Position numbers and translations under genes: made by a program
Shown here: positions 1 to 64,000 of the stretch, piece by piece
How positions within the stretch are numbered: position 1 is the stretch's first letter
Layout: each line of letters opens with the position of its first letter
Notes under the pieces: generated by a model
Databases searched by the model: none
Told to the model about the DNA's origin: nothing
Seen by the model: the letters and a program-made list of their open reading frames with translations, nothing else
Assembly (NCBI GenBank): GCA_030539285.1
Contig: JAUNSH010000004.1
Location: forward strand, 38,080 to 102,079
DNA from: Eubacteriales bacterium
GTDB lineage: Bacteria; Bacillota; Clostridia; Oscillospirales; Oscillospiraceae
Direction: 5' to 3'
DNA: 64,000 nt

Positions 1-1254
1 GCCCCGCACACTGTCCACCTCGCAGATATAGCACCTGCGCAGGCGGTCAAGGTCAAGATTGTAGGCGTCCTGAAACACCATACCGGAGACCGTGAAGGTG
101 TTTTCCACGGTCTGCTGCAAGAACGCATCCAGCGATGATGTGTCGGTGTCCCCGTCGCAGCCGGCGGCCTTGCCGCTCCACTGCTGGGATACAAAGTCCC
201 GGGCATCGCTGGATTTGACGCAGCAGCACTGGCTTCTGCGCCGGGGCAGGGCTTTTAAGGTGCCGTCGGGCTTGCGCAGGTAGCTTGCGTGGAAAGAGCA
301 GTAGGGGCTTTCCGCGCCGCCGCCGCCAAAATCCGCCGCCTTCATCAGGCCCTCGGTCTGTTTCTCTATGCGGCGCAGAACGGCGGGGATGGTCAGCCGC
401 ATTTCCGGCGCCTCCAGACCGCAGCGTCCAAAGTAGGAAATGGGCTGAATGTGAACGCCCCGGACGTGGGGAGCGTGTTTCAGGGCGAAGCGGAGAATAT
501 CGCCCAAAGCCCCGTCGTTGACGCCGGGAGCCACCGTGGGCACCAGCACCACTGGCAGCCCCGCCGCTTTGCAGTTTTTGATGGCGCGCAGCTTCTTTTG
601 TGTCAGTGCCGCGCCCCGGAGGGTTTGGTAGATTTTGTCGTCCAGCCCGTCAAATTGCAGGAACACCGTGCTGACCCCGGCCTTTGCCAGGTGCTCCGCA
701 TAGCCGTCCTCATCCGCGATGCGGATGCCGTTGGTGTTCAGCTGGAAGAAGGTAAATCCCTTTTCTTTTCCCAGAGCAATGATCTTGTCAAGGTCGTCCC
801 GCATGGTAGGTTCGCCGCCGGACAGCTGAATGTTGAAGGGGCCGCCCCGCTCCATCAGCAAATCGTACTGCCGTCCGATTTCCTCCAAGGGAAGGTCATG
901 GGGTACCTGCTCCCCCGCGCTGGCAAAGCACACCGGGCAGCGCAGATTGCAGCGGTTGGTCAGTTCCAGCAGCACGCAGCAGCCGTCCCGCTCATGGTTC
1001 TGGCACAGGCCGCAGTCATTGGGGCAGCCCCTCTCCGGTTCCACCGCATGGACAGGCGTCACCGGGGTATTGCTGTCCCCCGCCGCCCAGTTAACATAAC
1101 TTTCCAAATTCCCCTCCCAGATCAGGGCTTTGAATGGGCCGTGCTCCCAGCATTTTTTCTTAAGGTAGATATTTCCGTCCTCCCCCACGGTCTTCACGGC
1201 GGGAATTCGCTGAAGACACACGGGGCAGACGCTCATGGTTTTTCCGGTCACCAT
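1..1254 (-). CDS. trsS: Radical SAM protein of the molybdo-enzyme cluster (TrsS-like), 3' end outside window
   Basis: About 418 codons are visible and the frame is still open at base 1, so the C-terminus lies outside the window. The radical SAM motif CNLRCPVC (CxxxCxxC) sits near residue 125, followed by a GGEP motif (QLSGGEPTMRDD). More cysteines occur at the N-terminus (CPVC), before the SAM motif (CPNDCGLC) and in the C-terminal third (CCC, CYIC), suggesting auxiliary iron-sulfur clusters. The ATG directly follows the TAA of the upstream gene; another in-frame ATG lies six codons on. From memory, genes of this type sit next to Desulfovibrio DVU_1555-1559-like genes and include selenoprotein forms called TrsS; here I read no in-frame TGA. 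The reaction is unknown. The symbol rests on context and recall, not a search. Confidence 0.75.
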   Translation of the reverse strand, partial: MVTGKTMSVCPVCLQRIPAVKTVGEDGNIYLKKKCWEHGPFKALIWEGNLESYVNWAAGDSNTPVTPVHAVEPERGCPNDCGLCQNHERDGCCVLLELTNRCNLRCPVCFASAGEQVPHDLPLEEIGRQYDLLMERGGPFNIQLSGGEPTMRDDLDKIIALGKEKGFTFFQLNTNGIRIADEDGYAEHLAKAGVSTVFLQFDGLDDKIYQTLRGAALTQKKLRAIKNCKAAGLPVVLVPTVAPGVNDGALGDILRFALKHAPHVRGVHIQPISYFGRCGLEAPEMRLTIPAVLRRIEKQTEGLMKAADFGGGGAESPYCSFHASYLRKPDGTLKALPRRRSQCCCVKSSDARDFVSQQWSGKAAGCDGDTDTSSLDAFLQQTVENTFTVSGMVFQDAYNLDLDRLRRCYICEVDSVRG

Positions 1255-1680
1255 TTACAGCAGCCCTCTGCTTTCCAAGATTTCCACACATTTTTCATAG
1301 GTAGAGGCGATAATACTGGGGCAATACTGGACTTTTTTCGCCGGATTCGTCCCCACGATATCCCGGCAGTCGGTGCCCATGTATTCAAGCTCCATTTCCT
1401 CGCTAAACCACTGGGTAAATTCTCCCAGTGCCGCCTTATGGTGAGGGCTTTCAAAGCTTCCTTCATCCGGCTTGCCCGTAAAGTAAGAAATCAGGCAGGC
1501 CCCCGCCGCCATACAGCCGCAGATACCGCCGCTGCCGCCGATACCCCCGTTCAGGCCCTGCATACACTGCACCAGCTTGGGGTTGTCCTCCCCCAGGGTG
1601 TCCAGCAAAAGGATCGCCAAAATCTGCCCGCAGGCGTAGCCATAGCGGCTCAATTCCATAATTCTCTCTTCTAAGTCCAT
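1255..1680 (-). CDS. C-GCAxxG-C-C family (DVU_1555-like) redox protein
   Basis: A 141-residue protein when started at the ATG at 1680. An upstream in-frame ATG at 1746 would overlap the methyltransferase gene by more than 60 bases, while AAAGGATG lies just ahead of 1680. The sequence has YACGQ near the N-terminus, a glycine-rich GGIGGSGGICGC segment, then DCRD, YCPS and a C-terminal cysteine, the spaced Cys/Gly pattern of C-GCAxxG-C-C proteins. Members of this group are thought to bind metal or redox centres, but no reaction is established to my knowledge. Its stop codon abuts the radical SAM gene's ATG, so the two are translationally linked. Confidence 0.7.
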   Translation of the reverse strand: MDLEERIMELSRYGYACGQILAILLLDTLGEDNPKLVQCMQGLNGGIGGSGGICGCMAAGACLISYFTGKPDEGSFESPHHKAALGEFTQWFSEEMELEYMGTDCRDIVGTNPAKKVQYCPSIIASTYEKCVEILESRGLL

Positions 1681-1684
1681 GCCC

Positions 1685-2200
1685 TCACATCCTTTCACAC
1701 ACGAACAGCACATAGGTAAATTTCCTGCCCCTCGGCAGGCACACATCGTCCTGGGTCCACAGGGCTTCCAGGTAATATTCCTTCCATTGATCGGTCAGGT
1801 CTTCCAGATGCCGCACGGCAAAGCCCGCCTGCCGGGTTTGGTTCAGCAAGGCTACCACGTCCTCCGTCACGTCGGAGAACACCAGCTTTCCGCCCTTGCG
1901 CAGTAAACGCCCCGCCTGTATCAGCGCGCCGGGCACATCTCCGCTGACATAGAAGCTGCACTGAGAAATGATTCCGTCAAAGCTTCCCTCAGGATAAGGC
2001 GGATTCAGATAATCCCCGGCAATGACACCCTCCCCTCTTGGGTTCAGGTCAATGCCCTCCGCTTCGTAGCCAAGAGATTTGAGCAGACGTACGGTGCTGC
2101 CGTCTCCGGCCCCCATGTCCAGCCATTTGGCAGGCTTCGGCAGGAAGGATAATTCGATGAGATAGCGGCTGTGTTCCTGGCCGCCGGGATGGCCCATCAT
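1685..2200 (-). CDS. Class I SAM-dependent methyltransferase (DVU_1556-like)
   Basis: A 171-residue Rossmann-fold methyltransferase. Motif I reads WLDMGAGDGSTV near residue 35, the acidic end of strand 2 is EGIDLNP, and the post-I region contains FDGIISQCSFY and LLRKGGKLVFSDV, a UbiE/Methyltransf_11-like layout. The reading frame is open further upstream to 2362, but the start is placed at 2200 because this ATG overlaps the TGA of the upstream gene (TGATG) and follows GGAGG. The substrate is unknown. The fixed position between a redox protein and a C-GCAxxG-C-C protein suggests it modifies a cofactor or partner of the molybdo-enzyme system. Confidence 0.75.
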   Translation of the reverse strand: MMGHPGGQEHSRYLIELSFLPKPAKWLDMGAGDGSTVRLLKSLGYEAEGIDLNPRGEGVIAGDYLNPPYPEGSFDGIISQCSFYVSGDVPGALIQAGRLLRKGGKLVFSDVTEDVVALLNQTRQAGFAVRHLEDLTDQWKEYYLEALWTQDDVCLPRGRKFTYVLFVCERM

Positions 2201-2418
2201 CACTTGTCCTCCAATGCTTTCTCCACGGAAAGCACCTTGCCCAGTGCCAGCTCCTCCGGCACGTAGATGAAGCCGCACTTGGGACACACTGGCAGCTCCA
2301 CGGGGAAGCCGTTGTCCAGATACATGAATTTTGCCTTGCCCTTCTGGAGCTTGACGCCGCACTTCATGCAGGTCAACTTTCCCTCGGGGTCGATGGTGTA
2401 ATAATTTTTATCTGCCAT
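2200..2418 (-). CDS. Small rubredoxin-like redox protein (DVU_1557 family)
   Basis: A 72-residue protein with two CxxC pairs, CMKCG near residue 18 and CPKCG near residue 47, consistent with a mononuclear Fe or Zn knuckle site. The second ATG at 2418 is preferred over the ATG at 2424 because AGAGGA touches 2424 but is spaced about six bases from 2418. The gene overlaps the downstream methyltransferase by one base. Its place beside a dicluster oxidoreductase and a molybdenum hydroxylase suggests an electron-transfer or metal-delivery role, which is inference. Confidence 0.75.
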   Translation of the reverse strand: MADKNYYTIDPEGKLTCMKCGVKLQKGKAKFMYLDNGFPVELPVCPKCGFIYVPEELALGKVLSVEKALEDK

Positions 2419-2429
2419 ACTCATTCCTC

Positions 2430-4721
2430 TTACAGGCGGTTCACAATATTCATCCGGTGGCTGTAGGCCCGGTGCACCCGGTAGCCACCCTCGATCTCCT
2501 CGTATCGGACCCAGAAAGTCACGTTGCCAAGTCTTGCCCGGGTCAGCAGCAAGCCGCTTTCCTCGTCCCGGATGGCCTCGCCGGTTTCCCGCAGATTCTG
2601 CAAGACCCGGACAACGTCGGTTTTCAGGATCATACGGTCGTCCATCATGGCTTCCGCTTCGGGGGTGTATTCGATGGTAAAGCCCAGATCCACGGCGATT
2701 ACCTCCTCATTCCAGATTTCTTCCAGCAGTTGATTTTTCAGACTCAGGCGGTTATAGCGCTTGGCGCTGATGTCCGGGCAGTGGTCAGCGGAGGTGCCGT
2801 AGACCAATTCCAGCAGGTGCATGGACTCCCGGCCCTCCCGGGCAAAGCGATCCCGGCAGGCCATGCAGTAGCTTAAGTAGGGCAGGTCGGAACGCTGCAA
2901 ACAGCTCTCCGTCATTTCCTTCGCCACTTCCCGGTTGGTGTACTGGGTCAGGCCGCCGTAGCCGCAGCAGGGGGACTTGTCTCCATCATAAGGTGTAGGG
3001 GTGACCTGACAGCCAAGGCGTTCCGCGATGCGGCGGATGCTGGCCTGTGTCTCCCCGTCGCCGCGAGCGCCGCAGGCATCGTGGACGGCGATGGGCTTAT
3101 TCAGCCGTTTTGCCTTCTCCGGCAGGCCGATCTCCTCCAAAACCTCCCAAATCCCGTGGATTTCCAGATTTTCATGGCTGGAAAGCTGTTTTTTGCAGGT
3201 GGGGCACCCGGCAATGATCGTTGGATTGCCCAGTGCTTCCAGATTTTCGTCCAGGAATTTCATCACATCGTCGTACATCTCGTACCGACCGGCCCAATCG
3301 CAGATAGCCCCGCAGCAGCCCAGCATCAGGGCCACGCCGCCGTCAAGCCGCTGGCAGAGGTCGAGATACGCCGCCCGGACGGTAGCCGGGGCAATGGCTG
3401 TGGCCTGACAGCCGGGGAAAAATACATATTTGCACTGCCCGAACCCCGGCTGGGGACGGCACAGGAAGGCTTCATCGTTGGAAAACACCATGTCCATCAG
3501 GGCGAATTCATGGGGAGCCAGGGGCATTTTGTCGGTAGTCACCATGTTCTGCCGGGCCAGATGGCAAACCTTCGCCATATCGTAGCCGTTGGGGCAGAGC
3601 ACGCTGCACTGGCCGCACAGGGAGCAAGCATTGATGGGCTTGTTCATCATGTGGTCGCCCATAATGATGGATACGTTGTTGTAAACTTCCCGGGTAAGGA
3701 TCCGGGGGAATTTTTTGTAGTGCCGCAGATAGGCGCAGCCCTTGATGCACTCCTCGCAGCGGCACTGGATGCAGCGTTGTGCTTCGGCAATGGCGCTGTC
3801 CCGGTCGGTGCAGGGGATCTTCCCGGAGGGGGTCACACCTTCCAGAGAGGTGTAGAGCCGGGTCTCCACGCTGCCCTCCTCGCCACGGGTGTTGGCGGGG
3901 TCAAGGTTCTGAGCCAAACGGTCAGCGGACAGGGCGGCTTTTTTCGCGCCAAAGGCCGCACCAAGCACCCCCTCGGTTTTTCCCGTAATCAGTTTCTGTT
4001 CCCGGCTGACCATTACCGCTTCGTCCACAGAAAGTTCCGGGAACAGGACTTTCGCCGTGCTATAGGCGGCGCAAAGCAGGTCAAATTCGGAAGAATTTTC
4101 GTGGAATACGGATACCGGATCTGTGTTCCAGACAAAGGAGATGTCCATTTTGGAAAGGGCCTGAGCAGATGCAGCCACAATGTCCTCCGGCAGCGACGAA
4201 ACGCAGGCACGGACAAAGCTTTCAAACCCTTCCTCCCGGCAGAATACCGTCACCGGGTACATCTTCCGACATAGCTCCCCGGCAAGGAACAGGCTGAACA
4301 AGTCGGCCCCAAAGACGGCGGCTTTTTTGTTCTTTTTCCGCAGAAGTCCCCGTTTTTTTGGCGGTGTGCCAAAGCGCAGGGCGGCTTTTTCCAGTTCCCG
4401 GATGGAGATGCCCTCCCCTATCTCGCAAAGCTTGCATTCCCCTTCACAGGGTGCTTCGCAGGCGGCGCACAGAATGTGGGGAAAGGGGGTGACCTTGTCG
4501 TAGAGCGCCAGCGCCCGGTCAAAATCCCCGGCGGCAATGGCAGCAACCATGGCCTTGGTGTCCAATTTCAAAGGGCAGGCCGCATTGCAGTATGGCGGCT
4601 GTTCGTGGACGCACAGGTGCTCGATGGCTTCCAGTTCCTCCTTGGTGAACATCCGCTTCTGCCGGTAAACATGGGTGGAGGCCCGTTCTTCGATAATCAC
4701 ACGCGTCACTTCCCCTTTCAT
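2430..4721 (-). CDS. Pyridine nucleotide-disulfide oxidoreductase/dicluster-binding protein with CCG domains
   Basis: 763 residues. The N-terminal 110 residues carry a GltD-type double cluster pattern (CNAACP, CAACEAPCEGECKLCEIG). A central part resembles a reduced flavoprotein region without a clear GxGxxG. It is followed by CIQCRCEECIKGC and CSLCGQCSVLCP, then heterodisulfide-reductase-type CCG motifs (GCCGAICDW and PCCGYGG) and a small C-terminal domain. The protein probably passes electrons between a nucleotide or thiol donor and the molybdenum hydroxylase encoded upstream. Start uncertain: the ATG at 4721 has no ribosome binding site, whereas AAAGGGGA inside the frame would serve a GTG at 4700. 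Confidence 0.8.
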   Translation of the reverse strand: MKGEVTRVIIEERASTHVYRQKRMFTKEELEAIEHLCVHEQPPYCNAACPLKLDTKAMVAAIAAGDFDRALALYDKVTPFPHILCAACEAPCEGECKLCEIGEGISIRELEKAALRFGTPPKKRGLLRKKNKKAAVFGADLFSLFLAGELCRKMYPVTVFCREEGFESFVRACVSSLPEDIVAASAQALSKMDISFVWNTDPVSVFHENSSEFDLLCAAYSTAKVLFPELSVDEAVMVSREQKLITGKTEGVLGAAFGAKKAALSADRLAQNLDPANTRGEEGSVETRLYTSLEGVTPSGKIPCTDRDSAIAEAQRCIQCRCEECIKGCAYLRHYKKFPRILTREVYNNVSIIMGDHMMNKPINACSLCGQCSVLCPNGYDMAKVCHLARQNMVTTDKMPLAPHEFALMDMVFSNDEAFLCRPQPGFGQCKYVFFPGCQATAIAPATVRAAYLDLCQRLDGGVALMLGCCGAICDWAGRYEMYDDVMKFLDENLEALGNPTIIAGCPTCKKQLSSHENLEIHGIWEVLEEIGLPEKAKRLNKPIAVHDACGARGDGETQASIRRIAERLGCQVTPTPYDGDKSPCCGYGGLTQYTNREVAKEMTESCLQRSDLPYLSYCMACRDRFAREGRESMHLLELVYGTSADHCPDISAKRYNRLSLKNQLLEEIWNEEVIAVDLGFTIEYTPEAEAMMDDRMILKTDVVRVLQNLRETGEAIRDEESGLLLTRARLGNVTFWVRYEEIEGGYRVHRAYSHRMNIVNRL

Positions 4722-4730
4722 ATAATGTGA

Positions 4731-4752
4731 GCGATAAATTGAAATTTATCGC
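4731..4752. repeat. Perfect AT-rich inverted repeat upstream of the dicluster oxidoreductase gene
   Basis: GCGATAAATT and AATTTATCGC flank a two-base centre. The repeat ends nine bases before the annotated ATG at 4721. It could be an operator or an mRNA hairpin that affects translation of the downstream gene. I do not recognise the motif. Confidence 0.6.
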
Positions 4753-4769
4753 ATCCTTAGATACACACA

Positions 4770-4791
4770 GAGAGGCGGTTGCCCGCCTCTC
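4770..4791 (-). terminator. Hairpin after the molybdenum hydroxylase gene
   Basis: GAGAGGCGG pairs with CCGCCTCTC around a four-base loop, 20 bases after the stop codon at 4811. The following bases (TGTGTGTATCT on the minus strand) are only moderately T-rich, so it may attenuate rather than fully stop transcription into the next gene. Confidence 0.55.
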
Positions 4792-4810
4792 CATGATAAC
4801 ACATTTTGAA

Positions 4811-7567
4811 TTACTTTTCCAGTTCCTTCAGTGCCGCCAGAACGACCTCGGGCAGAGCGGGGATCCGGGTGATCCGGGCGCCGGTGGCGTTATAGATGGC
4901 GTTCAGGATGGCGGGGTGGGGGGCATCCAGCGGAGCTTCGCCGCAGCCGGCGGCGCCGTAGGGGCCTTCGGGGCGGTAAGTCTCCACGTAGTGCAACTCG
5001 ATGTCATCGGGCACATCCTTGGGGTAAGGAATGCCGCAGTTCTTCAGGCTGGTGTGCTTGGTCAGGTCGTCAAAGTCCTCGGTCAGCGCCAGGCCGATGC
5101 CCTGGGCCAGACCGCCGTAGAAGTTGCCGTCCACCAGCAGCCGGTTCATAATGGTGCCCACGTCGGCAACACAGGTGAACTTTTCAACGGTGACCTTGCC
5201 GGTCTTGGTATCCACACAGACCTCAGGCAGGAACAGGGTGTACATATAGACGGAGAAGGGATCGCCCTGAGCCGTGGCCTGATCCACGGGGTGGTCAGCG
5301 CAGTAGGTGGCGACCCACTGGCCCTGTACCTTGGTGTCGATGCCCTCGGCCACCATCTCGTCGTAGGTGCGGTAGGTGCCGTCCTCCTTGCGCATGGCGG
5401 CCAGCAGATTCTCGGCTGCCAGACGGCAGGCGTTGCCGGACATGACCTGGGAGCGGGAGCCGCCGGCAGGGCCGGAGTTGGGAGTGTACTTGGTGTCGTT
5501 CATGACCAGACGGATCTGCTCGGGCTTGATGCCTGCCTGACGCAGGGTCTCATGGGCGGAGACCAGTGTGCCCATGTCCGCGCCCTGACCGTGATCCTCC
5601 CAGGAGGTGTACATGGTAACGGTGCCATCAGGATTCAGCTCCGCGTAAGCCTGAGAAGCGTCCACGCCGTCCAGACCACAGCCGTACACGCCGGAGGCAA
5701 CACCGATGCCGTACTTGTAGCGTCCATCGGAAGCGGCATTCTTCTCGGCAACCCGCTTCTTACCAGCCTCGTACAGGGGACGGGCCTTCTTGTACATCTC
5801 TTCCAGACAGTAGACGTCGGGCTTGTAGCCGGTGGGAATGGTGGACTGCTCGGATTCCTTGTAGCAGTTCAGCTCCCGGATATCGAAGGGATCGAGCCCC
5901 ATCTTGGCAGCCAGCACGTCGATGGCAATTTCGGAGCCCATGAAGGACTGGGGAGAGCCGTAGGCGCGGAAGGCAGAGCCCCAGGCGTGGTTGGTGAAGA
6001 CGGTCTGGCTCTTGTTGCGGATGGTGGGGATGTCGTAGCCCGCGCCGACGAACTGGCTCAGGCGGTGGGTCAGCAGGTCACCAAACTCGGAGTAAGGACC
6101 GTGGTCCACATAGTTATCGCCCCACAGGCCCAGCAGCTTGCCGTTCTCGTCCGCCGCCAGCTTGATGTGCATGAAAGCGGGAGAGCGCTTGCCGGTGTAG
6201 GTGATGTTCTGGAACTGGTTGAAGACCAGAGAGACAGGTTTGCCCAAAATCTTGGCAGCCGCGCCCAGAATGGCCTCGTTGGTGGGAGAGAACTTGTAGC
6301 CGAAGGTGCCGCCGGCGTGGTTCTGGACCAGGCGCAGCTTCTCCATGGGAACGCCGATGCCGTCGGCGATCATGGGCATATGCAGGTGGATGCCGATGGA
6401 CTTACTGTGCACGGTGACCATGCCGTCCTCGTCAATGTAGGCGTAGCCGCAGTCAGGCTCCAGATGCAGGTGGGGCTGACGGGAGCAGTAGGATTCAATT
6501 TCCACCACATTGGGCGCGGAATCAAAGTCAAAATCAGGCCCCTTGATGCAGTTGGTCTCGTAGTAGGCATTGGGGATGCCGGGATGGATCTCGATGGCGT
6601 CCTCGGCGATGGCGTCCATGGCATTCATGTAGGCGGGCAGCTCTTCAATGTCCACCTTCACGGCGTCGGCGGCGGCACGGGCGTGGGCCTCGGTGTCGGC
6701 GGCAACGATGGCGATGGCGTCACCAAACTGGAAGATCTTCTCGTCACACAGAACGGGACGCTCCCAGCCGTCGGTCTTGTTGTTCAGGGGCAGCATGACC
6801 AGGCCGTTGATCCGGTTCTTGCCGCCGGCAGCCACGATGTCCTTGGCGGTGATGATCTTCTCCACACCGGGCATCTTCTCGGCTTCACTGGTGTCGATGC
6901 CCTTAATGAGGGCGTGGCTGACCTTGGCCTGCACCAGCGCCAGACGCAGGGTGCCCTCGGGCATCTTCAGGGCGTCGTCAGCGCCAAAGTCCCAAGTGCC
7001 GGTGACCTTCTGGGCGGCGGAGGGACGAATGTACTTGGTGCCCACGATGGAGTCGCCGGTGGGCTTAAAGATCAGGTCTTCCTTGCTGATCTCGCCCCGC
7101 ATGACGCGGGCAGCGTCCATGACGGCATCCACTAGAGGTTTATAGCCGGTGCAGCGGCACAGGTTCCGGTTCTTCTGGAACCAGTCCCGGACTTCTTCCC
7201 GGGTGGGAGAGGGGTTGTTGTCCAGCAGGACCTTGGAGGTCATGATGAAGCCGGGGGAGCAGAAGCCGCACTGGGCGCAGCCGTGGGCCATCCATGCCAC
7301 CTGCAGGGGATGCAGGTCGGACAGGGTGCCGATGCCCTCAATGGTGGTGATCTCCGCGCCGTCCTTGATCTTGCCCAGCTTGGTCAGACAGGAGCGGGTG
7401 ACCTTGCCGTTTACGATGACGTTACAGGCGCCGCAGTGGCCCTCGCCGCAGCCGATCTTACAGCCGGTCAGCAGCAGGCGCTCCCGCAGGAAGGTCGCCA
7501 AAGTCTCGTTCTCGTCCACCAGAATGTTCCGGGTAACGCCGTTAATGACAAATGTTTTTCTGACCAT
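4811..7567 (-). CDS. Molybdopterin-dependent aldehyde oxidoreductase (xanthine oxidase family, Mop-like)
   Basis: 918 residues in one chain. The plant-type [2Fe-2S] cluster ligands are C40, C45, C48 and C60; the second cluster has C100, C103, C137 and C139. As I recall these are the positions in Desulfovibrio gigas Mop (about 907 residues). The molybdopterin-binding part includes GGTFGYKF, AFRAYGSPQ and GPAGGSRSQ, and GCGEAP near residue 877 supplies the glutamate expected near Mo. No FAD domain is present, so electrons must leave through the clusters, probably to the dicluster protein downstream. AAGGAGG eight bases before the ATG fixes the start. The substrate is unknown; aldehydes or N-heterocycles are both possible. 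Confidence 0.88.
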   Translation of the reverse strand: MVRKTFVINGVTRNILVDENETLATFLRERLLLTGCKIGCGEGHCGACNVIVNGKVTRSCLTKLGKIKDGAEITTIEGIGTLSDLHPLQVAWMAHGCAQCGFCSPGFIMTSKVLLDNNPSPTREEVRDWFQKNRNLCRCTGYKPLVDAVMDAARVMRGEISKEDLIFKPTGDSIVGTKYIRPSAAQKVTGTWDFGADDALKMPEGTLRLALVQAKVSHALIKGIDTSEAEKMPGVEKIITAKDIVAAGGKNRINGLVMLPLNNKTDGWERPVLCDEKIFQFGDAIAIVAADTEAHARAAADAVKVDIEELPAYMNAMDAIAEDAIEIHPGIPNAYYETNCIKGPDFDFDSAPNVVEIESYCSRQPHLHLEPDCGYAYIDEDGMVTVHSKSIGIHLHMPMIADGIGVPMEKLRLVQNHAGGTFGYKFSPTNEAILGAAAKILGKPVSLVFNQFQNITYTGKRSPAFMHIKLAADENGKLLGLWGDNYVDHGPYSEFGDLLTHRLSQFVGAGYDIPTIRNKSQTVFTNHAWGSAFRAYGSPQSFMGSEIAIDVLAAKMGLDPFDIRELNCYKESEQSTIPTGYKPDVYCLEEMYKKARPLYEAGKKRVAEKNAASDGRYKYGIGVASGVYGCGLDGVDASQAYAELNPDGTVTMYTSWEDHGQGADMGTLVSAHETLRQAGIKPEQIRLVMNDTKYTPNSGPAGGSRSQVMSGNACRLAAENLLAAMRKEDGTYRTYDEMVAEGIDTKVQGQWVATYCADHPVDQATAQGDPFSVYMYTLFLPEVCVDTKTGKVTVEKFTCVADVGTIMNRLLVDGNFYGGLAQGIGLALTEDFDDLTKHTSLKNCGIPYPKDVPDDIELHYVETYRPEGPYGAAGCGEAPLDAPHPAILNAIYNATGARITRIPALPEVVLAALKELEK

Positions 7568-7600
7568 AGTGCCATTCCTCCTTAAATAAACCTAAATTTT

Positions 7601-7858
7601 TCACTTTTTCTTATGGGAACCGCAGGGATCCTCGTCCGGGCCTTTCCCGGTCAGATCCTGCATCCGCTGCATTCCCCGGGCGGAATAGAACACCAGCTGG
7701 GAAACGCTGCCGTCCATATTTTCCCCCCGGAGCACAAGGCCGTTGGCGGTCTCGTAGTAATCGATGGGCAGTGTCCGCCGGTAAAGCTTGCCGGTCGCCG
7801 CGTCCACCACCTCAACGGTGACCTCCTTGGCGGAGATCTCAAAAATTTCGTCCTCCAT
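7601..7858 (-). CDS. Small uncharacterised protein leading the molybdo-enzyme operon
   Basis: 85 residues from the ATG at 7858, preceded by AAGAAGGTGG; a GTG at 7867 would add three residues. The chain is acidic at the N-terminus and predicted mainly beta (EVTVEVVDAATGKLYRRTLP), with a basic tail GSHKKK and one cysteine. No transmembrane segment or known motif is visible. It is 33 bases upstream of the hydroxylase gene and is first in the operon, so a role in assembly or regulation is possible but unproven. Confidence 0.6.
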   Translation of the reverse strand: MEDEIFEISAKEVTVEVVDAATGKLYRRTLPIDYYETANGLVLRGENMDGSVSQLVFYSARGMQRMQDLTGKGPDEDPCGSHKKK

Positions 7859-7905
7859 GCCAACCACCTTCTTTTCGCGCTGATAGGGTTTCCCTTTACG
7901 ATTCT

Positions 7906-7935
7906 ATTGTAACGTAACCCGTTCCCGTTTTACAA
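7906..7935 (-). promoter_or_regulatory. Probable promoter of the molybdo-enzyme operon
   Basis: On the minus strand TTGTAA is followed after 18 bases by TACAAT, about 48 bases before the ATG at 7858. The spacer is one base longer than ideal. Confidence 0.5.
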
Positions 7936-7959
7936 CTTGTATCCAAAAACAAGTCGCAG

Positions 7960-7998
7960 AAAAAGCAAGACGCCGATTGTGCATTTTGCGCAATCGGC
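7960..7998 (-). terminator. Rho-independent terminator after the TylF-like gene
   Basis: GCCGATTG at 7972-7979 pairs with CAATCGGC at 7991-7998. On the minus strand the hairpin is followed by GTCTTGCTTTTTCT. It separates the methyltransferase gene from the molybdo-enzyme operon. Confidence 0.75.
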
Positions 7999-8027
7999 AT
8001 CACAGATTATTCATATTTTTCGTCACA

Positions 8028-8981
8028 TTATATCTTACAGAGCACCAAAGTCCCGCCCAAATCGGGAATGGGCACTGCGGGAAGCCGTTGTCCCAGCCCC
8101 TTCTGATACCGTTCCAGCGCCCGCGCCGGGCCGGGCAGGCCGGGATTTCCCCAGTCGTGGAGCATGAGATGCCCGCCGGGAGACAGGCGGGGCCAGAAGT
8201 ATGTGAGGCCCGCCAGCGTGGCAGCTTCAAAATCCACGTCCAGCGACACAAAGCAGAAGATTTCCTCCAAGCCGTCAAGAGAGTCTGGGAAAAAGCCGGG
8301 TTTCAGCACGATTTTTTCAGGGTATGGCATCACCGCCAGAACTGCTTCCGCCGAGGTCTTTTCATGGGCGGCCTGCATAGCCTCCCCCGCCCCGGCATCC
8401 TTGTCGAAGCCCTGAAAGCTGTCGAACAAGTACAGCGTCCGATCCGGCAGCAATCGGTTGATGCAACGTGCAAACTGCCCCCGGTAGACCCCCAGTTCCG
8501 CCGCCGCGCCGGGCACCTGGTCAAGGCGGCGGCACAGCAGTTCCAGCGTCGCAAGGCGGACATAGTCGTTTTCCTGCTCCTGCGCAGAAAGGCGGGTATC
8601 CCGAAGCTGTCCCGGCGTAGGGATGATGTGCTGACGGGGCAGCAGCGTTTCCGCCAGTTCCTTCCCCAAAAGGTGGTACGCAGTGTTCCGGGAAGCGGCG
8701 TTTCGGTCAGAAAGGGAAACGCAGTTTTTCAAAAACAGGCACCGTTGCGCCGGGATGCCCAGTTTTTCGCACTTTTGCGCAATTTCCTCCGCATGGCGGG
8801 TCGTTACGATCATCAGTTCGCAGTCAGAAACCGGGACTTCCTCCGGCGGCAGTACGGGACAGCCCAGAAAATTCGCGGAATCTGGCTTGCTTTCCACGAA
8901 GGCCGTGATCTTCTCCGGGGACAGCCCTTTTTCGATCAGTTCCGACGCGCCGCAGCCTGTGCCCCATACATAAATACCCAT
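8028..8981 (-). CDS. TylF/MycF-like O-methyltransferase with N-terminal nucleotide-binding-like domain
   Basis: 317 residues. Residues 1-100 look like a Rossmann-type domain (IYVWGTGCGASEL at the start). The C-terminal 200 residues match TylF/MycF-type methyltransferases: AAELGVYRGQFA as the SAM motif, LYLFDSFQGFD, FVSLDVDFEAATLAGL with the acidic metal-ligand region, and GGHLMLHDWG. The ATG at 8981 is chosen because AAAGGGG lies six bases ahead. The likely role is methylation of a sugar or glycan precursor, which fits other glycan genes in the window but is inference. It starts 14 bases after the pseudouridine synthase gene. Confidence 0.75.
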   Translation of the reverse strand: MGIYVWGTGCGASELIEKGLSPEKITAFVESKPDSANFLGCPVLPPEEVPVSDCELMIVTTRHAEEIAQKCEKLGIPAQRCLFLKNCVSLSDRNAASRNTAYHLLGKELAETLLPRQHIIPTPGQLRDTRLSAQEQENDYVRLATLELLCRRLDQVPGAAAELGVYRGQFARCINRLLPDRTLYLFDSFQGFDKDAGAGEAMQAAHEKTSAEAVLAVMPYPEKIVLKPGFFPDSLDGLEEIFCFVSLDVDFEAATLAGLTYFWPRLSPGGHLMLHDWGNPGLPGPARALERYQKGLGQRLPAVPIPDLGGTLVLCKI

Positions 8982-8994
8982 GAAATGCCCCTTT

Positions 8995-9846
8995 CTACAC
9001 ATCCATCCCGGATTCCAGCGTCATGGCCTGCCCGGTGAGGGGGTGGAAAAATTCCAACTTTTTCGCGCATAACATCTGGTGGGTCAAGCCCAATCCGGCA
9101 GAATACGCCTTAGATTCCTCACTTCCGTACTGGGGGTCGCCCAAAATGGGAAAGGCCATATAGGCGCAGTGCACCCGCAGCTGGTGGGTCCTCCCCGTAA
9201 CGGGCCGCAGAGCCAGTTTACATAACTTTTCATTCCGTTCCAGCACCTGCCACTCAGTGAGGGACGGTTTTCCCTCTGAGTTTACATAACGCAGAAGGCT
9301 TGGCAGCGGGCGGCGGGCAATGGGCGCGTCGATGGTTCCGCTGTCCGCGTTCGGGCCGCCGTAGACCAGCGCGTGGTAGGTCTTCTTAGCGCCGCAGTTC
9401 TGCAAAAGACTGTGGACATGGGCATTTTTCGCCAGCAGCACGATGCCGAAGGTGTCCCGGTCCAGACGGGTCATGGGGTGAAAGGCGCAGTTCTGCCCGG
9501 TTTTCTGATAATATCCAACCACGAAATTCGCCAGCGTCCCCGTATTTTTTGCCCGTGAGGGGTGGATCAGCATTCCGGCGGGCTTGTCCACCGCCAGAAT
9601 GGCATTGTCCTCATAGACAATGGCAAGTTCCCCATCCTCCGCGGGATATTCCGGGGTCTCCTCCGCCAAGGTGACCGTAATGACATCACCGGGCTGTACC
9701 GGATAATTCGTCCGCTGGGGCACCCCGTTGACCCTAAGGGAGTCCCCCCATTTCAGCTTGTTCATCAGCCCCGTGGACATTTTCAGTTCCCCCAGCAGAA
9801 AGGACGAAAGCCGCCCAGCCCGCGTGGCTATCCAGTTCAGTTCCAT
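8995..9846 (-). CDS. RluA-family rRNA/tRNA pseudouridine synthase
   Basis: 283 residues. An N-terminal S4-like segment (LSSFLLGELKMSTGLMNKLKW) is followed by the catalytic RluA domain with the HPMTRLDRDTFGIV motif, whose RLDRDT aspartate is the catalytic residue. Further conserved elements are VDKPAGMLIHPS, KTYHALVYG and GRTHQLRVH. It isomerises uridine to pseudouridine in structured RNA; the exact target cannot be read from the sequence. The gene is the first of a two-gene unit with the TylF-like gene. Confidence 0.88.
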   Translation of the reverse strand: MELNWIATRAGRLSSFLLGELKMSTGLMNKLKWGDSLRVNGVPQRTNYPVQPGDVITVTLAEETPEYPAEDGELAIVYEDNAILAVDKPAGMLIHPSRAKNTGTLANFVVGYYQKTGQNCAFHPMTRLDRDTFGIVLLAKNAHVHSLLQNCGAKKTYHALVYGGPNADSGTIDAPIARRPLPSLLRYVNSEGKPSLTEWQVLERNEKLCKLALRPVTGRTHQLRVHCAYMAFPILGDPQYGSEESKAYSAGLGLTHQMLCAKKLEFFHPLTGQAMTLESGMDV

Positions 9847-9869
9847 GCACGCACTCCCCTAACCATCTC

Positions 9870-9963
9870 TGTAGGGGAGGGTCATCGACCCTCCCGTCGG
9901 CGAAGCCGCCCGTTTTCCAAAATACCGCTGTCGCGGACAGGCGGGTCAGTGACCCGCCCCTAC
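9870..9963. repeat. Intergenic palindromic repeat with GTAGGGG...CCCCTAC ends
   Basis: The left arm is GTAGGGGAGGGTCAT..GACCCTCCC and the right arm GCGGGTCAGTGACCCGCCCCTAC, so each arm is itself a palindrome and the two ends are inverted. The element resembles the one at 21186-21276, including an internal CGTCGGCGAAGC core. It has no coding content. Confidence 0.75.
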
Positions 9964-9973
9964 GGAAAACACA

Positions 9974-10002
9974 CAAAAACCCTGCTGGGAAACCAGCAGG
10001 GT
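9974..10002 (-). terminator. Terminator of the infC-rpmI-rplT operon
   Basis: ACCCTGCTGG and CCAGCAGGGT form a perfect ten-base stem with a four-base loop. On the minus strand it is followed by TTTTTGTGTG, 15 bases after the rplT stop codon. Confidence 0.9.
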
Positions 10003-10016
10003 CTGATTGTGTGAAC

Positions 10017-10373
10017 TTAGTTCAGAGCAGCCTTGGCCTTCTCGACCACCGCAGCGAAAGCGGCGGAGTCCTGAATAGCCATCTCAGACAGGCTCTTGCG
10101 GTTCATCTCGATGCCGGCCTTCTTGACGCCGTTCATGAAGGTGGAGTAGTTCATGCCGTAGGGAGCGACGGAAGCGCTGATACGGGTGATCCACAGGCGG
10201 CGGTAGTCGCGCTTCTTCAGCTTGCGGCCCTTGAAAGCGTAGTTGCCGGACTTCATGACCTGCTGCTTGGCCATCTTGAAGTGCTTGGACTTGGAACCCC
10301 AGTAGCCCTTGGCCAGCTTCAGGGTTGCGTTTCTTCTCTTGCGCGTCATCATCGCGCCTTTAACTCTAGCCAT
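10017..10373 (-). CDS. rplT: 50S ribosomal protein L20
   Basis: 118 residues, the standard length. The sequence is strongly basic and carries L20 hallmarks ([52 protein letters not shown]). L20 binds 23S rRNA early in large-subunit assembly and in Firmicutes represses its own operon by binding the infC leader. It is the last gene of the operon, 21 bases after rpmI, and is followed by a strong terminator. Confidence 0.97.
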
Positions 10374-10394
10374 TTTTCGTATCCTCCTTCTGCC

Positions 10395-10592
10395 TTACTT
10401 GTAGGGAATCATCTTCTTGATGGCGTCGACATTGGTCATATCGGCGTAAGCGGTAGCACGCAGATGGCGGGTACGCTTGGTGGTCTTCTTGGTCAGAATG
10501 TGGCTCTTATAAGCGCGGGCTCTCTTAACCTTACCGGTCTTGGTCAGGTTGAATCTCTTCTTTGCACCACTGTGGGTCTTCAGCTTGGGCAT
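10395..10592 (-). CDS. rpmI: 50S ribosomal protein L35
   Basis: 65 residues, the normal size. It begins [20 protein letters not shown] and has the conserved [17 protein letters not shown] segment. It is a structural protein of the large ribosomal subunit and the middle gene of the infC-rpmI-rplT operon. Gaps to both neighbours are short and no internal promoter was seen. Confidence 0.97.
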
Positions 10593-10629
10593 AGGTGGTT
10601 CTCCTTCCGTTATCTAGTGTACTTAATAC

Positions 10630-11148
10630 TTACTTGCTATTCTTGGGGGTCAGGAACATCGCCATGAAACGGCCTTCCAGCTTGGGATTCTTTTCCATGT
10701 TGGCGATCTCAGCGCATTTCTGGGCGAACTCAAGGAGCAGCTTTTCACCAAGATTGGTGTGCGCCATCTCACGGCCGCGGAAACGGACACTGACCTTGAC
10801 GCGGTTGCCGTCTGCCAGGAATTTCTGGGCGGCACGAACCTTGGTATCAAAGTCGTTGGTGTCAATGCTGGGGCTCATACGGATTTCCTTGATCTCCACG
10901 ACCCGCTGGTTCTTCCGGGCTTCCTTTTCCCGCTTCTTCTGGTCGAAGCAGAACTTGGAATAGTCCATGATCTTGCAGACGGGGGGCGTGGCATTGGGAG
11001 AGATCTTCACCAGATCCATGCCCTGTTCCTCTGCCATGGCATTGGCCTGGGCGGAAGACATGATGCCGAGCTGGGCACCGTCGGCACCGATCAGCCGAAT
11101 TTCCTTATCCCGGATCTCCTCATTGAGCTGATGATCTAACTTTGCGAT
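10630..11148 (-). CDS. infC: Translation initiation factor IF-3, probable AUC start codon
   Basis: About 172 residues. The N-domain has QLNEEIRDKEIRLI and the C-domain has VKVSVRFRGREM and GRFMAMFL. IF-3 binds the 30S subunit and checks initiator tRNA and start-codon fidelity. An ATG-started frame begins at 11211, but that ATG lies upstream of a transcription terminator hairpin (11173-11198), so it cannot be the normal start. The strong GGAGG at about 11157-11161 is spaced eight bases from ATC (11148), giving a protein that starts (I)AKLDHQLNEE, which matches the usual IF-3 N-terminus. Rare AUU/AUC starts are known for infC. A GTG at 11157 and a TTG just upstream are less well placed. Confidence 0.93.
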   Translation of the reverse strand: MAKLDHQLNEEIRDKEIRLIGADGAQLGIMSSAQANAMAEEQGMDLVKISPNATPPVCKIMDYSKFCFDQKKREKEARKNQRVVEIKEIRMSPSIDTNDFDTKVRAAQKFLADGNRVKVSVRFRGREMAHTNLGEKLLLEFAQKCAEIANMEKNPKLEGRFMAMFLTPKNSK

Positions 11149-11172
11149 GGTAAGCACCTCCAAATAAACAAC

Positions 11173-11289
11173 AAAAAAGCGGATGCCAGAGCACCCGCAC
11201 AATTCCCGCACAAGTCCCAGAGGAAAGGTGGAATATTGACCGTTTCGCGAACGCTTACGGTGAGGCGGATGTTCAGCCTTCTTTATTAC
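11173..11289 (-). promoter_or_regulatory. L20-type ribosomal protein leader of infC with terminator
   Basis: This roughly 115-base untranslated leader runs from the predicted transcription start to the infC ribosome binding site. It ends in an intrinsic terminator: GCGGGTGC and GCATCCGC pair around TCTG, followed on the minus strand by TTTTTTG. In Firmicutes the same operon is controlled by L20 binding to a leader that switches terminator and antiterminator. I infer the same here from position and the terminator; the L20-binding pairing was not verified. Confidence 0.7.
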
Positions 11290-11295
11290 CTGTGC

Positions 11296-11324
11296 ATTCT
11301 AGCATATGTTTTCCATATTGTCAA
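11296..11324 (-). promoter_or_regulatory. Sigma-A promoter of infC-rpmI-rplT
   Basis: On the minus strand TTGACA (perfect) and TAGAAT are separated by exactly 17 bases. Transcription would begin near 11289, giving the leader described above. Confidence 0.9.
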
Positions 11325-11342
11325 GAACTATTTTTAAGCATT

Positions 11343-11786
11343 CGTAGGGCGGAGTCATGGCTCTTCTCTACGGTTTCAGAATATTACAGGAAATGAAGCA
11401 GGGACTAGCACTTCGGGGGAGTCACTGGAAACCAGCTCTCTTGCCACGAACATCATCCCTGCTTCCAACGTCACTATACAGCAACCAATCATAAAAGTCA
11501 ACACAATAGCATCAGTATTAACAATTCAGCAGCCCCGCAGGGGGCGATGCCCACATCGCCCTTTTGCAGATGTTTCGAATTCGCCGAAAGCCGCCAATAA
11601 TCGTTTCCTTTTACTGCGGGCCGATGTGGGCATCGGACCCTACGGTGAGAGGACTACGGAGTTATCCGCAGCCTGCGGCGGGAGCAAGCCCCCGCCCTAC
11701 CCTTTTCTCTCTATTCTTCACTCTCCACTCTCCACTCTCCACCCTCAACTCCACACTTGTGCCGGAATATCTTATGCCCAATTCGG
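11343..11786. other. Gene-free region with degenerate repeats
   Basis: No convincing coding sequence lies between the infC promoter and the aspartokinase stop codon. It holds a short CGTAGGGCGG...CTACGG inverted element at about 11342-11369, a GGGCGATG..CATCGCCC / GGCCGATG..CATCGG paired palindrome at about 11542-11643, a CGGGAGCAAGCCCCCG stretch near 11680, and a CACTCTC-type tandem tract at about 11716-11752. The stretch 11370-11540 shows nothing I recognise. Confidence 0.6.
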
Positions 11787-12524
11787 TTAGAATGATTCCA
11801 GCTCCCCGACGATGGTGCCCGGTTCTCCCGTAAAGGCCGACAGAACTTCCAGCCGGATGCCATGCTCCCGCGCCAGCTCCACGCTGCGGTCGTGGAGCAC
11901 CTGTGCCCCGTTTTCCACCAGCGCCATCATGGTGCCGTAGCGGATCTGCCGGAACCGGCGGGCATCGGGGAACAGTCTGGGATCCCGGTCGTAGACCCCG
12001 TCCACATCCGTAAATATCTGACAGATATCCGCTTTGAGCCACGCCGCCAGGGCCACCGCCGTGGTGTCCGAGCCGCCCCGGCCCAGGGTGGTGATGTCCC
12101 CCTCCGGGTCAACGCCCTGAAAGCCCGCCACAACGACGATTTTCCCCAGCCCCAGCTCCCGGCGGATGCGGGTGGTGTCCACCTGTAAGATCCGGGCGCT
12201 GCCGTGGTTGCCGTCGGTATGGATCCCCGCCTGCCAGCCCGTCAGGCTCACAGCGGGGCACCCCAGGGCGCCGATGGCCATGGCCATCAGCCCCGCCGAC
12301 ATCTGCTCCCCCGCCGCAAGGTAGGCGTCCATTTCCCGGATGGCCCGGCGCTTGTTGATCTGGGCGGCCTTTTCGATCATCTCGTCGGTGGCATCCCCCT
12401 GGGCGGAGACCACCACCACCACCCCATGCCCCTGCCGGGCCAGCTCTGCCGACCGCCGGGCGGCGATGCGAATGCGATCCGCGTCCGCAAGGGACGTTCC
12501 TCCGTATTTCTGCACGTAAAGCAT
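11787..12524 (-). CDS. Aspartate kinase catalytic domain without ACT domains
   Basis: 245 residues, against about 400 for typical LysC proteins. The amino acid kinase fold is complete: YVQKYGGTSLAD at the N-terminus (KYGGTS binds ATP/aspartate), VVVVSAQGDATDEMI, TLGRGGSDTTAVALA, IFTDVDGVYDRDPR and GAQVLHDRSVELA. The chain ends shortly after GEPGTIVGELESF, where regulatory ACT domains would begin, and the following 440 bases encode no ACT domain. It would phosphorylate aspartate for lysine, threonine or methionine synthesis without built-in allosteric domains. The ATG at 12524 is chosen over upstream ATGs because GGGAGGG precedes it by about six bases. An ACT protein (PheB) is encoded just upstream. 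Confidence 0.8.
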   Translation of the reverse strand: MLYVQKYGGTSLADADRIRIAARRSAELARQGHGVVVVVSAQGDATDEMIEKAAQINKRRAIREMDAYLAAGEQMSAGLMAMAIGALGCPAVSLTGWQAGIHTDGNHGSARILQVDTTRIRRELGLGKIVVVAGFQGVDPEGDITTLGRGGSDTTAVALAAWLKADICQIFTDVDGVYDRDPRLFPDARRFRQIRYGTMMALVENGAQVLHDRSVELAREHGIRLEVLSAFTGEPGTIVGELESF

Positions 12525-12590
12525 TGCCATCCCTCCCGGCACATTCTATGTCAGTTGGGAGCGGAACGTGCCGAAGACGGGACGCAAAAA

Positions 12591-12618
12591 GCGGGAGGGT
12601 CAACGACCCTCCCCTACA
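12591..12618. repeat. Half copy of the GTAGGGG intergenic repeat
   Basis: GGGAGGGTCAACGACCCTCCCCTAC matches one arm of the repeats at 9870 and 21186. It lies between pheB and the aspartokinase gene and could form a stable hairpin in the joint transcript. Confidence 0.65.
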
Positions 12619-12627
12619 GATTCTTCC

Positions 12628-13068
12628 TCAGCCTGCCAAAACCTCGGCCTTCACCACGCCCCGGGTGGCGGAGAGCTTCTGCAAAAGCTCCTCCAGGGAC
12701 ACCGTCAGGTCCATGGTCTCCGCGGAAATGGTGACCACCGCGGTGCCGTTGGTTGGCACGATGGAGTTGATGGTGATGATATTGGCCCCCGCCGCCGCGA
12801 AGACCCCCAGGATCTGGGACAGCAGTCCCGGTTCGTCATGGAGCAGCAGCTGGTAGGTAATGATCCGCCCGGTCATCATATTCTGAAAGGGCAGAACGGC
12901 ATCACGATATTTATAGAAGGCACTGCGGCTGATGTCGGTCATGCGGGTCGCCTCGTTGACGGTCGCCGCCTCGCCCGTAGAAAGCAGACGCTTCGCCTCC
13001 GCCACCTTCAGAAATACCTCCGGCAGCGCGGATGCTTCCACTATATAATATTTGGGTTTGGTTGACAT
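12628..13068 (-). CDS. pheB: ACT-domain protein PheB (UPF0735 family)
   Basis: 146 residues. The N-terminal half (YYIVEASALPEVFLKVAEAK, then a helix-turn-helix-like stretch VNEATRMTDISRSAFYKYRD) is followed by a C-terminal ACT domain (YQLLLHDEPGLLSQILGVFA, GANIITINS). PheB-type proteins are thought to be amino-acid-sensing regulators encoded near threonine or phenylalanine genes. Here it stands upstream of an aspartokinase that lacks ACT domains, so regulation in trans is worth considering. AGGAGG is well placed ahead of the ATG. Confidence 0.85.
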   Translation of the reverse strand: MSTKPKYYIVEASALPEVFLKVAEAKRLLSTGEAATVNEATRMTDISRSAFYKYRDAVLPFQNMMTGRIITYQLLLHDEPGLLSQILGVFAAAGANIITINSIVPTNGTAVVTISAETMDLTVSLEELLQKLSATRGVVKAEVLAG

Positions 13069-13108
13069 GTCCTACCTCCTGAAATTTTTGCTCTTGTGCG
13101 CAGCAGAA

Positions 13109-13120
13109 CAACATATGTTC
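13109..13120. promoter_or_regulatory. Possible LexA-like palindrome in the pheB/ytvI divergent gap
   Basis: The minus strand reads GAACATATGTTG, one base from the Bacillus-type LexA box GAAC-N4-GTTC, inside a wider GAAC-N7-GTTC arrangement. Neither flanking gene is a typical SOS gene, so this may be chance. Confidence 0.25.
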
Positions 13121-13193
13121 TCCAATAATGTATTGTAACATACTTTTTGGAAAATGCAACCCCAATCTTCATGACCCGAAAGGAGTGAAAAGC

Positions 13194-14243
13194 ATGGGTT
13201 TCCCCCGAAAAACCGTATTTTCCGTGCTGGCGGTATTCGCCGCCCTCTGGGTCGCCCTGAAATATCTGCTGCCGCTGCTGTCCCCCTTTCTGCTGGGTGC
13301 CGGACTGGCTCTGGCGGCGGAGCCCATGGTGCGGTTTCTGAGCCGCAGGGCCCATATGCCCCGGGCGGTGAGCACCGCTGTAGGTGTCAGCATGGCCTTC
13401 TGCTTCCTCGCCATGGGGCTTCTCATGCTGTGCGCCTTTGCTCTGCGGCAGCTCAAAAATCTTGCAGGGATCCTGCCGGATCTGGAGACTGCCGCCCAGG
13501 CAGGGCTGTCGCTGGTGCAGACCCGGCTGCTGGAACTGGCTTCCCACGCACCTCGGGGCATTCGTCCGCTGCTGGAAGACAATGTAATAACGCTGCTTGC
13601 CGACAGCGGCAGTCTGCTGGGCAAGCTCACCGCCTGGCTGCTGGGGCTGGCGGGCAGCATCCTCACCCACGTACCGGACAGTGCCCTGGGCCTGGGAACC
13701 GCCATTTTGTCCGCCTTCCTCATTTCCGCCAAGCTGCCCCGGATCAAAAAATGGCTTCTTCGGCGGATCCCAAAAGAGCAGCTGCGCGCCGCACAGGAAA
13801 CCGCCCGGCGGATGCGCCGGGTGCTGGGGCGCTGGCTGCTGGCCCAGTGCAAGCTCATGAGCGTGACCTTCATCATTCTGGCCGCGGGGCTGACCCTGCT
13901 GCGGATCCCCAGGGGCCTCATGTGGGCGCTGCTCATTGCGCTGGTGGACGCCCTGCCCATCCTCGGCACCGGCACCGTGATGGTGCCATGGAGCGTAGTG
14001 TGCTTTCTGCAGGGGGACACGCCCCGGGCTCTCGGGCTTCTCGGCATCTACATCACCGCCGCTTTGACCCGCTCCATGCTGGAACCGAAGCTGCTGGGCA
14101 AGCATCTGGGCCTTGACCCGCTGGTGACGCTGATCGCCCTGTATGTCGGCTACCGGCTCTGGGGCGTGGGCGGTATGATCCTTGCCCCGCTGCTCACCGT
14201 GGCAGTCCTCCAGCTGCGGCAGGACATTCCCGGAGCGTCTTAA
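13194..14243 (+). CDS. AI-2E/YtvI-family polytopic membrane protein
   Basis: 349 residues with about seven or eight hydrophobic segments. A C-terminal block (GLMWALLIALVDALPILGTGTVMVPW and GLDPLVTLIALYVGYRLWGVGGMILAPLLT) is typical of the PF01594 permease family. Members include YtvI, a sporulation-associated protein, and Na+/H+ antiporter-like proteins; the transported substrate is uncertain. The ATG at 13194 is selected because AAAGGAG precedes it, whereas the upstream ATG at 13128 has no site. It is divergent from pheB. Confidence 0.78.
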   Translation: MGFPRKTVFSVLAVFAALWVALKYLLPLLSPFLLGAGLALAAEPMVRFLSRRAHMPRAVSTAVGVSMAFCFLAMGLLMLCAFALRQLKNLAGILPDLETAAQAGLSLVQTRLLELASHAPRGIRPLLEDNVITLLADSGSLLGKLTAWLLGLAGSILTHVPDSALGLGTAILSAFLISAKLPRIKKWLLRRIPKEQLRAAQETARRMRRVLGRWLLAQCKLMSVTFIILAAGLTLLRIPRGLMWALLIALVDALPILGTGTVMVPWSVVCFLQGDTPRALGLLGIYITAALTRSMLEPKLLGKHLGLDPLVTLIALYVGYRLWGVGGMILAPLLTVAVLQLRQDIPGAS

Positions 14244-14261
14244 ATAAATTCCATCTTCCTA

Positions 14262-14290
14262 TTGTGCATCCAACAGTTTTTTGCTATAAT
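14262..14290 (+). promoter_or_regulatory. Promoter of the recJ-relA unit
   Basis: TTGTGC and a perfect TATAAT are separated by 17 bases. Transcription would start near 14297, only about 18 bases before the first plausible recJ ATG. Confidence 0.65.
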
Positions 14291-14314
14291 ATAAGGAAAA
14301 ATGATTGCTACTGG

Positions 14315-16372
14315 ATGTGTGCTAAGGTGAAATACGGAATTTGGAATGTGAAGCAGCCGGACATGGGGGCTGTGAACGCACTGGTGGGGGCGGGCTACGC
14401 GCCGCTGTCCGCCATGGTGCTGGCCTGCCGGGGAATACAGAACGGCGCACAGGCAAAAAAATATCTGGACTGTGGTGCCCCGCTTCTCGACCCGTTTCTC
14501 ATGACGGATATGGCCCTTGCTGCCGGACGGGTGGCGCTGGCCATCGAAAAAAAGGAAAAAATCGCTGTTTTCGGCGACTATGACGTGGACGGCATCACCG
14601 CCACCTGTCTTCTGACGGATTTTCTGCGCCGCCACGGGGCAGACTGCGTCAGCTACATCCCCGGACGGCTGGAGGAGGGCTACGGCCTGAACGCCATCGC
14701 CCTGCGGCAGCTGAGTGAGGAAGGGGTCAAACTCATCGTCACCGTGGACTGCGGCATCACTGCCGTGGAGGAAGCCAAGCTGTGCCGGGAATTGGGTATG
14801 GATCTGGTCATCACCGACCACCATGAGTGCAAGGATACCATGCCCCAGGCGGTGGCCGTGGTGGATCCCCACCGGCCCGACGGCGGCTATCCTCACAAAA
14901 ATCTCTCCGGCGTGGGCATCGCCTTCAAGCTGGCCGCCGCCCTCTGCGGCGATCAGGACGAGGTGCTTTCCGAATACGCCGACATGGTGTGCCTTGGCAC
15001 TGTTGCCGATGTCATGCCCTTGCAGGGGGAAAACCGGGTCTTTGCCGCCCGGGGTCTGGAATCTCTGTCCCACACCAAACGCCCCGGCATCGCCGCTCTG
15101 ATGGAAGAGTGCGGCTGTGACCCGAAAACTGTCAATTCCTCCTCCATCGGCTTCATGCTGGCCCCTCGCATCAACGCGGCAGGACGGATGGGCCAGATCG
15201 ATCTGGCGCTGGAACTGTTCCTCACCGACGACCCCCAGCGTGCATCCGAGGTCGCCAAGGCCCTGTGCAATCTGAACCGGCAGCGGCAGGCGGTGGAATC
15301 GGAAATCTACCAGCAGGCCGTGTCCATGCTCCCCGGCGGCAAGCCCCCGGAAGCCATCGTGCTGGCGGATGAAAGCTGGCATCAGGGCGTGGTAGGCATC
15401 GTGGCCAGCCGCATCGCCGAGGAATACGCCTGCCCCGCCTTCCTCATCTGTCTGGACGGCGACCACGGCAAGGCCAGCTCCCGAAGCCACGGGGGCTTCA
15501 ACCTGTTCGCCTCCCTCACCGCCCTGTCCCCACTGCTCGAAAGCTACGGTGGACACGAGCTGGCGGCGGGCTTTACCATCAACCGGGAAAACATTCCCGA
15601 ATTCCGCAGGCAGGTCTGCGCCCTGGCCGCGAATTTCTACCAGGACGACGTGCCCCGCACCTACCTGGACATCGACTGTGCCATCAGCCCGGAGCTGCTG
15701 ACCATTTCGGGTATTGATTCCCTTCGTGTGCTGGAGCCCTGCGGCAACGGCTGCCCCAAGCCGGTGCTGGCCATGAACAATCTGACCATCGAGCGCATCA
15801 GCATGGTGGGCGGCGGGCGGCATATGCGCCTGCGGCTGCGCAGCGGACGGCAGGCCTTCAACGCCATCTATTTCTCCGCCACCCCCCAGACCGCCTCCAT
15901 CGCGGCAGGGGATGTGGTGGATGTGGCATTTAATCCCCAAGTCAACGAATACCGGGGCGAACGCTCCGTGCAGATGAACGTGCTGGACATCCGGCCCAGC
16001 TGCCGCGCAATGTGCTCCCCCGAGACCTCCCTCTACCACGCCCTTCAGGAAGGGCAGCGCCTGCCCAGGGAGACCGCCGCCCTGCTTCCCGACCGGGCCA
16101 TGCTGGCCATGGTGTGGCGGTATCTGGCCTCCTGCGGCACGGATATTCAGGAATCGCCCCTGTGCCTGTGCCGCAAGATCGTCCGCTGGACGGGCAAGCC
16201 CATGAGCCTGGGACAGCTGAGCATCTGTCTGGACATCTTCCGGGATGTGGGACTGCTGGAAATCACCCGGCTCCACAAATACATCTCCATCCGGCTGACC
16301 CCCGGAAGCGAAAAGGCTGACCTGACCACCAGCCAAACCATGCAGCGCCTGCTGCGCGCGAAAGAGAGCTGA
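14315..16372 (+). CDS. recJ: Single-stranded-DNA-specific exonuclease RecJ
   Basis: 685 residues from the ATG at 14315; the frame is open from 14264, but that start lies on the promoter. The DHH-family motifs are present: FGDYDVDGITATC near residue 95, TVDCGIT, VITDHHECKD and LSGVGIAFK, followed by a DHHA1 segment with GGHELAAGF. RecJ degrades single-stranded DNA 5' to 3' during recombination and mismatch repair. Ribosome binding at this start is weak; a GTG 12 bases downstream after CTAAGG is an alternative. Followed by relA after seven bases, the usual Firmicutes order. Confidence 0.92.
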   Translation: MCAKVKYGIWNVKQPDMGAVNALVGAGYAPLSAMVLACRGIQNGAQAKKYLDCGAPLLDPFLMTDMALAAGRVALAIEKKEKIAVFGDYDVDGITATCLLTDFLRRHGADCVSYIPGRLEEGYGLNAIALRQLSEEGVKLIVTVDCGITAVEEAKLCRELGMDLVITDHHECKDTMPQAVAVVDPHRPDGGYPHKNLSGVGIAFKLAAALCGDQDEVLSEYADMVCLGTVADVMPLQGENRVFAARGLESLSHTKRPGIAALMEECGCDPKTVNSSSIGFMLAPRINAAGRMGQIDLALELFLTDDPQRASEVAKALCNLNRQRQAVESEIYQQAVSMLPGGKPPEAIVLADESWHQGVVGIVASRIAEEYACPAFLICLDGDHGKASSRSHGGFNLFASLTALSPLLESYGGHELAAGFTINRENIPEFRRQVCALAANFYQDDVPRTYLDIDCAISPELLTISGIDSLRVLEPCGNGCPKPVLAMNNLTIERISMVGGGRHMRLRLRSGRQAFNAIYFSATPQTASIAAGDVVDVAFNPQVNEYRGERSVQMNVLDIRPSCRAMCSPETSLYHALQEGQRLPRETAALLPDRAMLAMVWRYLASCGTDIQESPLCLCRKIVRWTGKPMSLGQLSICLDIFRDVGLLEITRLHKYISIRLTPGSEKADLTTSQTMQRLLRAKES

Positions 16373-16379
16373 AAAGAAA

Positions 16380-18572
16380 ATGGAAACCTTTGAAGAACAC
16401 TATGCCGCCATGCACGCCGCCATCGTCAAGCATATGCCCGGGGCGGATATGGCGCTCATCGACAAGGCGGTGGACTACGCCAACGTCAAGCACAAGATGC
16501 AAAAGCGCAAGGACGGCTCCCCCTACATCATCCACCCGCTGGCCGTTGCTCAGGTCGTGGCGGAGATGGGGCTTGATCAGGATGCCGTGCTGGGCGCTCT
16601 GCTCCACGACTGCATTGAGGACACCGACGCTTCCCACGAGGAGATCGAAAAAATCTTCGGCACCACGGTCGCCGAGCTGGTGGAGGGCGTCACCAAGCTG
16701 ACCCGGGCCAATTTCTCCACCTCCGAGCAGGAGCAGATGGAGAATCTGCGTAAAATGTTCATGGCCATGTCCAAGGACATGCGTGTGGTGCTCATCAAGA
16801 TCGCCGACCGGCTCCACAATATGCGCACCATGCAGTACCAGACCCCGGAAAAGCAGATCAAAAAGTGCAAGGAGACCATGGACATCTACGCGCCCCTGGC
16901 CCACCGTCTTGGTATGCAGCGGATCAAGTGGGAGCTGGAAGATATCGCCCTGAGGTATCTGGCCCCCAGCTCTTACGACGAGATCATGAATTACCTCACC
17001 GCCCACAAGGAGCAGGACGAGGTGTTCATGCGCACCATTCAGGAGAAGATCACCCAGCGGCTGCAGAGCGTCGGCATCCACAACAAGACCTACGGCCGCA
17101 TCAAGCACGTCTACTCCATCTACCGCAAGATGCAGTCCCAGGGCAAATCCATGGACGAGCTGTACGATATCTACGCCTTCCGGGTCATCGTGGACTCCAT
17201 TCCCGACTGCTATAACGTTTTGGGCCACGTCCACGACCTGTTCAATCTGGTGCCCGGACGGTTCAAGGACTACATCTCCACCCCCAAACCCAATATGTAC
17301 CAGTCCCTGCACACCACCGTCATCGGCTCTCAGGGTATCCCCTTCGAGGTGCAGATCCGCACCTGGGAGATGCACGAGACTGCCGAATACGGCATCGCAG
17401 CCCACTGGAAATACAAGCAGGGCACCGGCGGCGGTTCGGAAAAGGACTTTGAGTGGGTCCGCAGGCTTTTGGAGACCCAGCAGGATTCCGATGCCGAGGA
17501 ATTCGTGCAGGACATGAAGATCGATATGTTCGACGACGAGGTCTTTGTCTACACCCCCAAGGGCCGCATCGTCTCCCTGCCCGCCGGCTCCACCCCCATC
17601 GACTTTGCCTATGCCATCCACTCCGGCGTGGGCAACGCCATGATCGGCGCCAAGGTCAACAACCGCATCGCCAACATCGACACCAAGCTGCGCAACGGCG
17701 ATATTGTGGAGGTACTGACCTCCAAATCCGCCAAGGGCCCCAGCCGGGACTGGCTGACCATCTGCAAATCCAATCAGGCCCGCACCAAGATCAAGCAGTG
17801 GTTCAAGAGGGAAAAGCGGGAAGAGAATATCCTCCACGGCCGGGCCTCCTTCGAGGCGGAAATGAAGCGGGTGGGCCTGCCCCTGACCGCTCTTGCAGAC
17901 CCGGAGCTGGAACCCCATCTGCTGAAAAAGCTGTCCTTTGACAGCTGGGACGATATGTACGCCGCCATCGGCTACGGCGGCCTCACCGCCACCAAGGCCG
18001 TGGGCCGCATCCGGGACGATATCAACAAGGCTATCAAGGCCCAGGCGGCGGAAAAGCTGCCCGTCAGCCCCCTGCGGGTGCGTCCCGATTCCGACGCCGA
18101 CCTTCTCAACCGCCACGCGGTCAACGGCGTCATTGTAGAGGACATCGAGTCCTGCATGATCAAATTTGCCAAATGCTGCACCCCCGTGCCCGGTGACGCC
18201 ATCGTGGGCTTCATCACCAAGGGCTTCGGCGTCAGCATCCACCGGGCCGACTGCCCCAACGCCGCCTGCCGGGACGATCCCCGCCAGGCCGCCCGCTGGG
18301 TCCGTGTGCGCTGGGCCACCCAGGAGGAGCAGCCCTTTGAGACCACGCTGGAACTGGACTGCATCACAAGAGACGGTCTGGTGCTGGACGTAGCCACGGT
18401 GATGAGCACCGCCCGGGTCCGGGTGAAGGAGCTGAACGCCAAGGATCTTCCCGGCGGCCGCAGCAACATTATCATCCGCTTCGAGGTCAAAAATGTGGCG
18501 GAGCTGGACTCCATCCGTAAAAAGCTGCTGAACATCCGGGATGTCACCAATTCCCGCAGAGGACAGAACTAA
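16380..18572 (+). CDS. relA: Bifunctional (p)ppGpp synthetase/hydrolase
   Basis: 730 residues. The N-terminal HD hydrolase domain has IIHPLAVAQVV and LLHDCIEDTD (H52, H76, D77). The synthetase domain has FKDYISTPKPNMYQSLHTT and ETAEYGIAAHWKYK. These are followed by the TGS domain (VFVYTPKGRIVSLPAGSTPI), a helical zinc-finger-type region with AKCCTPVPGD, and a C-terminal ACT domain. It makes and degrades the stringent-response alarmone. With both catalytic sites intact it is the Rel-type enzyme of Firmicutes. It overlaps the recJ transcription unit and precedes dtd. Confidence 0.95.
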   Translation: METFEEHYAAMHAAIVKHMPGADMALIDKAVDYANVKHKMQKRKDGSPYIIHPLAVAQVVAEMGLDQDAVLGALLHDCIEDTDASHEEIEKIFGTTVAELVEGVTKLTRANFSTSEQEQMENLRKMFMAMSKDMRVVLIKIADRLHNMRTMQYQTPEKQIKKCKETMDIYAPLAHRLGMQRIKWELEDIALRYLAPSSYDEIMNYLTAHKEQDEVFMRTIQEKITQRLQSVGIHNKTYGRIKHVYSIYRKMQSQGKSMDELYDIYAFRVIVDSIPDCYNVLGHVHDLFNLVPGRFKDYISTPKPNMYQSLHTTVIGSQGIPFEVQIRTWEMHETAEYGIAAHWKYKQGTGGGSEKDFEWVRRLLETQQDSDAEEFVQDMKIDMFDDEVFVYTPKGRIVSLPAGSTPIDFAYAIHSGVGNAMIGAKVNNRIANIDTKLRNGDIVEVLTSKSAKGPSRDWLTICKSNQARTKIKQWFKREKREENILHGRASFEAEMKRVGLPLTALADPELEPHLLKKLSFDSWDDMYAAIGYGGLTATKAVGRIRDDINKAIKAQAAEKLPVSPLRVRPDSDADLLNRHAVNGVIVEDIESCMIKFAKCCTPVPGDAIVGFITKGFGVSIHRADCPNAACRDDPRQAARWVRVRWATQEEQPFETTLELDCITRDGLVLDVATVMSTARVRVKELNAKDLPGGRSNIIIRFEVKNVAELDSIRKKLLNIRDVTNSRRGQN

Positions 18573-18573
18573 A

Positions 18574-18598
18574 AAGGCTCTCCTTGTCGGGGAGCCTT
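18574..18598 (+). terminator. Hairpin between relA and dtd
   Basis: AAGGCTC and GAGCCTT form a seven-base stem directly after the relA stop. There is no T-run, and the dtd ribosome binding site (GAAAGGAG) follows at once, so it may influence stability or translation rather than terminate. Confidence 0.4.
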
Positions 18599-18612
18599 GA
18601 AAGGAGCATATC

Positions 18613-19077
18613 ATGCGTGCTGTACTGACAAGAGTCAAATCCGCCTCCGTCACCATTGACGGAGAGGTGGTTGGAAAAATCGGCCAGGGCTTTCTGATCC
18701 TGCTGGGGGTCGGCCCCAACGACACCGAAAAAGAATGCCGCTATTTGGCAGAAAAAGCCCTGGGACTGCGGATCTTTGAGGACGAAAACGGAAAAATGAA
18801 TCTGGGTCTGGATGCTGTCAAAGGCGAGGTGCTGGTAGTCAGCCAGTTCACCCTCTACGGCAACTGCCGCAAGGGCCGCCGCCCCAGCTTCACCGACGCG
18901 GCAAACCCGGAACTGGGCAACGCCCTGTACGAAAAATTTCTGTCGGACTGTACCGATCTGGGATATCCCCCACAGCATGGCCGGTTCGGTGCGGACATGA
19001 AGGTGGAATCCATCAACGATGGTCCCGTGACCCTGATCCTGGACACCGACCAACTGATGGACACACCCAGACGCTGA
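18613..19077 (+). CDS. dtd: D-aminoacyl-tRNA deacylase
   Basis: 154 residues, full length. It has the family signatures MRAVLTRVKSASV, LVVSQFTLYGN (SQFTL) and the Gly-Pro motif NDGPVTL near the C-terminus that excludes L-amino acids. The enzyme removes D-amino acids from mischarged tRNA and also glycine from tRNA-Ala. It follows relA closely, as in many Firmicutes. GAAAGGAG sits ahead of the ATG. Confidence 0.95.
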   Translation: MRAVLTRVKSASVTIDGEVVGKIGQGFLILLGVGPNDTEKECRYLAEKALGLRIFEDENGKMNLGLDAVKGEVLVVSQFTLYGNCRKGRRPSFTDAANPELGNALYEKFLSDCTDLGYPPQHGRFGADMKVESINDGPVTLILDTDQLMDTPRR

Positions 19078-19094
19078 ATGCAAATGAGGTAATT

Positions 19095-19685
19095 ATGTTA
19101 AAAGTCCATGTTCTTACCCTTGGGGCCTATCAGGTCAACTGCTACATCATCCACGACGAAAAAAGCACATCCTGTTGTGTCATCGACCCCGGCTATGAGG
19201 CTGACACCATCCTGGGCAAGCTCAGCGAGCTGGGCCTTACCCTGGAAGCCATTTTGCTGACCCACGGGCACTTTGACCACGTGGGGGCCGTCCGGGATAT
19301 TGCGGCGGACACCGGCTGTCAGGTGTACCTCTGCGCCGACGACCTGTCCCTGCCCACCAATCTCACCGCCGGGAAGCTCTATTATACCCAGACCTACGCC
19401 GAGGGCAGCCAGCTGAACCTGGCGGGGCTGGATATTTCCGTTCTGCAAACCCCGGGCCACACCCCCGGTTCCGTATGTCTGCTGATCGGCGACACTCTGT
19501 TCTCCGGCGACACCCTGTTCGCGGGCAGCTGCGGGCGCACCGATCTGCCCGGCGGCAGCTGGGCGCAGATGCAGGACTCTCTGAAACGGCTGTCCCAAAT
19601 CGAAGCCAACCTGTGGGTGCTCCCCGGTCACGGGGAATCCACCATGCTGGCCAGCGAGAAGAAATATAATCCCTATCTGCGCTGA
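19095..19685 (+). CDS. Metallo-beta-lactamase-fold hydrolase (glyoxalase II-like)
   Basis: 196 residues. The metal-binding motif is THGHFDHVG (HxHxDH) near residue 57, with later ligands in TPGHTPGS, FSGDTLF and the C-terminal LPGHGEST. It is the short YcbL/hydroxyacylglutathione-hydrolase-like type that commonly follows relA-dtd. It probably hydrolyses a thioester; the natural substrate is unknown. Confidence 0.88.
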   Translation: MLKVHVLTLGAYQVNCYIIHDEKSTSCCVIDPGYEADTILGKLSELGLTLEAILLTHGHFDHVGAVRDIAADTGCQVYLCADDLSLPTNLTAGKLYYTQTYAEGSQLNLAGLDISVLQTPGHTPGSVCLLIGDTLFSGDTLFAGSCGRTDLPGGSWAQMQDSLKRLSQIEANLWVLPGHGESTMLASEKKYNPYLR

Positions 19686-19760
19686 CTCCCGCATTTCACC
19701 GTGGGGGGTGTCGGCGACGCTGCCCCCTGCGGATTTATTGACGTTCTGCGAGGAATCCCT

Positions 19761-21179
19761 ATGAACTTGACACTCATCGGTCATGAAGACCGTTACGCTG
19801 TGGAGCAGCTGCAAATGGCGCTGTTCCCGGATAACCCGGCGGGGCAGGCGGAATCCTCCCTCCACCGGAGCAAAACCTGGCTCACCGCCACCGCGAAAAT
19901 CACCCTGGGTGAAAAAACCGCTGTCGCTTCCCGCCGGTTAAAGGCGTGCGACGAAACCGTGCGTCTGAGAAGGCGGGCCTTGCAGCAGAGCTACTACCTC
20001 GCCGCCATCCAGCTGCTGCCGAAAGCCCCGGCCTGGGGCGCGCTGGCGGGAGTTCGCCCCACCAAAATTACGACAAAACACCTTCTGGAGGGCGGCACTC
20101 CAAAATCCGCCGAAAAGCTCATGAAGGATGTGTACTACGTCACGGAGGACCGGCGGAAATTGTCGGTGGACTGTTCCCTGTCCACGGTAAACGCCGTAAA
20201 GCTCATGGAACCGGAGGACATTTCCGTCTACGTGGGCATCCCCTTCTGCCCCACCCGCTGCACCTATTGCAGCTTCGTCAGCCGCACCATCGGCAAGAAA
20301 ACCGAACTTTTGGAGCCGTATTTGTCCGCTTTGGAGAAAGAGATCCGGGTCACGGCGGAGCTGATGAAGAAAAGCGGCAAGCACCTTCGCACCCTGTACA
20401 TCGGCGGCGGCACCCCCACCACCCTGTCCACACCACAGATGGTTCGTCTGCTGGACACCCTGCGCACCTCCTTTGATTTTAGCCGCTGCATCGAGTTCAC
20501 CGTGGAGGGCGGACGCCCGGACACTTTGGACGCGGAAAAACTCCGGGCCATCCGGGAGCACGGCGCTGACCGCATGAGCATCAACCCCCAGACCATGGAA
20601 GACCACGTCCTCCATGCCTGCGGACGGCCTCACAAGGCGGAGGATGTGGTAAGGGCCTATCAGGAAGCGGTAGACGCGGGCTTTACCGCCATCAACATGG
20701 ATCTGATCGCCGGACTGCCCCAGGATGATTTCGACGGCTTCCGCCGCTCTTTGGATACCGTCGCCGCCCTGAGCCCCGCCAACATCACCGTCCACACCCT
20801 GGCTCTGAAAAAGGGTGCGGATCTCTTCGAAAAGCGGGAGGGCCTGTCCACTGCCGAAGAAGTAACCCGGATGGTGGACTACGCCAATGCCACGCTGCGG
20901 GGGCTCAACTACAAGCCCTACTACCTGTACCGGCAGAAATATATGTCCGGCAGCTTTGAAAACGTGGGCTGGAGCCGGGACGGTTTGGACTGCCTGTACA
21001 ATATTTATATGATGGAGGAGCTGCACACCATCGTCTCTCTGGGCGGCGGGGGCATGAACAAGGTCAACCTCCCCGACGGCACCCTCCAGCGCTTCCACAA
21101 CCCCAAATTCCCGGAACAGTACATCGAAATGATCGATTCTGTGTGTCAGCAGAAGGAAGAACTGTTCGCGCTTATGTAA
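19761..21179 (+). CDS. hemZ: Radical SAM coproporphyrinogen dehydrogenase-like protein HemZ
   Basis: 472 residues. A 165-residue N-terminal region is followed by the radical SAM motif CPTRCTYCSF (CxxxCxxC), then YIGGGTPTTLS, VEGGRPDTLD and DLIAGLPQDD typical of HemN/HemZ-type proteins. The start at 19761 follows GAGGA by six bases; the ATG at 19701 lacks a site. HemZ proteins in Firmicutes are named for coproporphyrinogen III oxidation, but many genomes have them without a heme pathway, so the substrate is uncertain. Confidence 0.88.
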   Translation: MNLTLIGHEDRYAVEQLQMALFPDNPAGQAESSLHRSKTWLTATAKITLGEKTAVASRRLKACDETVRLRRRALQQSYYLAAIQLLPKAPAWGALAGVRPTKITTKHLLEGGTPKSAEKLMKDVYYVTEDRRKLSVDCSLSTVNAVKLMEPEDISVYVGIPFCPTRCTYCSFVSRTIGKKTELLEPYLSALEKEIRVTAELMKKSGKHLRTLYIGGGTPTTLSTPQMVRLLDTLRTSFDFSRCIEFTVEGGRPDTLDAEKLRAIREHGADRMSINPQTMEDHVLHACGRPHKAEDVVRAYQEAVDAGFTAINMDLIAGLPQDDFDGFRRSLDTVAALSPANITVHTLALKKGADLFEKREGLSTAEEVTRMVDYANATLRGLNYKPYYLYRQKYMSGSFENVGWSRDGLDCLYNIYMMEELHTIVSLGGGGMNKVNLPDGTLQRFHNPKFPEQYIEMIDSVCQQKEELFALM

Positions 21180-21185
21180 CGCCAC

Positions 21186-21276
21186 TGTAGGGGCGGGTCA
21201 CCGACCCGCCCGACCGCGAAGCGGAATCGTGAAAAAGCGGCTTCGCCGACGGGCGGGTCACTGACCCGCCCCTACA
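21186..21276. repeat. Intergenic palindromic repeat with TGTAGGGG...CCCCTACA ends
   Basis: The terminal arms TGTAGGGGCGGGTCA and TGACCCGCCCCTACA are perfect inverted repeats. Each arm continues into its own small palindrome, and a GCTTCGCCGAC core is shared with the copy at 9870. It lies in the gap between hemZ and the amidohydrolase gene and looks like a non-autonomous MITE-like element. Confidence 0.8.
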
Positions 21277-21306
21277 AATCACTTTTTCTCTGAAAGGTTG
21301 TTTTCA

Positions 21307-22623
21307 TTGGACACTTTGATTTCCAACGTCACCGCCGTGACCATGAACCCCCGGATGGAGGTCATTTTCGGCGCGTACATCGGCATCGACGGCGGCAAGA
21401 TCGTCTCCATCAGCAAATCCGCTCCCGCCCAGCCGCCCAAAACCATCATTGACGGTACCGGCATGGTTGCCATCCCCGGCCTTGTGAACTGCCACACCCA
21501 TCTGGCCACTGCCGGGCTTCGCAGCTACACCGACGATTTGGGCAATACGGAAGCCTTGCAGGCACTGCTGCAAAAGGAAGCCAAAATGGACTCCCGCAGT
21601 GCAAAAGCCGCCGCATTGCTTGCCATCGCCGAGTGTCTGCGCTTCGGCATCACCTCCGTCTCTGACCTGTACTACTACCCCAACGCCACCGCCGAAGCCG
21701 TGGCCCAGTCCGGTATCAAGGCCAATCTGGCGCTGAGCAGCTACCGCTTCATCGATCCCAACGAGGACTTCGACTTTGAAACCGACGAACAGTGTCAGGA
21801 GCTTGTCCGGGTGGTGGACAAGTGGAACGGCTTTGACGAAGGGCGCATCAAAATCGACGCGGGCATCTACGCCGAGTACACCAGCAACTACCGTCTCTGG
21901 GAAGGGCTGGCAGGCTACGCTTCCGAGCAGGGCATCGGGATGCAGCTGCACCTGGCGGAGACCAAAGGCGAGGTGGAGTCCTGTCTCGACCGAACCGGCA
22001 TGGGCCCGGGAGAGCTGCTGAACTGCCATAATCTGTTCTGCGTCCCCGCCACTGCCGCAGGCTGTACATATCTGGAACCCCACGAGCGTAAACTGTTAGG
22101 GAAAAAGCACGTCACTGCCGTGGCAACTCCCGTGGCCGCCTACAAGTCCGGCCAGGCATCCACCCCCATTCTGGAATCCGTGAAGGCCGGCATGAACGTG
22201 GCCCTGGGCACCGGCGGTGCCATCGAGTGCGGCAATCTCGATCTGTTCGAGGTCATGCGCTTTGCCGCCATGGATGCCCGGAAGGAAAGCGGTGACAGTG
22301 CCGCCCTCCCCGCCTCCGCCGCCCTGATGATGGCCACCGTCACCGGCGCGCAGGCTCAGGGCCGAAGCGCGGAATGCGGTATGCTGAAAGAGGGCATGGA
22401 CGCGGACATCGTCCTCGTTGACTTCACCGCCCCCCACCTGATGCCCTGCCACAACGTCCTCAACGGCCTGCTCTGGTCTGCCAAGGGCGGCGACGTGGCC
22501 ATGACCATGGTCCGGGGCAAGATCCTCTATCAAAACGGCACCTTCCCCACTATTGACTTAAAAGAAGTGGTGGAGGAACTGACCACCTACGCCATCCCCA
22601 AACTGTTTGAAGAAACGAAATAA
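21307..22623 (+). CDS. Amidohydrolase-family protein with missing active-site residues
   Basis: 438 residues from a TTG at 21307, spaced nine bases from GAAAGG; a TTG at 21298 is possible but too close. The fold matches MtaD/SAH-deaminase-type amidohydrolases: NVTAVTMNPRMEV, GLVNCHTHLATAG (first metal HxH intact) and LHLAETKGEV (third His intact). However, the usual AHC/AHG histidine is replaced in ATAAGCTYLEPHE, and the catalytic GTDG aspartate is glycine in ALGTGGAIECGN. Two of the residues that bind metal and activate water are therefore gone. It may be a pseudoenzyme or use a different chemistry. Confidence 0.78.
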   Translation: MDTLISNVTAVTMNPRMEVIFGAYIGIDGGKIVSISKSAPAQPPKTIIDGTGMVAIPGLVNCHTHLATAGLRSYTDDLGNTEALQALLQKEAKMDSRSAKAAALLAIAECLRFGITSVSDLYYYPNATAEAVAQSGIKANLALSSYRFIDPNEDFDFETDEQCQELVRVVDKWNGFDEGRIKIDAGIYAEYTSNYRLWEGLAGYASEQGIGMQLHLAETKGEVESCLDRTGMGPGELLNCHNLFCVPATAAGCTYLEPHERKLLGKKHVTAVATPVAAYKSGQASTPILESVKAGMNVALGTGGAIECGNLDLFEVMRFAAMDARKESGDSAALPASAALMMATVTGAQAQGRSAECGMLKEGMDADIVLVDFTAPHLMPCHNVLNGLLWSAKGGDVAMTMVRGKILYQNGTFPTIDLKEVVEELTTYAIPKLFEETK

Positions 22624-22629
22624 CTCCGT

Positions 22630-22663
22630 CTTGATATCTTGTATCTCGTATCTTGTATCTTTT
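22630..22663. repeat. Short tandem tract of TATCTTG-type units
   Basis: ATCTTG/TATCTCG/TATCTTG/TATCTT units repeat head to tail between the amidohydrolase and spoVB-like genes. The tract ends about ten bases before the downstream ribosome binding site. Confidence 0.6.
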
Positions 22664-22685
22664 CTCTCCCGAAAGGACGTTTTTC

Positions 22686-24281
22686 ATGTCTGACGCTCAG
22701 AAAAAACAGAATTTTCTCCACGGCACCGCTCTGCTTGCCATGGCTACCGCCATTGTCAAGGTCATCGGCGCCCTGTATAAGATCCCCCTGAATGCCATCA
22801 TCGGCTCTCAGGGCTTCGGCTATTTCAATACAGCCTACGATATTTATAATGTGCTGCTGATGATCTCCACGGCGGGCCTGCCCGTGGCCATGAGCCGGAT
22901 GATCTCTCAGGCCAGCTCCTTAAAGCACTACAATCAGGTGCGCCGGATCTACCACACCGCCCGGGGCATTTTCCTCGGCCTTGGCATCACAGGCTCCCTG
23001 CTGATGACGGTGTTCTGCCGGCAGCTGGCCCAGTTCCAGAACCAGCCTGATGCCTGGGCTGCCATCGGCTGTCTCGGCCCCTGTGTGCTTCTCATCTGCA
23101 TTATGAGCACCTTCCGGGGCTTCTTCCAGGGCCAAAGCAACATGATCCCCACCTCCATCTCTCAGGTCATTGAGGCGGTGGTGAAGCTGATCGTGGGCAT
23201 GGTCGCCGCCCTGCTCCTGCTGAAAACCACCGGCAGCGTGCCGCTGGCCGCGGGCGGCGCGATTTTGGGTGTCACCGCCAGCTGTCTGGTGTCCTCCATC
23301 TACCTGTATTTCTGCTTCCACAAGAGCTACGCCATCCTGCCGGTGACCACCGAAGAGCCGCGTTCCTACGCTGACACAGCCAAGGGCCTGATGATGATCG
23401 CCGTGCCCATCACCGTTGGTTCCGCTATTTTGCAGTTCTTCACCATGATGGAGACGAAGATCTACATGGGCCAGCTGCTGAATCTGGGCTACACCCAGGC
23501 CGCCGCCGACACCATGCGGGGCATCTACGGCATGTGTCTGACCATCTTCAATATGCCCTGCGCCTTCATCACCCCCATCACCATCAGCGTCATTCCCGCC
23601 ATTACCGCCCAGCTGACCCTGTGCAACAACGCCGAAGCCAAGAGCACCGAGGAGTCCGCCGTGCGCATCACGGGCCTGATCTCCATGCCCTGCGCCTTTG
23701 GCCTTGCGGTGCTGGCCCGGCCCGTTACCGCATTGCTTGGTCGCTATTCGGGAGCCGATCTGGATCTTGCGACCCGGCTCATGTTCGTGTTTGCCATCGC
23801 CATCGCGTTTAACGCTACGGTCATGGTCACCACCGCCATCATGCAGGCCCACGGCCACGCCGGCCGGCCGGTGGTGAATATGCTGGTCGGCGGCGTGCTG
23901 AACCTGATCGCCGTGTATATCCTCACCGGCAATCCCCACATCAACATCCTGGGCACTCCCATCGGCATTCTGGTGTGCTATGTGTCCATCAGCATTCTGA
24001 ACCTGTACTCCCTGCGCACCCTGCTGAAAAATCCTCCCGCAGTGCTGAAAAACCTGCTGCGCCCCTTCCTGTCCGCCGCCATTATGGGCGTGGTGGTCTA
24101 CGGCAGCTACCGGGGTCTGATCGCGCTGGGCCTGACCAGCCGCCTGATGCTGTGTGCCCTGCCCGTGATCATCGGTGTATGCGTATACGCTTTTGCCGCC
24201 GTCAGGCTGAAGGCCATCACCCGGGCCGACTGCCTGCTCCTGCCCAAGGGCGCTAAAATCGCGAAACTTCTGAAATTGTGA
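22686..24281 (+). CDS. spoVB: SpoVB/MurJ-like polysaccharide or lipid II flippase (MOP superfamily)
   Basis: 531 residues with about 14 hydrophobic segments. The N-terminus (NFLHGTALLAMATAIVKVIG, ALYKIPLNAIIGSQGFGYF) is characteristic of the SpoVB/YabM group of the MATE/MOP superfamily. Members move lipid-linked precursors across the membrane; SpoVB acts in spore cortex formation. AAAGGA precedes the ATG at 22686; the upstream ATG at 22653 has no site. The closeness to hup and rqcP recalls the spoVT-yabM-yabN-rqcP region of Bacillus. Confidence 0.8.
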   Translation: MSDAQKKQNFLHGTALLAMATAIVKVIGALYKIPLNAIIGSQGFGYFNTAYDIYNVLLMISTAGLPVAMSRMISQASSLKHYNQVRRIYHTARGIFLGLGITGSLLMTVFCRQLAQFQNQPDAWAAIGCLGPCVLLICIMSTFRGFFQGQSNMIPTSISQVIEAVVKLIVGMVAALLLLKTTGSVPLAAGGAILGVTASCLVSSIYLYFCFHKSYAILPVTTEEPRSYADTAKGLMMIAVPITVGSAILQFFTMMETKIYMGQLLNLGYTQAAADTMRGIYGMCLTIFNMPCAFITPITISVIPAITAQLTLCNNAEAKSTEESAVRITGLISMPCAFGLAVLARPVTALLGRYSGADLDLATRLMFVFAIAIAFNATVMVTTAIMQAHGHAGRPVVNMLVGGVLNLIAVYILTGNPHINILGTPIGILVCYVSISILNLYSLRTLLKNPPAVLKNLLRPFLSAAIMGVVVYGSYRGLIALGLTSRLMLCALPVIIGVCVYAFAAVRLKAITRADCLLLPKGAKIAKLLKL

Positions 24282-24365
24282 GAGATCCTGCAAAAATATC
24301 TTGCATTTTTCGGGAAGTTATGTTAAGCTATTGACGATTTTTCCGTAGAAAAGAGGATTCATCTT

Positions 24366-24641
24366 ATGAATAAAACTGAATTGATCTCCGCCTGTGCCGA
24401 GAGCACCGGCCTGTCCAAGAAGGACTCCGAGCGGGTCCTGAACGCCGCTATCGACACCATCACCGCCGCCCTCGTGAAGGGTGAGAAGGTGCAGATCTCC
24501 GGCTTCGGCATTTTCGAGACCAAGGACCGGGAGGCCCGCATCGGCCGCAACCCCCACACCAAGGAGACCATCGAGATCCCCGCTACCCGGGTGCCCGGCT
24601 TCAAGGCCAGCAAGGCGCTGAAGGACAGCGTCGCCAAGTAA
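24366..24641 (+). CDS. hup: HU-family DNA-binding protein
   Basis: 91 residues, standard HU length. It starts MNKTELISACAESTGLSKKD and has the DNA-binding arm region with GFGIFETKDREARIGRNPHT and the C-terminal PGFKASKALKD. HU is a histone-like dimer that bends and compacts DNA. A possible promoter (TTGCAT, 17 bases, TAAGCT) lies upstream. rqcP follows after three bases. Confidence 0.95.
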   Translation: MNKTELISACAESTGLSKKDSERVLNAAIDTITAALVKGEKVQISGFGIFETKDREARIGRNPHTKETIEIPATRVPGFKASKALKDSVAK

Positions 24642-24644
24642 GCC

Positions 24645-24884
24645 ATGCGTCTGGATAAATTTCTGAAGGTCTCCCGGCTGATCAAGCGCCGCACCGTGGC
24701 CAACGAAGCCTGCGACAATGGGCGCATCAGCGTCAATGGCCGGGTGGTCAAAGCCAGCTATGACGTAAAGGTTGGCGACCGCATCGAGATCTCCATGGGC
24801 GCCCGCACCGTGGCCGTGGAGGTTCTGGAAGTTTCCGACAACGTCCGCAAGGACGATGCCGCCGGAATGTACAAGGAAATCTGA
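24645..24884 (+). CDS. rqcP: S4-domain RNA-binding protein RqcP (YabO-like)
   Basis: 79 residues forming a single S4 domain: MRLDKFLKVSRLIKRRTVAN, CDNGRISVNGRVVKAS and KVGDRIEI. RqcP stabilises P-site tRNA during alanine tailing in bacterial ribosome quality control (RqcH pathway). It is three bases downstream of hup and followed by a terminator hairpin, so the two form a dicistronic unit. Confidence 0.9.
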   Translation: MRLDKFLKVSRLIKRRTVANEACDNGRISVNGRVVKASYDVKVGDRIEISMGARTVAVEVLEVSDNVRKDDAAGMYKEI

Positions 24885-24890
24885 CTGTTC

Positions 24891-24914
24891 CCCGGGAGAC
24901 GGCAGTCTCCCGGG
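24891..24914 (+). terminator. Hairpin terminator after rqcP
   Basis: CCCGGGAGAC and GTCTCCCGGG form a perfect ten-base stem with a GGCA loop. It is followed by only a short CCTTTG, so termination may be partial. Confidence 0.7.
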
Positions 24915-24962
24915 CCTTTGCCCTCCGAGTTACATTTTCTTTCCAACGGGTAAAGAATTTTC

Positions 24963-24991
24963 TTGACAGACTGCGGAATCGATGCTATAAT
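24963..24991 (+). promoter_or_regulatory. Strong sigma-A promoter of the tRNA pair
   Basis: Perfect TTGACA and TATAAT are separated by 17 bases, 33 bases upstream of the first tRNA. Confidence 0.93.
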
Positions 24992-25024
24992 GTCCTGCGT
25001 GGTGACGAGTTCACCTTCCTTTAC

Positions 25025-25101
25025 GGGCCTTTAGCTCAGTTGGTTAGAGCCTCCGGCTCATAACCGGATAGTCCCGGGTTCGAGTCCCTGAAGGCCCACC
25101 A
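25025..25101 (+). tRNA. tRNA-Ile2 (anticodon CAT, lysidine-type)
   Basis: The cloverleaf has acceptor GGGCCTT/AAGGCCC, D-arm GCTC..GAGC, anticodon stem TCCGG/CCGGA with loop CTCATAA, and encoded CCA. The acceptor, TTTAGCTCAGTTGGTTAGAG and CGGCTCATAACCG resemble Bacillus tRNA-Ile2 rather than elongator Met, so the CAT anticodon is probably modified by TilS. The T-stem (CCGGG/CCCTG) has one C-U mismatch. Confidence 0.85.
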
Positions 25102-25135
25102 AGAAGTCCAGGCCTTCGCCTTTTTAATCATATAT

Positions 25136-25211
<76 letters not shown>

Positions 25212-25256
25212 AAATCGGAAATTTGCTTTTAACTAAGCAAATTTCCGATTTTTGTT
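25212..25256 (+). terminator. Terminator of the tRNA operon
   Basis: A perfect 17-base stem, AAATCGGAAATTTGCTT with its complement, has a six-base loop and runs into TTTTTG. It directly follows tRNA-Trp. Confidence 0.93.
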
Positions 25257-25513
25257 ATGCAAAAAGTTGGGTTTATGATTTTCCGCATAGAGAAAAAACG
25301 GTTCTGAGCCTACGGTCTCGACAAAAGGAGAAATTTCTATGCGTACGTAATGCAAAACTATGCGGCGTGGTTTTTCCTTTCCTGACCGCGCGGGAGGACA
25401 ACAGCAGTAAAGGAATCCCCGCCAAAGGCTTTTCCCTTATTAACCGTTCCACGCTCTTGGATATCCGGATAGCACGCGGTCCTGCCCTTCCTCCGCGTCG
25501 GCCGGTGCTGCCC
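25257..25513. other. Gene-free stretch downstream of the tRNAs
   Basis: No supported gene on either strand. It contains two CTATGCG words around 25340-25370 and a GCGCGGGAGGACAAC stretch, but no terminator, tRNA fragment repeat or integrase remnant that I can recognise. Confidence 0.5.
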
Positions 25514-26836
25514 TCATCTTTGCAGAACATCCCGGATATGGGCCTGTATTTTCTCAGCCAGCCGGTCGTGCTGCTCCAGTTCCTCCGGCTCCAGGGCCGC
25601 CAACCGGGCAGCTTCATAGTCCCGCCGGGCAAGCTCCAGGTCCGCCAGCACAGGCTTTGCCGCCTCCGGGAAGGAGATATCCATTCGCCTGACCTGCTCT
25701 TTTCCCTTCCGAATATCCATGATCCTGACCAGACCCCGGCCTGTCAGCTTTTGCAGAGACAGGGAAAAAGCGCTCCGGGGCAGATTGGCAAAATCCGCCG
25801 CCTCCCGGCGGGTGGGCTGGAAATCCAGCTCCCACAGGGCCAGCAAAAGCTTGGCATCGGGCAAGGCCAGATCGTTTTTCAGCGCAGCGGTTTCCAGATA
25901 CCGATCCAGCAGCTTTCGCTCCCGGAAGGCGTCATACAGCACGCCCTCCCCGTCCAGAACGTGGGGCGGGACCTGCATCCGCTCATTTCCCAGCTTCTGG
26001 GAATTGGACAGCACCGCCGGGGGCACAGTGCCGTCACCGGCGGCATCCAGCAGGAACCGGTAGACCTTTAAACGGCACTTTTCGTACTCGTCCTCGTCCA
26101 GAACCGTTTTGAAAAAGCTGTGGTAGCACTCAAAGACTGTCAGCTTCATTTTCACGGTCTGGCTGATGGTCAGGCTCTGGGAGGCCAGGGACCCCTTGGT
26201 CTTGACGTAATAGTAGATGGGGATCTGAATGGCCCGGAAGGTCTGCGCGTAGCGGATGTACTCCAGATTGAACATGAAGTCCTCGCACCAGCTGATCTCC
26301 GGGTCCATCCGCAGATGGTGCTTTTCTACGATGTCGCGCCGGTAGAGCTTGTTCCACAGCACGCCGTAGTAGAAGTCGGCGGGGTCCTCCATCATGTGGG
26401 CAGCGTACTCCTCACGGGTCATGATGCCGTCCTCGTCAATGTCACCTTTTTGGGAGAGCCGCTCCCCCACGACCCGGTAAAAGTCGGAGACCACCATATC
26501 GCAGGGGCCGTTTTCCATAGCCCGCACCAGAGAGCTGGTGGCGTCGGTGGTGATCCAGTCATCGCTGTCCAGAAACTGGAGGTAGGTGCCCCTTGCCCGG
26601 TCCAGCGCCAGATTTCGGCTGGCAGAAACGCCGGTATTTTCTTTATGAAGGACCTGGATCCGGCTGTCTCTGGCCGCGTAGGCATCGCAGATGGCGCCGG
26701 AATCATCCGCGCTGCCGTCGTCGACCAGCAGCAGCTCAAAATCGGTATATTCCTGGTTCAGGATGCTCTCAATGCAGCGTCCGATGGTACGCTCCGCGTT
26801 ATAGACCGGGACGATGATACTGACGGTGGGATTCAT
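25514..26836 (-). CDS. GT2 glycosyltransferase fused to a C-terminal MarR-like winged helix
   Basis: 440 residues. Residues 1-215 are a GT-A family 2 domain: TVSIIVPVYNAERTI, LLLVDDGSADDS, ENTGVSASRNLAL and the DxD-type FLDSDDW near residue 90, followed by WNKLYRRDIV and WCEDFMF. After a helical linker, residues about 323-440 read as a MarR-type domain: DAKLLLALWELDFQPTRREA, NLPRSAFSLSLQKLTGRGLV (recognition helix), a wing at RKGKEQVRRMDIS, and EPEELEQHDRLAEKI as the dimerisation helix. No membrane segment is visible. The start at 26836 follows AAAGGAG. Sugar donor and any DNA target are unknown. Confidence 0.8.
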   Translation of the reverse strand: MNPTVSIIVPVYNAERTIGRCIESILNQEYTDFELLLVDDGSADDSGAICDAYAARDSRIQVLHKENTGVSASRNLALDRARGTYLQFLDSDDWITTDATSSLVRAMENGPCDMVVSDFYRVVGERLSQKGDIDEDGIMTREEYAAHMMEDPADFYYGVLWNKLYRRDIVEKHHLRMDPEISWCEDFMFNLEYIRYAQTFRAIQIPIYYYVKTKGSLASQSLTISQTVKMKLTVFECYHSFFKTVLDEDEYEKCRLKVYRFLLDAAGDGTVPPAVLSNSQKLGNERMQVPPHVLDGEGVLYDAFRERKLLDRYLETAALKNDLALPDAKLLLALWELDFQPTRREAADFANLPRSAFSLSLQKLTGRGLVRIMDIRKGKEQVRRMDISFPEAAKPVLADLELARRDYEAARLAALEPEELEQHDRLAEKIQAHIRDVLQR

Positions 26837-26871
26837 AAACGTACTCCTTTGAGGAAAATTCTGTTGATTAC

Positions 26872-26900
26872 ATTTTAGCACGGGCAAATGGTCCGCGCAA
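26872..26900 (-). promoter_or_regulatory. Promoter of the GT2-MarR fusion gene
   Basis: Minus-strand TTGCGC and TAAAAT are separated by 17 bases, about 36 bases upstream of the ATG. It is divergent from the promoter at 26949. Confidence 0.6.
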
Positions 26901-26948
26901 GATGTCAGTGGGAAAATCCGCCCGATTTTGGGGAATGGTGGGTTTTCA

Positions 26949-26977
26949 TTGACAAATAATGCGCCCTCTTTTATAAT
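26949..26977 (+). promoter_or_regulatory. Sigma-A promoter of the GT-A-like gene
   Basis: Perfect TTGACA and TATAAT with a 17-base spacer. The predicted untranslated leader is about 110 bases. Confidence 0.9.
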
Positions 26978-27095
26978 GGTAATGGATACAATTTGCCTAA
27001 GGCATCACTCCGGCAAATTCCAATTCACCGTACTACTGAGTGAACCTGATAAGCATTTGACAAGACAGAAACTTCTGCACTGGAGGGCCGCGCTT

Positions 27096-28037
27096 ATGAC
27101 AAGAGGCTTTATCACCATCGCCACCGGGCGGGACAAATACTATGAAATGGCAAAAAATCTGGTGCTGTCCTACCGCCTGTTCTGCGAAGATCCCCTTCCC
27201 TTCGCCATTTTGTGCGATAAGGAGAATGAATACACCAAGGCCTTCGATCAGGTGATCCTCTTTCAGCCCGGCCCCCGGGTCTACTTCAATAAATTTGAGC
27301 TTCTGAAGCGCTCGCCCTTTGACGAGACCATCTTCATTGACGCGGACTGTCTTGCCTACGCCGATCTGAATGACCTCTGGGACTATTTTTCCACCTCTGA
27401 CGACTTCTCCGGCTGCGGCACCAACTACCCCATCGACTCGGAAAAGGGCCTGTTTCAGGACGGAAAAATCGGGGAATACAATGGGCGGGTCCACTGGAAG
27501 CCGGACATCTGCGGCGGCCTGTACTTCATCCGCAAAGGCCCCGCCTGCGATGCCCTCTACGACGAGTGTCAGAACATCGCCAAGCACTACGATGAATATG
27601 TTTGGCCCGATTTCTGCGCATCCTACGCCGACGAGACGGTGCTCTGCCTTGCCATGGCTGTCCACGGGATGCACGCCATGGTAGCCGATCCCGCCAACTA
27701 CGGTCATCCCTGGGAAGCTACCTCCATGGAACACGACATCTTCACCGGCACCTGCCGCTATGCCACCGAGTGGCACCCCATGGTGGAGCAGGGCCATATC
27801 GTCCACTTCGGCACCCGCTACTGTGCCAAACCTCCCTATCTGTTTGAGGTCGAAAAAATGGACCTCATGCTGCAAAAAGGCCTGCGGCCCAGCAAGTCCG
27901 GTGTTCGTCTGAACCCCGTGGAAACCATTCTGTACCGCTGGAAGCTGCGCTATTACTGGCTGGAAGCCAAGGACCTGTCCATCCGGGCCGTCCGCAAGCT
28001 CTGGCGCATGATCACCCATACCCCGCCCACCGACTGA
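27096..28037 (+). CDS. Putative GT-A-fold glycosyltransferase
   Basis: 313 residues. The start at 27096 follows GGAGG; the reading frame is open from 26928, but that would lie upstream of the promoter. Features include FITIATGRDKYYEMAKNLVL at the N-terminus, KFELLKRSPFDETIFIDADC with a DxD-like IDADC, and DICGGLYFIRKG, a pattern like family 8 or nucleotide-diphospho-sugar transferases. The C-terminus is basic and amphipathic and may touch the membrane. Acceptor and donor are unknown; the surrounding genes suggest a surface glycan. Confidence 0.65.
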   Translation: MTRGFITIATGRDKYYEMAKNLVLSYRLFCEDPLPFAILCDKENEYTKAFDQVILFQPGPRVYFNKFELLKRSPFDETIFIDADCLAYADLNDLWDYFSTSDDFSGCGTNYPIDSEKGLFQDGKIGEYNGRVHWKPDICGGLYFIRKGPACDALYDECQNIAKHYDEYVWPDFCASYADETVLCLAMAVHGMHAMVADPANYGHPWEATSMEHDIFTGTCRYATEWHPMVEQGHIVHFGTRYCAKPPYLFEVEKMDLMLQKGLRPSKSGVRLNPVETILYRWKLRYYWLEAKDLSIRAVRKLWRMITHTPPTD

Positions 28038-28043
28038 TACCGT

Positions 28044-28072
28044 GCCCGCCGCGCTTCCGCGGCGGGCTTTTT
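28044..28072 (+). terminator. Terminator after the GT-A-like gene
   Basis: GCCCGCCGCG and CGCGGCGGGC form a perfect ten-base stem with a CTTC loop, followed by TTTTT. Confidence 0.93.
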
Positions 28073-28085
28073 GCGGAAAAGACAG

Positions 28086-28114
28086 TTTACTTTTGACATA
28101 TTCCGTGGTAAAAT
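28086..28114 (+). promoter_or_regulatory. Promoter of the rfbA operon
   Basis: TTTACT and TAAAAT are separated by 17 bases, about 50 bases upstream of rfbA. Confidence 0.65.
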
Positions 28115-28165
28115 GGCAGGATAAAAGGGAGAGTTTGCGCTCCCGACGCGGAAAGGAGTATCGTT

Positions 28166-29065
28166 ATGAAGGGAATCATTCTCGCCGGCGGCTCCGGCAC
28201 CCGGCTCTACCCCCTGACCAAGGTCACCTCCAAGCAGCTGCTCCCGGTTTACGACAAACCCATGATCTACTATCCCCTGTCCACCCTGATGCTGGCAGGC
28301 ATCAGGGACATTCTGATCATCTCCACCCCCACGGATACCCCCCGGTTTCAGGACCTGCTGGGGGACGGCAGCCACTTCGGCATCCACCTGAGCTACGCCG
28401 TTCAGCCCTCCCCGGACGGGCTGGCCCAGGCTTTCCTCATCGGCGAGGAATTTATCGGCGGCGAGCCCTGCGCCATGATCCTGGGGGACAATATCTTCTA
28501 TGGCAACGATTTTTCCGCCATTCTGGAAAGAGCCCGGCGGGGCGCGGAAAACGGACGGGCCACCGTATTCGGCTACTATGTTCCCGACCCGGAGCGCTTC
28601 GGCGTGGTGGAATTTGACGAAAACGAAAAGGTGCTTTCCGTTGAGGAAAAGCCCGAGCATCCCAAGAGCAACTACGCTATCACCGGGCTGTACTTCTATC
28701 CCGCCGGTGTCTCCGAACTGGCGAAAAAAGTCACACCCTCCAAGCGGGGAGAGCTGGAGATCACCACCCTCAACGACCTGTACTTACAGCAGGGCATTCT
28801 GGACGCCAAGATCTTCGGCCGGGGCTTTGCCTGGCTGGACACCGGCACCATGGAGACCCTGCTGGAAGCGGCGGAGTTTGTCCACATGGTGGAAAAGCGG
28901 CAGGGCATGAAGATCTCCGCCCCGGAAGAGATTGCCTTCCGCTTCGGCTGGATCACCACACGGCAGCTTCTGGAATCCGCCGATCTCTATGGGAAGTCCC
29001 CCTATGGGCACCACCTTCGGCAGGTGGCTGAGGAAAAATTCGTCAGCTTTAAGGTAAGAAAATAA
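28166..29065 (+). CDS. rfbA: Glucose-1-phosphate thymidylyltransferase
   Basis: 299 residues, full length. The nucleotidyltransferase signature [19 protein letters not shown] is at the N-terminus, with [18 protein letters not shown] and GDNIFYG. It makes dTDP-glucose from dTTP and glucose-1-phosphate, the first step to dTDP-deoxysugars. GGAAAGGAG precedes the ATG. rfbB follows after 11 bases. Confidence 0.96.
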
Positions 29066-29076
29066 AGGAGATCTTT

Positions 29077-30096
29077 ATGACCATCATCGTCACCGGCGGT
29101 GCCGGATTTATCGGCTCCAATTTCATTTTCCATATGATGAAGGCCCACCCGGACTACCGAATCGTGTGTCTGGACAAGCTGACCTACGCCGGCAACCTGT
29201 CTACCCTGGCTTCCGTCATGGATAACCCCAACTTCCGCTTCGTGAAGCTGGACATCTGCGACCGGGCGGGCGTGTATCAGCTCTTTGAGGAGGAGCACCC
29301 GGATATGGCGGTGAACTTCGCCGCCGAGAGCCACGTGGACCGCTCCATTGAAAATCCCGAGGTGTTCCTGCAAACCAACATCCTGGGCACCCAGGTGCTG
29401 ATGGACGCCTGCCGGAAGTACGGCATTACGCGCTATCATCAGGTGTCCACGGATGAAGTATACGGCGACCTGCCCCTGGACCGGCCCGACCTGTTCTTCA
29501 CCGAGGAGACTCCCATCCACACCAGCTCACCTTATTCTTCTTCCAAGGCAGGCGCGGACCTGCTGGTGCTGGCATACCACCGTACTTACGGACTGCCCGT
29601 GACCATCTCCCGGTGCTCCAATAACTACGGCCCCTATCATTTCCCGGAAAAGCTGATTCCCCTGATGATTGCCAACGCCCTGAACGACAAGCCCCTGCCG
29701 GTCTACGGCACCGGCGAAAACGTCCGGGACTGGCTGTACGTGGAGGACCACTGCAAGGCCATCGACCTGATCCTCCACAAGGGCCGGGTAGGCGAGGTCT
29801 ACAACATCGGCGGACACAACGAAATGCGCAACATCGATATCGTGAAGATCATCTGCAAGGCCCTGGGCAAGCCCGAGAGCCTCATCACCTTCGTCACCGA
29901 CCGGAAGGGCCACGATATGCGCTACGCCATCGACCCTACCAAAATTCACCACGAACTGGGCTGGCTGCCGGAGACAAAATTCGCCGACGGCATTCAGAAG
30001 ACGATAAGCTGGTATCTGAATAACCGGGAATGGTGGGAGACTATTATTTCCGGGGAATACCAGAACTACTACGAGAAAATGTACGGCAATCGCTGA
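29077..30096 (+). CDS. rfbB: dTDP-glucose 4,6-dehydratase
   Basis: 339 residues of the short-chain dehydrogenase superfamily. NAD binding is through TGGAGFIGSNF; the catalytic region has STDEVYG and the YSSSKAGAD motif with the conserved Tyr and Lys. It converts dTDP-glucose to dTDP-4-keto-6-deoxyglucose. rfbC and rfbD are absent from the window, while a DegT-type aminotransferase is encoded downstream. The keto-sugar may therefore be aminated, although rhamnose genes could lie elsewhere. Confidence 0.96.
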   Translation: MTIIVTGGAGFIGSNFIFHMMKAHPDYRIVCLDKLTYAGNLSTLASVMDNPNFRFVKLDICDRAGVYQLFEEEHPDMAVNFAAESHVDRSIENPEVFLQTNILGTQVLMDACRKYGITRYHQVSTDEVYGDLPLDRPDLFFTEETPIHTSSPYSSSKAGADLLVLAYHRTYGLPVTISRCSNNYGPYHFPEKLIPLMIANALNDKPLPVYGTGENVRDWLYVEDHCKAIDLILHKGRVGEVYNIGGHNEMRNIDIVKIICKALGKPESLITFVTDRKGHDMRYAIDPTKIHHELGWLPETKFADGIQKTISWYLNNREWWETIISGEYQNYYEKMYGNR

Positions 30097-30114
30097 CAAA
30101 AGAGAGGTTCGGCC

Positions 30115-31398
30115 ATGTTTCAGATCGACTATAGCTTCTTGCGCCCCAAAAAGGCCCAATGGCTGAAACGGATGTATGATACTCCCTTCCCCGAAAAGCA
30201 GTCTCTTTCGGTGTGGCAGGGAAAAAACGCCACCATTCTGCCCCTTCACGAGGTCGTGAATGAGGGCCTGCTGTTCGGACTGGGCGGCGTGGCGGACGAA
30301 AACGGGCAGTATGTAGAACTGTCCGGGTTCCCGGAGCGCATCGGCCGGGGCTACGCCTTTGAAAACCCCGTTTATAAGGACGAAAAAGTGGTCTACTGCG
30401 GATATCTCGTGAACCACTGGGGCCATTTTCTGGTGGAGGCCGTGAACCGGCTGTGGTATGCCCTGAAAGATGACCAGACCGTTGACAAATACGTCTTCTT
30501 CATTGATGAGGGACAGGAGCGGGAGATCAAGGGCAACTATAAAGAGTTCTTCCAGCTGCTGAAGATCTGGGACAAGCTGGAGATCATCAGCACCCCCACC
30601 AAATACCGGGAAGTCATCGTGCCGGAAATCGCTTTCCAGTGTATGCACTTTTATTCCCCGGAATATCTGGCGATTTTTGACGCCATCGCGGACAACATCA
30701 CCGTTGACCCCACCTGGGAGAAGGCCGACAAAATTTACTTTACCCGCAGCAGCTTCGCCAAGGGCAACGGCTTTGACTTTGGCCTTGACTGTCTTGACAA
30801 TTTCTTTCAGCGGAACGGCTTTACCCTGCTGGCCCCGGAGACCATCACCCTGTCAAACCTGATCTGGCTGATCCGGGGTGCTTCCGAGATCGCTACCATC
30901 TCCGGTTCCGTCCACCACAATATGCTGTTCGCGAGAAACGGCCAGAAGCTGACCATCGTGGAGCGGCTGATCATCAACGACGACCATCAGGTAGGCATCA
31001 ACCAGATGCGGCAGCTCCATGTCACCCCCATCGACGCCAACTTCCATCTGTACCCCGTAGACACCACCGGCCCCCTGATGGTGGGCTGCAACCACATTCT
31101 GGAAAGCTACATCGCGGACAAGGGCCTGCTGCCCCCGGCGGAAGAATTCCGCAGCAAAGCCTACCGCGATCAGTGTTTTAAGGGCTACATGGCCTCCTAT
31201 CAGGACAACTACCGCTACCGCTGGCACATGGAGCCATGGTACCCGGAGATCTGTGATTCCCTGTACGAGGCCTACGAGGACAATTACCCCTATTTTAAGG
31301 AATACATCGACGGGGAAAAGCCCTTCCTGCGCGAGCACTATTTCCAGATCCACTACCTCAAGCAATTCATCAAGCGGCTGATCCATTATCACAGATAA
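30115..31398 (+). CDS. GT61 (DUF563) glycosyltransferase, paralogue 1
   Basis: 427 residues. The family-61 signature is VVYCGYLVNHWGHFLVEAVN, with later KIYFTRSSF, LIRGASEIATISGSVHHNML and the C-terminal YRYRWHMEPWYPEICDSLYE. No membrane segments are seen. It is closely related along its whole length to the next gene, indicating a local duplication. AGAGAGG precedes the ATG. Confidence 0.82.
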   Translation: MFQIDYSFLRPKKAQWLKRMYDTPFPEKQSLSVWQGKNATILPLHEVVNEGLLFGLGGVADENGQYVELSGFPERIGRGYAFENPVYKDEKVVYCGYLVNHWGHFLVEAVNRLWYALKDDQTVDKYVFFIDEGQEREIKGNYKEFFQLLKIWDKLEIISTPTKYREVIVPEIAFQCMHFYSPEYLAIFDAIADNITVDPTWEKADKIYFTRSSFAKGNGFDFGLDCLDNFFQRNGFTLLAPETITLSNLIWLIRGASEIATISGSVHHNMLFARNGQKLTIVERLIINDDHQVGINQMRQLHVTPIDANFHLYPVDTTGPLMVGCNHILESYIADKGLLPPAEEFRSKAYRDQCFKGYMASYQDNYRYRWHMEPWYPEICDSLYEAYEDNYPYFKEYIDGEKPFLREHYFQIHYLKQFIKRLIHYHR

Positions 31399-31416
31399 GG
31401 CCGGAAAGAGGATTTC

Positions 31417-32697
31417 ATGAACATTGAATACCAGTATCTGCGCCCGGAAAAGGCCAAGGCTCTGAAAAAATGGTATGATAACTCCGTAGAAATCAGGGAG
31501 AATCCCGAAATCTGGCAGGGTAATAACGCCCTTATCCTCCCCCTGCGCCGGGACCCCAGCTTTGGCCTGCTCTTCGGCAAGGGCGGCGTGGTGGATGAAA
31601 ACGGGGAATACGTGTCCCTGTCCTCCATTCCCGGACGGGTAGAGGGCAGTTATCCCGTAGAAGCGGCGGAATACCGGGACGAAAAAGTGGTTTACTGCGG
31701 CTATCTCGTGAACCACTGGGGCCATTTTCTCATTGAAGGCGTGACCCGGCTGTGGTATTTTCTGGAAAACGACCCGTCCATTGACAAATACGTTTTCTTT
31801 CTGGACGAAAACGAGGAGCGGGAAATTAAGGGCAACTACCGGCTGTTTCTGGAGCTGCTGAAGATCTGGGACAAGCTGGAGATCATCAACAAACCCACCC
31901 GCTACCGGGAGGTCGTTGTCCCGGAGCTGGGCATCCATATGCGGACTGCCTACACGCCCAAGCTGCTGCGGGTCTTCGACGCCGTGGCGGACAGCGTTAT
32001 GCCCCAGCCCGACTGGGACACCCCAAAAAAGATCTATTTCAGCCGCAGCCAGTTCAAAAAGGGCCAGCCCTTTGAATTCGGCTTTGATTCTCTGGACAAT
32101 TTCTACGAAAAGAACGGCTACACCATCCTCTATCCCGAGAAGGTGCCGCTGGACCGGATGATTTACTATATCCGAAACGCGGAGGTGGTGGCCTCCCTGT
32201 CCGGCTCTCTTCCTCACAATATGCTCTTTGGGCGAAACGGACAGACCGTGGAAATTGTGGAGCGGCTGGTCATCAGCGATGACAACCAGACCGATGTGAA
32301 CCGGATGCGGGACCTGCACGTCATCTACATCGACGCCAACATTCCCATCTACCCCATCGATTTCGTCGGCCCCTTCATCATGGGCTACACCCCGGAGCTG
32401 GAACGCTTCGCCAGGAATAAGGGCTATCAGCCGCCGGATGAAAAATATGTGACGGAAAAGCACTACAAGCACTGCTTTGTGAACTATATGAAGGCCTATG
32501 CTGACCTGTACCGCTATAATTGGTTCCAGGATAGTTGGTACGGTCCTTTCTCCGATTCCCTCTACGAGGGCTTCCGGGCAGGCCACGCCTTCTTCGGGGA
32601 TTACCTGGACGGGAAAAAGCCCTTCCGCTGGCACCACTATTTCGAGCTGCACTACTTTAAGCAGTTTGTCAAGCGGATTTTGGGAATCAGCCAATAA
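31417..32697 (+). CDS. GT61 (DUF563) glycosyltransferase, paralogue 2
   Basis: 426 residues, colinear with the preceding gene from YLRPEKAKALKKWYD to the C-terminal FELHYFKQFVKRIL. Shared blocks are VVYCGYLVNHWGHFLIEGVT, LLKIWDKLEIINKPTRYREV, KKIYFSRSQF and VASLSGSLPHNMLFGRNGQT. The two probably add successive or alternative sugars to the same glycan. A gap of 18 bases separates them, and GGAAAGAGG precedes the ATG. Confidence 0.82.
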   Translation: MNIEYQYLRPEKAKALKKWYDNSVEIRENPEIWQGNNALILPLRRDPSFGLLFGKGGVVDENGEYVSLSSIPGRVEGSYPVEAAEYRDEKVVYCGYLVNHWGHFLIEGVTRLWYFLENDPSIDKYVFFLDENEEREIKGNYRLFLELLKIWDKLEIINKPTRYREVVVPELGIHMRTAYTPKLLRVFDAVADSVMPQPDWDTPKKIYFSRSQFKKGQPFEFGFDSLDNFYEKNGYTILYPEKVPLDRMIYYIRNAEVVASLSGSLPHNMLFGRNGQTVEIVERLVISDDNQTDVNRMRDLHVIYIDANIPIYPIDFVGPFIMGYTPELERFARNKGYQPPDEKYVTEKHYKHCFVNYMKAYADLYRYNWFQDSWYGPFSDSLYEGFRAGHAFFGDYLDGKKPFRWHHYFELHYFKQFVKRILGISQ

Positions 32698-32702
32698 GCC
32701 CC

Positions 32703-32731
32703 TTGCTTTTTTCCGCAATATCGACTAAAAT
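32703..32731 (+). promoter_or_regulatory. Possible promoter of the aminotransferase gene
   Basis: TTGCTT and TAAAAT are separated by 17 bases, directly after the second GT61 gene. This suggests partly independent expression of the next two genes. Confidence 0.5.
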
Positions 32732-32777
32732 AGCCCCATGATTTTATGGATTCTGCTAAGGAAAGGACAGAGATAAC

Positions 32778-33914
32778 ATGTCTACCATTCAAGTTCTGAA
32801 ACCCAAGTTCCATATTGACGAGTGCCTGGCGCAGATCCGGGAGTGTCTGGAAAAGGGCTGGACCGGCTCCGGCTTCAAGACCGCCGAATTCGAGCAGAAG
32901 TGGAAGGAGTACACCGGCCACCCCCACGCCTGCTACTTAAACTCCAACACCTCCGGCCTGCATCTGGCGGTGAATATCCTGAAGCGCCGCTACGGCTGGC
33001 AGGACGGCGACGAGATCATCACCACCCCCGTGACCTTCGTCTCCACCAACCACGCCATTCTCTACGAAAACATGAAGCCCGTCTTCGCCGATGTGGACCA
33101 GTACCTGTGCCTGGACCCTGTTGACGTGGAAAAGAAGATCACCGGCAAGACCCGGGCCGTGATTTTCGTGGGCTACGGCGGACGGGTAGGCCAGCTGGAC
33201 AAGGTTCTGGAAATCTGCAAAAACCACGGCCTGCACCTGATCCTGGACGCCGCCCATATGTCCGGCACCCGGGTAAACGGCGTGACCCCCGGCACCTGGG
33301 AGGGCGTGGACGTGGCTGTCTACTCCTATCAGGCCGTGAAGAACCTGCCCACCGGCGACAGCGGCATGATCTGCTTTGCCGACGGGGAGCTGGACGCCCA
33401 GTGCCGCAAGGTCTCCTGGATGGGCATTAACAAGGACACCTACGCCCGCACCAGCAGCGAGGGCACCTACAAATGGAACTACGGCGTGGACTACGTGGGC
33501 TACAAGTACAACGGCAACGCCATCATGGCCGCCATCGCCCTGGCCCAGCTGCCCTATCTGGACGAAGAAAACGCCCGCCGCCGCCAGATCGTGAAGATGT
33601 ACGATGAGGGCTTCTCCAAAAATCCCAAGATCCAGATCATTCCCGCTCCTCACCCCGAGGAATGCTCCTTCCACATCTATGAACTGGTGGTGCCCGACCG
33701 GGAGGCTCTGCTTTCCGAGCTGGCGAAAAACGACATCTACGGCGGTGTCCACTACCGGGACAACACCGAGTTCTCCATGTACACCTACGCCCAGGGTACC
33801 TGCCCCCACGCCCACGAGGTGACCCAGCATATCATCACCATGCCCCTGCACCTGTACCTCACCGACGAGGATGTGCAGAAGATCATCCGTATCGTCAACG
33901 ATTTCGTAAAATAA
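32778..33914 (+). CDS. DegT/DnrJ/EryC1/StrS-family sugar aminotransferase
   Basis: 378 residues. A type I PLP fold with the active-site lysine in YSYQAVKNLPTGDSGM, the cofactor-contacting LDAAHMSG and TTPVTFVSTNHAIL. Such enzymes aminate keto groups of nucleotide sugars. With RfbA and RfbB upstream, a dTDP-4-amino or 3-amino-dideoxysugar is a reasonable product, but the regiochemistry cannot be read from sequence. AAGGAAAGGA lies ahead of the ATG. Confidence 0.85.
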   Translation: MSTIQVLKPKFHIDECLAQIRECLEKGWTGSGFKTAEFEQKWKEYTGHPHACYLNSNTSGLHLAVNILKRRYGWQDGDEIITTPVTFVSTNHAILYENMKPVFADVDQYLCLDPVDVEKKITGKTRAVIFVGYGGRVGQLDKVLEICKNHGLHLILDAAHMSGTRVNGVTPGTWEGVDVAVYSYQAVKNLPTGDSGMICFADGELDAQCRKVSWMGINKDTYARTSSEGTYKWNYGVDYVGYKYNGNAIMAAIALAQLPYLDEENARRRQIVKMYDEGFSKNPKIQIIPAPHPEECSFHIYELVVPDREALLSELAKNDIYGGVHYRDNTEFSMYTYAQGTCPHAHEVTQHIITMPLHLYLTDEDVQKIIRIVNDFVK

Positions 33915-33925
33915 GGGTGAAAAAT

Positions 33926-34279
33926 ATGCTGTTTCTTCAGTATCCCCCCTGCTCCACCTGCAAGAAGGCCAAGGCCTGGCTGGACAGCCACGGCATCGCC
34001 TACGAAGCCCGGCACATCAAGGATCAGAACCCTTCCTATGAAGAGCTGTCCCAGTGGTTAGCGCAAAGCGGCCTGCCGGTGAAGAAATTTTTCAACACCA
34101 GCGGCCTGCAATACAAGGCCCTGAACCTCAAGGACAAGCTCCCCGGCATGACCGTGGAGGAGCAGCTGCGGCTGCTGGCCACCGACGGAATGCTGGTCAA
34201 GCGTCCCATCGTCGTCACCGATGACGGCAAAGTCCTCACCGGCTTCAAGGAATCGGAGTGGGAAAGCGCCCTGCTGTAA
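33926..34279 (+). CDS. ArsC/Spx-family thioredoxin-fold protein
   Basis: 117 residues. It has PPCSTCKKAKAWL (a CxxC near residue 10), IKDQNPSYEEL and the conserved KRPIVVTDD segment of the ArsC/Spx/YffB family. Family members include arsenate reductases and the RNA-polymerase-binding regulator Spx; the short single-domain form is often annotated arsenate reductase-related. The ATG at 33926 follows AAGGG; a GTG at 33917 is an alternative. It is probably co-transcribed with the aminotransferase gene. Confidence 0.8.
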   Translation: MLFLQYPPCSTCKKAKAWLDSHGIAYEARHIKDQNPSYEELSQWLAQSGLPVKKFFNTSGLQYKALNLKDKLPGMTVEEQLRLLATDGMLVKRPIVVTDDGKVLTGFKESEWESALL

Positions 34280-34312
34280 CAGGTCCGCCTCATTGGGGTA
34301 AATGATAATGCA

Positions 34313-34347
34313 AAAGCTGTCATTCCTTCCGGAATGGCAGCTTTTTT
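34313..34347 (+). terminator. Terminator after the ArsC/Spx-like gene
   Basis: AAGCTGTCATTCC pairs with GGAATGGCAGCTT (one wobble) around TTCC and is followed by TTTTTTG. It could also serve the convergent GntR gene. Confidence 0.88.
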
Positions 34348-34364
34348 GTCTGTACTTTTGCCAT

Positions 34365-35090
34365 CTACGGGCGTTCCTTCTGCTGGGCACCCATACGGCA
34401 GCCGACGGCACGGATGTGCTGGCGCATCAGGGCATAGGCTTCCTCAGATTCCTTCCGGGTGACCGCGTCCAGGATCCGCTCGTGGAACATCAGGGCTTCG
34501 GCGACATTTTCCCGGGTGTCCACCTGAAAAGCCCGGTAGATGCCCTTGTTGAAGGCGTCTCTGGCGTTTTCCATGGTGTTGATCAGCAGATGGTTGCCGG
34601 AGGCCTTGGCGATCTCCATGTGGAACATGGTGTCGTAATTGGTCAGCGCCTGAATGTCGCTGCCGCAGGCCCGCATTTCCCGCAGGGACTCCGTCATGAC
34701 CTCCAGATTCTCGGGCTTGGCCCGCTTTGCGGCCAGCCGGGCCAGTTCCGCCTCGATCATAACACGGAATTCCAGCAGCTCGTCCAGATCGGAGAGGATC
34801 AGGCTGGTGCTCAGCGGCGCCTGCCGGGAGATATCGCGGTAATCATTGACGATGGTGCCCTGCCGCTTTACCCGCTGGATAAAGCCCATGCTTTCCAGCG
34901 CTTTATAGGCCTCCCGCAGGGTGCTGCGGCTGACACCCAGCTGTTCACAGAACACCGGCTCCTTGGGGAAAACGAACCCCGCCGGGATCTGTCCGGTCAA
35001 GATCAGGTCCCGGATCCGCTGAAACAAAGCATCCGCCGTTCCTCCGCCGGAGGGGCCTGCCTGAGATACGATCAGTGAGACAATATCCAT
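34365..35090 (-). CDS. FadR-type GntR transcriptional regulator 1
   Basis: 241 residues. The N-terminal winged helix has IRDLILTGQIPAGFVFPKEP and CEQLGVSRSTLREAYKALES; the C-terminal all-helical FCD domain includes ELLEFRVMIEAELARLAAKR and FHMEIAKASGNHLL with metal-binding Asp/His positions. FCD regulators usually sense organic acids and repress nearby catabolic genes. It is encoded next to the transaldolase-family gene, whose promoter region carries ATGTC-W-GACAT palindromes that are good candidate targets. Confidence 0.88.
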   Translation of the reverse strand: MDIVSLIVSQAGPSGGGTADALFQRIRDLILTGQIPAGFVFPKEPVFCEQLGVSRSTLREAYKALESMGFIQRVKRQGTIVNDYRDISRQAPLSTSLILSDLDELLEFRVMIEAELARLAAKRAKPENLEVMTESLREMRACGSDIQALTNYDTMFHMEIAKASGNHLLINTMENARDAFNKGIYRAFQVDTRENVAEALMFHERILDAVTRKESEEAYALMRQHIRAVGCRMGAQQKERP

Positions 35091-35195
35091 ACAACTTCCT
35101 CAGTAATTTTTTTATATAATAACACAAAAACCGAAAAAAAGGAAGAGTGTAAGGGTATTTTCTACGAATGATATCTGTTTTTTCGCAAAATACAG

Positions 35196-35229
35196 CAGCC
35201 GACCGGCGGTCTCACGCGCCGGTCGGCTG
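35196..35229 (-). terminator. Terminator after the transaldolase-family gene
   Basis: CAGCCGACCGGCG and its exact complement form a 13-base stem with an eight-base loop. On the minus strand it is followed by CTGTATTTTGC. Confidence 0.85.
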
Positions 35230-35260
35230 TCCGAAAAGGGGTGAATGGGAAAACGGTCAA

Positions 35261-36295
35261 TTACTTGCGCATCTCAGCGACCATGTCCAGAACCGCCTTC
35301 CAATCCCGGCGGAAGCTGGAGCAGAACAGCTCCACAGGGCCGAAGGGCTCGTACTCAGCGGGAGTCAGCCGGCCGGTGAAGAAGGCCTTCTCAAAGTCGG
35401 GCAGCTTATTGCACAGCTCGTCGATAACGTAAGCGGGGATCTTGGCGTCGAAGCGGCAGACCACGGGGCCGTCCAGCTCCAGCAGCTTGTCAGCAGTGCC
35501 CCGCCAGTTGATGGTGTTGGCCACATCGCAGCCCACCCACTCGGTGAAGTGCTGCAGGCCACGGGCGCCGCCGTTGATCAGCTTCACGCCGGTCTTGCGG
35601 TCGTGCATATACTCGACCACCTTCTGGGCCACGGCCTTGCCGGCGTACCACAGCACGTCGGAGGAGATGTCGATGTTCTGGGACTTGGCCACGCCCGCCA
35701 GGTACTGGTCGAAAATACCGGCGATATGGGAGATGTAGACCTCGGGGGGATTCTCCATGTCCGCAGTAGCCCGGTCATAGGCGTCCATGACGTCGATGCA
35801 CTGCTGCAGGCTCATGACCTCGGTGCAGTTGACGGGAATGCCCTCACGGATGCACTGCTCGATGGCCTCGATGCCGTGATCGGTGGCGGGGATCTTGATC
35901 ATGACATTGGGGCCGGCTTCCCGGTTGAAGCGGGCCAGACGCATGATGGTCTCGAAGCTCTCGTCGAAGGGATCGCCCTGAATGCTGACGTAGCCCTGCT
36001 TACCCTTGGAAGCCTCGTACAGGGGCAGCCAGATCTTGGCGACCTCGCCCACCAGCTCCCGCTGGAGCTTCACCTCGACCATGGTGTCATCCGGCTCCTC
36101 GGCCACGATCTTTGCCAGGACTTCCTTGGCATGGTCGGCATCCAGGGGATGCACCAGCATCTTGTATGCGAAAGAGGGATTCTGGGTGCAGCCCACAGCG
36201 CCGTTGTCAATGGCCATCTGCGCTTCTGCACGGGTAACGTTGTTGATCCAGAAACGGGTGGGGGTCTGTGCGGATACACGCTTGAAGTAATCCAT
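35261..36295 (-). CDS. Transaldolase-family protein
   Basis: 344 residues of a TIM-barrel transaldolase-like fold: TRFWINNVTRAEAQMAIDNG, GCTQNPSFAYKML (the TNPS-like motif), GYVSIQGDPF and NVMIKIPATDHG with the Schiff-base lysine. Later elements are CTEVMSLQQC and GGARGLQHF. It is longer than fructose-6-phosphate aldolases and close to tal-like catabolic proteins of unknown substrate. The ATG at 36295 follows AGGAGG; an ATG at 36313 is too far upstream. The promoter and a palindromic operator lie just upstream. Confidence 0.83.
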   Translation of the reverse strand: MDYFKRVSAQTPTRFWINNVTRAEAQMAIDNGAVGCTQNPSFAYKMLVHPLDADHAKEVLAKIVAEEPDDTMVEVKLQRELVGEVAKIWLPLYEASKGKQGYVSIQGDPFDESFETIMRLARFNREAGPNVMIKIPATDHGIEAIEQCIREGIPVNCTEVMSLQQCIDVMDAYDRATADMENPPEVYISHIAGIFDQYLAGVAKSQNIDISSDVLWYAGKAVAQKVVEYMHDRKTGVKLINGGARGLQHFTEWVGCDVANTINWRGTADKLLELDGPVVCRFDAKIPAYVIDELCNKLPDFEKAFFTGRLTPAEYEPFGPVELFCSSFRRDWKAVLDMVAEMRK

Positions 36296-36327
36296 AATTA
36301 GTTCCTCCTGCATTTTATGTGTCTATT

Positions 36328-36338
36328 ATGTCAGACAT
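36328..36338. promoter_or_regulatory. Candidate GntR operator 1, ATGTC-A-GACAT
   Basis: A perfect 11-base palindrome just downstream of the predicted start of transaldolase transcription, where a bound repressor would block elongation. A sister site lies at 36469. Confidence 0.65.
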
Positions 36339-36351
36339 ATTATCTGTCACC

Positions 36352-36380
36352 ATTATAGAAACTTCTGGATGAAATGTCAA
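36352..36380 (-). promoter_or_regulatory. Sigma-A promoter of the transaldolase-family gene
   Basis: Perfect minus-strand TTGACA and TATAAT with a 17-base spacer, about 57 bases upstream of the ATG. Confidence 0.92.
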
Positions 36381-36468
36381 TATCCAATTTGCTATTTTTC
36401 GTTCATTTTGCAGATATGACTAAAATTGGCTGTATGTTTTTGTGAAACGCTCCCATTCGCCTCTTATT

Positions 36469-36479
36469 ATGTCTGACAT
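36469..36479. promoter_or_regulatory. Candidate GntR operator 2, ATGTC-T-GACAT
   Basis: A perfect palindrome that differs from the site at 36328 only in the central base. It lies upstream of the cupin promoter in the divergent intergenic region. Confidence 0.65.
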
Positions 36480-36520
36480 ATTAAACAAATTCTGTGGAAA
36501 TATCCTGTTGAAAATGCGAA

Positions 36521-36549
36521 TTGTACTTTTGAATAAAATCCGTTATCAT
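36521..36549 (+). promoter_or_regulatory. Promoter of the cupin gene
   Basis: TTGTAC and TATCAT are separated by 17 bases, 36 bases upstream of the cupin ATG. Confidence 0.6.
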
Positions 36550-36584
36550 TAGATATACCCAAACAAAAAGAAAGGTGGATGCCC

Positions 36585-36938
36585 ATGATCATCCGGAAGA
36601 GAAGCGAAATGGTCCCCACGCCGATTGAGCACTGCATGGGCGGAGAGGGAACCGTCATGATGGAAAAGCTCCTTTTGGGAGCGGAGGAAATGCAGGGCAA
36701 GGGCCGCGCCTATGTCCGCCACACTCTGATGCCCGGTGTCAGCATCGGCGCCCACACCCACGCCAATGAGATGGAGAGCATGGTCATTCTCAGCGGCCGC
36801 GCTGCCCACGTGATCAACGGTCAGAGCCAGCAGCTGGAACCGGGTGACATCATCGTGGCCCAGCCGGGAGACACCCACCAGATCGCGTGCCTCGGCGAAG
36901 AGCCGCTGGTACTGATCGCGCAGGTTCTGTTCGCGTAA
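36585..36938 (+). CDS. Single-domain cupin protein
   Basis: 117 residues. The cupin motifs are GVSIGAHTHANEMESMVILSG (HxHxxxxE) and PGDTHQIACLG, giving the His/His/Glu/His metal set. GGTGG six bases before the ATG at 36585 fixes the start. Small cupins of this kind can be sugar isomerases, dioxygenases or ligand-binding proteins; the reaction is unknown. It is divergent from the transaldolase-family gene and shares its intergenic operators, so a common catabolic role is likely. Confidence 0.8.
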   Translation: MIIRKRSEMVPTPIEHCMGGEGTVMMEKLLLGAEEMQGKGRAYVRHTLMPGVSIGAHTHANEMESMVILSGRAAHVINGQSQQLEPGDIIVAQPGDTHQIACLGEEPLVLIAQVLFA

Positions 36939-36942
36939 CCGC

Positions 36943-36972
36943 AAAAAATGTGCCGGCTGGGAAAGCCGGCAC
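36943..36972 (-). terminator. Bidirectional terminator between cupin and small membrane protein genes
   Basis: GTGCCGGCT and AGCCGGCAC form a nine-base stem. On the minus strand it is followed by ATTTTTTGC; on the plus strand T-rich sequence comes only later. Confidence 0.85.
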
Positions 36973-36979
36973 GGTTGGG

Positions 36980-37300
36980 CTATTTCTTTTTCTTAGCCTT
37001 TTTCTTTTCGGCCGCGGTCAGTTCCGGTTCGTTCTTCCGAAGCTGCCCGATCTGCCGCGCCGTCATGACGCTGTAGGCCCCGACCATGAACAGGATCACG
37101 ATGGTGGTCAGGTTCAGGCTCATGGCGCCCACAGCCACCGCTCCGGCGGACAAGGCCAGCACCAGCACGCCGCCTGCCAGCCACAGGCAGTTGGAGCGAA
37201 GCTCCTTCTCCCACTGTTCGTGGGGCGTCAGGGGATTCTGGGCCGCCTGCTGCTGCCGCGCCCTGCGCTTCCAGATGTTGTCGCTGTCAAACAGTCCCAT
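36980..37300 (-). CDS. Small two-TM membrane protein
   Basis: 106 residues from the ATG at 37300, preceded by GAGGTGATC. The frame is open to 37480, but the extension would cover the gene's own promoter. The N-terminus is polar (MGLFDSDNIWKRRARQQQ), followed by hydrophobic segments LWLAGGVLVLALSAGAVAVG and LTTIVILFMVGAYSV, then a very basic tail of mixed Ala and Lys. No family is recognised. Confidence 0.7.
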   Translation of the reverse strand: MGLFDSDNIWKRRARQQQAAQNPLTPHEQWEKELRSNCLWLAGGVLVLALSAGAVAVGAMSLNLTTIVILFMVGAYSVMTARQIGQLRKNEPELTAAEKKKAKKKK

Positions 37301-37330
37301 TGGGATCACCTCGATGAAATGGATGGTTCC

Positions 37331-37359
37331 ATTATAGTGGCCGCCTGCCCCTGTGTCCA
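37331..37359 (-). promoter_or_regulatory. Promoter of the small membrane protein gene
   Basis: Minus-strand TGGACA and TATAAT are separated by 17 bases, about 30 bases before the ATG at 37300. Confidence 0.75.
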
Positions 37360-37445
37360 GCATCCATGGAAACAAAAAACGCCGGTCCCGTACTTTTGTG
37401 AAATATATCAAAAAACAGAATGTAAGAATCTGCAATTTTAGACAA

Positions 37446-37474
37446 TTTACTTTTTCTATGGAATGCAGTAAACT
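37446..37474 (+). promoter_or_regulatory. Upstream promoter of the microcompartment locus
   Basis: TTTACT and TAAACT are separated by 17 bases. The predicted start of transcription falls inside the first AACAT-AGG-ATGTT operator, an arrangement typical for repression. The leader is about 75 bases. Confidence 0.6.
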
Positions 37475-37475
37475 A

Positions 37476-37488
37476 AACATAGGATGTT
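37476..37488. promoter_or_regulatory. Operator A of the BMC locus, AACAT-AGG-ATGTT
   Basis: Five-base half-sites form a palindrome around AGG, starting two bases after the -10 box. It matches the sites at 37515 and 41277. Confidence 0.7.
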
Positions 37489-37514
37489 AAGATTCTGTAA
37501 AGATTTTTACCGCG

Positions 37515-37533
37515 CACAACATAGGATGTTGTG
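37515..37533. promoter_or_regulatory. Operator B of the BMC locus, CACAACAT-AGG-ATGTTGTG
   Basis: Eight-base half-sites are perfect inverted repeats around AGG. It lies 39 bases downstream of operator A, centre to centre 42 bases, in the leader of the first gene. Confidence 0.78.
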
Positions 37534-37558
37534 TGTGGATAATTAAGGAGGATGTCCA

Positions 37559-38230
37559 ATGAAAGTTGGTCTGATTTACACCAGCACGACCCCGGAACTG
37601 ATCGCCGATGTGGAGCGGGAAGTGCGCAAGCAGCTGGGCGACGGCGTGGAAATGTACAGCCTGCAGGACCCCAGCATTCTGGCTGACGTTCGGGAAGCGG
37701 GCTATGTCACCACCGCCCCCGCCGCCCGCCTCATCGGCATGTACATGAAGGCCGCGGAAGCCGGCTGCGACGCCATGCTAAACCTGTGCAGCTCCGTGGG
37801 CGAGGTCGCCGACTGCGCCCAGGACGTGGCGAAGTACATCGGCGTTCCCATCGTCCGGGTGGACGAGGAGATGTGCCGGGAAGCTGTCCGCAAGGGCACC
37901 CGCATCGGCGTTATGGCGACCCTGCCCACCACCCTGGAGCCGACCAAGGGCACCATCCGCCGGATGGCCCGGGAGAACGGCAAGTATGTGGAACTGGTGG
38001 ACTGCCTGGTGGAAGGGGCTTTCGGCCTGAATCAGGAGCAGTTCAAGGCACGAATGACCGAGAGCGCCGCGACCATCGCCGACAAGGTGGATGTCATCGT
38101 ATTCGCCCAGGGCTCCATGGCCTACTGTGAGCAGTACATCGCCGAGAAGTTCAACAAGGTGGTGCTCAGCTCCGTCCGTTTCGGCGCCGAGGAACTGAAA
38201 AAGGCCCTGATCAAGAAGGGCGTCATTTGA
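37559..38230 (+). CDS. Asp/Glu racemase-superfamily protein with a single conserved Cys
   Basis: 223 residues. The fold signature is MKVGLIYTSTTPELIADVE, AMLNLCSSVGEVADCA (first catalytic Cys) and TRIGVMATLPTTLEPTKG. The second catalytic Cys expected in the C-terminal half is not present: the strand reads VDVIVFAQGSMAYCEQ, where racemases have a GC motif. Relatives with one Cys include arylmalonate-type decarboxylases and isomerases, so a decarboxylase or a one-base reaction is possible. It is the first gene of the BMC locus, 60 bases before the TRAP transporter. Confidence 0.75.
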   Translation: MKVGLIYTSTTPELIADVEREVRKQLGDGVEMYSLQDPSILADVREAGYVTTAPAARLIGMYMKAAEAGCDAMLNLCSSVGEVADCAQDVAKYIGVPIVRVDEEMCREAVRKGTRIGVMATLPTTLEPTKGTIRRMARENGKYVELVDCLVEGAFGLNQEQFKARMTESAATIADKVDVIVFAQGSMAYCEQYIAEKFNKVVLSSVRFGAEELKKALIKKGVI

Positions 38231-38289
38231 ACCGTATTCTGTCCCGCAAGCCCGGGATAAAATAAAACGACAACAAAGGAGAAAACAAA

Positions 38290-39360
38290 ATGAAAAAAGT
38301 TCTTGCCATGATTCTGGCAGCCGCTATGGTTCTGGCTCTGGCAGCCTGCGGCGGTTCCTCCACTTCCACTCCTACCACCGCTCCCGCGGCCACCCAGGCA
38401 GCTGCCGCGGACGCCCCCGCTGCGGCTCCCGCCGCGGATGATCCCCAGATCACCCTGAAGCTGTCCTTCTCCACCAACGAGCAGGACCCCCGCGCCCTCG
38501 CTTCCGTTCAGTTCAAGGAAGAGGTTGAGTCCAAGACCAACGGTTCCGTCACGGTCGAGATCTACCCCTCCGGTCAGCTGGGCGGCGACGCCGACCTGAT
38601 CAACTCCATCGCTCTGGACTCCGGCACGGTGGACGTGATCATCACCGACGCTTCCAACTTCGCTACCTACGAGCCCAAGATGGGCATCTCCGCTCTGCCT
38701 TTCCTGTTCTCCGGCTTCGATGATGCCTGGGAGTTCATGGACGGCGAGATCGAGGCTGCCGCCGAGGAAGGCCTGCTGGCTCAGAACATGCGCGTCCTGG
38801 CCCACTACGACAACGGCTTCCGCTGCGTCACCAACTCCAAGGGCCCCGTTGAGACCCCCGCTGACATGGTCGGTATGCTGATCCGTACCCCTGAGAACCC
38901 TGTGATCATGGCTACCATGAGCGCTATGGGTGCCAACCCCCAGCCTCTGGCCTTCTCCGAGCTGTATCAGGCTCTGCAGCAGAAGACCTACGACGCTCAG
39001 GAGAACCCCATCCCCGTTATCTACAACAATAACCTGTACGAGGTCCAGTCCTACCTGTCCGTCACCAACCACATCTACTCCGGCATGTGCTTCACCATCG
39101 CTGAGAGCACCTGGAACAAGATGAGCGCTTCCCAGCAGGAGATCGTTGCCGCCGCCGCCAAGGCTTCCGCCGACTACGACCGTCAGCTGAACCGTCAGCA
39201 GACCGACGATCTGGTCAGCAAGCTGGAAGAGGCCGGCATGAAGATCAACTACCCCGATCTGGCTCCCTTCGCTGAGGCCACCGCTTCCGTCCTGACCGAC
39301 AACGCCGACACCTACGGCGAGCTGCTGACTCAGCTGCAGGCTTGGCTGGCAAGCAAGTAA
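38290..39360 (+). CDS. dctP: TRAP transporter substrate-binding lipoprotein (DctP family)
   Basis: 356 residues. A lipoprotein signal, KKVLAMILAAAMVLALAACGG, ends in the lipobox LAAC. A Ser/Thr/Ala/Pro linker is followed by the DctP fold: ITLKLSFSTNEQDP, FKEEVESKTNGSVTVEIYPS (conserved region) and VGMLIRTPENPVIMATMSAM, with the arginine that normally pairs with the substrate carboxylate. This points to an organic acid ligand. The codon pattern (many TCC, GCT, CTG) suggests high expression. Confidence 0.92.
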   Translation: MKKVLAMILAAAMVLALAACGGSSTSTPTTAPAATQAAAADAPAAAPAADDPQITLKLSFSTNEQDPRALASVQFKEEVESKTNGSVTVEIYPSGQLGGDADLINSIALDSGTVDVIITDASNFATYEPKMGISALPFLFSGFDDAWEFMDGEIEAAAEEGLLAQNMRVLAHYDNGFRCVTNSKGPVETPADMVGMLIRTPENPVIMATMSAMGANPQPLAFSELYQALQQKTYDAQENPIPVIYNNNLYEVQSYLSVTNHIYSGMCFTIAESTWNKMSASQQEIVAAAAKASADYDRQLNRQQTDDLVSKLEEAGMKINYPDLAPFAEATASVLTDNADTYGELLTQLQAWLASK

Positions 39361-39385
39361 TCCCGACTGATCCGTAAGTTTACGC

Positions 39386-39416
39386 ATGGGGTGGAGGGTT
39401 CAGCCCTCCGCCCCAT
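39386..39416 (+). terminator. GC-rich hairpin between dctP and dctQ
   Basis: ATGGGGTGGAGGG and CCCTCCGCCCCAT pair with one wobble around TTCAG. There is no clear T-run, so it probably protects the dctP message or partly stops transcription, giving more binding protein than permease. Confidence 0.5.
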
Positions 39417-39452
39417 CTCCCTATTATTGTTCGGAAAGGAGCAATTCCCGGT

Positions 39453-39947
39453 ATGAAAAAAGTACAGTCGTTTCTGGATACTGCCAGCACCGTGGTGGCG
39501 GCAGTCCTCTGCGGCGCCATGATGGTGATCCTGCTGGCCAACGTGATCCTGCGGTTCATTCCCGGGGTGGGCGGCTTTAAGTGGTACATGGAAGGCGGAC
39601 AATATCTGAACGTGTTCTCCATGCTTATTGCAGGCATCGGCATCACCGCCCGCCGCACCCACCTGCATGTGGAGCTGGTGGATTCCATCGCCGCGAAAAA
39701 TCCCAAGCTGAAGAAGATCCACAGCGTCATCGTGTCCCTGTTCGTGATCCTGTTCTATGCCATGGTGACCTACGGCGGCTGGCAGCTGGCCACCCGGGCC
39801 AAGCAGGCCGTGTCCACCATGCCCCAGTTCACCATGGGTCAGGTCTACCGGATCTTCCCCATCGCCGGTGCCCTGACCGTGGTCGCCGCCATCGTTGACA
39901 TGATCGTTCTGATCATGGAGAAAGAGGAAGGAGCGGAAACCAAATGA
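39453..39947 (+). CDS. dctQ: TRAP transporter small permease (DctQ family)
   Basis: 164 residues with four membrane segments (AAVLCGAMMVILLANVILRF, IHSVIVSLFVILFYAMV and others). The DctQ signature is seen in GITARRTHLHVELV. It pairs with the large permease, and the stop codon overlaps the dctM start (ATGA). GGAAAGGAG precedes the ATG. Confidence 0.9.
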   Translation: MKKVQSFLDTASTVVAAVLCGAMMVILLANVILRFIPGVGGFKWYMEGGQYLNVFSMLIAGIGITARRTHLHVELVDSIAAKNPKLKKIHSVIVSLFVILFYAMVTYGGWQLATRAKQAVSTMPQFTMGQVYRIFPIAGALTVVAAIVDMIVLIMEKEEGAETK

Positions 39948-41221
39948 TCGCATGGCTGTTGATTTCTTTCTTTGTTCTGCTGTTCCTGGGCGTGCCCATC
40001 GCCATGTCTCTGGGCCTGGCTGCCATCGGCGGCATCGTGTTCCTGGGCGGCGGCTCCACCGTCACCATTACCCAGCGTATGTTTGAGGGCATGAACTCCT
40101 GGGCACTTCTCGCCATCCCCCTGTACACCTTCGCCGGATACACCATGAGCAAGGGCGGCATCTCCAAGCGCCTGATGGACTTCTGCTACTCCATCGTCGG
40201 CCACATCTACGGCGGCCTGGCTCACGTGAACGTGCTGTCCTCCATGATCTTCGCCGGTATCTCCGGCTCCGCCGTGGCAGATACCGCCGGTGTCTCCGGT
40301 ATGTTCATGCCGGAAATGATCCGCAAGGGCTATTCCAAGAAATTCACCGTTGCCGTCACCGCCATTTCCTCCACCATCGGCATCATCATTCCGCCCTCCA
40401 TCCCCATGGTGGTCATGGCAGGCATCTGCGGCATTTCCACCGGCAAGCTGTTCCTGGGCGGCATTATCCCCGGCATCCTGTGCGGCTTTGCCCAGATGGT
40501 CGTCTCCTACTTCATGGCGAAGAAGGAAGGCGTTGAAAAGGAGCCTGGCCATTTCGCCATCCGCCCCGTTCTGCACGGCCTGAAGGAATCCTGGCCCGCC
40601 CTGCTGATGCCCATTATCATCGTCGGCTCCATCACCCTGGGCATCGTCTCCCCCACCGAGGCCGGTGTCATCGCCGTGGCCTACGGCCTGTTCGCCGGCG
40701 GCGTGATCTACCGGGAGCTGACCTGGGACGACATCAAGTTCGCCTTCTGTGATACCGTCCGGGTCTCCGGCCGTATCTTCATCGTCATCGGCGCCGCCAA
40801 GCTGTACACCATCATGCTGACCACCGCCGGCTTTGACAAGTGGATGGCCAGCACCATGCTGGGCTTCTCCACCAACCCCACCGTGATCTTGATCATGATC
40901 CTGCTGCTGTTCTTCATCGTGACCATGTTCATGGAGTCCATCGCCACCCTGACCCTGTTCATGCCCATCCTGTTCCCCATCGCCATGAGCGTCGGCATCG
41001 ACCCCATCGTTCTGTGCGTGCTGATCACCGTGGTCATCGGCGTGGGTCTGGTGACGCCCCCCGTTGGTATGTGCATCTACGTTGCCTGCGATTTGATGGA
41101 CATTACCGTAGGCGAGGTATTCCCAAAACTGGTACCATTCCTGATAGCGACGTTCATCTGCATTGCCCTGATGATCGCCTTCCCCCAGCTCATCACCCTG
41201 CCCACGCTTTTAATGGCGTAG
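39944..41221 (+). CDS. dctM: TRAP transporter large permease (DctM family)
   Basis: 425 residues, about 12 membrane segments. DctM motifs include MNSWALLAIPLYTFAGYTMS, GGLAHVNVLSSMIFAGISGS, IIIPPSIPMVVMAGI and ITVVIGVGLVTPPVGMCIYV. Together with DctP and DctQ it imports an organic acid driven by a sodium gradient. The start overlaps dctQ by four bases. The import system is placed between the two promoters of the BMC locus, so its substrate is probably the compound processed there. Confidence 0.93.
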   Translation: MIAWLLISFFVLLFLGVPIAMSLGLAAIGGIVFLGGGSTVTITQRMFEGMNSWALLAIPLYTFAGYTMSKGGISKRLMDFCYSIVGHIYGGLAHVNVLSSMIFAGISGSAVADTAGVSGMFMPEMIRKGYSKKFTVAVTAISSTIGIIIPPSIPMVVMAGICGISTGKLFLGGIIPGILCGFAQMVVSYFMAKKEGVEKEPGHFAIRPVLHGLKESWPALLMPIIIVGSITLGIVSPTEAGVIAVAYGLFAGGVIYRELTWDDIKFAFCDTVRVSGRIFIVIGAAKLYTIMLTTAGFDKWMASTMLGFSTNPTVILIMILLLFFIVTMFMESIATLTLFMPILFPIAMSVGIDPIVLCVLITVVIGVGLVTPPVGMCIYVACDLMDITVGEVFPKLVPFLIATFICIALMIAFPQLITLPTLLMA

Positions 41222-41235
41222 CCCGGGAAAGATAC

Positions 41236-41264
41236 TTGCGCGCTTCGATGGAATGTGCTAGAAT
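41236..41264 (+). promoter_or_regulatory. Second promoter of the BMC locus, before the FadR-type gene
   Basis: TTGCGC and TAGAAT are separated by 17 bases. The operator at 41277 lies just after the predicted transcription start. Confidence 0.65.
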
Positions 41265-41276
41265 AAATGTGTAACT

Positions 41277-41287
41277 ACATAGGATGT
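41277..41287. promoter_or_regulatory. Operator C of the BMC locus, ACAT-AGG-ATGT
   Basis: Same core and AGG centre as operators A and B. A further half-site (AACATCC) occurs at about 41307. Position downstream of the start suggests autorepression by the FadR-type regulator encoded next. Confidence 0.7.
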
Positions 41288-41338
41288 TTCGCATGATATT
41301 CCATATAACATCCCAAAGAAGCGGAAGGGGGACGGAAC

Positions 41339-42037
41339 ATGGCAGAGGACGTCTCGGAACAGAGCAAATCGGTAGTCGATCAGGTCATGGATGGGATCAT
41401 CCACCAGATCATCTCCGGCGAATTGACCCCCGGTGCCAAGCTGCCCACGGAAATGGAGCTGTGCCGCCAGTTCGGCGCGGGCAGAAACTCCGTGCGGGAG
41501 GCAGTGAAGAAGCTGCAGGCCTACGGCATCCTGTATATCCGGCGGGCGGACGGCACCTTCGTCAGTGAGACCTACAACCGCAAGATGCTGGACCCCATGC
41601 TTTACAGCCTGATCTTGCAGAACAACAACTGGAAGGATTTCGTGGAGCTGCGGGCTGTCATCGATATCGGCACCCTGAACATCATTGTCCAGCGGGAGGA
41701 TATCGGCACCTTTCTGCCGGAGCTGTACCGCACCTACGGTGAGCTTTCCGCGGAGCTGCATGGCCCGGAGCCGTCACTGGAGCGGACACTGGAGCTGGAC
41801 ATGAAGTTCCACAGCCGCATCGCCAGTGCTTCGAATAATCCCATGCTGGAGACCATTACCGAGTATATCACGCTGCTGACCCTGCCCAGCCGGCGGGAAA
41901 CCACCAAAAGGGTCATGGAAAGCGGCGAGATCGACAATTTTGTGGAACTGCACAGAAAACTGCTGAACGTCATCGAGACCCATGATACGTCCCGGATCGT
42001 TCAGGCTGTGCAGGACCACTACGTCTACTGGAAGTAG
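41339..42037 (+). CDS. FadR-type GntR transcriptional regulator 2 (BMC locus)
   Basis: 232 residues. The winged helix has IIHQIISGELTPGAKLPTEM and CRQFGAGRNSVREAVKKLQA; the C-terminal FCD domain includes FVELRAVIDIGTLNIIV and LDMKFHSRIASASNNPML. It is the only regulator within the locus, so it is the best candidate to bind the AACAT-AGG-ATGTT sites at 37476, 37515 and 41277. The effector is likely the imported acid or a metabolite. GAAGGGGG precedes the ATG. Confidence 0.9.
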   Translation: MAEDVSEQSKSVVDQVMDGIIHQIISGELTPGAKLPTEMELCRQFGAGRNSVREAVKKLQAYGILYIRRADGTFVSETYNRKMLDPMLYSLILQNNNWKDFVELRAVIDIGTLNIIVQREDIGTFLPELYRTYGELSAELHGPEPSLERTLELDMKFHSRIASASNNPMLETITEYITLLTLPSRRETTKRVMESGEIDNFVELHRKLLNVIETHDTSRIVQAVQDHYVYWK

Positions 42038-42073
42038 ATCCCCCTATTCCAAAAAAGTGAAGGAGTTTTTTCG

Positions 42074-42901
42074 ATGAAAAAAATCCTGGTTTCTGTGGCG
42101 CCGGTGGCTGCCACGGACATCCTCATCAATCCCAGGGCCATTGCCCGGGATGTGTATGAGTGCTACAAGCACGGCGCCTGCATGGTCCACCTGCACTGCC
42201 GTGACCTCAATGGCAGACTGACCCCGGATATCAGCCTGCTGGAGGAAACCATTCACTATATCCGCCAGGACAGTGACATCATAATCGAGATCTCCACCGG
42301 CGGCGTGTCCAACCTGACCATCGAGGAGCGCTGCCAGACCTGCTATCCCAGCTGGGTGGAGACCAACAGCCTGAACGTCGGTTCCGTCAACCTGGGCACT
42401 GCCGTCTACCAGAATCCCATCCGGGACGTGGAATACTGCGTGGGCAAGATCCTGGAAAACGGCAAGACCCCGGACATCGAGGTCTTCGAGCTGGGCATGA
42501 TCAACACCGTCCGGGAGCTGGATGAAAAGTTCCATTTCCCCCGGCCCCTGCTGTTCGCGCTGGTATTCGGCCACGGCGGCGAAATGCCCGCCACGGTCCC
42601 GGCGCTGGACCACATGATCGCGGCACTCTACGAGAACTTCCCCAACCGGAACGATGTGCTCTGGGGCTATACCCAGGCCCACCGGCAGGACTGGGAAATG
42701 GTAAAGGTGGCTCTGGACAAGGGCGCCACTGCTCTCCGGGTGGGCTTCGAGGATTCCGATATGATCGCCCCCGGTGTCCACTGTGACACCAACGCCGCCA
42801 TCATCGCCGACGTAGTGGACGTGATCAAGTCCAAGGGCATGATGCCCATGACGCCCGCGGAAGCCCGGGCCATGCTGGGCCGTCCCCAGCTGAAGAAATA
42901 A
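42074..42901 (+). CDS. BKACE-family beta-keto acid cleavage enzyme (DUF849)
   Basis: 275 residues, usual length. The metal-binding HxH is in MVHLHCRDLNG near residue 40, and the second metal/catalytic region is ALRVGFEDSDMIAPG; STGG also lies in the conserved phosphate-like position. BKACE enzymes condense a beta-keto acid with acetyl-CoA and split it to acetoacetate and a CoA thioester. The active site looks intact. In this locus it would give an acyl-CoA that the acylating aldehyde dehydrogenase could reduce, or work on its product. The specific beta-keto acid is unknown. Confidence 0.88.
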   Translation: MKKILVSVAPVAATDILINPRAIARDVYECYKHGACMVHLHCRDLNGRLTPDISLLEETIHYIRQDSDIIIEISTGGVSNLTIEERCQTCYPSWVETNSLNVGSVNLGTAVYQNPIRDVEYCVGKILENGKTPDIEVFELGMINTVRELDEKFHFPRPLLFALVFGHGGEMPATVPALDHMIAALYENFPNRNDVLWGYTQAHRQDWEMVKVALDKGATALRVGFEDSDMIAPGVHCDTNAAIIADVVDVIKSKGMMPMTPAEARAMLGRPQLKK

Positions 42902-42913
42902 GGAGGGAACGCT

Positions 42914-43855
42914 ATGGTGATTCAGGGCGTAACTTATCCCTCCGACTTTGAAGCCAAGAAAGCCATCATCGCCGCCGCCGCCAAGCTGGAAGCCAGGGGT
43001 TTTCAGGTGGCGGGAGACGGAAGTCTCAGCGTCCGGGTAGGCCCCAATGCCATCTGGATCACGGTGGAGGGCGCGGACAAGGCCGCCCTTCAGCAGGATC
43101 AGCTGGTGCGCATCGACCTGTCTGGCAAGCAGATGGCTACCAATAAGCCCAGGCCTCTGGGTGAGGATCTGCCGATCCATCTGCGGATCTACCGGGAAAA
43201 CGAGACCGTGCAGGGCATCGTCCATGCCTATCCTGTATGCGCCGCCGTGCTGGGGCAGCAGGGCGTTGGCATGGAAGCCGCGGCTTTCAGCCCCTCCGTT
43301 CGGAGGATGGGCCGGATCCAGCTGCTTCCCCAGAAGGATGCCCAGACCCAGGCGGAGGCCGTGGGTCTGCTGTGCCGCACGGACCGGGGCGTTCTGCTCC
43401 AGAACGACGGCTGCATGGCCTGGGGCAAGAGCCTGAGCGAAGCGGTGCAGACCGTGGAAGCCATGGACTACTACTGCAAGGTAAAGAAATGCACAGGTGG
43501 CCCGAAGAGCTGTACCTGCGGCCATTCCCGGACCGGCCTGTGTGACGGAAGCTGCAAGGCCCCCGCACCCCAGAGCGTATGCGACGGCAAATGCGCCGTC
43601 TGCGCTTCCGCGTCGGTCTGCCCCAGCCGCGCGCCGGTACCTGCCGCGCCCCAGCGGCCTGCCGCCGGTATGACCGGCATCATCCGTCCCGGCGAAGGTC
43701 TTCCCACCCTGCCGCCCCTGGACACGGCGCCCCCCACTCCGGCGGCGGTACCTGTGTCACCGGCCCCCGTTCCGGCACCCGCCCAGGTGCTTGCCGTGGA
43801 TGTGCCGAAAGCGGATGTGATGGCGGAGGTCGTTCGCAGAGCAATGGGAAAATAA
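42914..43855 (+). CDS. Degenerate class II aldolase/adducin protein with Cys-rich segment and possible encapsulation tail
   Basis: 313 residues. Residues 1-195 are a class II aldolase fold (GDGSLSVRVG, ITVEGADKAAL, EDLPIHLRIYREN, GIVHAYPVCAAVLG, LLQNDGCMAWGKSL). Of the three zinc histidines of fuculose-phosphate aldolase, the second of the HxH pair is Tyr (HAY) and the third, normally NHG, is NDG. About residues 196-242 hold ten cysteines (CKVKKCTGGPKSCTC, CDGSC, CDGKCAVC). A Pro/Ala linker then leads to a C-terminal amphipathic helix, VPKADVMAEVVRRAMGK, like microcompartment encapsulation peptides. Classical aldolase activity is doubtful. The protein may bind Fe-S or other metal, or act as cargo scaffold. 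Confidence 0.78.
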   Translation: MVIQGVTYPSDFEAKKAIIAAAAKLEARGFQVAGDGSLSVRVGPNAIWITVEGADKAALQQDQLVRIDLSGKQMATNKPRPLGEDLPIHLRIYRENETVQGIVHAYPVCAAVLGQQGVGMEAAAFSPSVRRMGRIQLLPQKDAQTQAEAVGLLCRTDRGVLLQNDGCMAWGKSLSEAVQTVEAMDYYCKVKKCTGGPKSCTCGHSRTGLCDGSCKAPAPQSVCDGKCAVCASASVCPSRAPVPAAPQRPAAGMTGIIRPGEGLPTLPPLDTAPPTPAAVPVSPAPVPAPAQVLAVDVPKADVMAEVVRRAMGK

Positions 43856-43900
43856 CAGCGGAATCCCCGGAAGGGGGATCCCCGGAAAGGATAGAATACC

Positions 43901-45364
43901 ATGGATATTACATCGCAGGAAATTGATGCGATTGTCCAGAAGGTGCTTGCGGGCATTCAGACAGGCGGCGCTGCCCCTGTCCAGCCGTCTTACACCTGTA
44001 AGACCGCCGCCGCGGCGGCCCCGGCAAGCGCTGCCGGTGACAACGGCGTGTTTGAGAATGTGGACGACGCCGTGGAAGCCGCCTGGAAAGCCCAGCGGGA
44101 GTGGGTCGCCAACTTCAAAATTGAGGACCGCCGCCGCATTATCGAGGCCATCCGCCGCTGCGCCCGCGCCCACGTTGAGGAGTGGAGCCGGAAGATCGTT
44201 GAGGAGACCGGCATGGGCCGGTACGAGGACAAGGTGGAAAAACACCTGGCCGTCATCAACAAGACCCCCGGCCCGGAGTGCCTGACCACAGAAGCCCTGT
44301 CCGGTGACACCGGCCTGATGCTGGAGGAGTACGCGCCCTTCGGCGTCATCGCCGCCATCACCCCCACCACCAACCCCACGGAGACCATCATCAACAATAC
44401 CATCAGCATGATCGCCGGCGGCAATACGGTGGTGTTTAACGTGCATCCCCGGGCCAAGCGGGTCAGCGCCCAGTGCCTGCAGGAACTGAACAAGGCCATC
44501 GTGGAAGCAGGCGGCCCTGCCAATCTGCTGACCATGACCCGGGAGCCTACCATGGAGGCCGTGGACCAGCTGGCGGCGAATCCGAAGATCCGCCTGATGG
44601 CCGGTACCGGCGGCATGGGCATGGTCAACGCCCTGCTGCGCAGCGGCAAGAAGTGCATCGGCGCCGGGGCGGGCAATCCCCCTGTCATTGTGGATGAGAC
44701 TGCCGATATCGCGCTGGCCGGTCAGAAGCTTTACGAGGGCGCGTCTTTTGACAACAACATCCTGTGCTTTGCCGAGAAGGAGGTCTTCGCCGTAGGCTCC
44801 GCCTATGACGGCCTGCTCCACGAGCTGAAGAAGAACGGCGCTTACCTGCTCAGCGCCGCTCAGACCGAGCAGTTGGTCCGCATCTGCCTGAAGCCCAAGA
44901 AAAACGGCGGGCATGAGGTCAACAAGGACTGGGTGGGCAAAAACGCCAATGAGATCCTGCGCCAGATCGGCGTTCAGGTGCCGGATACCTGCCGACTGGC
45001 TGTCTGCGAGACCCCTGCCGACCATCCCTTCGTTCTGGTGGAGCAGATGATGCCCATTCTGCCGGTGGTGCGTGTGGGCAGCTTCGAGGAAGCTGTGGAG
45101 TGTGCGCTGGTAGCCGAGCACGGAAACCGGCACACCGCTTCCATCTTCTCCAAGGACGTGGATCACATGACCCGGTTTGCCAGAGCCATTGAGACCACCA
45201 TCTATGTCAAGAACAGCGCCACCAAGGCCGGTGTGGGCATCGGCGGAGAGGGCCACTGCACCATGACCATCGCGGGGCCCACTGGTGAAGGCATCACCTG
45301 CGCCAAAAGCTTCTGCCGCCGCCGCCGCTGTGTGCTGGCTGAGGGCGGTCTGCGGATCGTTTAA
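43901..45364 (+). CDS. CoA-acylating aldehyde dehydrogenase (PduP/EutE-like), BMC cargo
   Basis: 487 residues. The N-terminus MDITSQEIDAIVQKVLAGI is an amphipathic helix followed by an Ala/Pro linker, a typical encapsulation peptide. The catalytic domain has GVIAAITPTTNPTETIINNT, GTGGMGMVNALLRSGKKCIG, NPPVIVDETADI and the active-site Cys in FDNNILCFAEKEV. It interconverts an aldehyde and its acyl-CoA with NAD. It is paired with PduL and the alcohol dehydrogenase encoded downstream, the standard core of aldehyde-processing microcompartments. Confidence 0.9.
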   Translation: MDITSQEIDAIVQKVLAGIQTGGAAPVQPSYTCKTAAAAAPASAAGDNGVFENVDDAVEAAWKAQREWVANFKIEDRRRIIEAIRRCARAHVEEWSRKIVEETGMGRYEDKVEKHLAVINKTPGPECLTTEALSGDTGLMLEEYAPFGVIAAITPTTNPTETIINNTISMIAGGNTVVFNVHPRAKRVSAQCLQELNKAIVEAGGPANLLTMTREPTMEAVDQLAANPKIRLMAGTGGMGMVNALLRSGKKCIGAGAGNPPVIVDETADIALAGQKLYEGASFDNNILCFAEKEVFAVGSAYDGLLHELKKNGAYLLSAAQTEQLVRICLKPKKNGGHEVNKDWVGKNANEILRQIGVQVPDTCRLAVCETPADHPFVLVEQMMPILPVVRVGSFEEAVECALVAEHGNRHTASIFSKDVDHMTRFARAIETTIYVKNSATKAGVGIGGEGHCTMTIAGPTGEGITCAKSFCRRRRCVLAEGGLRIV

Positions 45365-45428
45365 GGATTTGAATATTATATTTAAAAAATCAATATTCTA
45401 CTATACATACTTATAGGAGGCTCTACTT
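45365..45428 (+). promoter_or_regulatory. AT-rich spacer with hairpin before the shell gene
   Basis: A 64-base AT-rich stretch in a GC-rich operon. GAATATT (45371-45377) and AATATTC (45392-45398) can pair, and TTGAAT, TATTCT and TATACA boxes occur. AGGAGG stands eight bases ahead of the shell ATG. It may be an internal promoter or a processing site that raises shell protein output. Confidence 0.45.
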
Positions 45429-46016
45429 ATGAAAGCACTGGGTTTTATTGAAACAAAGGGTCTGGTTGGCAACATCGAAGCGACTGACGCCATGCTGAAG
45501 GCTGCCGATGTGGAATTTGTCGGCTCCAACACCATCGGCGCCGGCCTGACCACCGTCATCGTCACCGGCGAGGTGGGCGCTGTCAAGTCCGCTGTCGAAG
45601 CCGGTGAAGCCGCCGCCTCCCGGGTCGGCGAGCTGTTCTGCTCCAATGTCATTGCCCGTCCCCACAGCGATATCGAACGGATCCTGCCCCCCAAGGGCCC
45701 CGCTACCGGAAAGTCCGGCGCTCCTGCCGGCGAGCAGGTGGCTCTGAACGCCGCTCTGGGCATGATCGAGACCAACGGCCTGACCGCCAACATTGAAGCC
45801 GCCGACGCCATGCTGAAATCCGCCGACGTAACGCTGGTGGGTCAGGAGCGTATCGGCGCTGGCCTTGTCACCGTGTTCGTACAGGGCGACGTGGGTGCCG
45901 TGAAGGCCGCCGTGGAAGCCGGTCAGAACGCCGCTTCCCGCATTGGCGAGATCGTCAGCTGCCATGTGATCCCCCGCCCCCACACCAGCGTCAGCGAGGT
46001 CATGCCCGAGCTGTAA
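45429..46016 (+). CDS. Tandem-domain bacterial microcompartment shell protein (BMC-T type)
   Basis: 195 residues made of two complete, non-permuted BMC domains, about residues 2-88 and 105-190, joined by a short Pro/Gly linker. Each has the family blocks ([20 protein letters not shown] and [20 protein letters not shown]) and a pore loop TIGAG or RIGAG, and ends in VIARPH or VIPRPH. By hand alignment the halves agree at about 60% of positions, more than expected for PduT-like proteins, so the duplication looks recent or homogenised. Trimers would form a pseudohexameric tile with six near-identical pore loops. No single-domain BMC-H gene is found nearby. Confidence 0.92.
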
Positions 46017-46041
46017 TTCAAAGCAAAGGGGGCGCTGAGCC

Positions 46042-46695
46042 TTGGTTTATCACGATATTACCCAGGAACAGCTGGCACAGATCGTGGCGCAGGCAGTTCG
46101 CGCGGAACTGCAAAAGCGCAGCCGTCAGGTGCCGGTGGGGATCTCGGTGCGCCACATTCACCTGTCCCGGGGGGACGTTGACCGTCTGTTTGGACGGAAC
46201 TATCAGCTCACGCCGAAAAAACAGCTGAGCCAGCCGGGGCAGTACGCCTGCGAGGAATGTCTGGACGTGATCGGCCCCAAGGGAGAACTGAAAAAGGTGC
46301 GGATCCTGGGACCGGAGCGGAAAGCTGCCCAAATCGAGCTGGCTCAGACCGACTGCCGGAATATCGGCATCTCGGCACCGGTGCGCTCCAGCGGGGACAC
46401 CGCCGGGACCCCCGGCATCACCCTGCGGGGGCCTCTGGGAGAGATCTACGTCCCGGAGGGCGTGATCATTGCGGACCGGCATCTGCATATGTCCGCCGCG
46501 GAAGCGGCAGCCTTCGGCCTGAAGGATGGCGACCGGGTACAGATCCAGATCGGCGGCGTCAAGCCGGGCATTCTGGGCAATGTGCTGGTACGCGCCGGAA
46601 ACGGGCATTCCCTGGATCTGCATATCGATACCGACGACGGCAACGCTTTCCTGCTGCGGCAGGGACAGATGGTCACCGTCCTCGGAAAGGAATAA
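46042..46695 (+). CDS. pduL: Phosphotransacylase PduL, BMC-associated, TTG start
   Basis: 217 residues. The two PduL half-domains have VGISVRHIHLSRGDVDRLFG and IADRHLHMSAAEAAAFGL, carrying the zinc-binding histidines. The first 22 residues (HDITQEQLAQIVAQAVRAEL) form an amphipathic helix like an encapsulation peptide. It converts acyl-CoA and phosphate to acyl-phosphate and recycles CoA inside the shell. The start is a TTG preceded by AAAGGGGG; no in-frame ATG would retain the N-terminal helix. Confidence 0.92.
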   Translation: MVYHDITQEQLAQIVAQAVRAELQKRSRQVPVGISVRHIHLSRGDVDRLFGRNYQLTPKKQLSQPGQYACEECLDVIGPKGELKKVRILGPERKAAQIELAQTDCRNIGISAPVRSSGDTAGTPGITLRGPLGEIYVPEGVIIADRHLHMSAAEAAAFGLKDGDRVQIQIGGVKPGILGNVLVRAGNGHSLDLHIDTDDGNAFLLRQGQMVTVLGKE

Positions 46696-46706
46696 GGAGA
46701 AATACG

Positions 46707-46964
46707 ATGATTCTTGGTACGGTTAAGGGAACGGTCTATTCTACCCGGAAGATGGAAAATCTGAAGGGGCTGAAATTCTTGCTGGTTCAGCCCGTGAACG
46801 GCACAAAAAAAGATATGCTCGTCGCGGCAGATACACTGGGTGCGGGCATTGGGGAACTGGTGCTGGTCACCACAGATCAGACTACCCAGTATGCCGTGGA
46901 TCATCCCACCCCTGTGGATGCCTTCATTGTGGGCATCGTGGACAATCCTCCCGCCATGGAGTGA
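46707..46964 (+). CDS. eutN: EutN/CcmL-type microcompartment vertex protein (BMC-P)
   Basis: 85 residues: MILGTVKGTVYSTRKMENLKG, LLVQPVNGTKKDMLVAADT and AFIVGIVDNPP are the EutN/CcmL signatures. Five copies cap each vertex of the icosahedral shell. AAGGAG lies seven bases ahead of the ATG at 46707. It follows pduL by 11 bases. Confidence 0.94.
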   Translation: MILGTVKGTVYSTRKMENLKGLKFLLVQPVNGTKKDMLVAADTLGAGIGELVLVTTDQTTQYAVDHPTPVDAFIVGIVDNPPAME

Positions 46965-47017
46965 GGCTAATCTGATCTCTGAAACCACGTTTTCAGGGAG
47001 AAAAGTGAGGCAAAAAG

Positions 47018-48247
47018 ATGAAAATTATAGTTATTGGCAGCATTTCAGCCGGTGTATCTGCCGCTTCCCGGATCGCCGCCGGGGAGCGGAATCCTCAGAT
47101 CACCGTCTATGAAATGAGTGCCTTCTTCAGCTGCGGTGTAGGCGGACTGCCCCACTATCTGGGGCAGACCATGCAGCAGCTGAACGAAGCGATCCGGCAG
47201 AAGGAAGTGGAACTGCAAAACGCGGGGATCCAGGCCCACCTCCGCCATGAGGTGCAGGCCATCGACCCGGCCCACCGAAAGCTGACGGTCTGCGACCTTT
47301 CCACCGGCCGGGTGTTTGAGGACAGCTACGACAAGCTGGTGATCGCCACCGGCTCCTCCATCGCCCTGCCCCAGGTTCCCGGTGCCAACCGGGTGGGCGT
47401 GCAGACCCTGAAAACGGTGGAGGATCTGATTTTCCTGAAGGAGTACACCCGCACGCCCTACGTGCAGGACATTGTGATCCTGGGCGGAAACTGGGCCGGT
47501 CTGGAGATCGCCAAGGTCCTTCTGAAAATGGGCCGAAAGGTGCGCATTATCGAGGAAAACCGCCAGCTTTTGCCGGAATTTGACCCCGAAGTCAGCGAAT
47601 TGATCCGCAAGGCGCTGGAAGCCGAGGGCGTCCAGTTCAGTCTGGGTGAGCAGGTCCGCTCCTTCCCGGGCAAGACCTTTGTGGAGCAGGTGCAGACCAG
47701 CCGGGGCAGCTACCCCTGCGATCTTTGCATCGTATCCACCGGGGTGCAGCCCAATACCCGGCTGCTGGCAGGCACCGGCATCGCCACCGCGCCCAACGGC
47801 GCCGTGCTGATCAACGGGGATCTTGCCACCAATGTGCCCGGGATCTACGCGGTGGGCGACTGCGTCCAGAGCCGTCAGGGAAGCCTGCGCACCTGCAGCC
47901 TGCGGGTGGGCGGCACAGAGCTTGCCAGGACCGGCCTGACCGAAGCGGAGGCAAAACGCGCCGGCCTGCGGGTGAAAAGCGCTATGGCCACTGGCACAGA
48001 CCGCCCCGGCATCTGCCCCAATCCCCAGAAAATCACCATCAAGCTGGTCTATGAAGCCAATACCCATCAGGTGGTGGGCGCTCAGGCCTGGGGCGGAAAA
48101 AATGTGGCGACCCGCGTCAATGCCATCGCCGTAGCTATTCGTGCCGGCATGACCGCCGAGACCTTGAGCCAGGTGGATTTCTGCTATTCCTCCGCCGAGT
48201 GCTCCATCTGGGATCCCATCCAGATCGTCTGCGGTCAGGCGAAATAA
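47018..48247 (+). CDS. CoA-disulfide reductase/NADH oxidase-like flavoprotein
   Basis: 409 residues. FAD binding starts at IIVIGSISAGVSAASRIA, and the redox cysteine is in FFSCGVGGLPHYLG, where CoA-disulfide reductases have a single active Cys. A second nucleotide-binding motif reads IVILGGNWAGLEIAKVLLKM, and GIYAVGDCVQ closes the FAD site. The protein is shorter than typical CoADR and lacks a rhodanese domain. In the BMC locus it may balance NAD(H) or keep CoA reduced. No encapsulation peptide is seen. Confidence 0.82.
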   Translation: MKIIVIGSISAGVSAASRIAAGERNPQITVYEMSAFFSCGVGGLPHYLGQTMQQLNEAIRQKEVELQNAGIQAHLRHEVQAIDPAHRKLTVCDLSTGRVFEDSYDKLVIATGSSIALPQVPGANRVGVQTLKTVEDLIFLKEYTRTPYVQDIVILGGNWAGLEIAKVLLKMGRKVRIIEENRQLLPEFDPEVSELIRKALEAEGVQFSLGEQVRSFPGKTFVEQVQTSRGSYPCDLCIVSTGVQPNTRLLAGTGIATAPNGAVLINGDLATNVPGIYAVGDCVQSRQGSLRTCSLRVGGTELARTGLTEAEAKRAGLRVKSAMATGTDRPGICPNPQKITIKLVYEANTHQVVGAQAWGGKNVATRVNAIAVAIRAGMTAETLSQVDFCYSSAECSIWDPIQIVCGQAK

Positions 48248-48259
48248 GGGGGCGCCGAT

Positions 48260-49432
48260 ATGCCTGAACGGATCGACGCTGTAAAAACCAGCTTTTTTGG
48301 CAAAGGCGCGGTAAGGATGCTGGAGCCGGAGCTGCAAAAAATGGGGATCACCCGCGCCCTGTTGGTCACCGACCGCTTCCTGTATGAGTCCGGCGCTGCC
48401 GCCAGAGTGGCTCAGGTGCTTTCGGACGCGGGCGTGGAATTCGCGGTGTATTATAATGTGCAGCCCAATCCCACGGTGCAGGTGGTCAACGACTGTATCG
48501 CGGCAGCAGGGACCATCGGCGCACAAATGCTGATCGCTTTGGGCGGCGGTTCCGCCATCGACACTGCCAAGGCCGCCAGCATCGTACTGGCAAACGGCGG
48601 CACCGTGGAGCAGTACGAGGGCACCAACAAATCCTCCCGTCCCGGACTGCCCATCGTGGCCATCAACACCACGGCAGGCACCGGCAGCGAATGCACCTCC
48701 TTCTATATCGTCACGGACCCTGTCCGTCACAGCAAAATGGCCATGGTGGACACCAACTGCATGGTCTCCATTGCCGTCAACGATACGGACTTTATGCGCT
48801 CCATGCCCCCGAAGCTGACAGCGGCTACGGGAATGGACGCCATGACCCACGCCATCGAGGCGGTGCTGTCCAAAAACGCCAGCCCCGTTACCGATAAGGA
48901 CGCGCTGTGGGCCATTGAGGTCATTGGGCAGTATCTGCCGGCCGCCGTAAAAAACGGTAAGGACGAACAGGCCCGAACCATGATGGCCTATGCGGAAAAT
49001 GTGGCAGGCATGGCTTTCAGCAATGCCGGACTTGGCATGGTACACGCCATGGCCCACGCACTGGGCGGGCGGTACAACCTGCCCCATGGTGTCTGCAACG
49101 CGGTGCTTCTGCCCTATGTACTTGCTTTTGATGCCCAGCGGCCCACGTTTGGGCCACGGTTCCGGGCCATTGCCAAGGCCATGGGACTTCCCGGTGTGGA
49201 AGTGATGCAGGATGCACAGGCAGCCGCCGCAGTTGTTTCCGCGGTGCGGCAGCTGAATCAGGTGGTGGGGATCAGCCCTTGTCTACGGGAGCTGAACAAG
49301 GTCGATCCCGCCCATTTCCCTGATCTTGCTGCGCTGGCAATGAAGGATACCTGCATGTCCAGCAATCTGGTGTCTGTGACCCCGGTGGAAGTCATCGCCG
49401 TCTATACGGCAGCTTACATGGGAACGGAATAA
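48260..49432 (+). CDS. Iron-containing alcohol dehydrogenase (PduQ-like)
   Basis: 390 residues of the type III alcohol dehydrogenase family. The NAD-binding GGGSAIDTAK and the metal ligands in MDAMTHAIEA, GMVHAMAHALGGRYNLPHG (His residues) are present. It reduces the aldehyde to an alcohol while regenerating NAD for the aldehyde dehydrogenase. AAGGGGG precedes the ATG. It is the last gene of the BMC locus, followed by a terminator. Confidence 0.92.
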   Translation: MPERIDAVKTSFFGKGAVRMLEPELQKMGITRALLVTDRFLYESGAAARVAQVLSDAGVEFAVYYNVQPNPTVQVVNDCIAAAGTIGAQMLIALGGGSAIDTAKAASIVLANGGTVEQYEGTNKSSRPGLPIVAINTTAGTGSECTSFYIVTDPVRHSKMAMVDTNCMVSIAVNDTDFMRSMPPKLTAATGMDAMTHAIEAVLSKNASPVTDKDALWAIEVIGQYLPAAVKNGKDEQARTMMAYAENVAGMAFSNAGLGMVHAMAHALGGRYNLPHGVCNAVLLPYVLAFDAQRPTFGPRFRAIAKAMGLPGVEVMQDAQAAAAVVSAVRQLNQVVGISPCLRELNKVDPAHFPDLAALAMKDTCMSSNLVSVTPVEVIAVYTAAYMGTE

Positions 49433-49439
49433 ACATGAG

Positions 49440-49467
49440 AACGCCTCTCCGAATTTGGAGAGGCGTT
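49440..49467 (+). terminator. Terminator of the BMC locus
   Basis: AACGCCTCTCC and its complement form an 11-base stem with a six-base loop. The T-run is weak, but the hairpin stands just after the last stop codon and before a convergent gene. Confidence 0.8.
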
Positions 49468-49483
49468 GTACATTATAGAAAAT

Positions 49484-50512
49484 TTAAATTAAGAATGCAA
49501 GTTCTATTTTTGATTCATTCTTCTTCGAATCTGACACCGCCTCCGCAATGCTGTGAAGACATTCTTCCAGCCGCTCCCCGGACCAATGGTCCGCATCCGC
49601 TTCGGAACGTACCTTGAGGGCCTGGACCTGCCAACGCTGGAACTGCTCTTTGCTCCATTGCCCCTTCAGCACCCGGGCGTAGTACCGCTTGTAGGCTCGC
49701 TGATAGATGGTGAGGGCGGCGCTGCCCTCCAGCTTGCTCTGGCGGGTCTTTGCAGCACCGATGTCCCGGCAGGTTCGTACGGATTCCCCGGGGGCCACCT
49801 GATCGCAGTAACGGTAATGATAGCCCCGCTCCGGCAGGAAATACCGCCCGCAGTTCCGGCATTTCTGAATGCCGCCGCCGGACCGCAGCAGATGGATCAA
49901 CTCCAGATACAGCAGTTCCGACAGCCGGGTGAGCCGGTATTGCTCCGCCAGCTTTGGCTCCGTCCCGCCGTCCCGGATCAGGAAGGTGGGTTCCGGTTTG
50001 ACCGCCGGGACCCGCAGGGACATGCCAAGGCCGGGAGAATTCAGCGCCCCTGCGGGCAGAGCCGCAAGAAAGGACAGGAGATCCTGTTTCTCCTTTCTAT
50101 CCGTCACGGATTGTAAAATCATTTTTTGATATCTATTTTCTATCAGAAGATAACATTCTTCCGCGTCCTGCCAGAGGGCTCCCCGCTGGTATTGACAGAA
50201 CAGCCGCGCGCAGGTTTCCCTCCTGTCCGGCTCCAGCTGTGCCATTAAATCCCGATAATAGGGCATCCCGGTAAGCAGCTGGGAAACCTTCTCTGCTGGT
50301 ATAGAAATCCTACCATCCCGCTGCCGTTTCAGCGTGAGAAAATCTGCAAAATCATAATTCAGGAATTGGCACAAAAGCTCTCCCACGGGGTATGACGTAA
50401 AGCCAATATCCACCATACCGCCGCAGTATTCCACCGTTTTTCTGGATATCCCGGAGATTCCATGGTCCATTGCGAAATGATCATCCCGGTCCCAGTTCAG
50501 CAGCGCCCCCAT
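49484..50512 (-). CDS. DUF6076-like protein with zinc-ribbon motif
   Basis: 342 residues. No catalytic motif is evident. The C-terminal third has KCRNCGRYFLPERGYHYRYC followed by a CR segment (TCRDIG), a CxxC-(about 15)-C...C zinc-ribbon pattern as in DUF6076 proteins of gut Firmicutes, then a Tyr/Lys/Arg-rich helix. The N-terminal part is helical and acidic. It may bind nucleic acid, but function is unknown. The start at 50512 is followed upstream by a fair promoter. Confidence 0.65.
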   Translation of the reverse strand: MGALLNWDRDDHFAMDHGISGISRKTVEYCGGMVDIGFTSYPVGELLCQFLNYDFADFLTLKRQRDGRISIPAEKVSQLLTGMPYYRDLMAQLEPDRRETCARLFCQYQRGALWQDAEECYLLIENRYQKMILQSVTDRKEKQDLLSFLAALPAGALNSPGLGMSLRVPAVKPEPTFLIRDGGTEPKLAEQYRLTRLSELLYLELIHLLRSGGGIQKCRNCGRYFLPERGYHYRYCDQVAPGESVRTCRDIGAAKTRQSKLEGSAALTIYQRAYKRYYARVLKGQWSKEQFQRWQVQALKVRSEADADHWSGERLEECLHSIAEAVSDSKKNESKIELAFLI

Positions 50513-50572
50513 ACCTTTCCCTTCTTTCTTTGGTTTCAGCGATAGAACTTATAGAATTAGTTTTCATGTTCT

Positions 50573-50600
50573 ATTATACTGCTTTCGTCCACAATTGCAA
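50573..50600 (-). promoter_or_regulatory. Promoter of the DUF6076-like gene
   Basis: Minus-strand TTGCAA and TATAAT are separated by 16 bases. An ATAGAAC/GTTCTAT inverted repeat spans 50542-50574. Confidence 0.55.
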
Positions 50601-50617
50601 TCCCTGGATTCGATAAA

Positions 50618-51031
50618 TCAATATTTCTTTTGCAGGTACAGGTAACTGAGCCAGTGGAACACCATAATGACACACACGCTGAAACCGGCAGCCGTTGCAA
50701 GCTCCTGCTTGCCGATGATCTGGAAGACGATGGTGGCAATGGCAGCAGCCATCACATACAGATACCCAGCCCAGGCCCATGCTTTGTTGGCAAGGAATTT
50801 ATTCCGCTCATCGGCGTTGGTGGTATCCACCTTTTCCCGATATTCGGCAGAGCGCAGATAGCGGATATTGCGGATGGTCTGCACCACGCCCACACCCAGC
50901 AGGCCAGCGCCCATGCCGCACCAGTAGTCGTCCAGCAGGCCAACCATGTTGCAGCCCACCAGCACCGCGCCAAGCACGGCCCAGAAAACGCTCAAAATCA
51001 TTCTTCTGTTAGAGCCAAATTTGCATTTCAT
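50618..51031 (-). CDS. Small four-TM membrane protein paired with an XRE regulator
   Basis: 137 residues with about four hydrophobic segments in two pairs (RMILSVFWAVLGAVLVGC, MGAGLLGVGVVQTI, AWAGYLYVMAAAIATIVFQI, FSVCVIMVFHWLSYLYL) separated by a charged loop EYREKVDTTNADERNKF. It overlaps the upstream regulator gene by four bases. Pairs of an XRE repressor and a small DUF2178-like membrane protein are common in Firmicutes; the function is unknown. Confidence 0.72.
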   Translation of the reverse strand: MKCKFGSNRRMILSVFWAVLGAVLVGCNMVGLLDDYWCGMGAGLLGVGVVQTIRNIRYLRSAEYREKVDTTNADERNKFLANKAWAWAGYLYVMAAAIATIVFQIIGKQELATAAGFSVCVIMVFHWLSYLYLQKKY

Positions 51032-51237
51032 ATCGCTTCCTCCTCGTCAAACAGGAAAACTTCCTCAATGTTCTTGCCAAAATAGTTCGCGATCTTGTGT
51101 GCCAGAAAAATGGAGGGGTTGTAGCGTCCCGTTTCCAGCGAGCTGATGGTCTGCCGGGACACCCCCAGCGCCTTAGCAAAGTCCTCCTGACGAATGCCGC
51201 GGCTCTTTCGTATCTCTTCAATTCGGTTCTTCACCAC
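51028..51237 (-). CDS. XRE-family helix-turn-helix regulator
   Basis: 69 residues, a bare HTH_3 domain: RIEEIRKSRGIRQEDFAKAL, GVSRQTISSLETGRYNPSIF. The C-terminus ends in an acidic EEVFLFDEEEAI. It very likely represses its own promoter at a perfect palindrome 14 bases upstream. The downstream overlapping membrane protein gene is its probable partner. Confidence 0.9.
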   Translation of the reverse strand: MVKNRIEEIRKSRGIRQEDFAKALGVSRQTISSLETGRYNPSIFLAHKIANYFGKNIEEVFLFDEEEAI

Positions 51238-51250
51238 TTCACTCCCTTTT

Positions 51251-51268
51251 TGTAAAGCTAGCTTTACA
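51251..51268. promoter_or_regulatory. Operator of the XRE regulator
   Basis: TGTAAAGCTAGCTTTACA is a perfect 18-base palindrome that starts at the end of the -10 region, where a bound dimer would block initiation. Confidence 0.8.
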
Positions 51269-51270
51269 TC

Positions 51271-51299
51271 ATACTAGCATGCTCATGCAGAAATGTCAA
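51271..51299 (-). promoter_or_regulatory. Promoter of the XRE operon
   Basis: Minus-strand TTGACA (perfect) and TAGTAT are separated by 17 bases. Confidence 0.85.
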
Positions 51300-51320
51300 G
51301 CACATTTTACATTTTTAGAT

Positions 51321-51364
51321 AAAAAAGCCACGGGACTCCCCTTCGGTTTTGGGGATCCCGTGGC
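51321..51364 (-). terminator. Terminator after the prolyl-tRNA editing gene
   Basis: GCCACGGGA..TCCCC and GGGGA.TCCCGTGGC form a long stem with an UUCG-like loop and on the minus strand run into TTTTTT. Confidence 0.92.
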
Positions 51365-51372
51365 CTTGTTCT

Positions 51373-51915
51373 TTATTCCCCGGTCAGAATGACCATCCGG
51401 GGGCTGTGCTCCATGGCAGGCAGGATCTTTTCCAGCAGATCCGACATTTTTAACCGCAGCGAGGACGTATTGATGCAGGGATGGCAGCCGAAGAATTCTC
51501 CCTTCACCACCTCCGTGTCCATCAGCAGCTCTACCCTGTGGTCGCGGTCGTTCATCAGGCCCAGCACGCTGACGGAGCCGGGGGTGATGTCCAGCAGGGC
51601 CTCCATGTCCTCCGCGCTGGCAAAGCTCAGACGGGAGGAGCCGATCTCCTTGGACAGCACACTGGTCTTGAATTGCTTTTCTCCGGGCAGCATCAGCAGG
51701 TAGAATCTGGTCTTCTGCCGGTTGCACAGCAGCAGGTTTTTGCAGATCACCGCGTTCAGCGTCCGGTCGATCTCCTCGCAGGCTTCCATGGTCATGGCAG
51801 GCGCGTGGTCAATGCGCTGGTATTCGATGCCCAGACTATCCAGCAGATCGTAGCAGCGGATCTCCTTGGGAAGCCGCCCGGTGCAGTCCGCGGGGCGGCC
51901 GTTTTGCAGTTCCAT
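51373..51915 (-). CDS. YbaK/ProX-type prolyl-tRNA editing deacylase
   Basis: 180 residues. Motifs are LGIEYQRIDHAPAMTMEACE, VICKNLLLCNRQKTRFYLLM with the catalytic lysine, SFASAEDMEALLDITPGSVS and GCHPCINTSSL. Free-standing INS-like deacylases remove Ala or Cys from tRNA-Pro. The protein resembles PrdX-type proteins rather than the ProRS-fused domain. It is in a minus-strand series with the GNAT and TrmH genes but ends at its own terminator. Confidence 0.88.
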   Translation of the reverse strand: MELQNGRPADCTGRLPKEIRCYDLLDSLGIEYQRIDHAPAMTMEACEEIDRTLNAVICKNLLLCNRQKTRFYLLMLPGEKQFKTSVLSKEIGSSRLSFASAEDMEALLDITPGSVSVLGLMNDRDHRVELLMDTEVVKGEFFGCHPCINTSSLRLKMSDLLEKILPAMEHSPRMVILTGE

Positions 51916-51939
51916 ATCTCTTTTTCTCCTTATCCTTAC

Positions 51940-52485
51940 TTACAATTTCTTCATCATCAGAATGCTCCCCCGGGAGGAGCCGTCCTTCAGTCGGTAGGCA
52001 TCCGGGACCCGGGCCGCCTCGATGAAACCCATCTTTTCATAGAGCCGCCGGGCACGGTCATTGCCCTCGATGTAATCCAGCTCCAAAATACCAAGGCCGC
52101 ATGTTTCCGCGATGGCGATCAGTTCCTGAAACAGAGCTGTCCCAATACCCAGCCCCCAGTATTCCCGGAGCAGCCCGATGGCAACGCTGCCCCGGTGCCG
52201 GGTCTTGATTCGGCTGTTCATGGTCAGCATGGCGTTTCCCGCCAGTTTTCCCTCCACAAAGCAGCAGGGCATCACCTGTTCGGCACTGTTCAGAACGTCA
52301 TCGATAAAAACCGCCTCCCCTGCCGCGTCCATGGTGCATTCCTCCGGGTATCGCAGCAGGAACTCCGTTTCCCCGGCGGTAGTCTTCATAAACGCCGCCA
52401 TTTCGGCAGCATCTCCCGGCTGGGCACTGCGGAGAATGGCAGTCCTGCCGTCCCGCAACAGGATCTTTTTTTCGGGAAATTCCAT
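51940..52485 (-). CDS. GNAT-family N-acetyltransferase
   Basis: 181 residues. The acetyl-CoA-binding motif A is GLLREYWGLGIGTALFQELI, followed by LELDYIEGNDRARRLYEKMG, a RimI/RimL-like layout. The acceptor is unknown. It is placed five bases after trmH and 24 bases before the deacylase gene, so all three are likely co-transcribed. Confidence 0.85.
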   Translation of the reverse strand: MEFPEKKILLRDGRTAILRSAQPGDAAEMAAFMKTTAGETEFLLRYPEECTMDAAGEAVFIDDVLNSAEQVMPCCFVEGKLAGNAMLTMNSRIKTRHRGSVAIGLLREYWGLGIGTALFQELIAIAETCGLGILELDYIEGNDRARRLYEKMGFIEAARVPDAYRLKDGSSRGSILMMKKL

Positions 52486-52489
52486 AATT

Positions 52490-53308
52490 TCACCTCATTT
52501 TTCTCAGCTGCCAGAAGGCAACGGCGCTGGCAGCTGCCACATTCAAAGAGTCCACCCCGTGATACATGGGGATTTTTACGGTGTAGTCGCAGGCCGCAAT
52601 GGTGGTATCCGTCAACCCATCCCCTTCGCTGCCCAGAAGCAGCGCCAGTTTTTCCTCCGCCATCAGCTTAGGATCGTCGATGGACACGGAGTTGTTACTG
52701 AGGGCCAGTGCGGCGGTTTTGAAGCCCAGCTCCCGCAGTTGGGCCATGCCCGTCTCGGGCCAGTCCCCGGTATAGGCCCAGGGGATCTGGAACACCGTGC
52801 CCATGCTGACCCGGGCACTGCGGCGGTACAGAGGGTTACTGCACCCGGGGGTCAGCAGCACCGCATCCATACCCAGCGCGGCGGCGGAACGGAAAATGGC
52901 CCCCACATTGGTGGGATTCTGGACGTTTTCCAGGATCACGATCCGGCTGGCCTCCCGGCAAACTTCCTCCATCGTCGGCAGCTTGGGACGGCGCATGGCG
53001 CACAGTACGCCCCGGGTCAGATGGTAGCCAGTCAGTTTACATAACACTTCTTCATCCGCCGTGAACACCGGGATGTCCGGGCACCGGGCGATGATCTCCC
53101 GGGCGGAGCCGTCGATGTCCTTACGCTCCATCAGCAGCGATACCGGCTCACAGCCCCCATCCAGCGCCCGGTGGATGACCTTGGGACTTTCGGCAATGAA
53201 CAGCCCCTTGGCCGGTTCAAAGCGGTTCAGCAGCTGGGCCTCGGTCAGCCGGGCGTACACATCCAGCGCCGGGTCAGAAAAGTCGGTGATCTCTACGATC
53301 CTCCCCAT
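52490..53308 (-). CDS. TrmH/SpoU-family RNA 2'-O-methyltransferase
   Basis: 272 residues. An N-terminal substrate-binding domain precedes the SPOUT knot with motif 1 ILENVQNPTNVGAIFRSAAA, motif 2 LLLGSEGDGL and motif 3 IPMYHGVDSLNVAAASAVAF. It methylates ribose in tRNA or rRNA; the site cannot be deduced. It is the first gene of its minus-strand group, divergent from thioredoxin. Confidence 0.92.
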   Translation of the reverse strand: MGRIVEITDFSDPALDVYARLTEAQLLNRFEPAKGLFIAESPKVIHRALDGGCEPVSLLMERKDIDGSAREIIARCPDIPVFTADEEVLCKLTGYHLTRGVLCAMRRPKLPTMEEVCREASRIVILENVQNPTNVGAIFRSAAALGMDAVLLTPGCSNPLYRRSARVSMGTVFQIPWAYTGDWPETGMAQLRELGFKTAALALSNNSVSIDDPKLMAEEKLALLLGSEGDGLTDTTIAACDYTVKIPMYHGVDSLNVAAASAVAFWQLRKMR

Positions 53309-53451
53309 ACCCTCACCTCTGTTTCAGATTTTCCATATCTTAGCAAACTTAGGGGCAAATGTCAAAGCCAATGTGATTTCATCACAGAAATCCAGGTGCC
53401 GCCGCTGTATAATCAGGGCACAATAAAAGAAAACAAAAGGAGGACAACACA

Positions 53452-53757
53452 ATGTCTGTCACGAAGATCACGAAAGACAATTTTCAGGAGCTGGTCCTGA
53501 ACGCTGACCGGGAAGTGCTCCTGGACTTCTGGGCACCCTGGTGCGGTCCCTGCCGGATGGTCAGCCCCATTGTGGACGAGATCGCTGAGGAGCGCAAGGA
53601 CATTCTGGTGGGCAAGGTCAATGTGGACGAAGAAATGGAGCTGGCTGCCCAGTTCCAGGTCATGAGCATCCCCACCCTGGTGGTTCTGAAAAATGGTCAG
53701 GTGGTAAACAGCGCAGTCGGCGCCCGGCCCAAGGACGCGATTCTCAGCCTGCTGTAA
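53452..53757 (+). CDS. trxA: Thioredoxin
   Basis: 101 residues with the active site WAPWCGPCRM and the cis-Pro loop SIPTLVVLKNGQ. It is a general cytosolic dithiol reductant. AGGAGG precedes the ATG, and a TATAAT box at 53408-53413 may belong to its promoter, although the -35 region is unclear. It is monocistronic, with a terminator just after it. Confidence 0.95.
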   Translation: MSVTKITKDNFQELVLNADREVLLDFWAPWCGPCRMVSPIVDEIAEERKDILVGKVNVDEEMELAAQFQVMSIPTLVVLKNGQVVNSAVGARPKDAILSLL

Positions 53758-53768
53758 CCAAAGACGTG

Positions 53769-53806
53769 CCGCCTGTTTCCATCGGACAGGCGGCAGCCTG
53801 TTTTTA
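53769..53806 (+). terminator. Terminator after thioredoxin
   Basis: GCCGCCTGT and ACAGGCGGC form a nine-base stem followed by AGCCTGTTTTT. Confidence 0.88.
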
Positions 53807-53889
53807 TGTCAATAATACCCAATTATATCATTCCAAATTATGCAAACTAACGAATCTCGGTGGATGCAGCGAAAAAGCGCAAAAAACTG

Positions 53890-53918
53890 TTTACATTTTG
53901 ACAGAAATCGGGTATAGT
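53890..53918 (+). promoter_or_regulatory. Promoter of the folT-folC operon
   Basis: TTTACA and TATAGT are separated by 17 bases. Transcription would begin just before the THF riboswitch. Confidence 0.8.
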
Positions 53919-53926
53919 GAACCGCG

Positions 53927-54024
53927 AACAGAGTAGGAGACCTCGCGTTAAGTGCCACCGGGACGGGGAGTTTGCCCGGAGGACGAAGGATTGATTCCAC
54001 GATGAGGTCACCGCACCCGCTGTT
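53927..54024 (+). promoter_or_regulatory. Tetrahydrofolate (THF-I, folT-type) riboswitch aptamer
   Basis: The P1 stem AACAG/CTGTT encloses the conserved AGAGTAGG...CGCGTTAAGTG 5' part and the ACCGCACCCGC 3' part known from THF-I riboswitches. The middle has CCACCGGGACGGGGAG and a second helix closing at ATTGATTCC. Position directly ahead of folT and folC supports the assignment. Ligand binding would be expected to favour the terminator at 54146 and switch the operon off. Confidence 0.85.
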
Positions 54025-54145
54025 GCATATGGGATACCCTCCTTTATGTAGCAACGATACTCGGTCGGGCGAAGGCTTCGGCTGTGGGCAATGTATGCCC
54101 TTTTGTTGCTGCCTTTCCCCACGGGTCAATCGAAACCTGTCATAC

Positions 54146-54178
54146 ACTCCCCGACGCCTTGCGCGCCGGGGAGTTTTT
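54146..54178 (+). terminator. Expression-platform terminator of the THF riboswitch
   Basis: ACTCCCCG and CGGGGAGT, extended by CGC/GCG across an A-C mismatch, are followed by TTTTTGG. It lies about 120 bases after the aptamer; the intervening stretch has a GTTGCATATGGG...GTAGCAAC hairpin. Confidence 0.85.
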
Positions 54179-54243
54179 GGGTTTCGAGCCGCCGGGGCAG
54201 CGACTTGTTTGAGGCGTTCGCGAAAATAAAAGGAGGAATATCC

Positions 54244-54813
54244 ATGAACAAAACAACAACCGCAAGACCCTTCACCACTAAGACTCTGGCCTACTGTGCA
54301 TTGCTCGCAGCCCTCAGCGTTGTACTGGCCCGCTTTGTCATCCCCATGCCCAACGTGACCACCCGGTTCTCCATTGAGGCGGTGCCCATTTTCCTGGCCG
54401 GTATGCTCTTTGGGCCTATGGCCGGCGGACTGGTGGGCTTCAGCGCCGATCTGGTGGGCTGCCTGTTCTCCGGCTACGGCTACAATCCCCTGTTCTGCGT
54501 GCCTCCCATTCTTTATGGTATTTTCGGCGGTGTCTTCCGCCGGTATCTGGCTCAGAAGGTCAGCCTGCCCCGGCTGGGCCTGTCCTTCCTGTGCCCCGTG
54601 GTCATCGGCTCTATCCTGTGGCAGAGCGCGGCCCTGTCCTTTGTCTACAACAGCAAGGGCACCTTCACCGCCAGCCTCATTTACTTCCTGTCCACCCGCA
54701 CCATCCAGTTCGCCGTCACTCTGGTGCTGGATGTTCTGATCATCTACCTGCTCATGCGCACCAATGTCTTTGAGCGTATGGGCATCTGGCCTCCTGTCGC
54801 GAAGGAGAAATAA
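54244..54813 (+). CDS. folT: Folate ECF transporter S component FolT
   Basis: 189 residues with about six membrane segments. The ECF S-component pattern is seen in KTLAYCALLAALSVVLARFV, FSIEAVPIFLAGMLFGPMAG and GFSADLVGCLFSGYGYNP, typical of FolT. It binds folate and docks to the shared EcfA/T module, which is not in the window. AAAAGGAGG precedes the ATG at 54244; the longer open frame begins inside the riboswitch. Controlled by the upstream THF riboswitch. Confidence 0.92.
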   Translation: MNKTTTARPFTTKTLAYCALLAALSVVLARFVIPMPNVTTRFSIEAVPIFLAGMLFGPMAGGLVGFSADLVGCLFSGYGYNPLFCVPPILYGIFGGVFRRYLAQKVSLPRLGLSFLCPVVIGSILWQSAALSFVYNSKGTFTASLIYFLSTRTIQFAVTLVLDVLIIYLLMRTNVFERMGIWPPVAKEK

Positions 54814-54835
54814 TTACCCGAAAGGAACGACCCCC

Positions 54836-56113
<1,278 letters not shown>

Positions 56114-56117
56114 CACA

Positions 56118-56150
56118 AAAGGACGGCTATTTGGCCGTCCTTTCCTTATT
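56118..56150 (+). terminator. Terminator of folT-folC
   Basis: AAAGGACGGC and GCCGTCCTTT form a ten-base stem followed by CCTTATTTTTT. It also serves the convergent glycosyltransferase gene from the other side. Confidence 0.85.
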
Positions 56151-57084
56151 TTTTCTCGATATTCGTCTGCCGCACCAGATAGATGGGGCGGTGCTTGGTC
56201 TCGAGGTATGTCTTCGACAGATACTGGCCCACGATTCCGATGCCCAGCATCTGAATGCCGCTGAGCAGCAGCATGATACACACCAGCGACGGCCAGCCGG
56301 AGGTGGGGTCGCCGAATACCAGCGTCCGCACAATGACCACCAGGATCATCGCCAGCGCCAGCGCGCAGCAGATCAGCCCGAACACCGAGGAGATCACCAG
56401 CGGCGTGGTGGAAAAGGCCACGATGCCGTCAATGGCGTACAGGAACAGCTTCCAGAAGCTCCACTTGGTTTCCCCGGCCACCCGTTCGACGTTCTCGTAT
56501 TCCAGCCACTTTTTCTTGAATCCGATCCAGCCGAAAATGCCCTTGGAGAACCGGTTGTACTCCCCCATGGACAGGATAGCCTCCACCACCGGACGGTTCA
56601 TCATCTGAAAATCCCGTGCTCCATCCACGATCTCGGCATCGGACATTTTGTTGATGAGCTTGTAGAACAGCCTTGCAAAGAAGGAGCGGATGGGCGGCTC
56701 GCCCTTCCTCGTCACCCGGCGGGAGCCAACGCAGTCATAGCCCTCCTCCCGGATCAGGCGGTACATTTCCGGCAGCAGCGCCGGAGGATCCTGCAGGTCC
56801 GCGTCCATGATCACCACGTAATCACCGCTTGCGTTCTCCAGACCCGCGTAGATACCCGCTTCCTTGCCGAAATTCCGGGAAAAGGAGATGTACTTTACCC
56901 GGCTGTCCCGGCGGGAAAGCTCCAGGATCTTCTCCAGCGTTCCGTCCCGGGAACCATCGTCGATAAACAGAAATTCAAATTCCACGTCATGCATTTGCCC
57001 TGCCACGTCGGTGACCGCGGCGAAGAAAGGCTCCAGCGCCGGTTCCTCATTGTAACAGGGAACCGCAATTGAAATTTTATCCAT
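56146..57084 (-). CDS. DPM1/GtrB-like polyprenyl-phosphate glycosyltransferase
   Basis: 312 residues. A GT2 catalytic domain (ISIAVPCYNEEPALEPFF, LFIDDGSRDGTLEKI, VVIMDADLQDPPALLPE with the DxD-like DADLQDPP, and the QMMNRP region) is followed by two C-terminal membrane helices (VFGLICCALALAMILVVIV and MLLLSGIQMLGIGIVGQYLS). It transfers a sugar to undecaprenyl phosphate. The start at 57084 follows GGAAAGGA; the upstream ATG at 57168 lies beyond the promoter. Membrane-bound glycan enzymes encoded nearby are probable partners. Confidence 0.88.
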   Translation of the reverse strand: MDKISIAVPCYNEEPALEPFFAAVTDVAGQMHDVEFEFLFIDDGSRDGTLEKILELSRRDSRVKYISFSRNFGKEAGIYAGLENASGDYVVIMDADLQDPPALLPEMYRLIREEGYDCVGSRRVTRKGEPPIRSFFARLFYKLINKMSDAEIVDGARDFQMMNRPVVEAILSMGEYNRFSKGIFGWIGFKKKWLEYENVERVAGETKWSFWKLFLYAIDGIVAFSTTPLVISSVFGLICCALALAMILVVIVRTLVFGDPTSGWPSLVCIMLLLSGIQMLGIGIVGQYLSKTYLETKHRPIYLVRQTNIEKK

Positions 57085-57114
57085 TGATTTCTGTCCTTTC
57101 CGCATTTTTTCTAC

Positions 57115-57143
57115 ATTATACACACATTCCCGGTCTTTGGCAA
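57115..57143 (-). promoter_or_regulatory. Promoter of the GtrB-like gene
   Basis: Minus-strand TTGCCA and TATAAT are separated by 17 bases. Confidence 0.8.
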
Positions 57144-57161
57144 CCGGAAGGGCGAAAATAC

Positions 57162-57190
57162 TTGACAAACAGTGAAAAATGATTTATCCT
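57162..57190 (+). promoter_or_regulatory. Promoter of the polytopic membrane protein gene
   Basis: TTGACA and TATCCT are separated by 17 bases, 23 bases before the ATG. The promoter is divergent from the one at 57115. Confidence 0.75.
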
Positions 57191-57213
57191 TTTAAGATCG
57201 AAAGGAGATTTTT

Positions 57214-58722
57214 ATGGAGAAAAAGGTTCAAAAGCTGCCTTATGCCGCTTTCTTTCTGCTGATTTTTGGGTTTCTTTTCCTCTGGTTTTCCAGGATCCAT
57301 CCGCTGATCCCCTTCGATGGTGACGATTGGACCTATCTTTCCTATGTCCGCCTTGCCACCCCGATCTGGGGCGAATGGAATCCGTCAAAGGTATTTCCCG
57401 AGGTGCTGTACCCCTTCTTTTCCACCATCGCGGCCCATGTCCTGACGCCCATTACCGGGGACTACATCACGGCCCAGACCATCATGCACGCCTTCGTGGT
57501 CAGCGCTGCCATTACGGGCTACCTGTGGTGCTTTGCCTGCCTGCTGCGCCGGGTGTTCTCCTGCTCCCGGACCACCACCGCCATGCTCACCACGCTTTTC
57601 TTCGCGTTGCATTTTCTGGTGTTCCGCACCGCCGAGGAAAATAACCTGTACCTGTTCCACTGTGTCTCGGTGAACTGCTACTATAACTATCTGCTCCCCA
57701 TGCTGCTGAATGCTTCGCTGGTCATGCTGCTTCTGGCAAGCCCGAAGATAAACGCCCTTCTGCGCACCGGCAGGCCCGAGATCCGTGGGCTTCTGTACGT
57801 CGTCATATACATGGCCATCTTTTCCAGCCTGCCTGCCAGCGGCATTCTGGCGGCATACGCCGGAAGCTGTCTGCTGCTGGAGCTGATCCGCCTGAGGAAG
57901 CGCTTCCGTTTCCGGGCGTTTCTGCGGGAGAACGGACTCTACCTGGGAATCTTGGCCGCGTGGCTGATCAGCGCGGTGTTTGAGCTTAGCGGCGGCCGGG
58001 CGGAAAGCGCCATGGCCGGAGTCTCTTTCCTGAGCCAACTGCGCAAGACCTGCTTCCTGCTGAAATCCGCGCTGCTGGAAAGCAACCGGCTCTTCCTCGT
58101 TTCCTCCGGGATCGTGGTCGTTTCCGCTGTTGTGTGTATGCTGCTCAGCGGCGGCATCCGCAGTCTGGAGCCGAAGCTGGCTTCGGTCCTGGGAACGCTC
58201 CTGATCTCCACAGCCGCCATTTTCGTCTACATGATCCTGCTCTGCGCGGCGGTCGGCCCGTCCAAGATCTCCGCCTGCGAGTATCTGTTCGTCATCTATT
58301 TCCACATCCTTCTGCTGGTTATGCAGGCTCTGGGGTATCTTGTGACACGCCTGCCCAAACTGATGCTGGTGCTGCCGCTGCTGACCCTGTTCCTGCTGTC
58401 CAGCATCAATACCAGCGGCAATACTTTCGCGGAAGCTAACACCTGCGGTCTGCCCGCCGAGCAGGCCGGCGCCCTGAGCCGGTATCTTGTCAAGCAGTTC
58501 CAGGCCGCCGATGCCGCCGGTCTGCAGGAGATGCCCCTGTACCTTCCCCAATTCACGGCAGACCCCGAGACCCAGGACAACTGGCCCTGCACTTTGTTTT
58601 TGATGCAGCGGATCCCCAATACCCTGTACAGCCACGGCGTCACCAGCCGCCTGATCGACATTACCCCCGTTGTGGACCCTGCGGTCAACGCCCTGCTGCA
58701 CATCCCTCTGCCAAGCGAATAA
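57214..58722 (+). CDS. Polytopic membrane protein, possible GT-C-type glycosyltransferase
   Basis: 502 residues with about ten to twelve hydrophobic segments. The first extracytoplasmic loop has PLIPFDGDDWTYLSYVRLA, with an acidic cluster in the place where GT-C enzymes hold catalytic acid residues, and the C-terminal 90 residues form a soluble domain. No named family is certain. The divergent GtrB-like gene would supply a lipid-linked sugar, which supports a glycan role by context only. GAAAGGAG precedes the ATG. Confidence 0.65.
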   Translation: MEKKVQKLPYAAFFLLIFGFLFLWFSRIHPLIPFDGDDWTYLSYVRLATPIWGEWNPSKVFPEVLYPFFSTIAAHVLTPITGDYITAQTIMHAFVVSAAITGYLWCFACLLRRVFSCSRTTTAMLTTLFFALHFLVFRTAEENNLYLFHCVSVNCYYNYLLPMLLNASLVMLLLASPKINALLRTGRPEIRGLLYVVIYMAIFSSLPASGILAAYAGSCLLLELIRLRKRFRFRAFLRENGLYLGILAAWLISAVFELSGGRAESAMAGVSFLSQLRKTCFLLKSALLESNRLFLVSSGIVVVSAVVCMLLSGGIRSLEPKLASVLGTLLISTAAIFVYMILLCAAVGPSKISACEYLFVIYFHILLLVMQALGYLVTRLPKLMLVLPLLTLFLLSSINTSGNTFAEANTCGLPAEQAGALSRYLVKQFQAADAAGLQEMPLYLPQFTADPETQDNWPCTLFLMQRIPNTLYSHGVTSRLIDITPVVDPAVNALLHIPLPSE

Positions 58723-58726
58723 TTTC

Positions 58727-58780
58727 AAAAGGATCCCCCTGTTTGCCGGTATAGCAAACAGGGGGAATTTTATCCTTTTT
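58727..58780. terminator. Bidirectional terminator
   Basis: CCCCCTGTTTGC and its complement form a 12-base stem with a seven-base loop. The flanking AAAAGGAT/ATCCTTTT can extend it. T-rich sequence follows on both sides, serving the converging genes. Confidence 0.88.
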
Positions 58781-59297
58781 GGTACAGTTTTTCCAGCAGA
58801 TCCCGCATGGGAACGAACAGCAGCAGCGCAAGGAAGAAGTTCCCGGCGCAGTGGGCTATGTCAAAGGGAATGCCGGAGACCCACCGGGCCAGGGCATAGG
58901 ACCAGCCGCCGATGAACACATCCACGATGCCGCACAGCGCGCCGAAAGCCAAGCCGAAGCCGCCGGACAGCAGCGCCCAGCCCAGCCTGCCCCGCATCCC
59001 CCTCAGGCAGTATGCCGCGATCCCCAGCACCGCCCAGATATACAGGTAGTTGATGTTCCACAGGCTGATGCCGTAGAATAAAATTTCCAGCAGCACATAC
59101 AGATAGACGGGATAGATCCATTTTCTGCCGAACACCACCGCGTGGAGCATGACGCACAGGCTCACCGGCTCGATATTCGGCAGAAAGCTCATGACGAATT
59201 TTCCCGCAAAGGTCATGGCCCCCAGCACCGCAAACAGCACCAGCTCCCGGACGGTCAGCTTACCCAATGGTGTACACCAGCTTAAAGCTGTCTCCAT
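58770..59297 (-). CDS. ECF transporter S component (possibly cobalamin-type)
   Basis: 175 residues with about five or six membrane segments: RELVLFAVLGAMTFAGKFVM, EPVSLCVMLHAVVFGRKWIY, LLEILFYGI and SGGFGLAFGALCGIVDVFIG. The layout fits PF12822-type S components. The gene overlaps the end of the DUF4430 gene by 38 bases if the ATG at 59297 is used; a TTG overlapping the DUF4430 stop is an alternative. Such neighbours are often linked with cobalamin uptake (CbrT-like), because DUF4430 resembles a domain of B12-binding proteins. This substrate is inference. Confidence 0.78.
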   Translation of the reverse strand: METALSWCTPLGKLTVRELVLFAVLGAMTFAGKFVMSFLPNIEPVSLCVMLHAVVFGRKWIYPVYLYVLLEILFYGISLWNINYLYIWAVLGIAAYCLRGMRGRLGWALLSGGFGLAFGALCGIVDVFIGGWSYALARWVSGIPFDIAHCAGNFFLALLLFVPMRDLLEKLYQKG

Positions 59298-59652
59298 CCT
59301 TCACCGGGGTGGAATCCGCGCCTGTGGTGGCGTAGTCCTCCCCCACGTACAGTGCCCAGTAGCTCTGGTTCTCGTTCCAGTCCGCTTTTTCGCCGTCCAC
59401 CACGTAGATGGTCAGGCCGTAGGGGCCGTCTTCCCCTTCCACCAGCCCCTCCGCCAGCAGAACAGGGCCAAGATATTCTTCGTCGGTGTGGTACTGGAAC
59501 TGCTTTTCGCTGCCGTCGGCGTGGACCACGGTGACGGCGAAGGTCTTGCTCCCCGCTTCCGCAGTGGGTCGGGCCGCGAAGTACACACCTGCCAGCACGG
59601 CGACGAGTATCACCAGCGCGACCGCCGCCAGCAATGTCTTTTTATTCTTCAT
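59260..59652 (-). CDS. DUF4430 protein, exported or membrane-anchored
   Basis: 130 residues. An N-terminal signal or anchor (KKTLLAAVALVILVAVLAGV) is followed by one DUF4430 domain: TFAVTVVHADGSEKQFQYHT, YGLTIYVVDG, QSYWALYVGEDYATTGAD and KDGDSFKLVYTIG. DUF4430 resembles the beta-domain of transcobalamin-like proteins. There is no lipobox Cys. Its stop lies inside the ECF S-component gene, suggesting tight co-expression of a surface capture protein with a transporter subunit. Confidence 0.85.
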   Translation of the reverse strand: MKNKKTLLAAVALVILVAVLAGVYFAARPTAEAGSKTFAVTVVHADGSEKQFQYHTDEEYLGPVLLAEGLVEGEDGPYGLTIYVVDGEKADWNENQSYWALYVGEDYATTGADSTPVKDGDSFKLVYTIG

Positions 59653-59675
59653 GCCATATCCTCTCTTTCCTCAGC

Positions 59676-61241
59676 TCAATCCGTGATGTCTCCCAGCTTC
59701 ACCACCAGGACCCCATCATAAAACGCCAAAAAGCCCTCAGTGGGGTAACAGGGCATTGCCTGTACCCGTTCGTCTGTCATCAGCCTTTCCCGCGCTTCCC
59801 CCTCCGCCATGACAATGGGCAGGCTCATGACGTAGTCAAAATAAGCCTGAAGCCGGCTTGGCTCCGTGGTATAGATGGGGCTGGAGCCGGTCATGCCGGT
59901 GACGTTCCAATAGTCCTTGAAGCCCGGGATCACCTGATTGAAGGTCTTGGGAAGACCCACGAACAGCACCGGTGTCTCCCCCGGCTGGTAGCCCGGCGTC
60001 GCCTCCATCCGACACACCACCCGGGTCATCAGGGACAGATAGCCGTCAAATTCCAGATTTTTCTTGACATACATGCCATTGGAAAAGCGAACATTTCCAT
60101 AGAGCACCGCGCCGATCATCAGCATACACAGAGCCTTCTGCCAGACCCCCACGGGGATAGCAGCGTCCTTCCAGTGAACGCAGAGCCACCTTGCCAGCAG
60201 CAGCGTCAGCAGATAGAACGTCCAAATGGGGTATACCGCCAGCTCATGGCTTTCCCCCAGGGACAGAACATAGATCATGTTCATCCCCAGCGGCAGCAGT
60301 GCCACCAGCGCCACGCACAGCAGCTTCTCCTTCCAGCCCCGCTGTTTGCTGAACAGGAACACCACCAGCGCGGCGGCGTCAATGGCAAAAAACAGCACCG
60401 TCATTGCCTTGATCAAAATGCCAGGGTAGCTGGAATAGGCATTCCACAGCCGGCTGAACCAGTCCGCGTAGGCCCCGATGATCATGGGACCGATGGTGCC
60501 CACTGTCAGCAGACCGACCTGGTCGAGGGAATTGTAATCTCCGCTGGACAGGGCGCTGCCGGAAAGCAACAGCATCCCTTTCAGGATCAGGATATAGGCC
60601 CCGCCGCCCAAAAGGATCATCCCGATGGCTTTCAGGCCCTTGAAAAGCACCTGACAGAACTGCGCCCCATCCATCAGCGCCAGAATGCAGGCAAACATGC
60701 ACAGACTTACCGCCAGAAATACGTAGCTCTGATTGATCCCCAGGGAGACCGCCACCAGCGCCCAGCCCATCAGCCAGCCTTTGGGGTGCCGCTCCCACAG
60801 CCAAACCGCCGCCACTGAGCACAGCATGGCGAACATATAGCTGTCCAAATCGTGGATATAGGTTGCCGCCGTGGCAGAAACCGTAATATTTGTGGCGAAG
60901 ATGCCCGCCACCAGCGCTATCGCCGCCTTGGACTCGATCCGAAATACCCGAACCACCAGGAACACCGCCAGCCCGATCCACAGCAGAGCCAGCAGCCCAT
61001 TAAACCACGGCAGCGTCACATCACTGCCCAGCAGGTCCCGGTAAAGGGGAGTCAGCACCCTTCCCACCTGCATTTTGATGTCATTGCCCAAGATCTCGGC
61101 GTGGAACTCCCGGAGGGAGTCATGAGATACATTGTTGTCAAAAAAGGCATAGCCATGGGCCGCCAGCCCAATGAGGAATGTGGCAGCCAATGCCGTGATC
61201 AGCTGGGGTTTCTTCCCTTCCAGTCTCTGTTTCCATTCCAT
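59676..61241 (-). CDS. GtrII-like membrane glucosyltransferase (PF14264-type)
   Basis: 521 residues with about eleven hydrophobic segments. N-terminal features are HGYAFFDNNVSHDSLREFHA and VGRVLTPLYRDLLGSDVTLP, a GR motif pattern typical of O-antigen glucosyltransferases, followed by TAATYIHDLDSYMFAMLCSV. Members use a polyprenyl-linked glucose supplied by a GtrB-type enzyme; such an enzyme is encoded at 56146-57084. The C-terminal soluble part ends YDGVLVVKLGDITD. It is 23 bases upstream of the DUF4430 gene. Confidence 0.8.
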   Translation of the reverse strand: MEWKQRLEGKKPQLITALAATFLIGLAAHGYAFFDNNVSHDSLREFHAEILGNDIKMQVGRVLTPLYRDLLGSDVTLPWFNGLLALLWIGLAVFLVVRVFRIESKAAIALVAGIFATNITVSATAATYIHDLDSYMFAMLCSVAAVWLWERHPKGWLMGWALVAVSLGINQSYVFLAVSLCMFACILALMDGAQFCQVLFKGLKAIGMILLGGGAYILILKGMLLLSGSALSSGDYNSLDQVGLLTVGTIGPMIIGAYADWFSRLWNAYSSYPGILIKAMTVLFFAIDAAALVVFLFSKQRGWKEKLLCVALVALLPLGMNMIYVLSLGESHELAVYPIWTFYLLTLLLARWLCVHWKDAAIPVGVWQKALCMLMIGAVLYGNVRFSNGMYVKKNLEFDGYLSLMTRVVCRMEATPGYQPGETPVLFVGLPKTFNQVIPGFKDYWNVTGMTGSSPIYTTEPSRLQAYFDYVMSLPIVMAEGEARERLMTDERVQAMPCYPTEGFLAFYDGVLVVKLGDITD

Positions 61242-61257
61242 CGCATTTCCCCCAGCG

Positions 61258-61914
61258 TCAGCAGCACAGGAACATGCCCCGTCCGCCGCAGCAGAACAGG
61301 TTCACCAGATAGCACAGGCACAGGTTCATGCAGGGATCACCGCCCATGGAGAAGCCCCGGAAGTGTCCGGCGCTCCGGCGATAGTCCTCGCCGCCGTGCT
61401 CCATGCGGTTCATGGTGTTCAGGTACTCCGGGTTGTCCGGCTCCATGCTCACCGCCCGGCGGATGTGCTCCATGGCCGTGACCTGATTGCCCAGTCCGTC
61501 GTTGGCAAGGGCGCTGAGGTAGTACCACCGGGCGTCCCGCTGAGAGGAATTGTTCAGGGTATTCAGAGCCTCCCGGAAGCGGCCGAAACGGATGTACTGG
61601 TAGGCTGCCTGCTGGTACTGGTCGCCATCCGGTTCCGCATAGCTCTGCTGGCGGTAGCCGCCGAAGGGGTCATAGCCATACCCGCCATACCCGCCGCTGC
61701 CGCCATAGCCGCCACCGGACTGGGGCTGGGCCTTCTCGGGATTTTTGATCTGCTCGTAGGCGGCGTTGACCTCCTGCATTTTCCGGGCAGCTTCCTGATC
61801 TCCGGGGTTCAGATCGGGATGGTATTTTTTCGCAAGCTTTCGATAGGCCTGCTTGATCTCCTCGTCTGACGCGTCACGGCTGACGCCCAAAACTTTATAC
61901 GGATCGTCAATCAT
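61258..61914 (-). CDS. DnaJ-domain protein with TPR-like region and Cys-rich C-terminus
   Basis: 218 residues. The J-domain is at the N-terminus: [20 protein letters not shown] and [20 protein letters not shown] with the HPD motif. A Gly/Tyr-rich linker follows, then a helical region ([40 protein letters not shown]) like a TPR. The last 27 residues hold eight cysteines in a hydrophobic context ([20 protein letters not shown]), perhaps a metal site or acylation region. It overlaps the DUF5685 gene by eight bases. AGGAGGAG precedes the ATG. Confidence 0.85.
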
Positions 61915-62734
61915 GGCGCTCCTCCTCTTTCCGTTTTCTTCTGTAGTTGATCCAAACGCCGCTGTAGAGAACATTGTCCAGCAGCACCTTATCCTGCACC
62001 AGCGGCAGCTTTTCAAACTCCGCGGTACACCGGCCCATGGTCAGCACCAGATAGTCCTCCCATTTGGCCCAATCCTTTCCTTCGCCCCTGGCAAGGAAGG
62101 GGTTGTATTTTCCCTTGTGCTTGTCCCTGTCGTAATCCAGCTCCGCGTCCAGCAGGTAGATAAATCTTCCCAGGGCGTTTCCCATTTTCCGCAGGGTGTC
62201 CGCCCACATGTCCTCCTGTACCACAAACAGCTCCCCCATCAGCTCACCGAAGGTTCCCGCCGGTTCATCCGGGTTGGGACAGTTCTCCTTTTCCAGGGCC
62301 GACAGTGTCTCAATGCAGTCCTTGATGGCCTTACACTGCCGGGGCCAGCGGCTCTCAATATCGGGCAGGTGCTTCTCGTAAACCTCCGCCATCCATTTTG
62401 CCGACCGTTTGCCATCATCCTGCCAATCGTCCAGGCAGTTGTAGTAGGCCAGCGCCACGTTCATGTCCGCAGCGTAACGGATATAGTCGTTATCCTGCCA
62501 GTCCCGCCGGGTGATGGGGTGCAGCATACACCCGTTTTTGCCGCCAACCTCCTCCGGCTCATACAGGCTCATAAGGAGCAATGCCAGAAATGCCATATCG
62601 TAGCTCAGGCCCAGCCGGGACAGTTGGCCCGACTGCTCCCGGATCCTGCGGCAGATGCCGCAGTACACTGCGCTGTAGCGGCGCTGCTGCTCCCGGTTCA
62701 GTTCCCGCAGGCTGGCTGTCACATAACCAAACAT
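61907..62734 (-). CDS. DUF5685-family protein
   Basis: 275 residues. The N-terminus [20 protein letters not shown], then [13 protein letters not shown] (CxxC) and [20 protein letters not shown] identify DUF5685. Further conserved [14 protein letters not shown] and [18 protein letters not shown] look like a metal-binding Asp-rich helical bundle reminiscent of isoprenoid synthase folds. Function unknown. These genes are often next to a DnaJ-domain gene, as here with an eight-base overlap. AAAGGGGG precedes the ATG at 62734. Confidence 0.78.
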
Positions 62735-62842
62735 AGAATTCCCCCTTTTTGGTATCACCCTACCAAAAAAGTATGAACAGGGCGTAAACAGCCCGGAAAT
62801 TTACAAATTTTCCACACTATTCCCGCTTACCTGAAAAGCCAT

Positions 62843-62995
62843 CGTAGGGCGGGGTCATGACCCCGCCGACCACGTTAATCATTGGCGGTACTCTCATTTC
62901 ATGTCGAATGTGTGGAAAACAATTTGTCAAATACCATTCACCGAAGGCACGAAATAGTCGAAAGCGGCTCGGCGGGGTCATGACCCCGCCCTACG
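62843..62995. repeat. Intergenic palindromic repeat with CGTAGGG...CCCTACG ends
   Basis: Both ends carry GGCGGGGTCATGACCCCGCC, themselves perfect palindromes, bounded by CGTAGG and CCTACG. About 100 bases of unrelated sequence lie between. It is a longer variant of the elements at 9870 and 21186. Confidence 0.75.
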
Positions 62996-63012
62996 AATTG
63001 CCGCGTTCCAAT

Positions 63013-63837
63013 CTATTGCCCGTTCAGCCAATGGTTCAGGGCGCCGCCGTAGAACAGGATGCTCAGACAGCAGTACAGCCACAGCATCCCCAAGGCCACC
63101 GCGTAGATGGAACCGTAAATATTGGAGTAGTTGTTGAAGTGCTCCACATAGATGGAAAACAGGTCAGAAAACACCAGCCAGCCGATGGAGGACAGAATGC
63201 CGCCGGGCAGACTGTCCACAAAGCGGTTGCGCTGGTTGGGCAGCACCATGAACATCAGGGTGAAGATCAGGCTCTGCAAAATCAGCAGCAGAAAAAACCG
63301 CAGGTCGATCAGGTCCATCAGGAAGATCACCACTCCGTTATCCACCATGCTCAGCCACCCCAGAATGGTATTGCCGAAGACGTGCAGCACCAGCGTCAGC
63401 AGCAGCACCAGCCCAAACAGGAAGGTGTACACCACGCTGATGCCCCGGGTGTAGATATAGCCCCGGTCCTCCCATACGCCGTATACCGCGTTGAAGCCCC
63501 GCAGCAGGCCGTAAACGCCCCGGCTGGCGGACCACAGGGCCGTCACCGCGGACAGGCCCAGCACCGTGCCGGTGGAATTGGCCCAGGCACCGTAGACCAG
63601 GTCCTCCACCGTCTCCATCAGCGCGTGGGGCAGAAAATCCTCCATCAGCCACACCAGATTTTCCACCTGGATCCCCGTATAGCGCAGTAAGCTCAGCACC
63701 ATCAGCAGCGCCGGGAACACGGACAGGATGATAAAATATCCGGCGTAGGCCGCGTGGAGCGGGATCTGCTTTTCCCGGATGGCAATATAGGCGTCCACCG
63801 CTCTGCCAAGCAAACCGCCTTTGGGAAATTTTTTCAT
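63013..63837 (-). CDS. YihY/BrkB-family inner membrane protein
   Basis: 274 residues with six membrane segments. Signatures are IPLHAAYAGYFIILSVFPAL near the N-terminus, ALWSASRGVYGLLRGFNAVY and PGGILSSIGWLVFSDLFSIY, typical of the YihY/virulence factor BrkB family (once misnamed RNase BN). The function is not settled; transport or envelope roles are proposed. No ribosome-binding problem: GGAGGAAAT precedes the ATG. Confidence 0.9.
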   Translation of the reverse strand: MKKFPKGGLLGRAVDAYIAIREKQIPLHAAYAGYFIILSVFPALLMVLSLLRYTGIQVENLVWLMEDFLPHALMETVEDLVYGAWANSTGTVLGLSAVTALWSASRGVYGLLRGFNAVYGVWEDRGYIYTRGISVVYTFLFGLVLLLTLVLHVFGNTILGWLSMVDNGVVIFLMDLIDLRFFLLLILQSLIFTLMFMVLPNQRNRFVDSLPGGILSSIGWLVFSDLFSIYVEHFNNYSNIYGSIYAVALGMLWLYCCLSILFYGGALNHWLNGQ

Positions 63838-63865
63838 CCGATTTCCTCCATTCCAAAAACGACAC

Positions 63866-63893
63866 AGCCCGCCGCCTTCTCTGGCAGCGGGCT
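63866..63893. terminator. Hairpin upstream of the yihY-like gene
   Basis: CAGCCCGC and GCGGGCTG pair around a CGCCTTCTCTGGCA loop region. It may terminate transcription arriving from beyond the window edge. Confidence 0.5.
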
Positions 63894-63912
63894 GACCGTG
63901 ATCTTGTGAAGA

Positions 63913-63990
63913 AGTTGAAAGTTGACAGTTGAAAGTTGAAAATTTTCTTTTCGTCCCGTAGGGACACCATAACTTTCAACTTTCATTTTT
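63913..63990. repeat. GTTGAAAGTT tandem and inverted repeat tract
   Basis: GTTGAAAGTTGACAGTTGAAAGTTG runs at 63913-63940 and its complement AACTTTCAACTTTC at 63971-63984, flanking TCGTCCCGTAGGGAC. No gene is seen here up to the window end. Confidence 0.7.
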
Positions 63991-64000
63991 CTACTTTCCA

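Follow-up and report, generated by a model that had tools for sequence, protein, structure and literature searches.

Family profile searches of the window, the whole 64,000-nucleotide stretch of Eubacteriales DNA that was analysed, delimit a single 13-gene operon at 37559-49432 (Table 1). All 13 genes exceed the Pfam cut-offs of their families, and the gene list of the original prediction, made earlier from the sequence alone, stands. Its left boundary was probably drawn too short, because comparison with relatives suggests that the functional locus reaches further left, to the cupin and transaldolase-like genes. A small gene divergent from the operon, whose start was taken to be an internal ATG of the open reading frame 36980-37480, gave no match in a Pfam search; L041, L046 and L047 have relatives in this position, as does L081 (28%).

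Table 1. Genes and DNA features of the locus (positions in the window)
Feature	Position	Strand	Evidence or remark
GntR/FCD regulator	34365..35090	-	Pfam GntR + FCD; adjoins transaldolase-like gene; same order in L041; membership uncertain
Transaldolase-family protein, proposed kinase replacement	35261..36313	-	PF00923 94 bits
Cupin, candidate isomerase	36579..36938	+	Cupin_2 54 bits
Small protein, divergent from operon	36980..37300	-	two membrane helices by eye
Operator copy 1	37477..37487	+	ACATAGGATGT exact
Operator copy 2	37519..37529	+	ACATAGGATGT exact; overlaps 13-nt inverted repeat
RAC, Asp/Glu/hydantoin racemase superfamily	37559..38230	+	PF01177 58 bits
DctP, TRAP substrate-binding protein	38290..39360	+	PF03480 276 bits
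DctQ	39453..39947	+	PF04290 56 bits
DctM	39944..41221	+	PF06808 366 bits
Operator copy 3, ahead of regulator gene	41277..41287	+	ACATAGGATGT exact
FadR-type (GntR/FCD) regulator	41339..42037	+	PF00392 66 + PF07729 46 bits
BKACE-family protein	42074..42901	+	PF05853 190 bits, cut-off 24.8
Class II aldolase-like protein, altered metal site	42914..43855	+	PF00596 (Aldolase_II) 99 bits
CoA-acylating aldehyde dehydrogenase (AldDH)	43901..45364	+	Aldedh 114 bits; NCBIfam PRK15398 652 bits, cut-off 403
Tandem shell protein, A-type + B-type BMC-H fusion	45429..46016	+	two BMC domains
PduL phosphotransacylase	46042..46695	+	PF06130 (PTAC) 243 bits; NCBIfam PRK15070 255 bits, cut-off 209
EutN/BMC-P vertex protein	46692..46964	+	PF03319 (EutN_CcmL) 87 bits
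CoA-disulfide-reductase-like flavoprotein	47018..48247	+	Pyr_redox_2 191 bits; NCBIfam PRK09564 338 bits, below cut-off 458
Fe-alcohol dehydrogenase, lactaldehyde-reductase-like	48260..49432	+	Pfam 157 + 197 bits; NCBIfam TIGR02638 397 bits, below cut-off 523
Hairpin between operon and convergent gene	49440..49467	.	11 pairs

Three exact copies of ACATAGGATGT bear out the two operator-bearing promoters described earlier. The pattern ACATRGGATGT has 3 exact matches in the 2.78 Mb of the organism's own genome, every one at this locus; as the reversed control pattern also gives 2 matches in the same genome, it is the placing of the operator and not its number that is informative. In the window, and in 7 of the 11 operon-type relatives that have RAC, the operator lies no more than 400 nt upstream of this gene. 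It was not found at the RAC gene of L046, at L082, L083 or L084, or at any of 13 loci of the shell-less version described below, and at the cupin gene, which it touches in L046 and L080, there is an overlap with the predicted start codon. The FadR-type regulator would bind the copies that precede RAC and the regulator gene itself. At the other end, a final terminator had been predicted: the hairpin exists, but the terminator scan places a T tail on the minus strand only, so that the gene it terminates may be the convergent one at 49484-50512.

The shell is encoded by just two genes, one for a fused A-B pair of BMC-H domains and one for a BMC-P protein with a EutN_CcmL domain, and the earlier description of the locus as compact was, if anything, an understatement. 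The two BMC domains of the tandem protein fall into separate clades, each alongside separate genes of relatives. Single-domain BMC-H genes are present in L047, L080, L081, L083 and L084; in the main locus only the two-domain protein was found, and no separate single-domain BMC-H gene, a criterion of the 2021 catalogue. The metabolosome core is complete by profile searches (AldDH, phosphotransacylase and alcohol dehydrogenase) and, as originally predicted, is accompanied by a signature step of unfamiliar kind and by an importer for organic acids; again as predicted, none of the 13 operon genes encodes a diol dehydratase, ammonia lyase, choline lyase or intact sugar aldolase. AldDH and PduL each carry an N-terminal encapsulation-peptide-like helix. 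The nearest solved relatives of AldDH do not settle acetaldehyde as its substrate, and the likeness of the alcohol dehydrogenase to lactaldehyde reductase (TIGR02638, below cut-off) counts against an acetaldehyde reading.

At least 11 further genomes (L041-L047, L080, L081, L083 and L084) also have the operon, its gene order being judged as far as the fetched stretches extend and frames being broken in L083. The order is conserved in all 11, which excludes chance as its explanation. A shell-less version also occurs, in which RAC stands beside a GH127 hydrolase; a DUF1537 acid-sugar kinase and a BKACE relative usually accompany them. Among 348 genomes of the Blautia luti family, RAC is found in 16 (17 genes) and a GH127 of the L049 type in 17 (18 genes); the two co-occur in 11 genomes, against 0.8 expected (hypergeometric 2.6e-13, kinship ignored). 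For all 11 RAC genes of this sample that lie outside operon or TRAP loci, the fetched stretch includes the L049-type GH127; the DUF1537 kinase accompanies 10 of the 11, and a BKACE relative likewise 10 of the 11. Six of the 18 GH127 genes are without RAC, five of these forming one clade that stands alone.

Shell-less loci are often surrounded by beta-galactosidases, rhamnosidases, fucosidases or apiosidase-like genes, their neighbours including GH42, GH2, GH35, GH29, GH78, GH106 and apiosidase-like members. By family assignment these match the sugars of chain B of rhamnogalacturonan-II (RG-II), described as rhamnose, 2-O-methyl-fucose, arabinose, galactose, aceric acid and apiose. Both GH127s tested have 5mqo as top PDB match (502 bits versus 334, and 492 bits versus 344), which we take to be BT1003. 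BT1003 is described as the aceric acid hydrolase of GH127, a family said to consist mostly of beta-L-arabinofuranosidases. Arabinose also belongs to chain B, which leaves an arabinofuranosidase role for GH127 conceivable and counts against the aceric acid reading. The L049-type GH127 was not found in 7 of the 8 operon-type genomes searched, and the eighth has a 36% relative; the link to RG-II thus runs through relatives and through G1020. There, both halves occur within one gene run: a transketolase C-terminal half, FGGY kinase, GH78, GH127, GH42, ABC importer and apiosidase-like gene, and then cupin, kinase, RAC, TRAP, BKACE, aldolase-like and shell genes. Apiose clusters are marked by transketolases and a kinase, but in G1020 the FGGY kinase passes the glycerol kinase model (584 bits, cut-off 498), which makes the apiose reading of that part unsure.

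Orthologue searches found the DUF1537 kinase in 10 of the 13 operon-type genomes, and the three without a match (G000, G863 and G1202) are those in which the transaldolase-like gene adjoins RAC. Lys140 of the encoded protein, presumably the Schiff-base lysine, is kept in all three. This presence pattern suggests that the transaldolase-like gene may replace the kinase in the present species, whose genome yielded no kinase orthologue and contains two further genes of the DUF1537 family. Two of the three species without a kinase match are nearly identical, and draft genomes are among the three, the window's own genome being 84% complete, so that the swap amounts to about two independent cases. 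In L048, L049 and L050 the kinase has both SBD_N and NBD_C domains, and in L046, L047, L080, L081, L083 and L084 the cupin gene lies directly upstream of it.

The remaining genes supply candidates for the signature step. RAC appears to lack the two-cysteine pair of its superfamily: Cys77 and Gln184 are invariant in 18 of 18 sequences, and in a weak alignment to solved racemases Gln184 takes the place of the second catalytic cysteine of allantoin racemase. DctP is closest in the PDB to 4pc9/4pcd (E 2.5e-50). The BKACE-family protein has 60-97% identity to its counterparts in 10 other genomes and aligns over its full length with a characterised enzyme, including the HxH and C-terminal R-x-G-F-E-D stretches, but none of the named NCBIfam reaction models reaches its cut-off (best 165 bits, cut-off 382). 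In our view its substrate is the sugar acid in beta-keto form, and it probably makes no acyl-CoA. The aldolase, earlier called degenerate, indeed has two changed metal ligands: at what we take to be the FucA zinc-histidine positions, 11 of 11 orthologues examined (from 11 of 13 operon loci, L082 and L083 left out) keep His104 and have Tyr106 and, at the third position, Asp, Glu or Asn. By this comparison the alteration is a family trait and not damage. With a Cys-rich linker and, by eye, a C-terminal encapsulation-peptide-like helix, the protein would serve either as an adaptor or, its site having changed, as the enzyme that releases the aldehyde. A dedicated isomerase, decarboxylase or aldolase was not identified, and the roles offered for RAC, BKACE and cupin are guesses by elimination.

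Taken together, the operon is probably a catabolic microcompartment for a sugar acid of RG-II, L-aceric acid (3-C-carboxy-5-deoxy-L-xylose) being the likeliest one. A sugar acid, and not a simple beta-keto acid, is indicated by the linked genes: 10 of 13 operon-type genomes have the DUF1537 kinase, and a GH127 and glycosidases that match RG-II sugars lie around the shell-less version. The TRAP transporter would import free acid shed by other bacteria. The aldose would be isomerised, by cupin or RAC, to a 2-ketose that is an alpha-hydroxy-beta-keto acid. In either order, with identical net products, this keto acid would be decarboxylated (candidates BKACE-family protein and RAC) and C3-C4 cleavage would give acetaldehyde and a three-carbon unit. 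In most relatives phosphorylation of the keto acid by the DUF1537 kinase would mean that the C3 unit is released as dihydroxyacetone phosphate; here the transaldolase-like protein would transfer it onto glyceraldehyde 3-phosphate. The shell of fused BMC-H pair and BMC-P would hold the acetaldehyde, which AldDH and PduL would convert to acetyl-CoA and then acetyl phosphate, and the alcohol dehydrogenase to ethanol. A limited literature search found no bacterial breakdown route for aceric acid.

Parts of this scheme have precedents. The PVM and GRM5 compartments (fucose/rhamnose) likewise have a class II aldolase feeding shell and AldDH, and that of the ACI type has a C-terminal encapsulation peptide. 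The present locus differs from all three in its altered metal site, its TRAP importer, RAC, BKACE, cupin and acid-sugar kinase or transaldolase-like gene, and in the aldehyde expected, acetaldehyde. The SPU and EUT metabolosomes sequester acetaldehyde, as the present one would, but the 13 operon genes include no DeoC/RpiB and no EutBC. A separate EUT-like locus lies on contig C66 of the same genome. The sulfo-EMP and sulfo-TAL pathways use a kinase route in some species and a transaldolase in others, with release of an aldehyde; their substrate is different, and the swap proposed here is read from gene presence alone. The D-apionate pathway combines a DUF1537 kinase with beta-keto sugar-acid logic. 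The same combination is described for the OtnI-OtnK-OtnC pathways and recalls the relatives here, but the operon has no dehydrogenase and no OtnI or OtnC equivalog match, and a microcompartment is added. MUF2 and MUF3 of the 2021 catalogue are described as AldDH loci without an obvious signature enzyme, and the present locus may already be filed there; the part of the catalogue text available gives these types no function, nor was one found in it for this locus type.

Another sugar acid, of the C4 threonate or erythronate kind or a different RG-II acid (Kdo, Dha), is a possible but rather unlikely substrate, GH127 then being a co-travelling arabinofuranosidase. Chemistry of the kinase type would then be similar to that of the OtnI-OtnK-OtnC route, a DUF1537 kinase is described as acting in the L-threonate route, and the sole NCBIfam match of the L046 kinase at 1e-10 is D-threonate kinase (56 bits, cut-off 450). 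Yet with no acid-sugar dehydrogenase among the 13 operon genes threonate would yield no oxo acid, a C4 acid offers the compartment no obvious aldehyde, and such a substrate sits poorly with a GH127 near RAC in every shell-less locus of the sample. The original prediction had BKACE condense a beta-keto acid with acetyl-CoA to acetoacetate and an acyl-CoA, to be reduced or phosphorolysed by the core. Its family assignment and conserved catalytic stretches hold, and the core itself would supply acetyl-CoA, but the route is weakly supported and improbable: all four matched NCBIfam BKACE-type models score below their cut-offs, acetoacetate-handling families are absent among the 13 operon genes, no cargo helix is seen in the protein by eye, a shell is not needed for an acyl-CoA, and the sugar-acid and RG-II linkage is left unexplained. 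A PVM/GRM5-like compartment cleaving a deoxyketose phosphate to lactaldehyde would suit the aldolase's cargo-like helix, the lactaldehyde-reductase-like dehydrogenase and the rhamnosidases near some relatives, but is very improbable given the changed metal ligands in 11 of 11, the absence of a fuculose/rhamnulose kinase or isomerase among the 13 operon genes, an importer of sugar-acid type, and a search of 393 other genomes from the order in which no match exceeded 36% identity.

The chances are about even that aceric acid catabolism runs through a dedicated two-shell-gene microcompartment, that gut Clostridia scavenge the free acid, and that kinase and transaldolase alternate among species. 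Since both hexamer proteins are naturally fused, facet tiles of obligate A3B3 composition and a very simple shell are predicted, which would be of use in engineering. The fate of aceric acid becomes directly testable in cultured Faecalibacterium sp. I4-3-84, Anaeromicropila populeti and Blautia luti. If the aceric acid reading is true, a metabolosome type for which no function was found would gain one, a branched sugar acid would join the short list of compartment substrates, and a missing step of RG-II use in the gut would be supplied.

The operon comprises 13 genes on the same strand, encoding RAC, the TRAP transporter proteins DctP, DctQ and DctM, a GntR/FCD regulator, BKACE, an aldolase-like protein, an aldehyde dehydrogenase (AldDH), a tandem shell protein, PduL, EutN, a flavoprotein and an alcohol dehydrogenase (ADH). 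All of them score above the Pfam cut-off for their own family, and an NCBIfam scan of ten of the proteins gave matches for nine. The operon is a real and conserved metabolosome with a minimal set of shell genes and without an assigned function. A BKACE scan of 84,980 species genomes, which recovers close relatives only, gave ten loci, seven of which (L041-L047) carry the same operon; Anaeromicropila populeti and Faecalibacterium sp. I4-3-84 are among the hosts. L043 is truncated on its 5' side by a contig end and lacks RAC, and it was omitted from the RAC counts. The remaining three (L048 from Gemmiger, L049 from Blautia luti, and L050) combine RAC, BKACE and a DUF1537 kinase; shell genes were not found in these three loci, and the regulator is present in L048 and L049. 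When RAC was searched for in the B. luti family (348 genomes), 17 genes were recovered in 16 genomes. Five belong to operons (those of A. populeti, L080, L081, L083 and L084), 11 from ten genomes lie in shell-less loci, and one is on a 6 kb contig (L082) on which RAC, DctQ, DctM and a transaldolase-like gene are visible, and whose assignment to the operon type depends on the TRAP genes alone. In the operon copy of L083 (G1076:C2), several genes are broken into more than one ORF (DctP, AldDH and PduL, probably BKACE too), reflecting decay or poor assembly.

Near home, the operon type is rare. No aldolase-like match above 36% identity was found in 393 other genomes of the order, no BKACE match at E 1e-60 in 390 other genomes of the class, and no unbroken full-length match above 38% to the tandem shell protein in 100 congeners. 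One congener, G045, has a two-domain protein at 38%, and some shell-domain match, mostly single-domain, occurs in 73 of the 100.

Coordinates of the features discussed (window positions unless a locus is named)
Feature	Position	Observation
Operon	37559-49432	
RAC, racemase-like	37559-38230	
BKACE	42074-42901	
Aldolase-like gene	42914-43855	Cys-rich linker at residues about 191-238
Transaldolase-like gene	35261-36313	left of operon
Cupin	36579-36938	left of operon
Operator ACATAGGATGT, exact	37477, 37519	5' of RAC
Operator ACATAGGATGT, exact	41277	5' of regulator
Operator, one mismatch	12541	single additional site in the window; chance mean 0.55
Operator-like sites, ACATGGGATGT	L081 4018, 4151	minus strand, within aldolase-like gene
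Small protein	36980-37300	divergent from operon; relatives in same position in L041, L046, L047, L081
DUF6076 protein	49484-50512	convergent with operon; L041 neighbour 71% identical
Two large ORFs	2433-7567	by eye only, resemble xanthine-dehydrogenase-type molybdenum hydroxylase and FAD/Fe-S partner
Second shell locus, G000:C66	L079:4352-12811	PduL (41%), AldDH (29%), BMC-H, ADH (36%); frame with two BMC matches, both weak and one of them below cut-off
Single 672-aa frame, G1184:C18	L104:729-2744	after EutN; end 67% to ADH; possible flavoprotein-ADH fusion

The two operator-bearing promoters of the original prediction are real, with exact copies of the operator in front of both RAC and the regulator. 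Across the whole genome, the pattern ACATRGGATGT has three exact matches, which are these same sites. The reversed control pattern has two, so the evidence for the operator lies in the placing of its copies and not in their number. All three matches in the sister genome G863 fall inside the locus; in seven other genomes, part of the matches fall at the locus and part elsewhere. Eleven operon-type relatives have RAC; seven of them (L041, L042, L044, L045, L047, L080, L081) carry the operator within 400 nt upstream of that gene, and L046, L082, L083 and L084 do not. It is found in this position in none of 13 shell-less loci. In L046 and L080, the cupin preceding the kinase has an operator copy across its predicted start codon, a hint, no more, that cupin and kinase may be controlled as one unit.

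The tandem shell protein joins a domain of an A clade to one of a B clade; in relatives, the two are separate, alternating genes (A-B-A-B in A. populeti, L080 and L081; A-B in L083 and L084). The seven fused proteins form one group within each clade, with support of 91/91 for A and 98/96 for B, consistent with a single fusion event. As a result of the fusion, loci of the fused type have a single facet protein beside BMC-P, and their A:B ratio is fixed at 1:1. The 2021 catalogue made a BMC-H gene obligatory for a main locus (PMC8217296), and fused-type loci may for this reason have been missed or assigned to BMC-T; split-type loci could be included in its MUF2 and MUF3, metabolosomes of unknown function. 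The microcompartment comparison also drew on PMC4207490. The second shell locus of the genome, on contig C66, looks EUT-like by eye from its ORFs, and could lend shell parts to the operon's compartment. Other loci have separate flavoprotein and ADH genes in the place of the single frame of L104.

Helices that we take to be typical of encapsulation mark the aldolase-like protein, AldDH and PduL for the interior: AldDH and PduL carry cargo-type N-terminal helices in the sequences inspected, the aldolase-like protein ends in a helix V-x-x-E-V-V-(R/K)-R or a near form in all 11 sequences, and no such helix was seen in RAC or BKACE. Compared with the presumed metal-ligand positions of FucA, the aldolase-like proteins (11 sequences, leaving out the frameshifted L083) all retain His104 and have Tyr106 at the second zinc histidine position, with Asp (nine), Glu (one) or Asn (one) at the third. 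Decay in this genome alone is ruled out, as the change is common to all 11 orthologues, and the protein would be either a changed enzyme or an adaptor. Eight of the 11 have 7-13 cysteines after residue 190 (nine in the window protein); those of L047, L081 and L084 have only 0-2. RAC keeps Cys77, and its Gln184 aligns with the second cysteine of allantoin racemase in a weak profile match (E 0.03, a level also reached by unrelated viral proteins) that serves as a pointer only; RAC alone had no PDB match at 0.01. A two-base racemase seems unlikely, and RAC is more likely to act as a lyase, decarboxylase or isomerase. A point against the proposed aceric acid compartment is that operon and shell-less genes do not form separate groups in the RAC tree: the best tree has five changes of label, only one of them forced by well-supported branches.

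The shell-less version points to a substrate class, as judged from gene content. Within the fetched stretch, all 11 shell-less RAC loci of the 348-genome sample have a GH127 gene of the L049 type, ten of 11 a DUF1537 kinase (the exception, L087, has one on another contig of its genome) and ten of 11 a BKACE relative (36-65%). The kinases of L048-L050 have SBD_N and NBD_C domains, and that of L049 had no PDB match at 1e-3. In the Gemmiger genome of L048, GH127 sits on another contig. L049-type GH127 proteins, set sharply apart from others (at least 733 bits vs at most 332), number at least 18 in 17 of the 348 genomes, a lower bound as at most three candidates were scored per genome; those of the ten other shell-less loci are 54-64% identical to the B. 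luti protein. RAC and this GH127 co-occur in 11 genomes, with 0.8 expected (hypergeometric 2.6e-13, kinship among genomes ignored), and the five RAC genomes without it are all of operon or TRAP type. Of six such GH127 genes without RAC, five form one well-supported clade with unrelated surroundings; the sixth (L103 in G948) consists of fragments beside kinase fragments and is absent from the GH127 tree.

Aceric acid was proposed on chemical grounds before GH127 was compared with solved structures. In the PDB, the best match of the B. luti GH127 is 5mqo (502 bits; next 334), as it is for that of L050 (492 bits; next 344). This entry is presumably BT1003 of Bacteroides thetaiotaomicron. BT1003 is described as the aceric acid hydrolase of GH127 (PMC10850190, PMC5698469). 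Among 19 neighbouring proteins, picked by eye and scanned against Pfam, shell-less loci have GH42 (L086 twice, L091, L076), GH2 (L086, L087, L076), GH35 (L090), GH29 (L087, L089, L090), GH78 (L092, L093), GH106 and GH43 (L094), an apiosidase-like protein (L091) and an MGH1-like protein (L088); GH127 itself apart, such neighbours were not seen in L049, L050 and the short L085. One gene run, in G1020 (L096, L084, L097), joins both versions: a sugar-isomerase-like frame (below cut-offs), the C-terminal half of a transketolase, an FGGY kinase, GH78, GH127 and GH42; a sensor and regulator, an ABC importer, an MGH1-like glycosidase, an apiosidase-like protein, a cupin, a DUF1537 kinase and RAC; and TRAP genes, the regulator, BKACE, aldolase-like, AldDH (two frames), two BMC-H, PduL, EutN, flavoprotein and ADH. 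The FGGY kinase matches the glycerol kinase model at 584 bits (cut-off 498), which leaves an apiose role for this part unsure. By elimination, the remaining enzymes of this cluster are assigned to aceric acid, because it is, to our knowledge, the sole chain-B sugar without a breakdown route. In published accounts, side chain B of rhamnogalacturonan-II contains rhamnose, 2-O-methylfucose, arabinose, galactose, aceric acid and apiose, D-apiose clusters are recognised by a kinase together with the transketolases aptA and aptB, and the L-threonate route, with a DUF1537-type kinase, gives dihydroxyacetone phosphate after decarboxylation (from among PMC12540250, PMC12168206, PMC13001218, PMC10728902, PMC12282258, PMC8218411).

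The ketose of aceric acid would be an alpha-hydroxy-beta-keto acid, which suits the BKACE fold. The DUF1537 kinase would act at its primary hydroxyl, and CO2 loss and C3-C4 cleavage, in either order, would yield acetaldehyde and a C3 unit, handed on as a phosphate by the kinase or by a transaldolase. Sulfo-EMP versus sulfo-TAL is a precedent for such a swap. This DUF1537 kinase occurs in ten of 13 operon-type genomes and in all four shell-less genomes tested. The kinase-less ones, namely the window genome, its sister G863 and G1202, are the same three that have a transaldolase-family gene adjoining RAC, with Lys140, presumably the Schiff-base lysine, kept in all three; G864 and G866 have the kinase plus an unlinked transaldolase-like relative (57-58%). 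This fits a route with either outlet, in about two independent cases among incomplete genomes. In the operon-type genomes G864-G867 (L042-L045 and others), kinase and operon lie on different contigs. The DUF1537 genes on contigs C26 and C91 of the window genome were rejected as orthologues of the linked kinase, five linked kinases having no tblastn match there at 1e-5, and the L046 kinase has no match in the whole genome at 1e-10; these genes could do the linked kinase's job.

Three other readings were set aside: a C4 acid with no pectin link, a lactaldehyde compartment, and a simple beta-keto acid cleaved via acetyl-CoA. Against the proposed aceric acid compartment, ADH resembles lactaldehyde reductase, and the nearest structures of AldDH do not discriminate between acetaldehyde and propionaldehyde. 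The nearest solved relatives of DctP, 4pc9/4pcd, are presumably sugar-acid binders. Acetaldehyde, the aldehyde proposed for the operon, is also the substrate of the EUT and SPU aldehyde dehydrogenases (PMC8217296). Literature searches returned microcompartment papers on locus types, none with BKACE; nothing for microcompartments with beta-keto acid cleavage or DUF849, nor for TRAP solute-binding proteins with erythronate; nothing beyond the 2021 catalogue for microcompartments with MUF2; no aceric acid breakdown, judged by title or abstract start; and no paper naming 5MQO among the BT1003 matches.

Also speaking against it, L049-type GH127 is missing from seven of eight operon-type genomes examined, which scavenging of the free acid would explain. 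We infer the identity of the acid via the relatives, and on the comparisons assembled here the operon most likely encodes a compartment for aceric acid, in which acetaldehyde would be the aldehyde handled.
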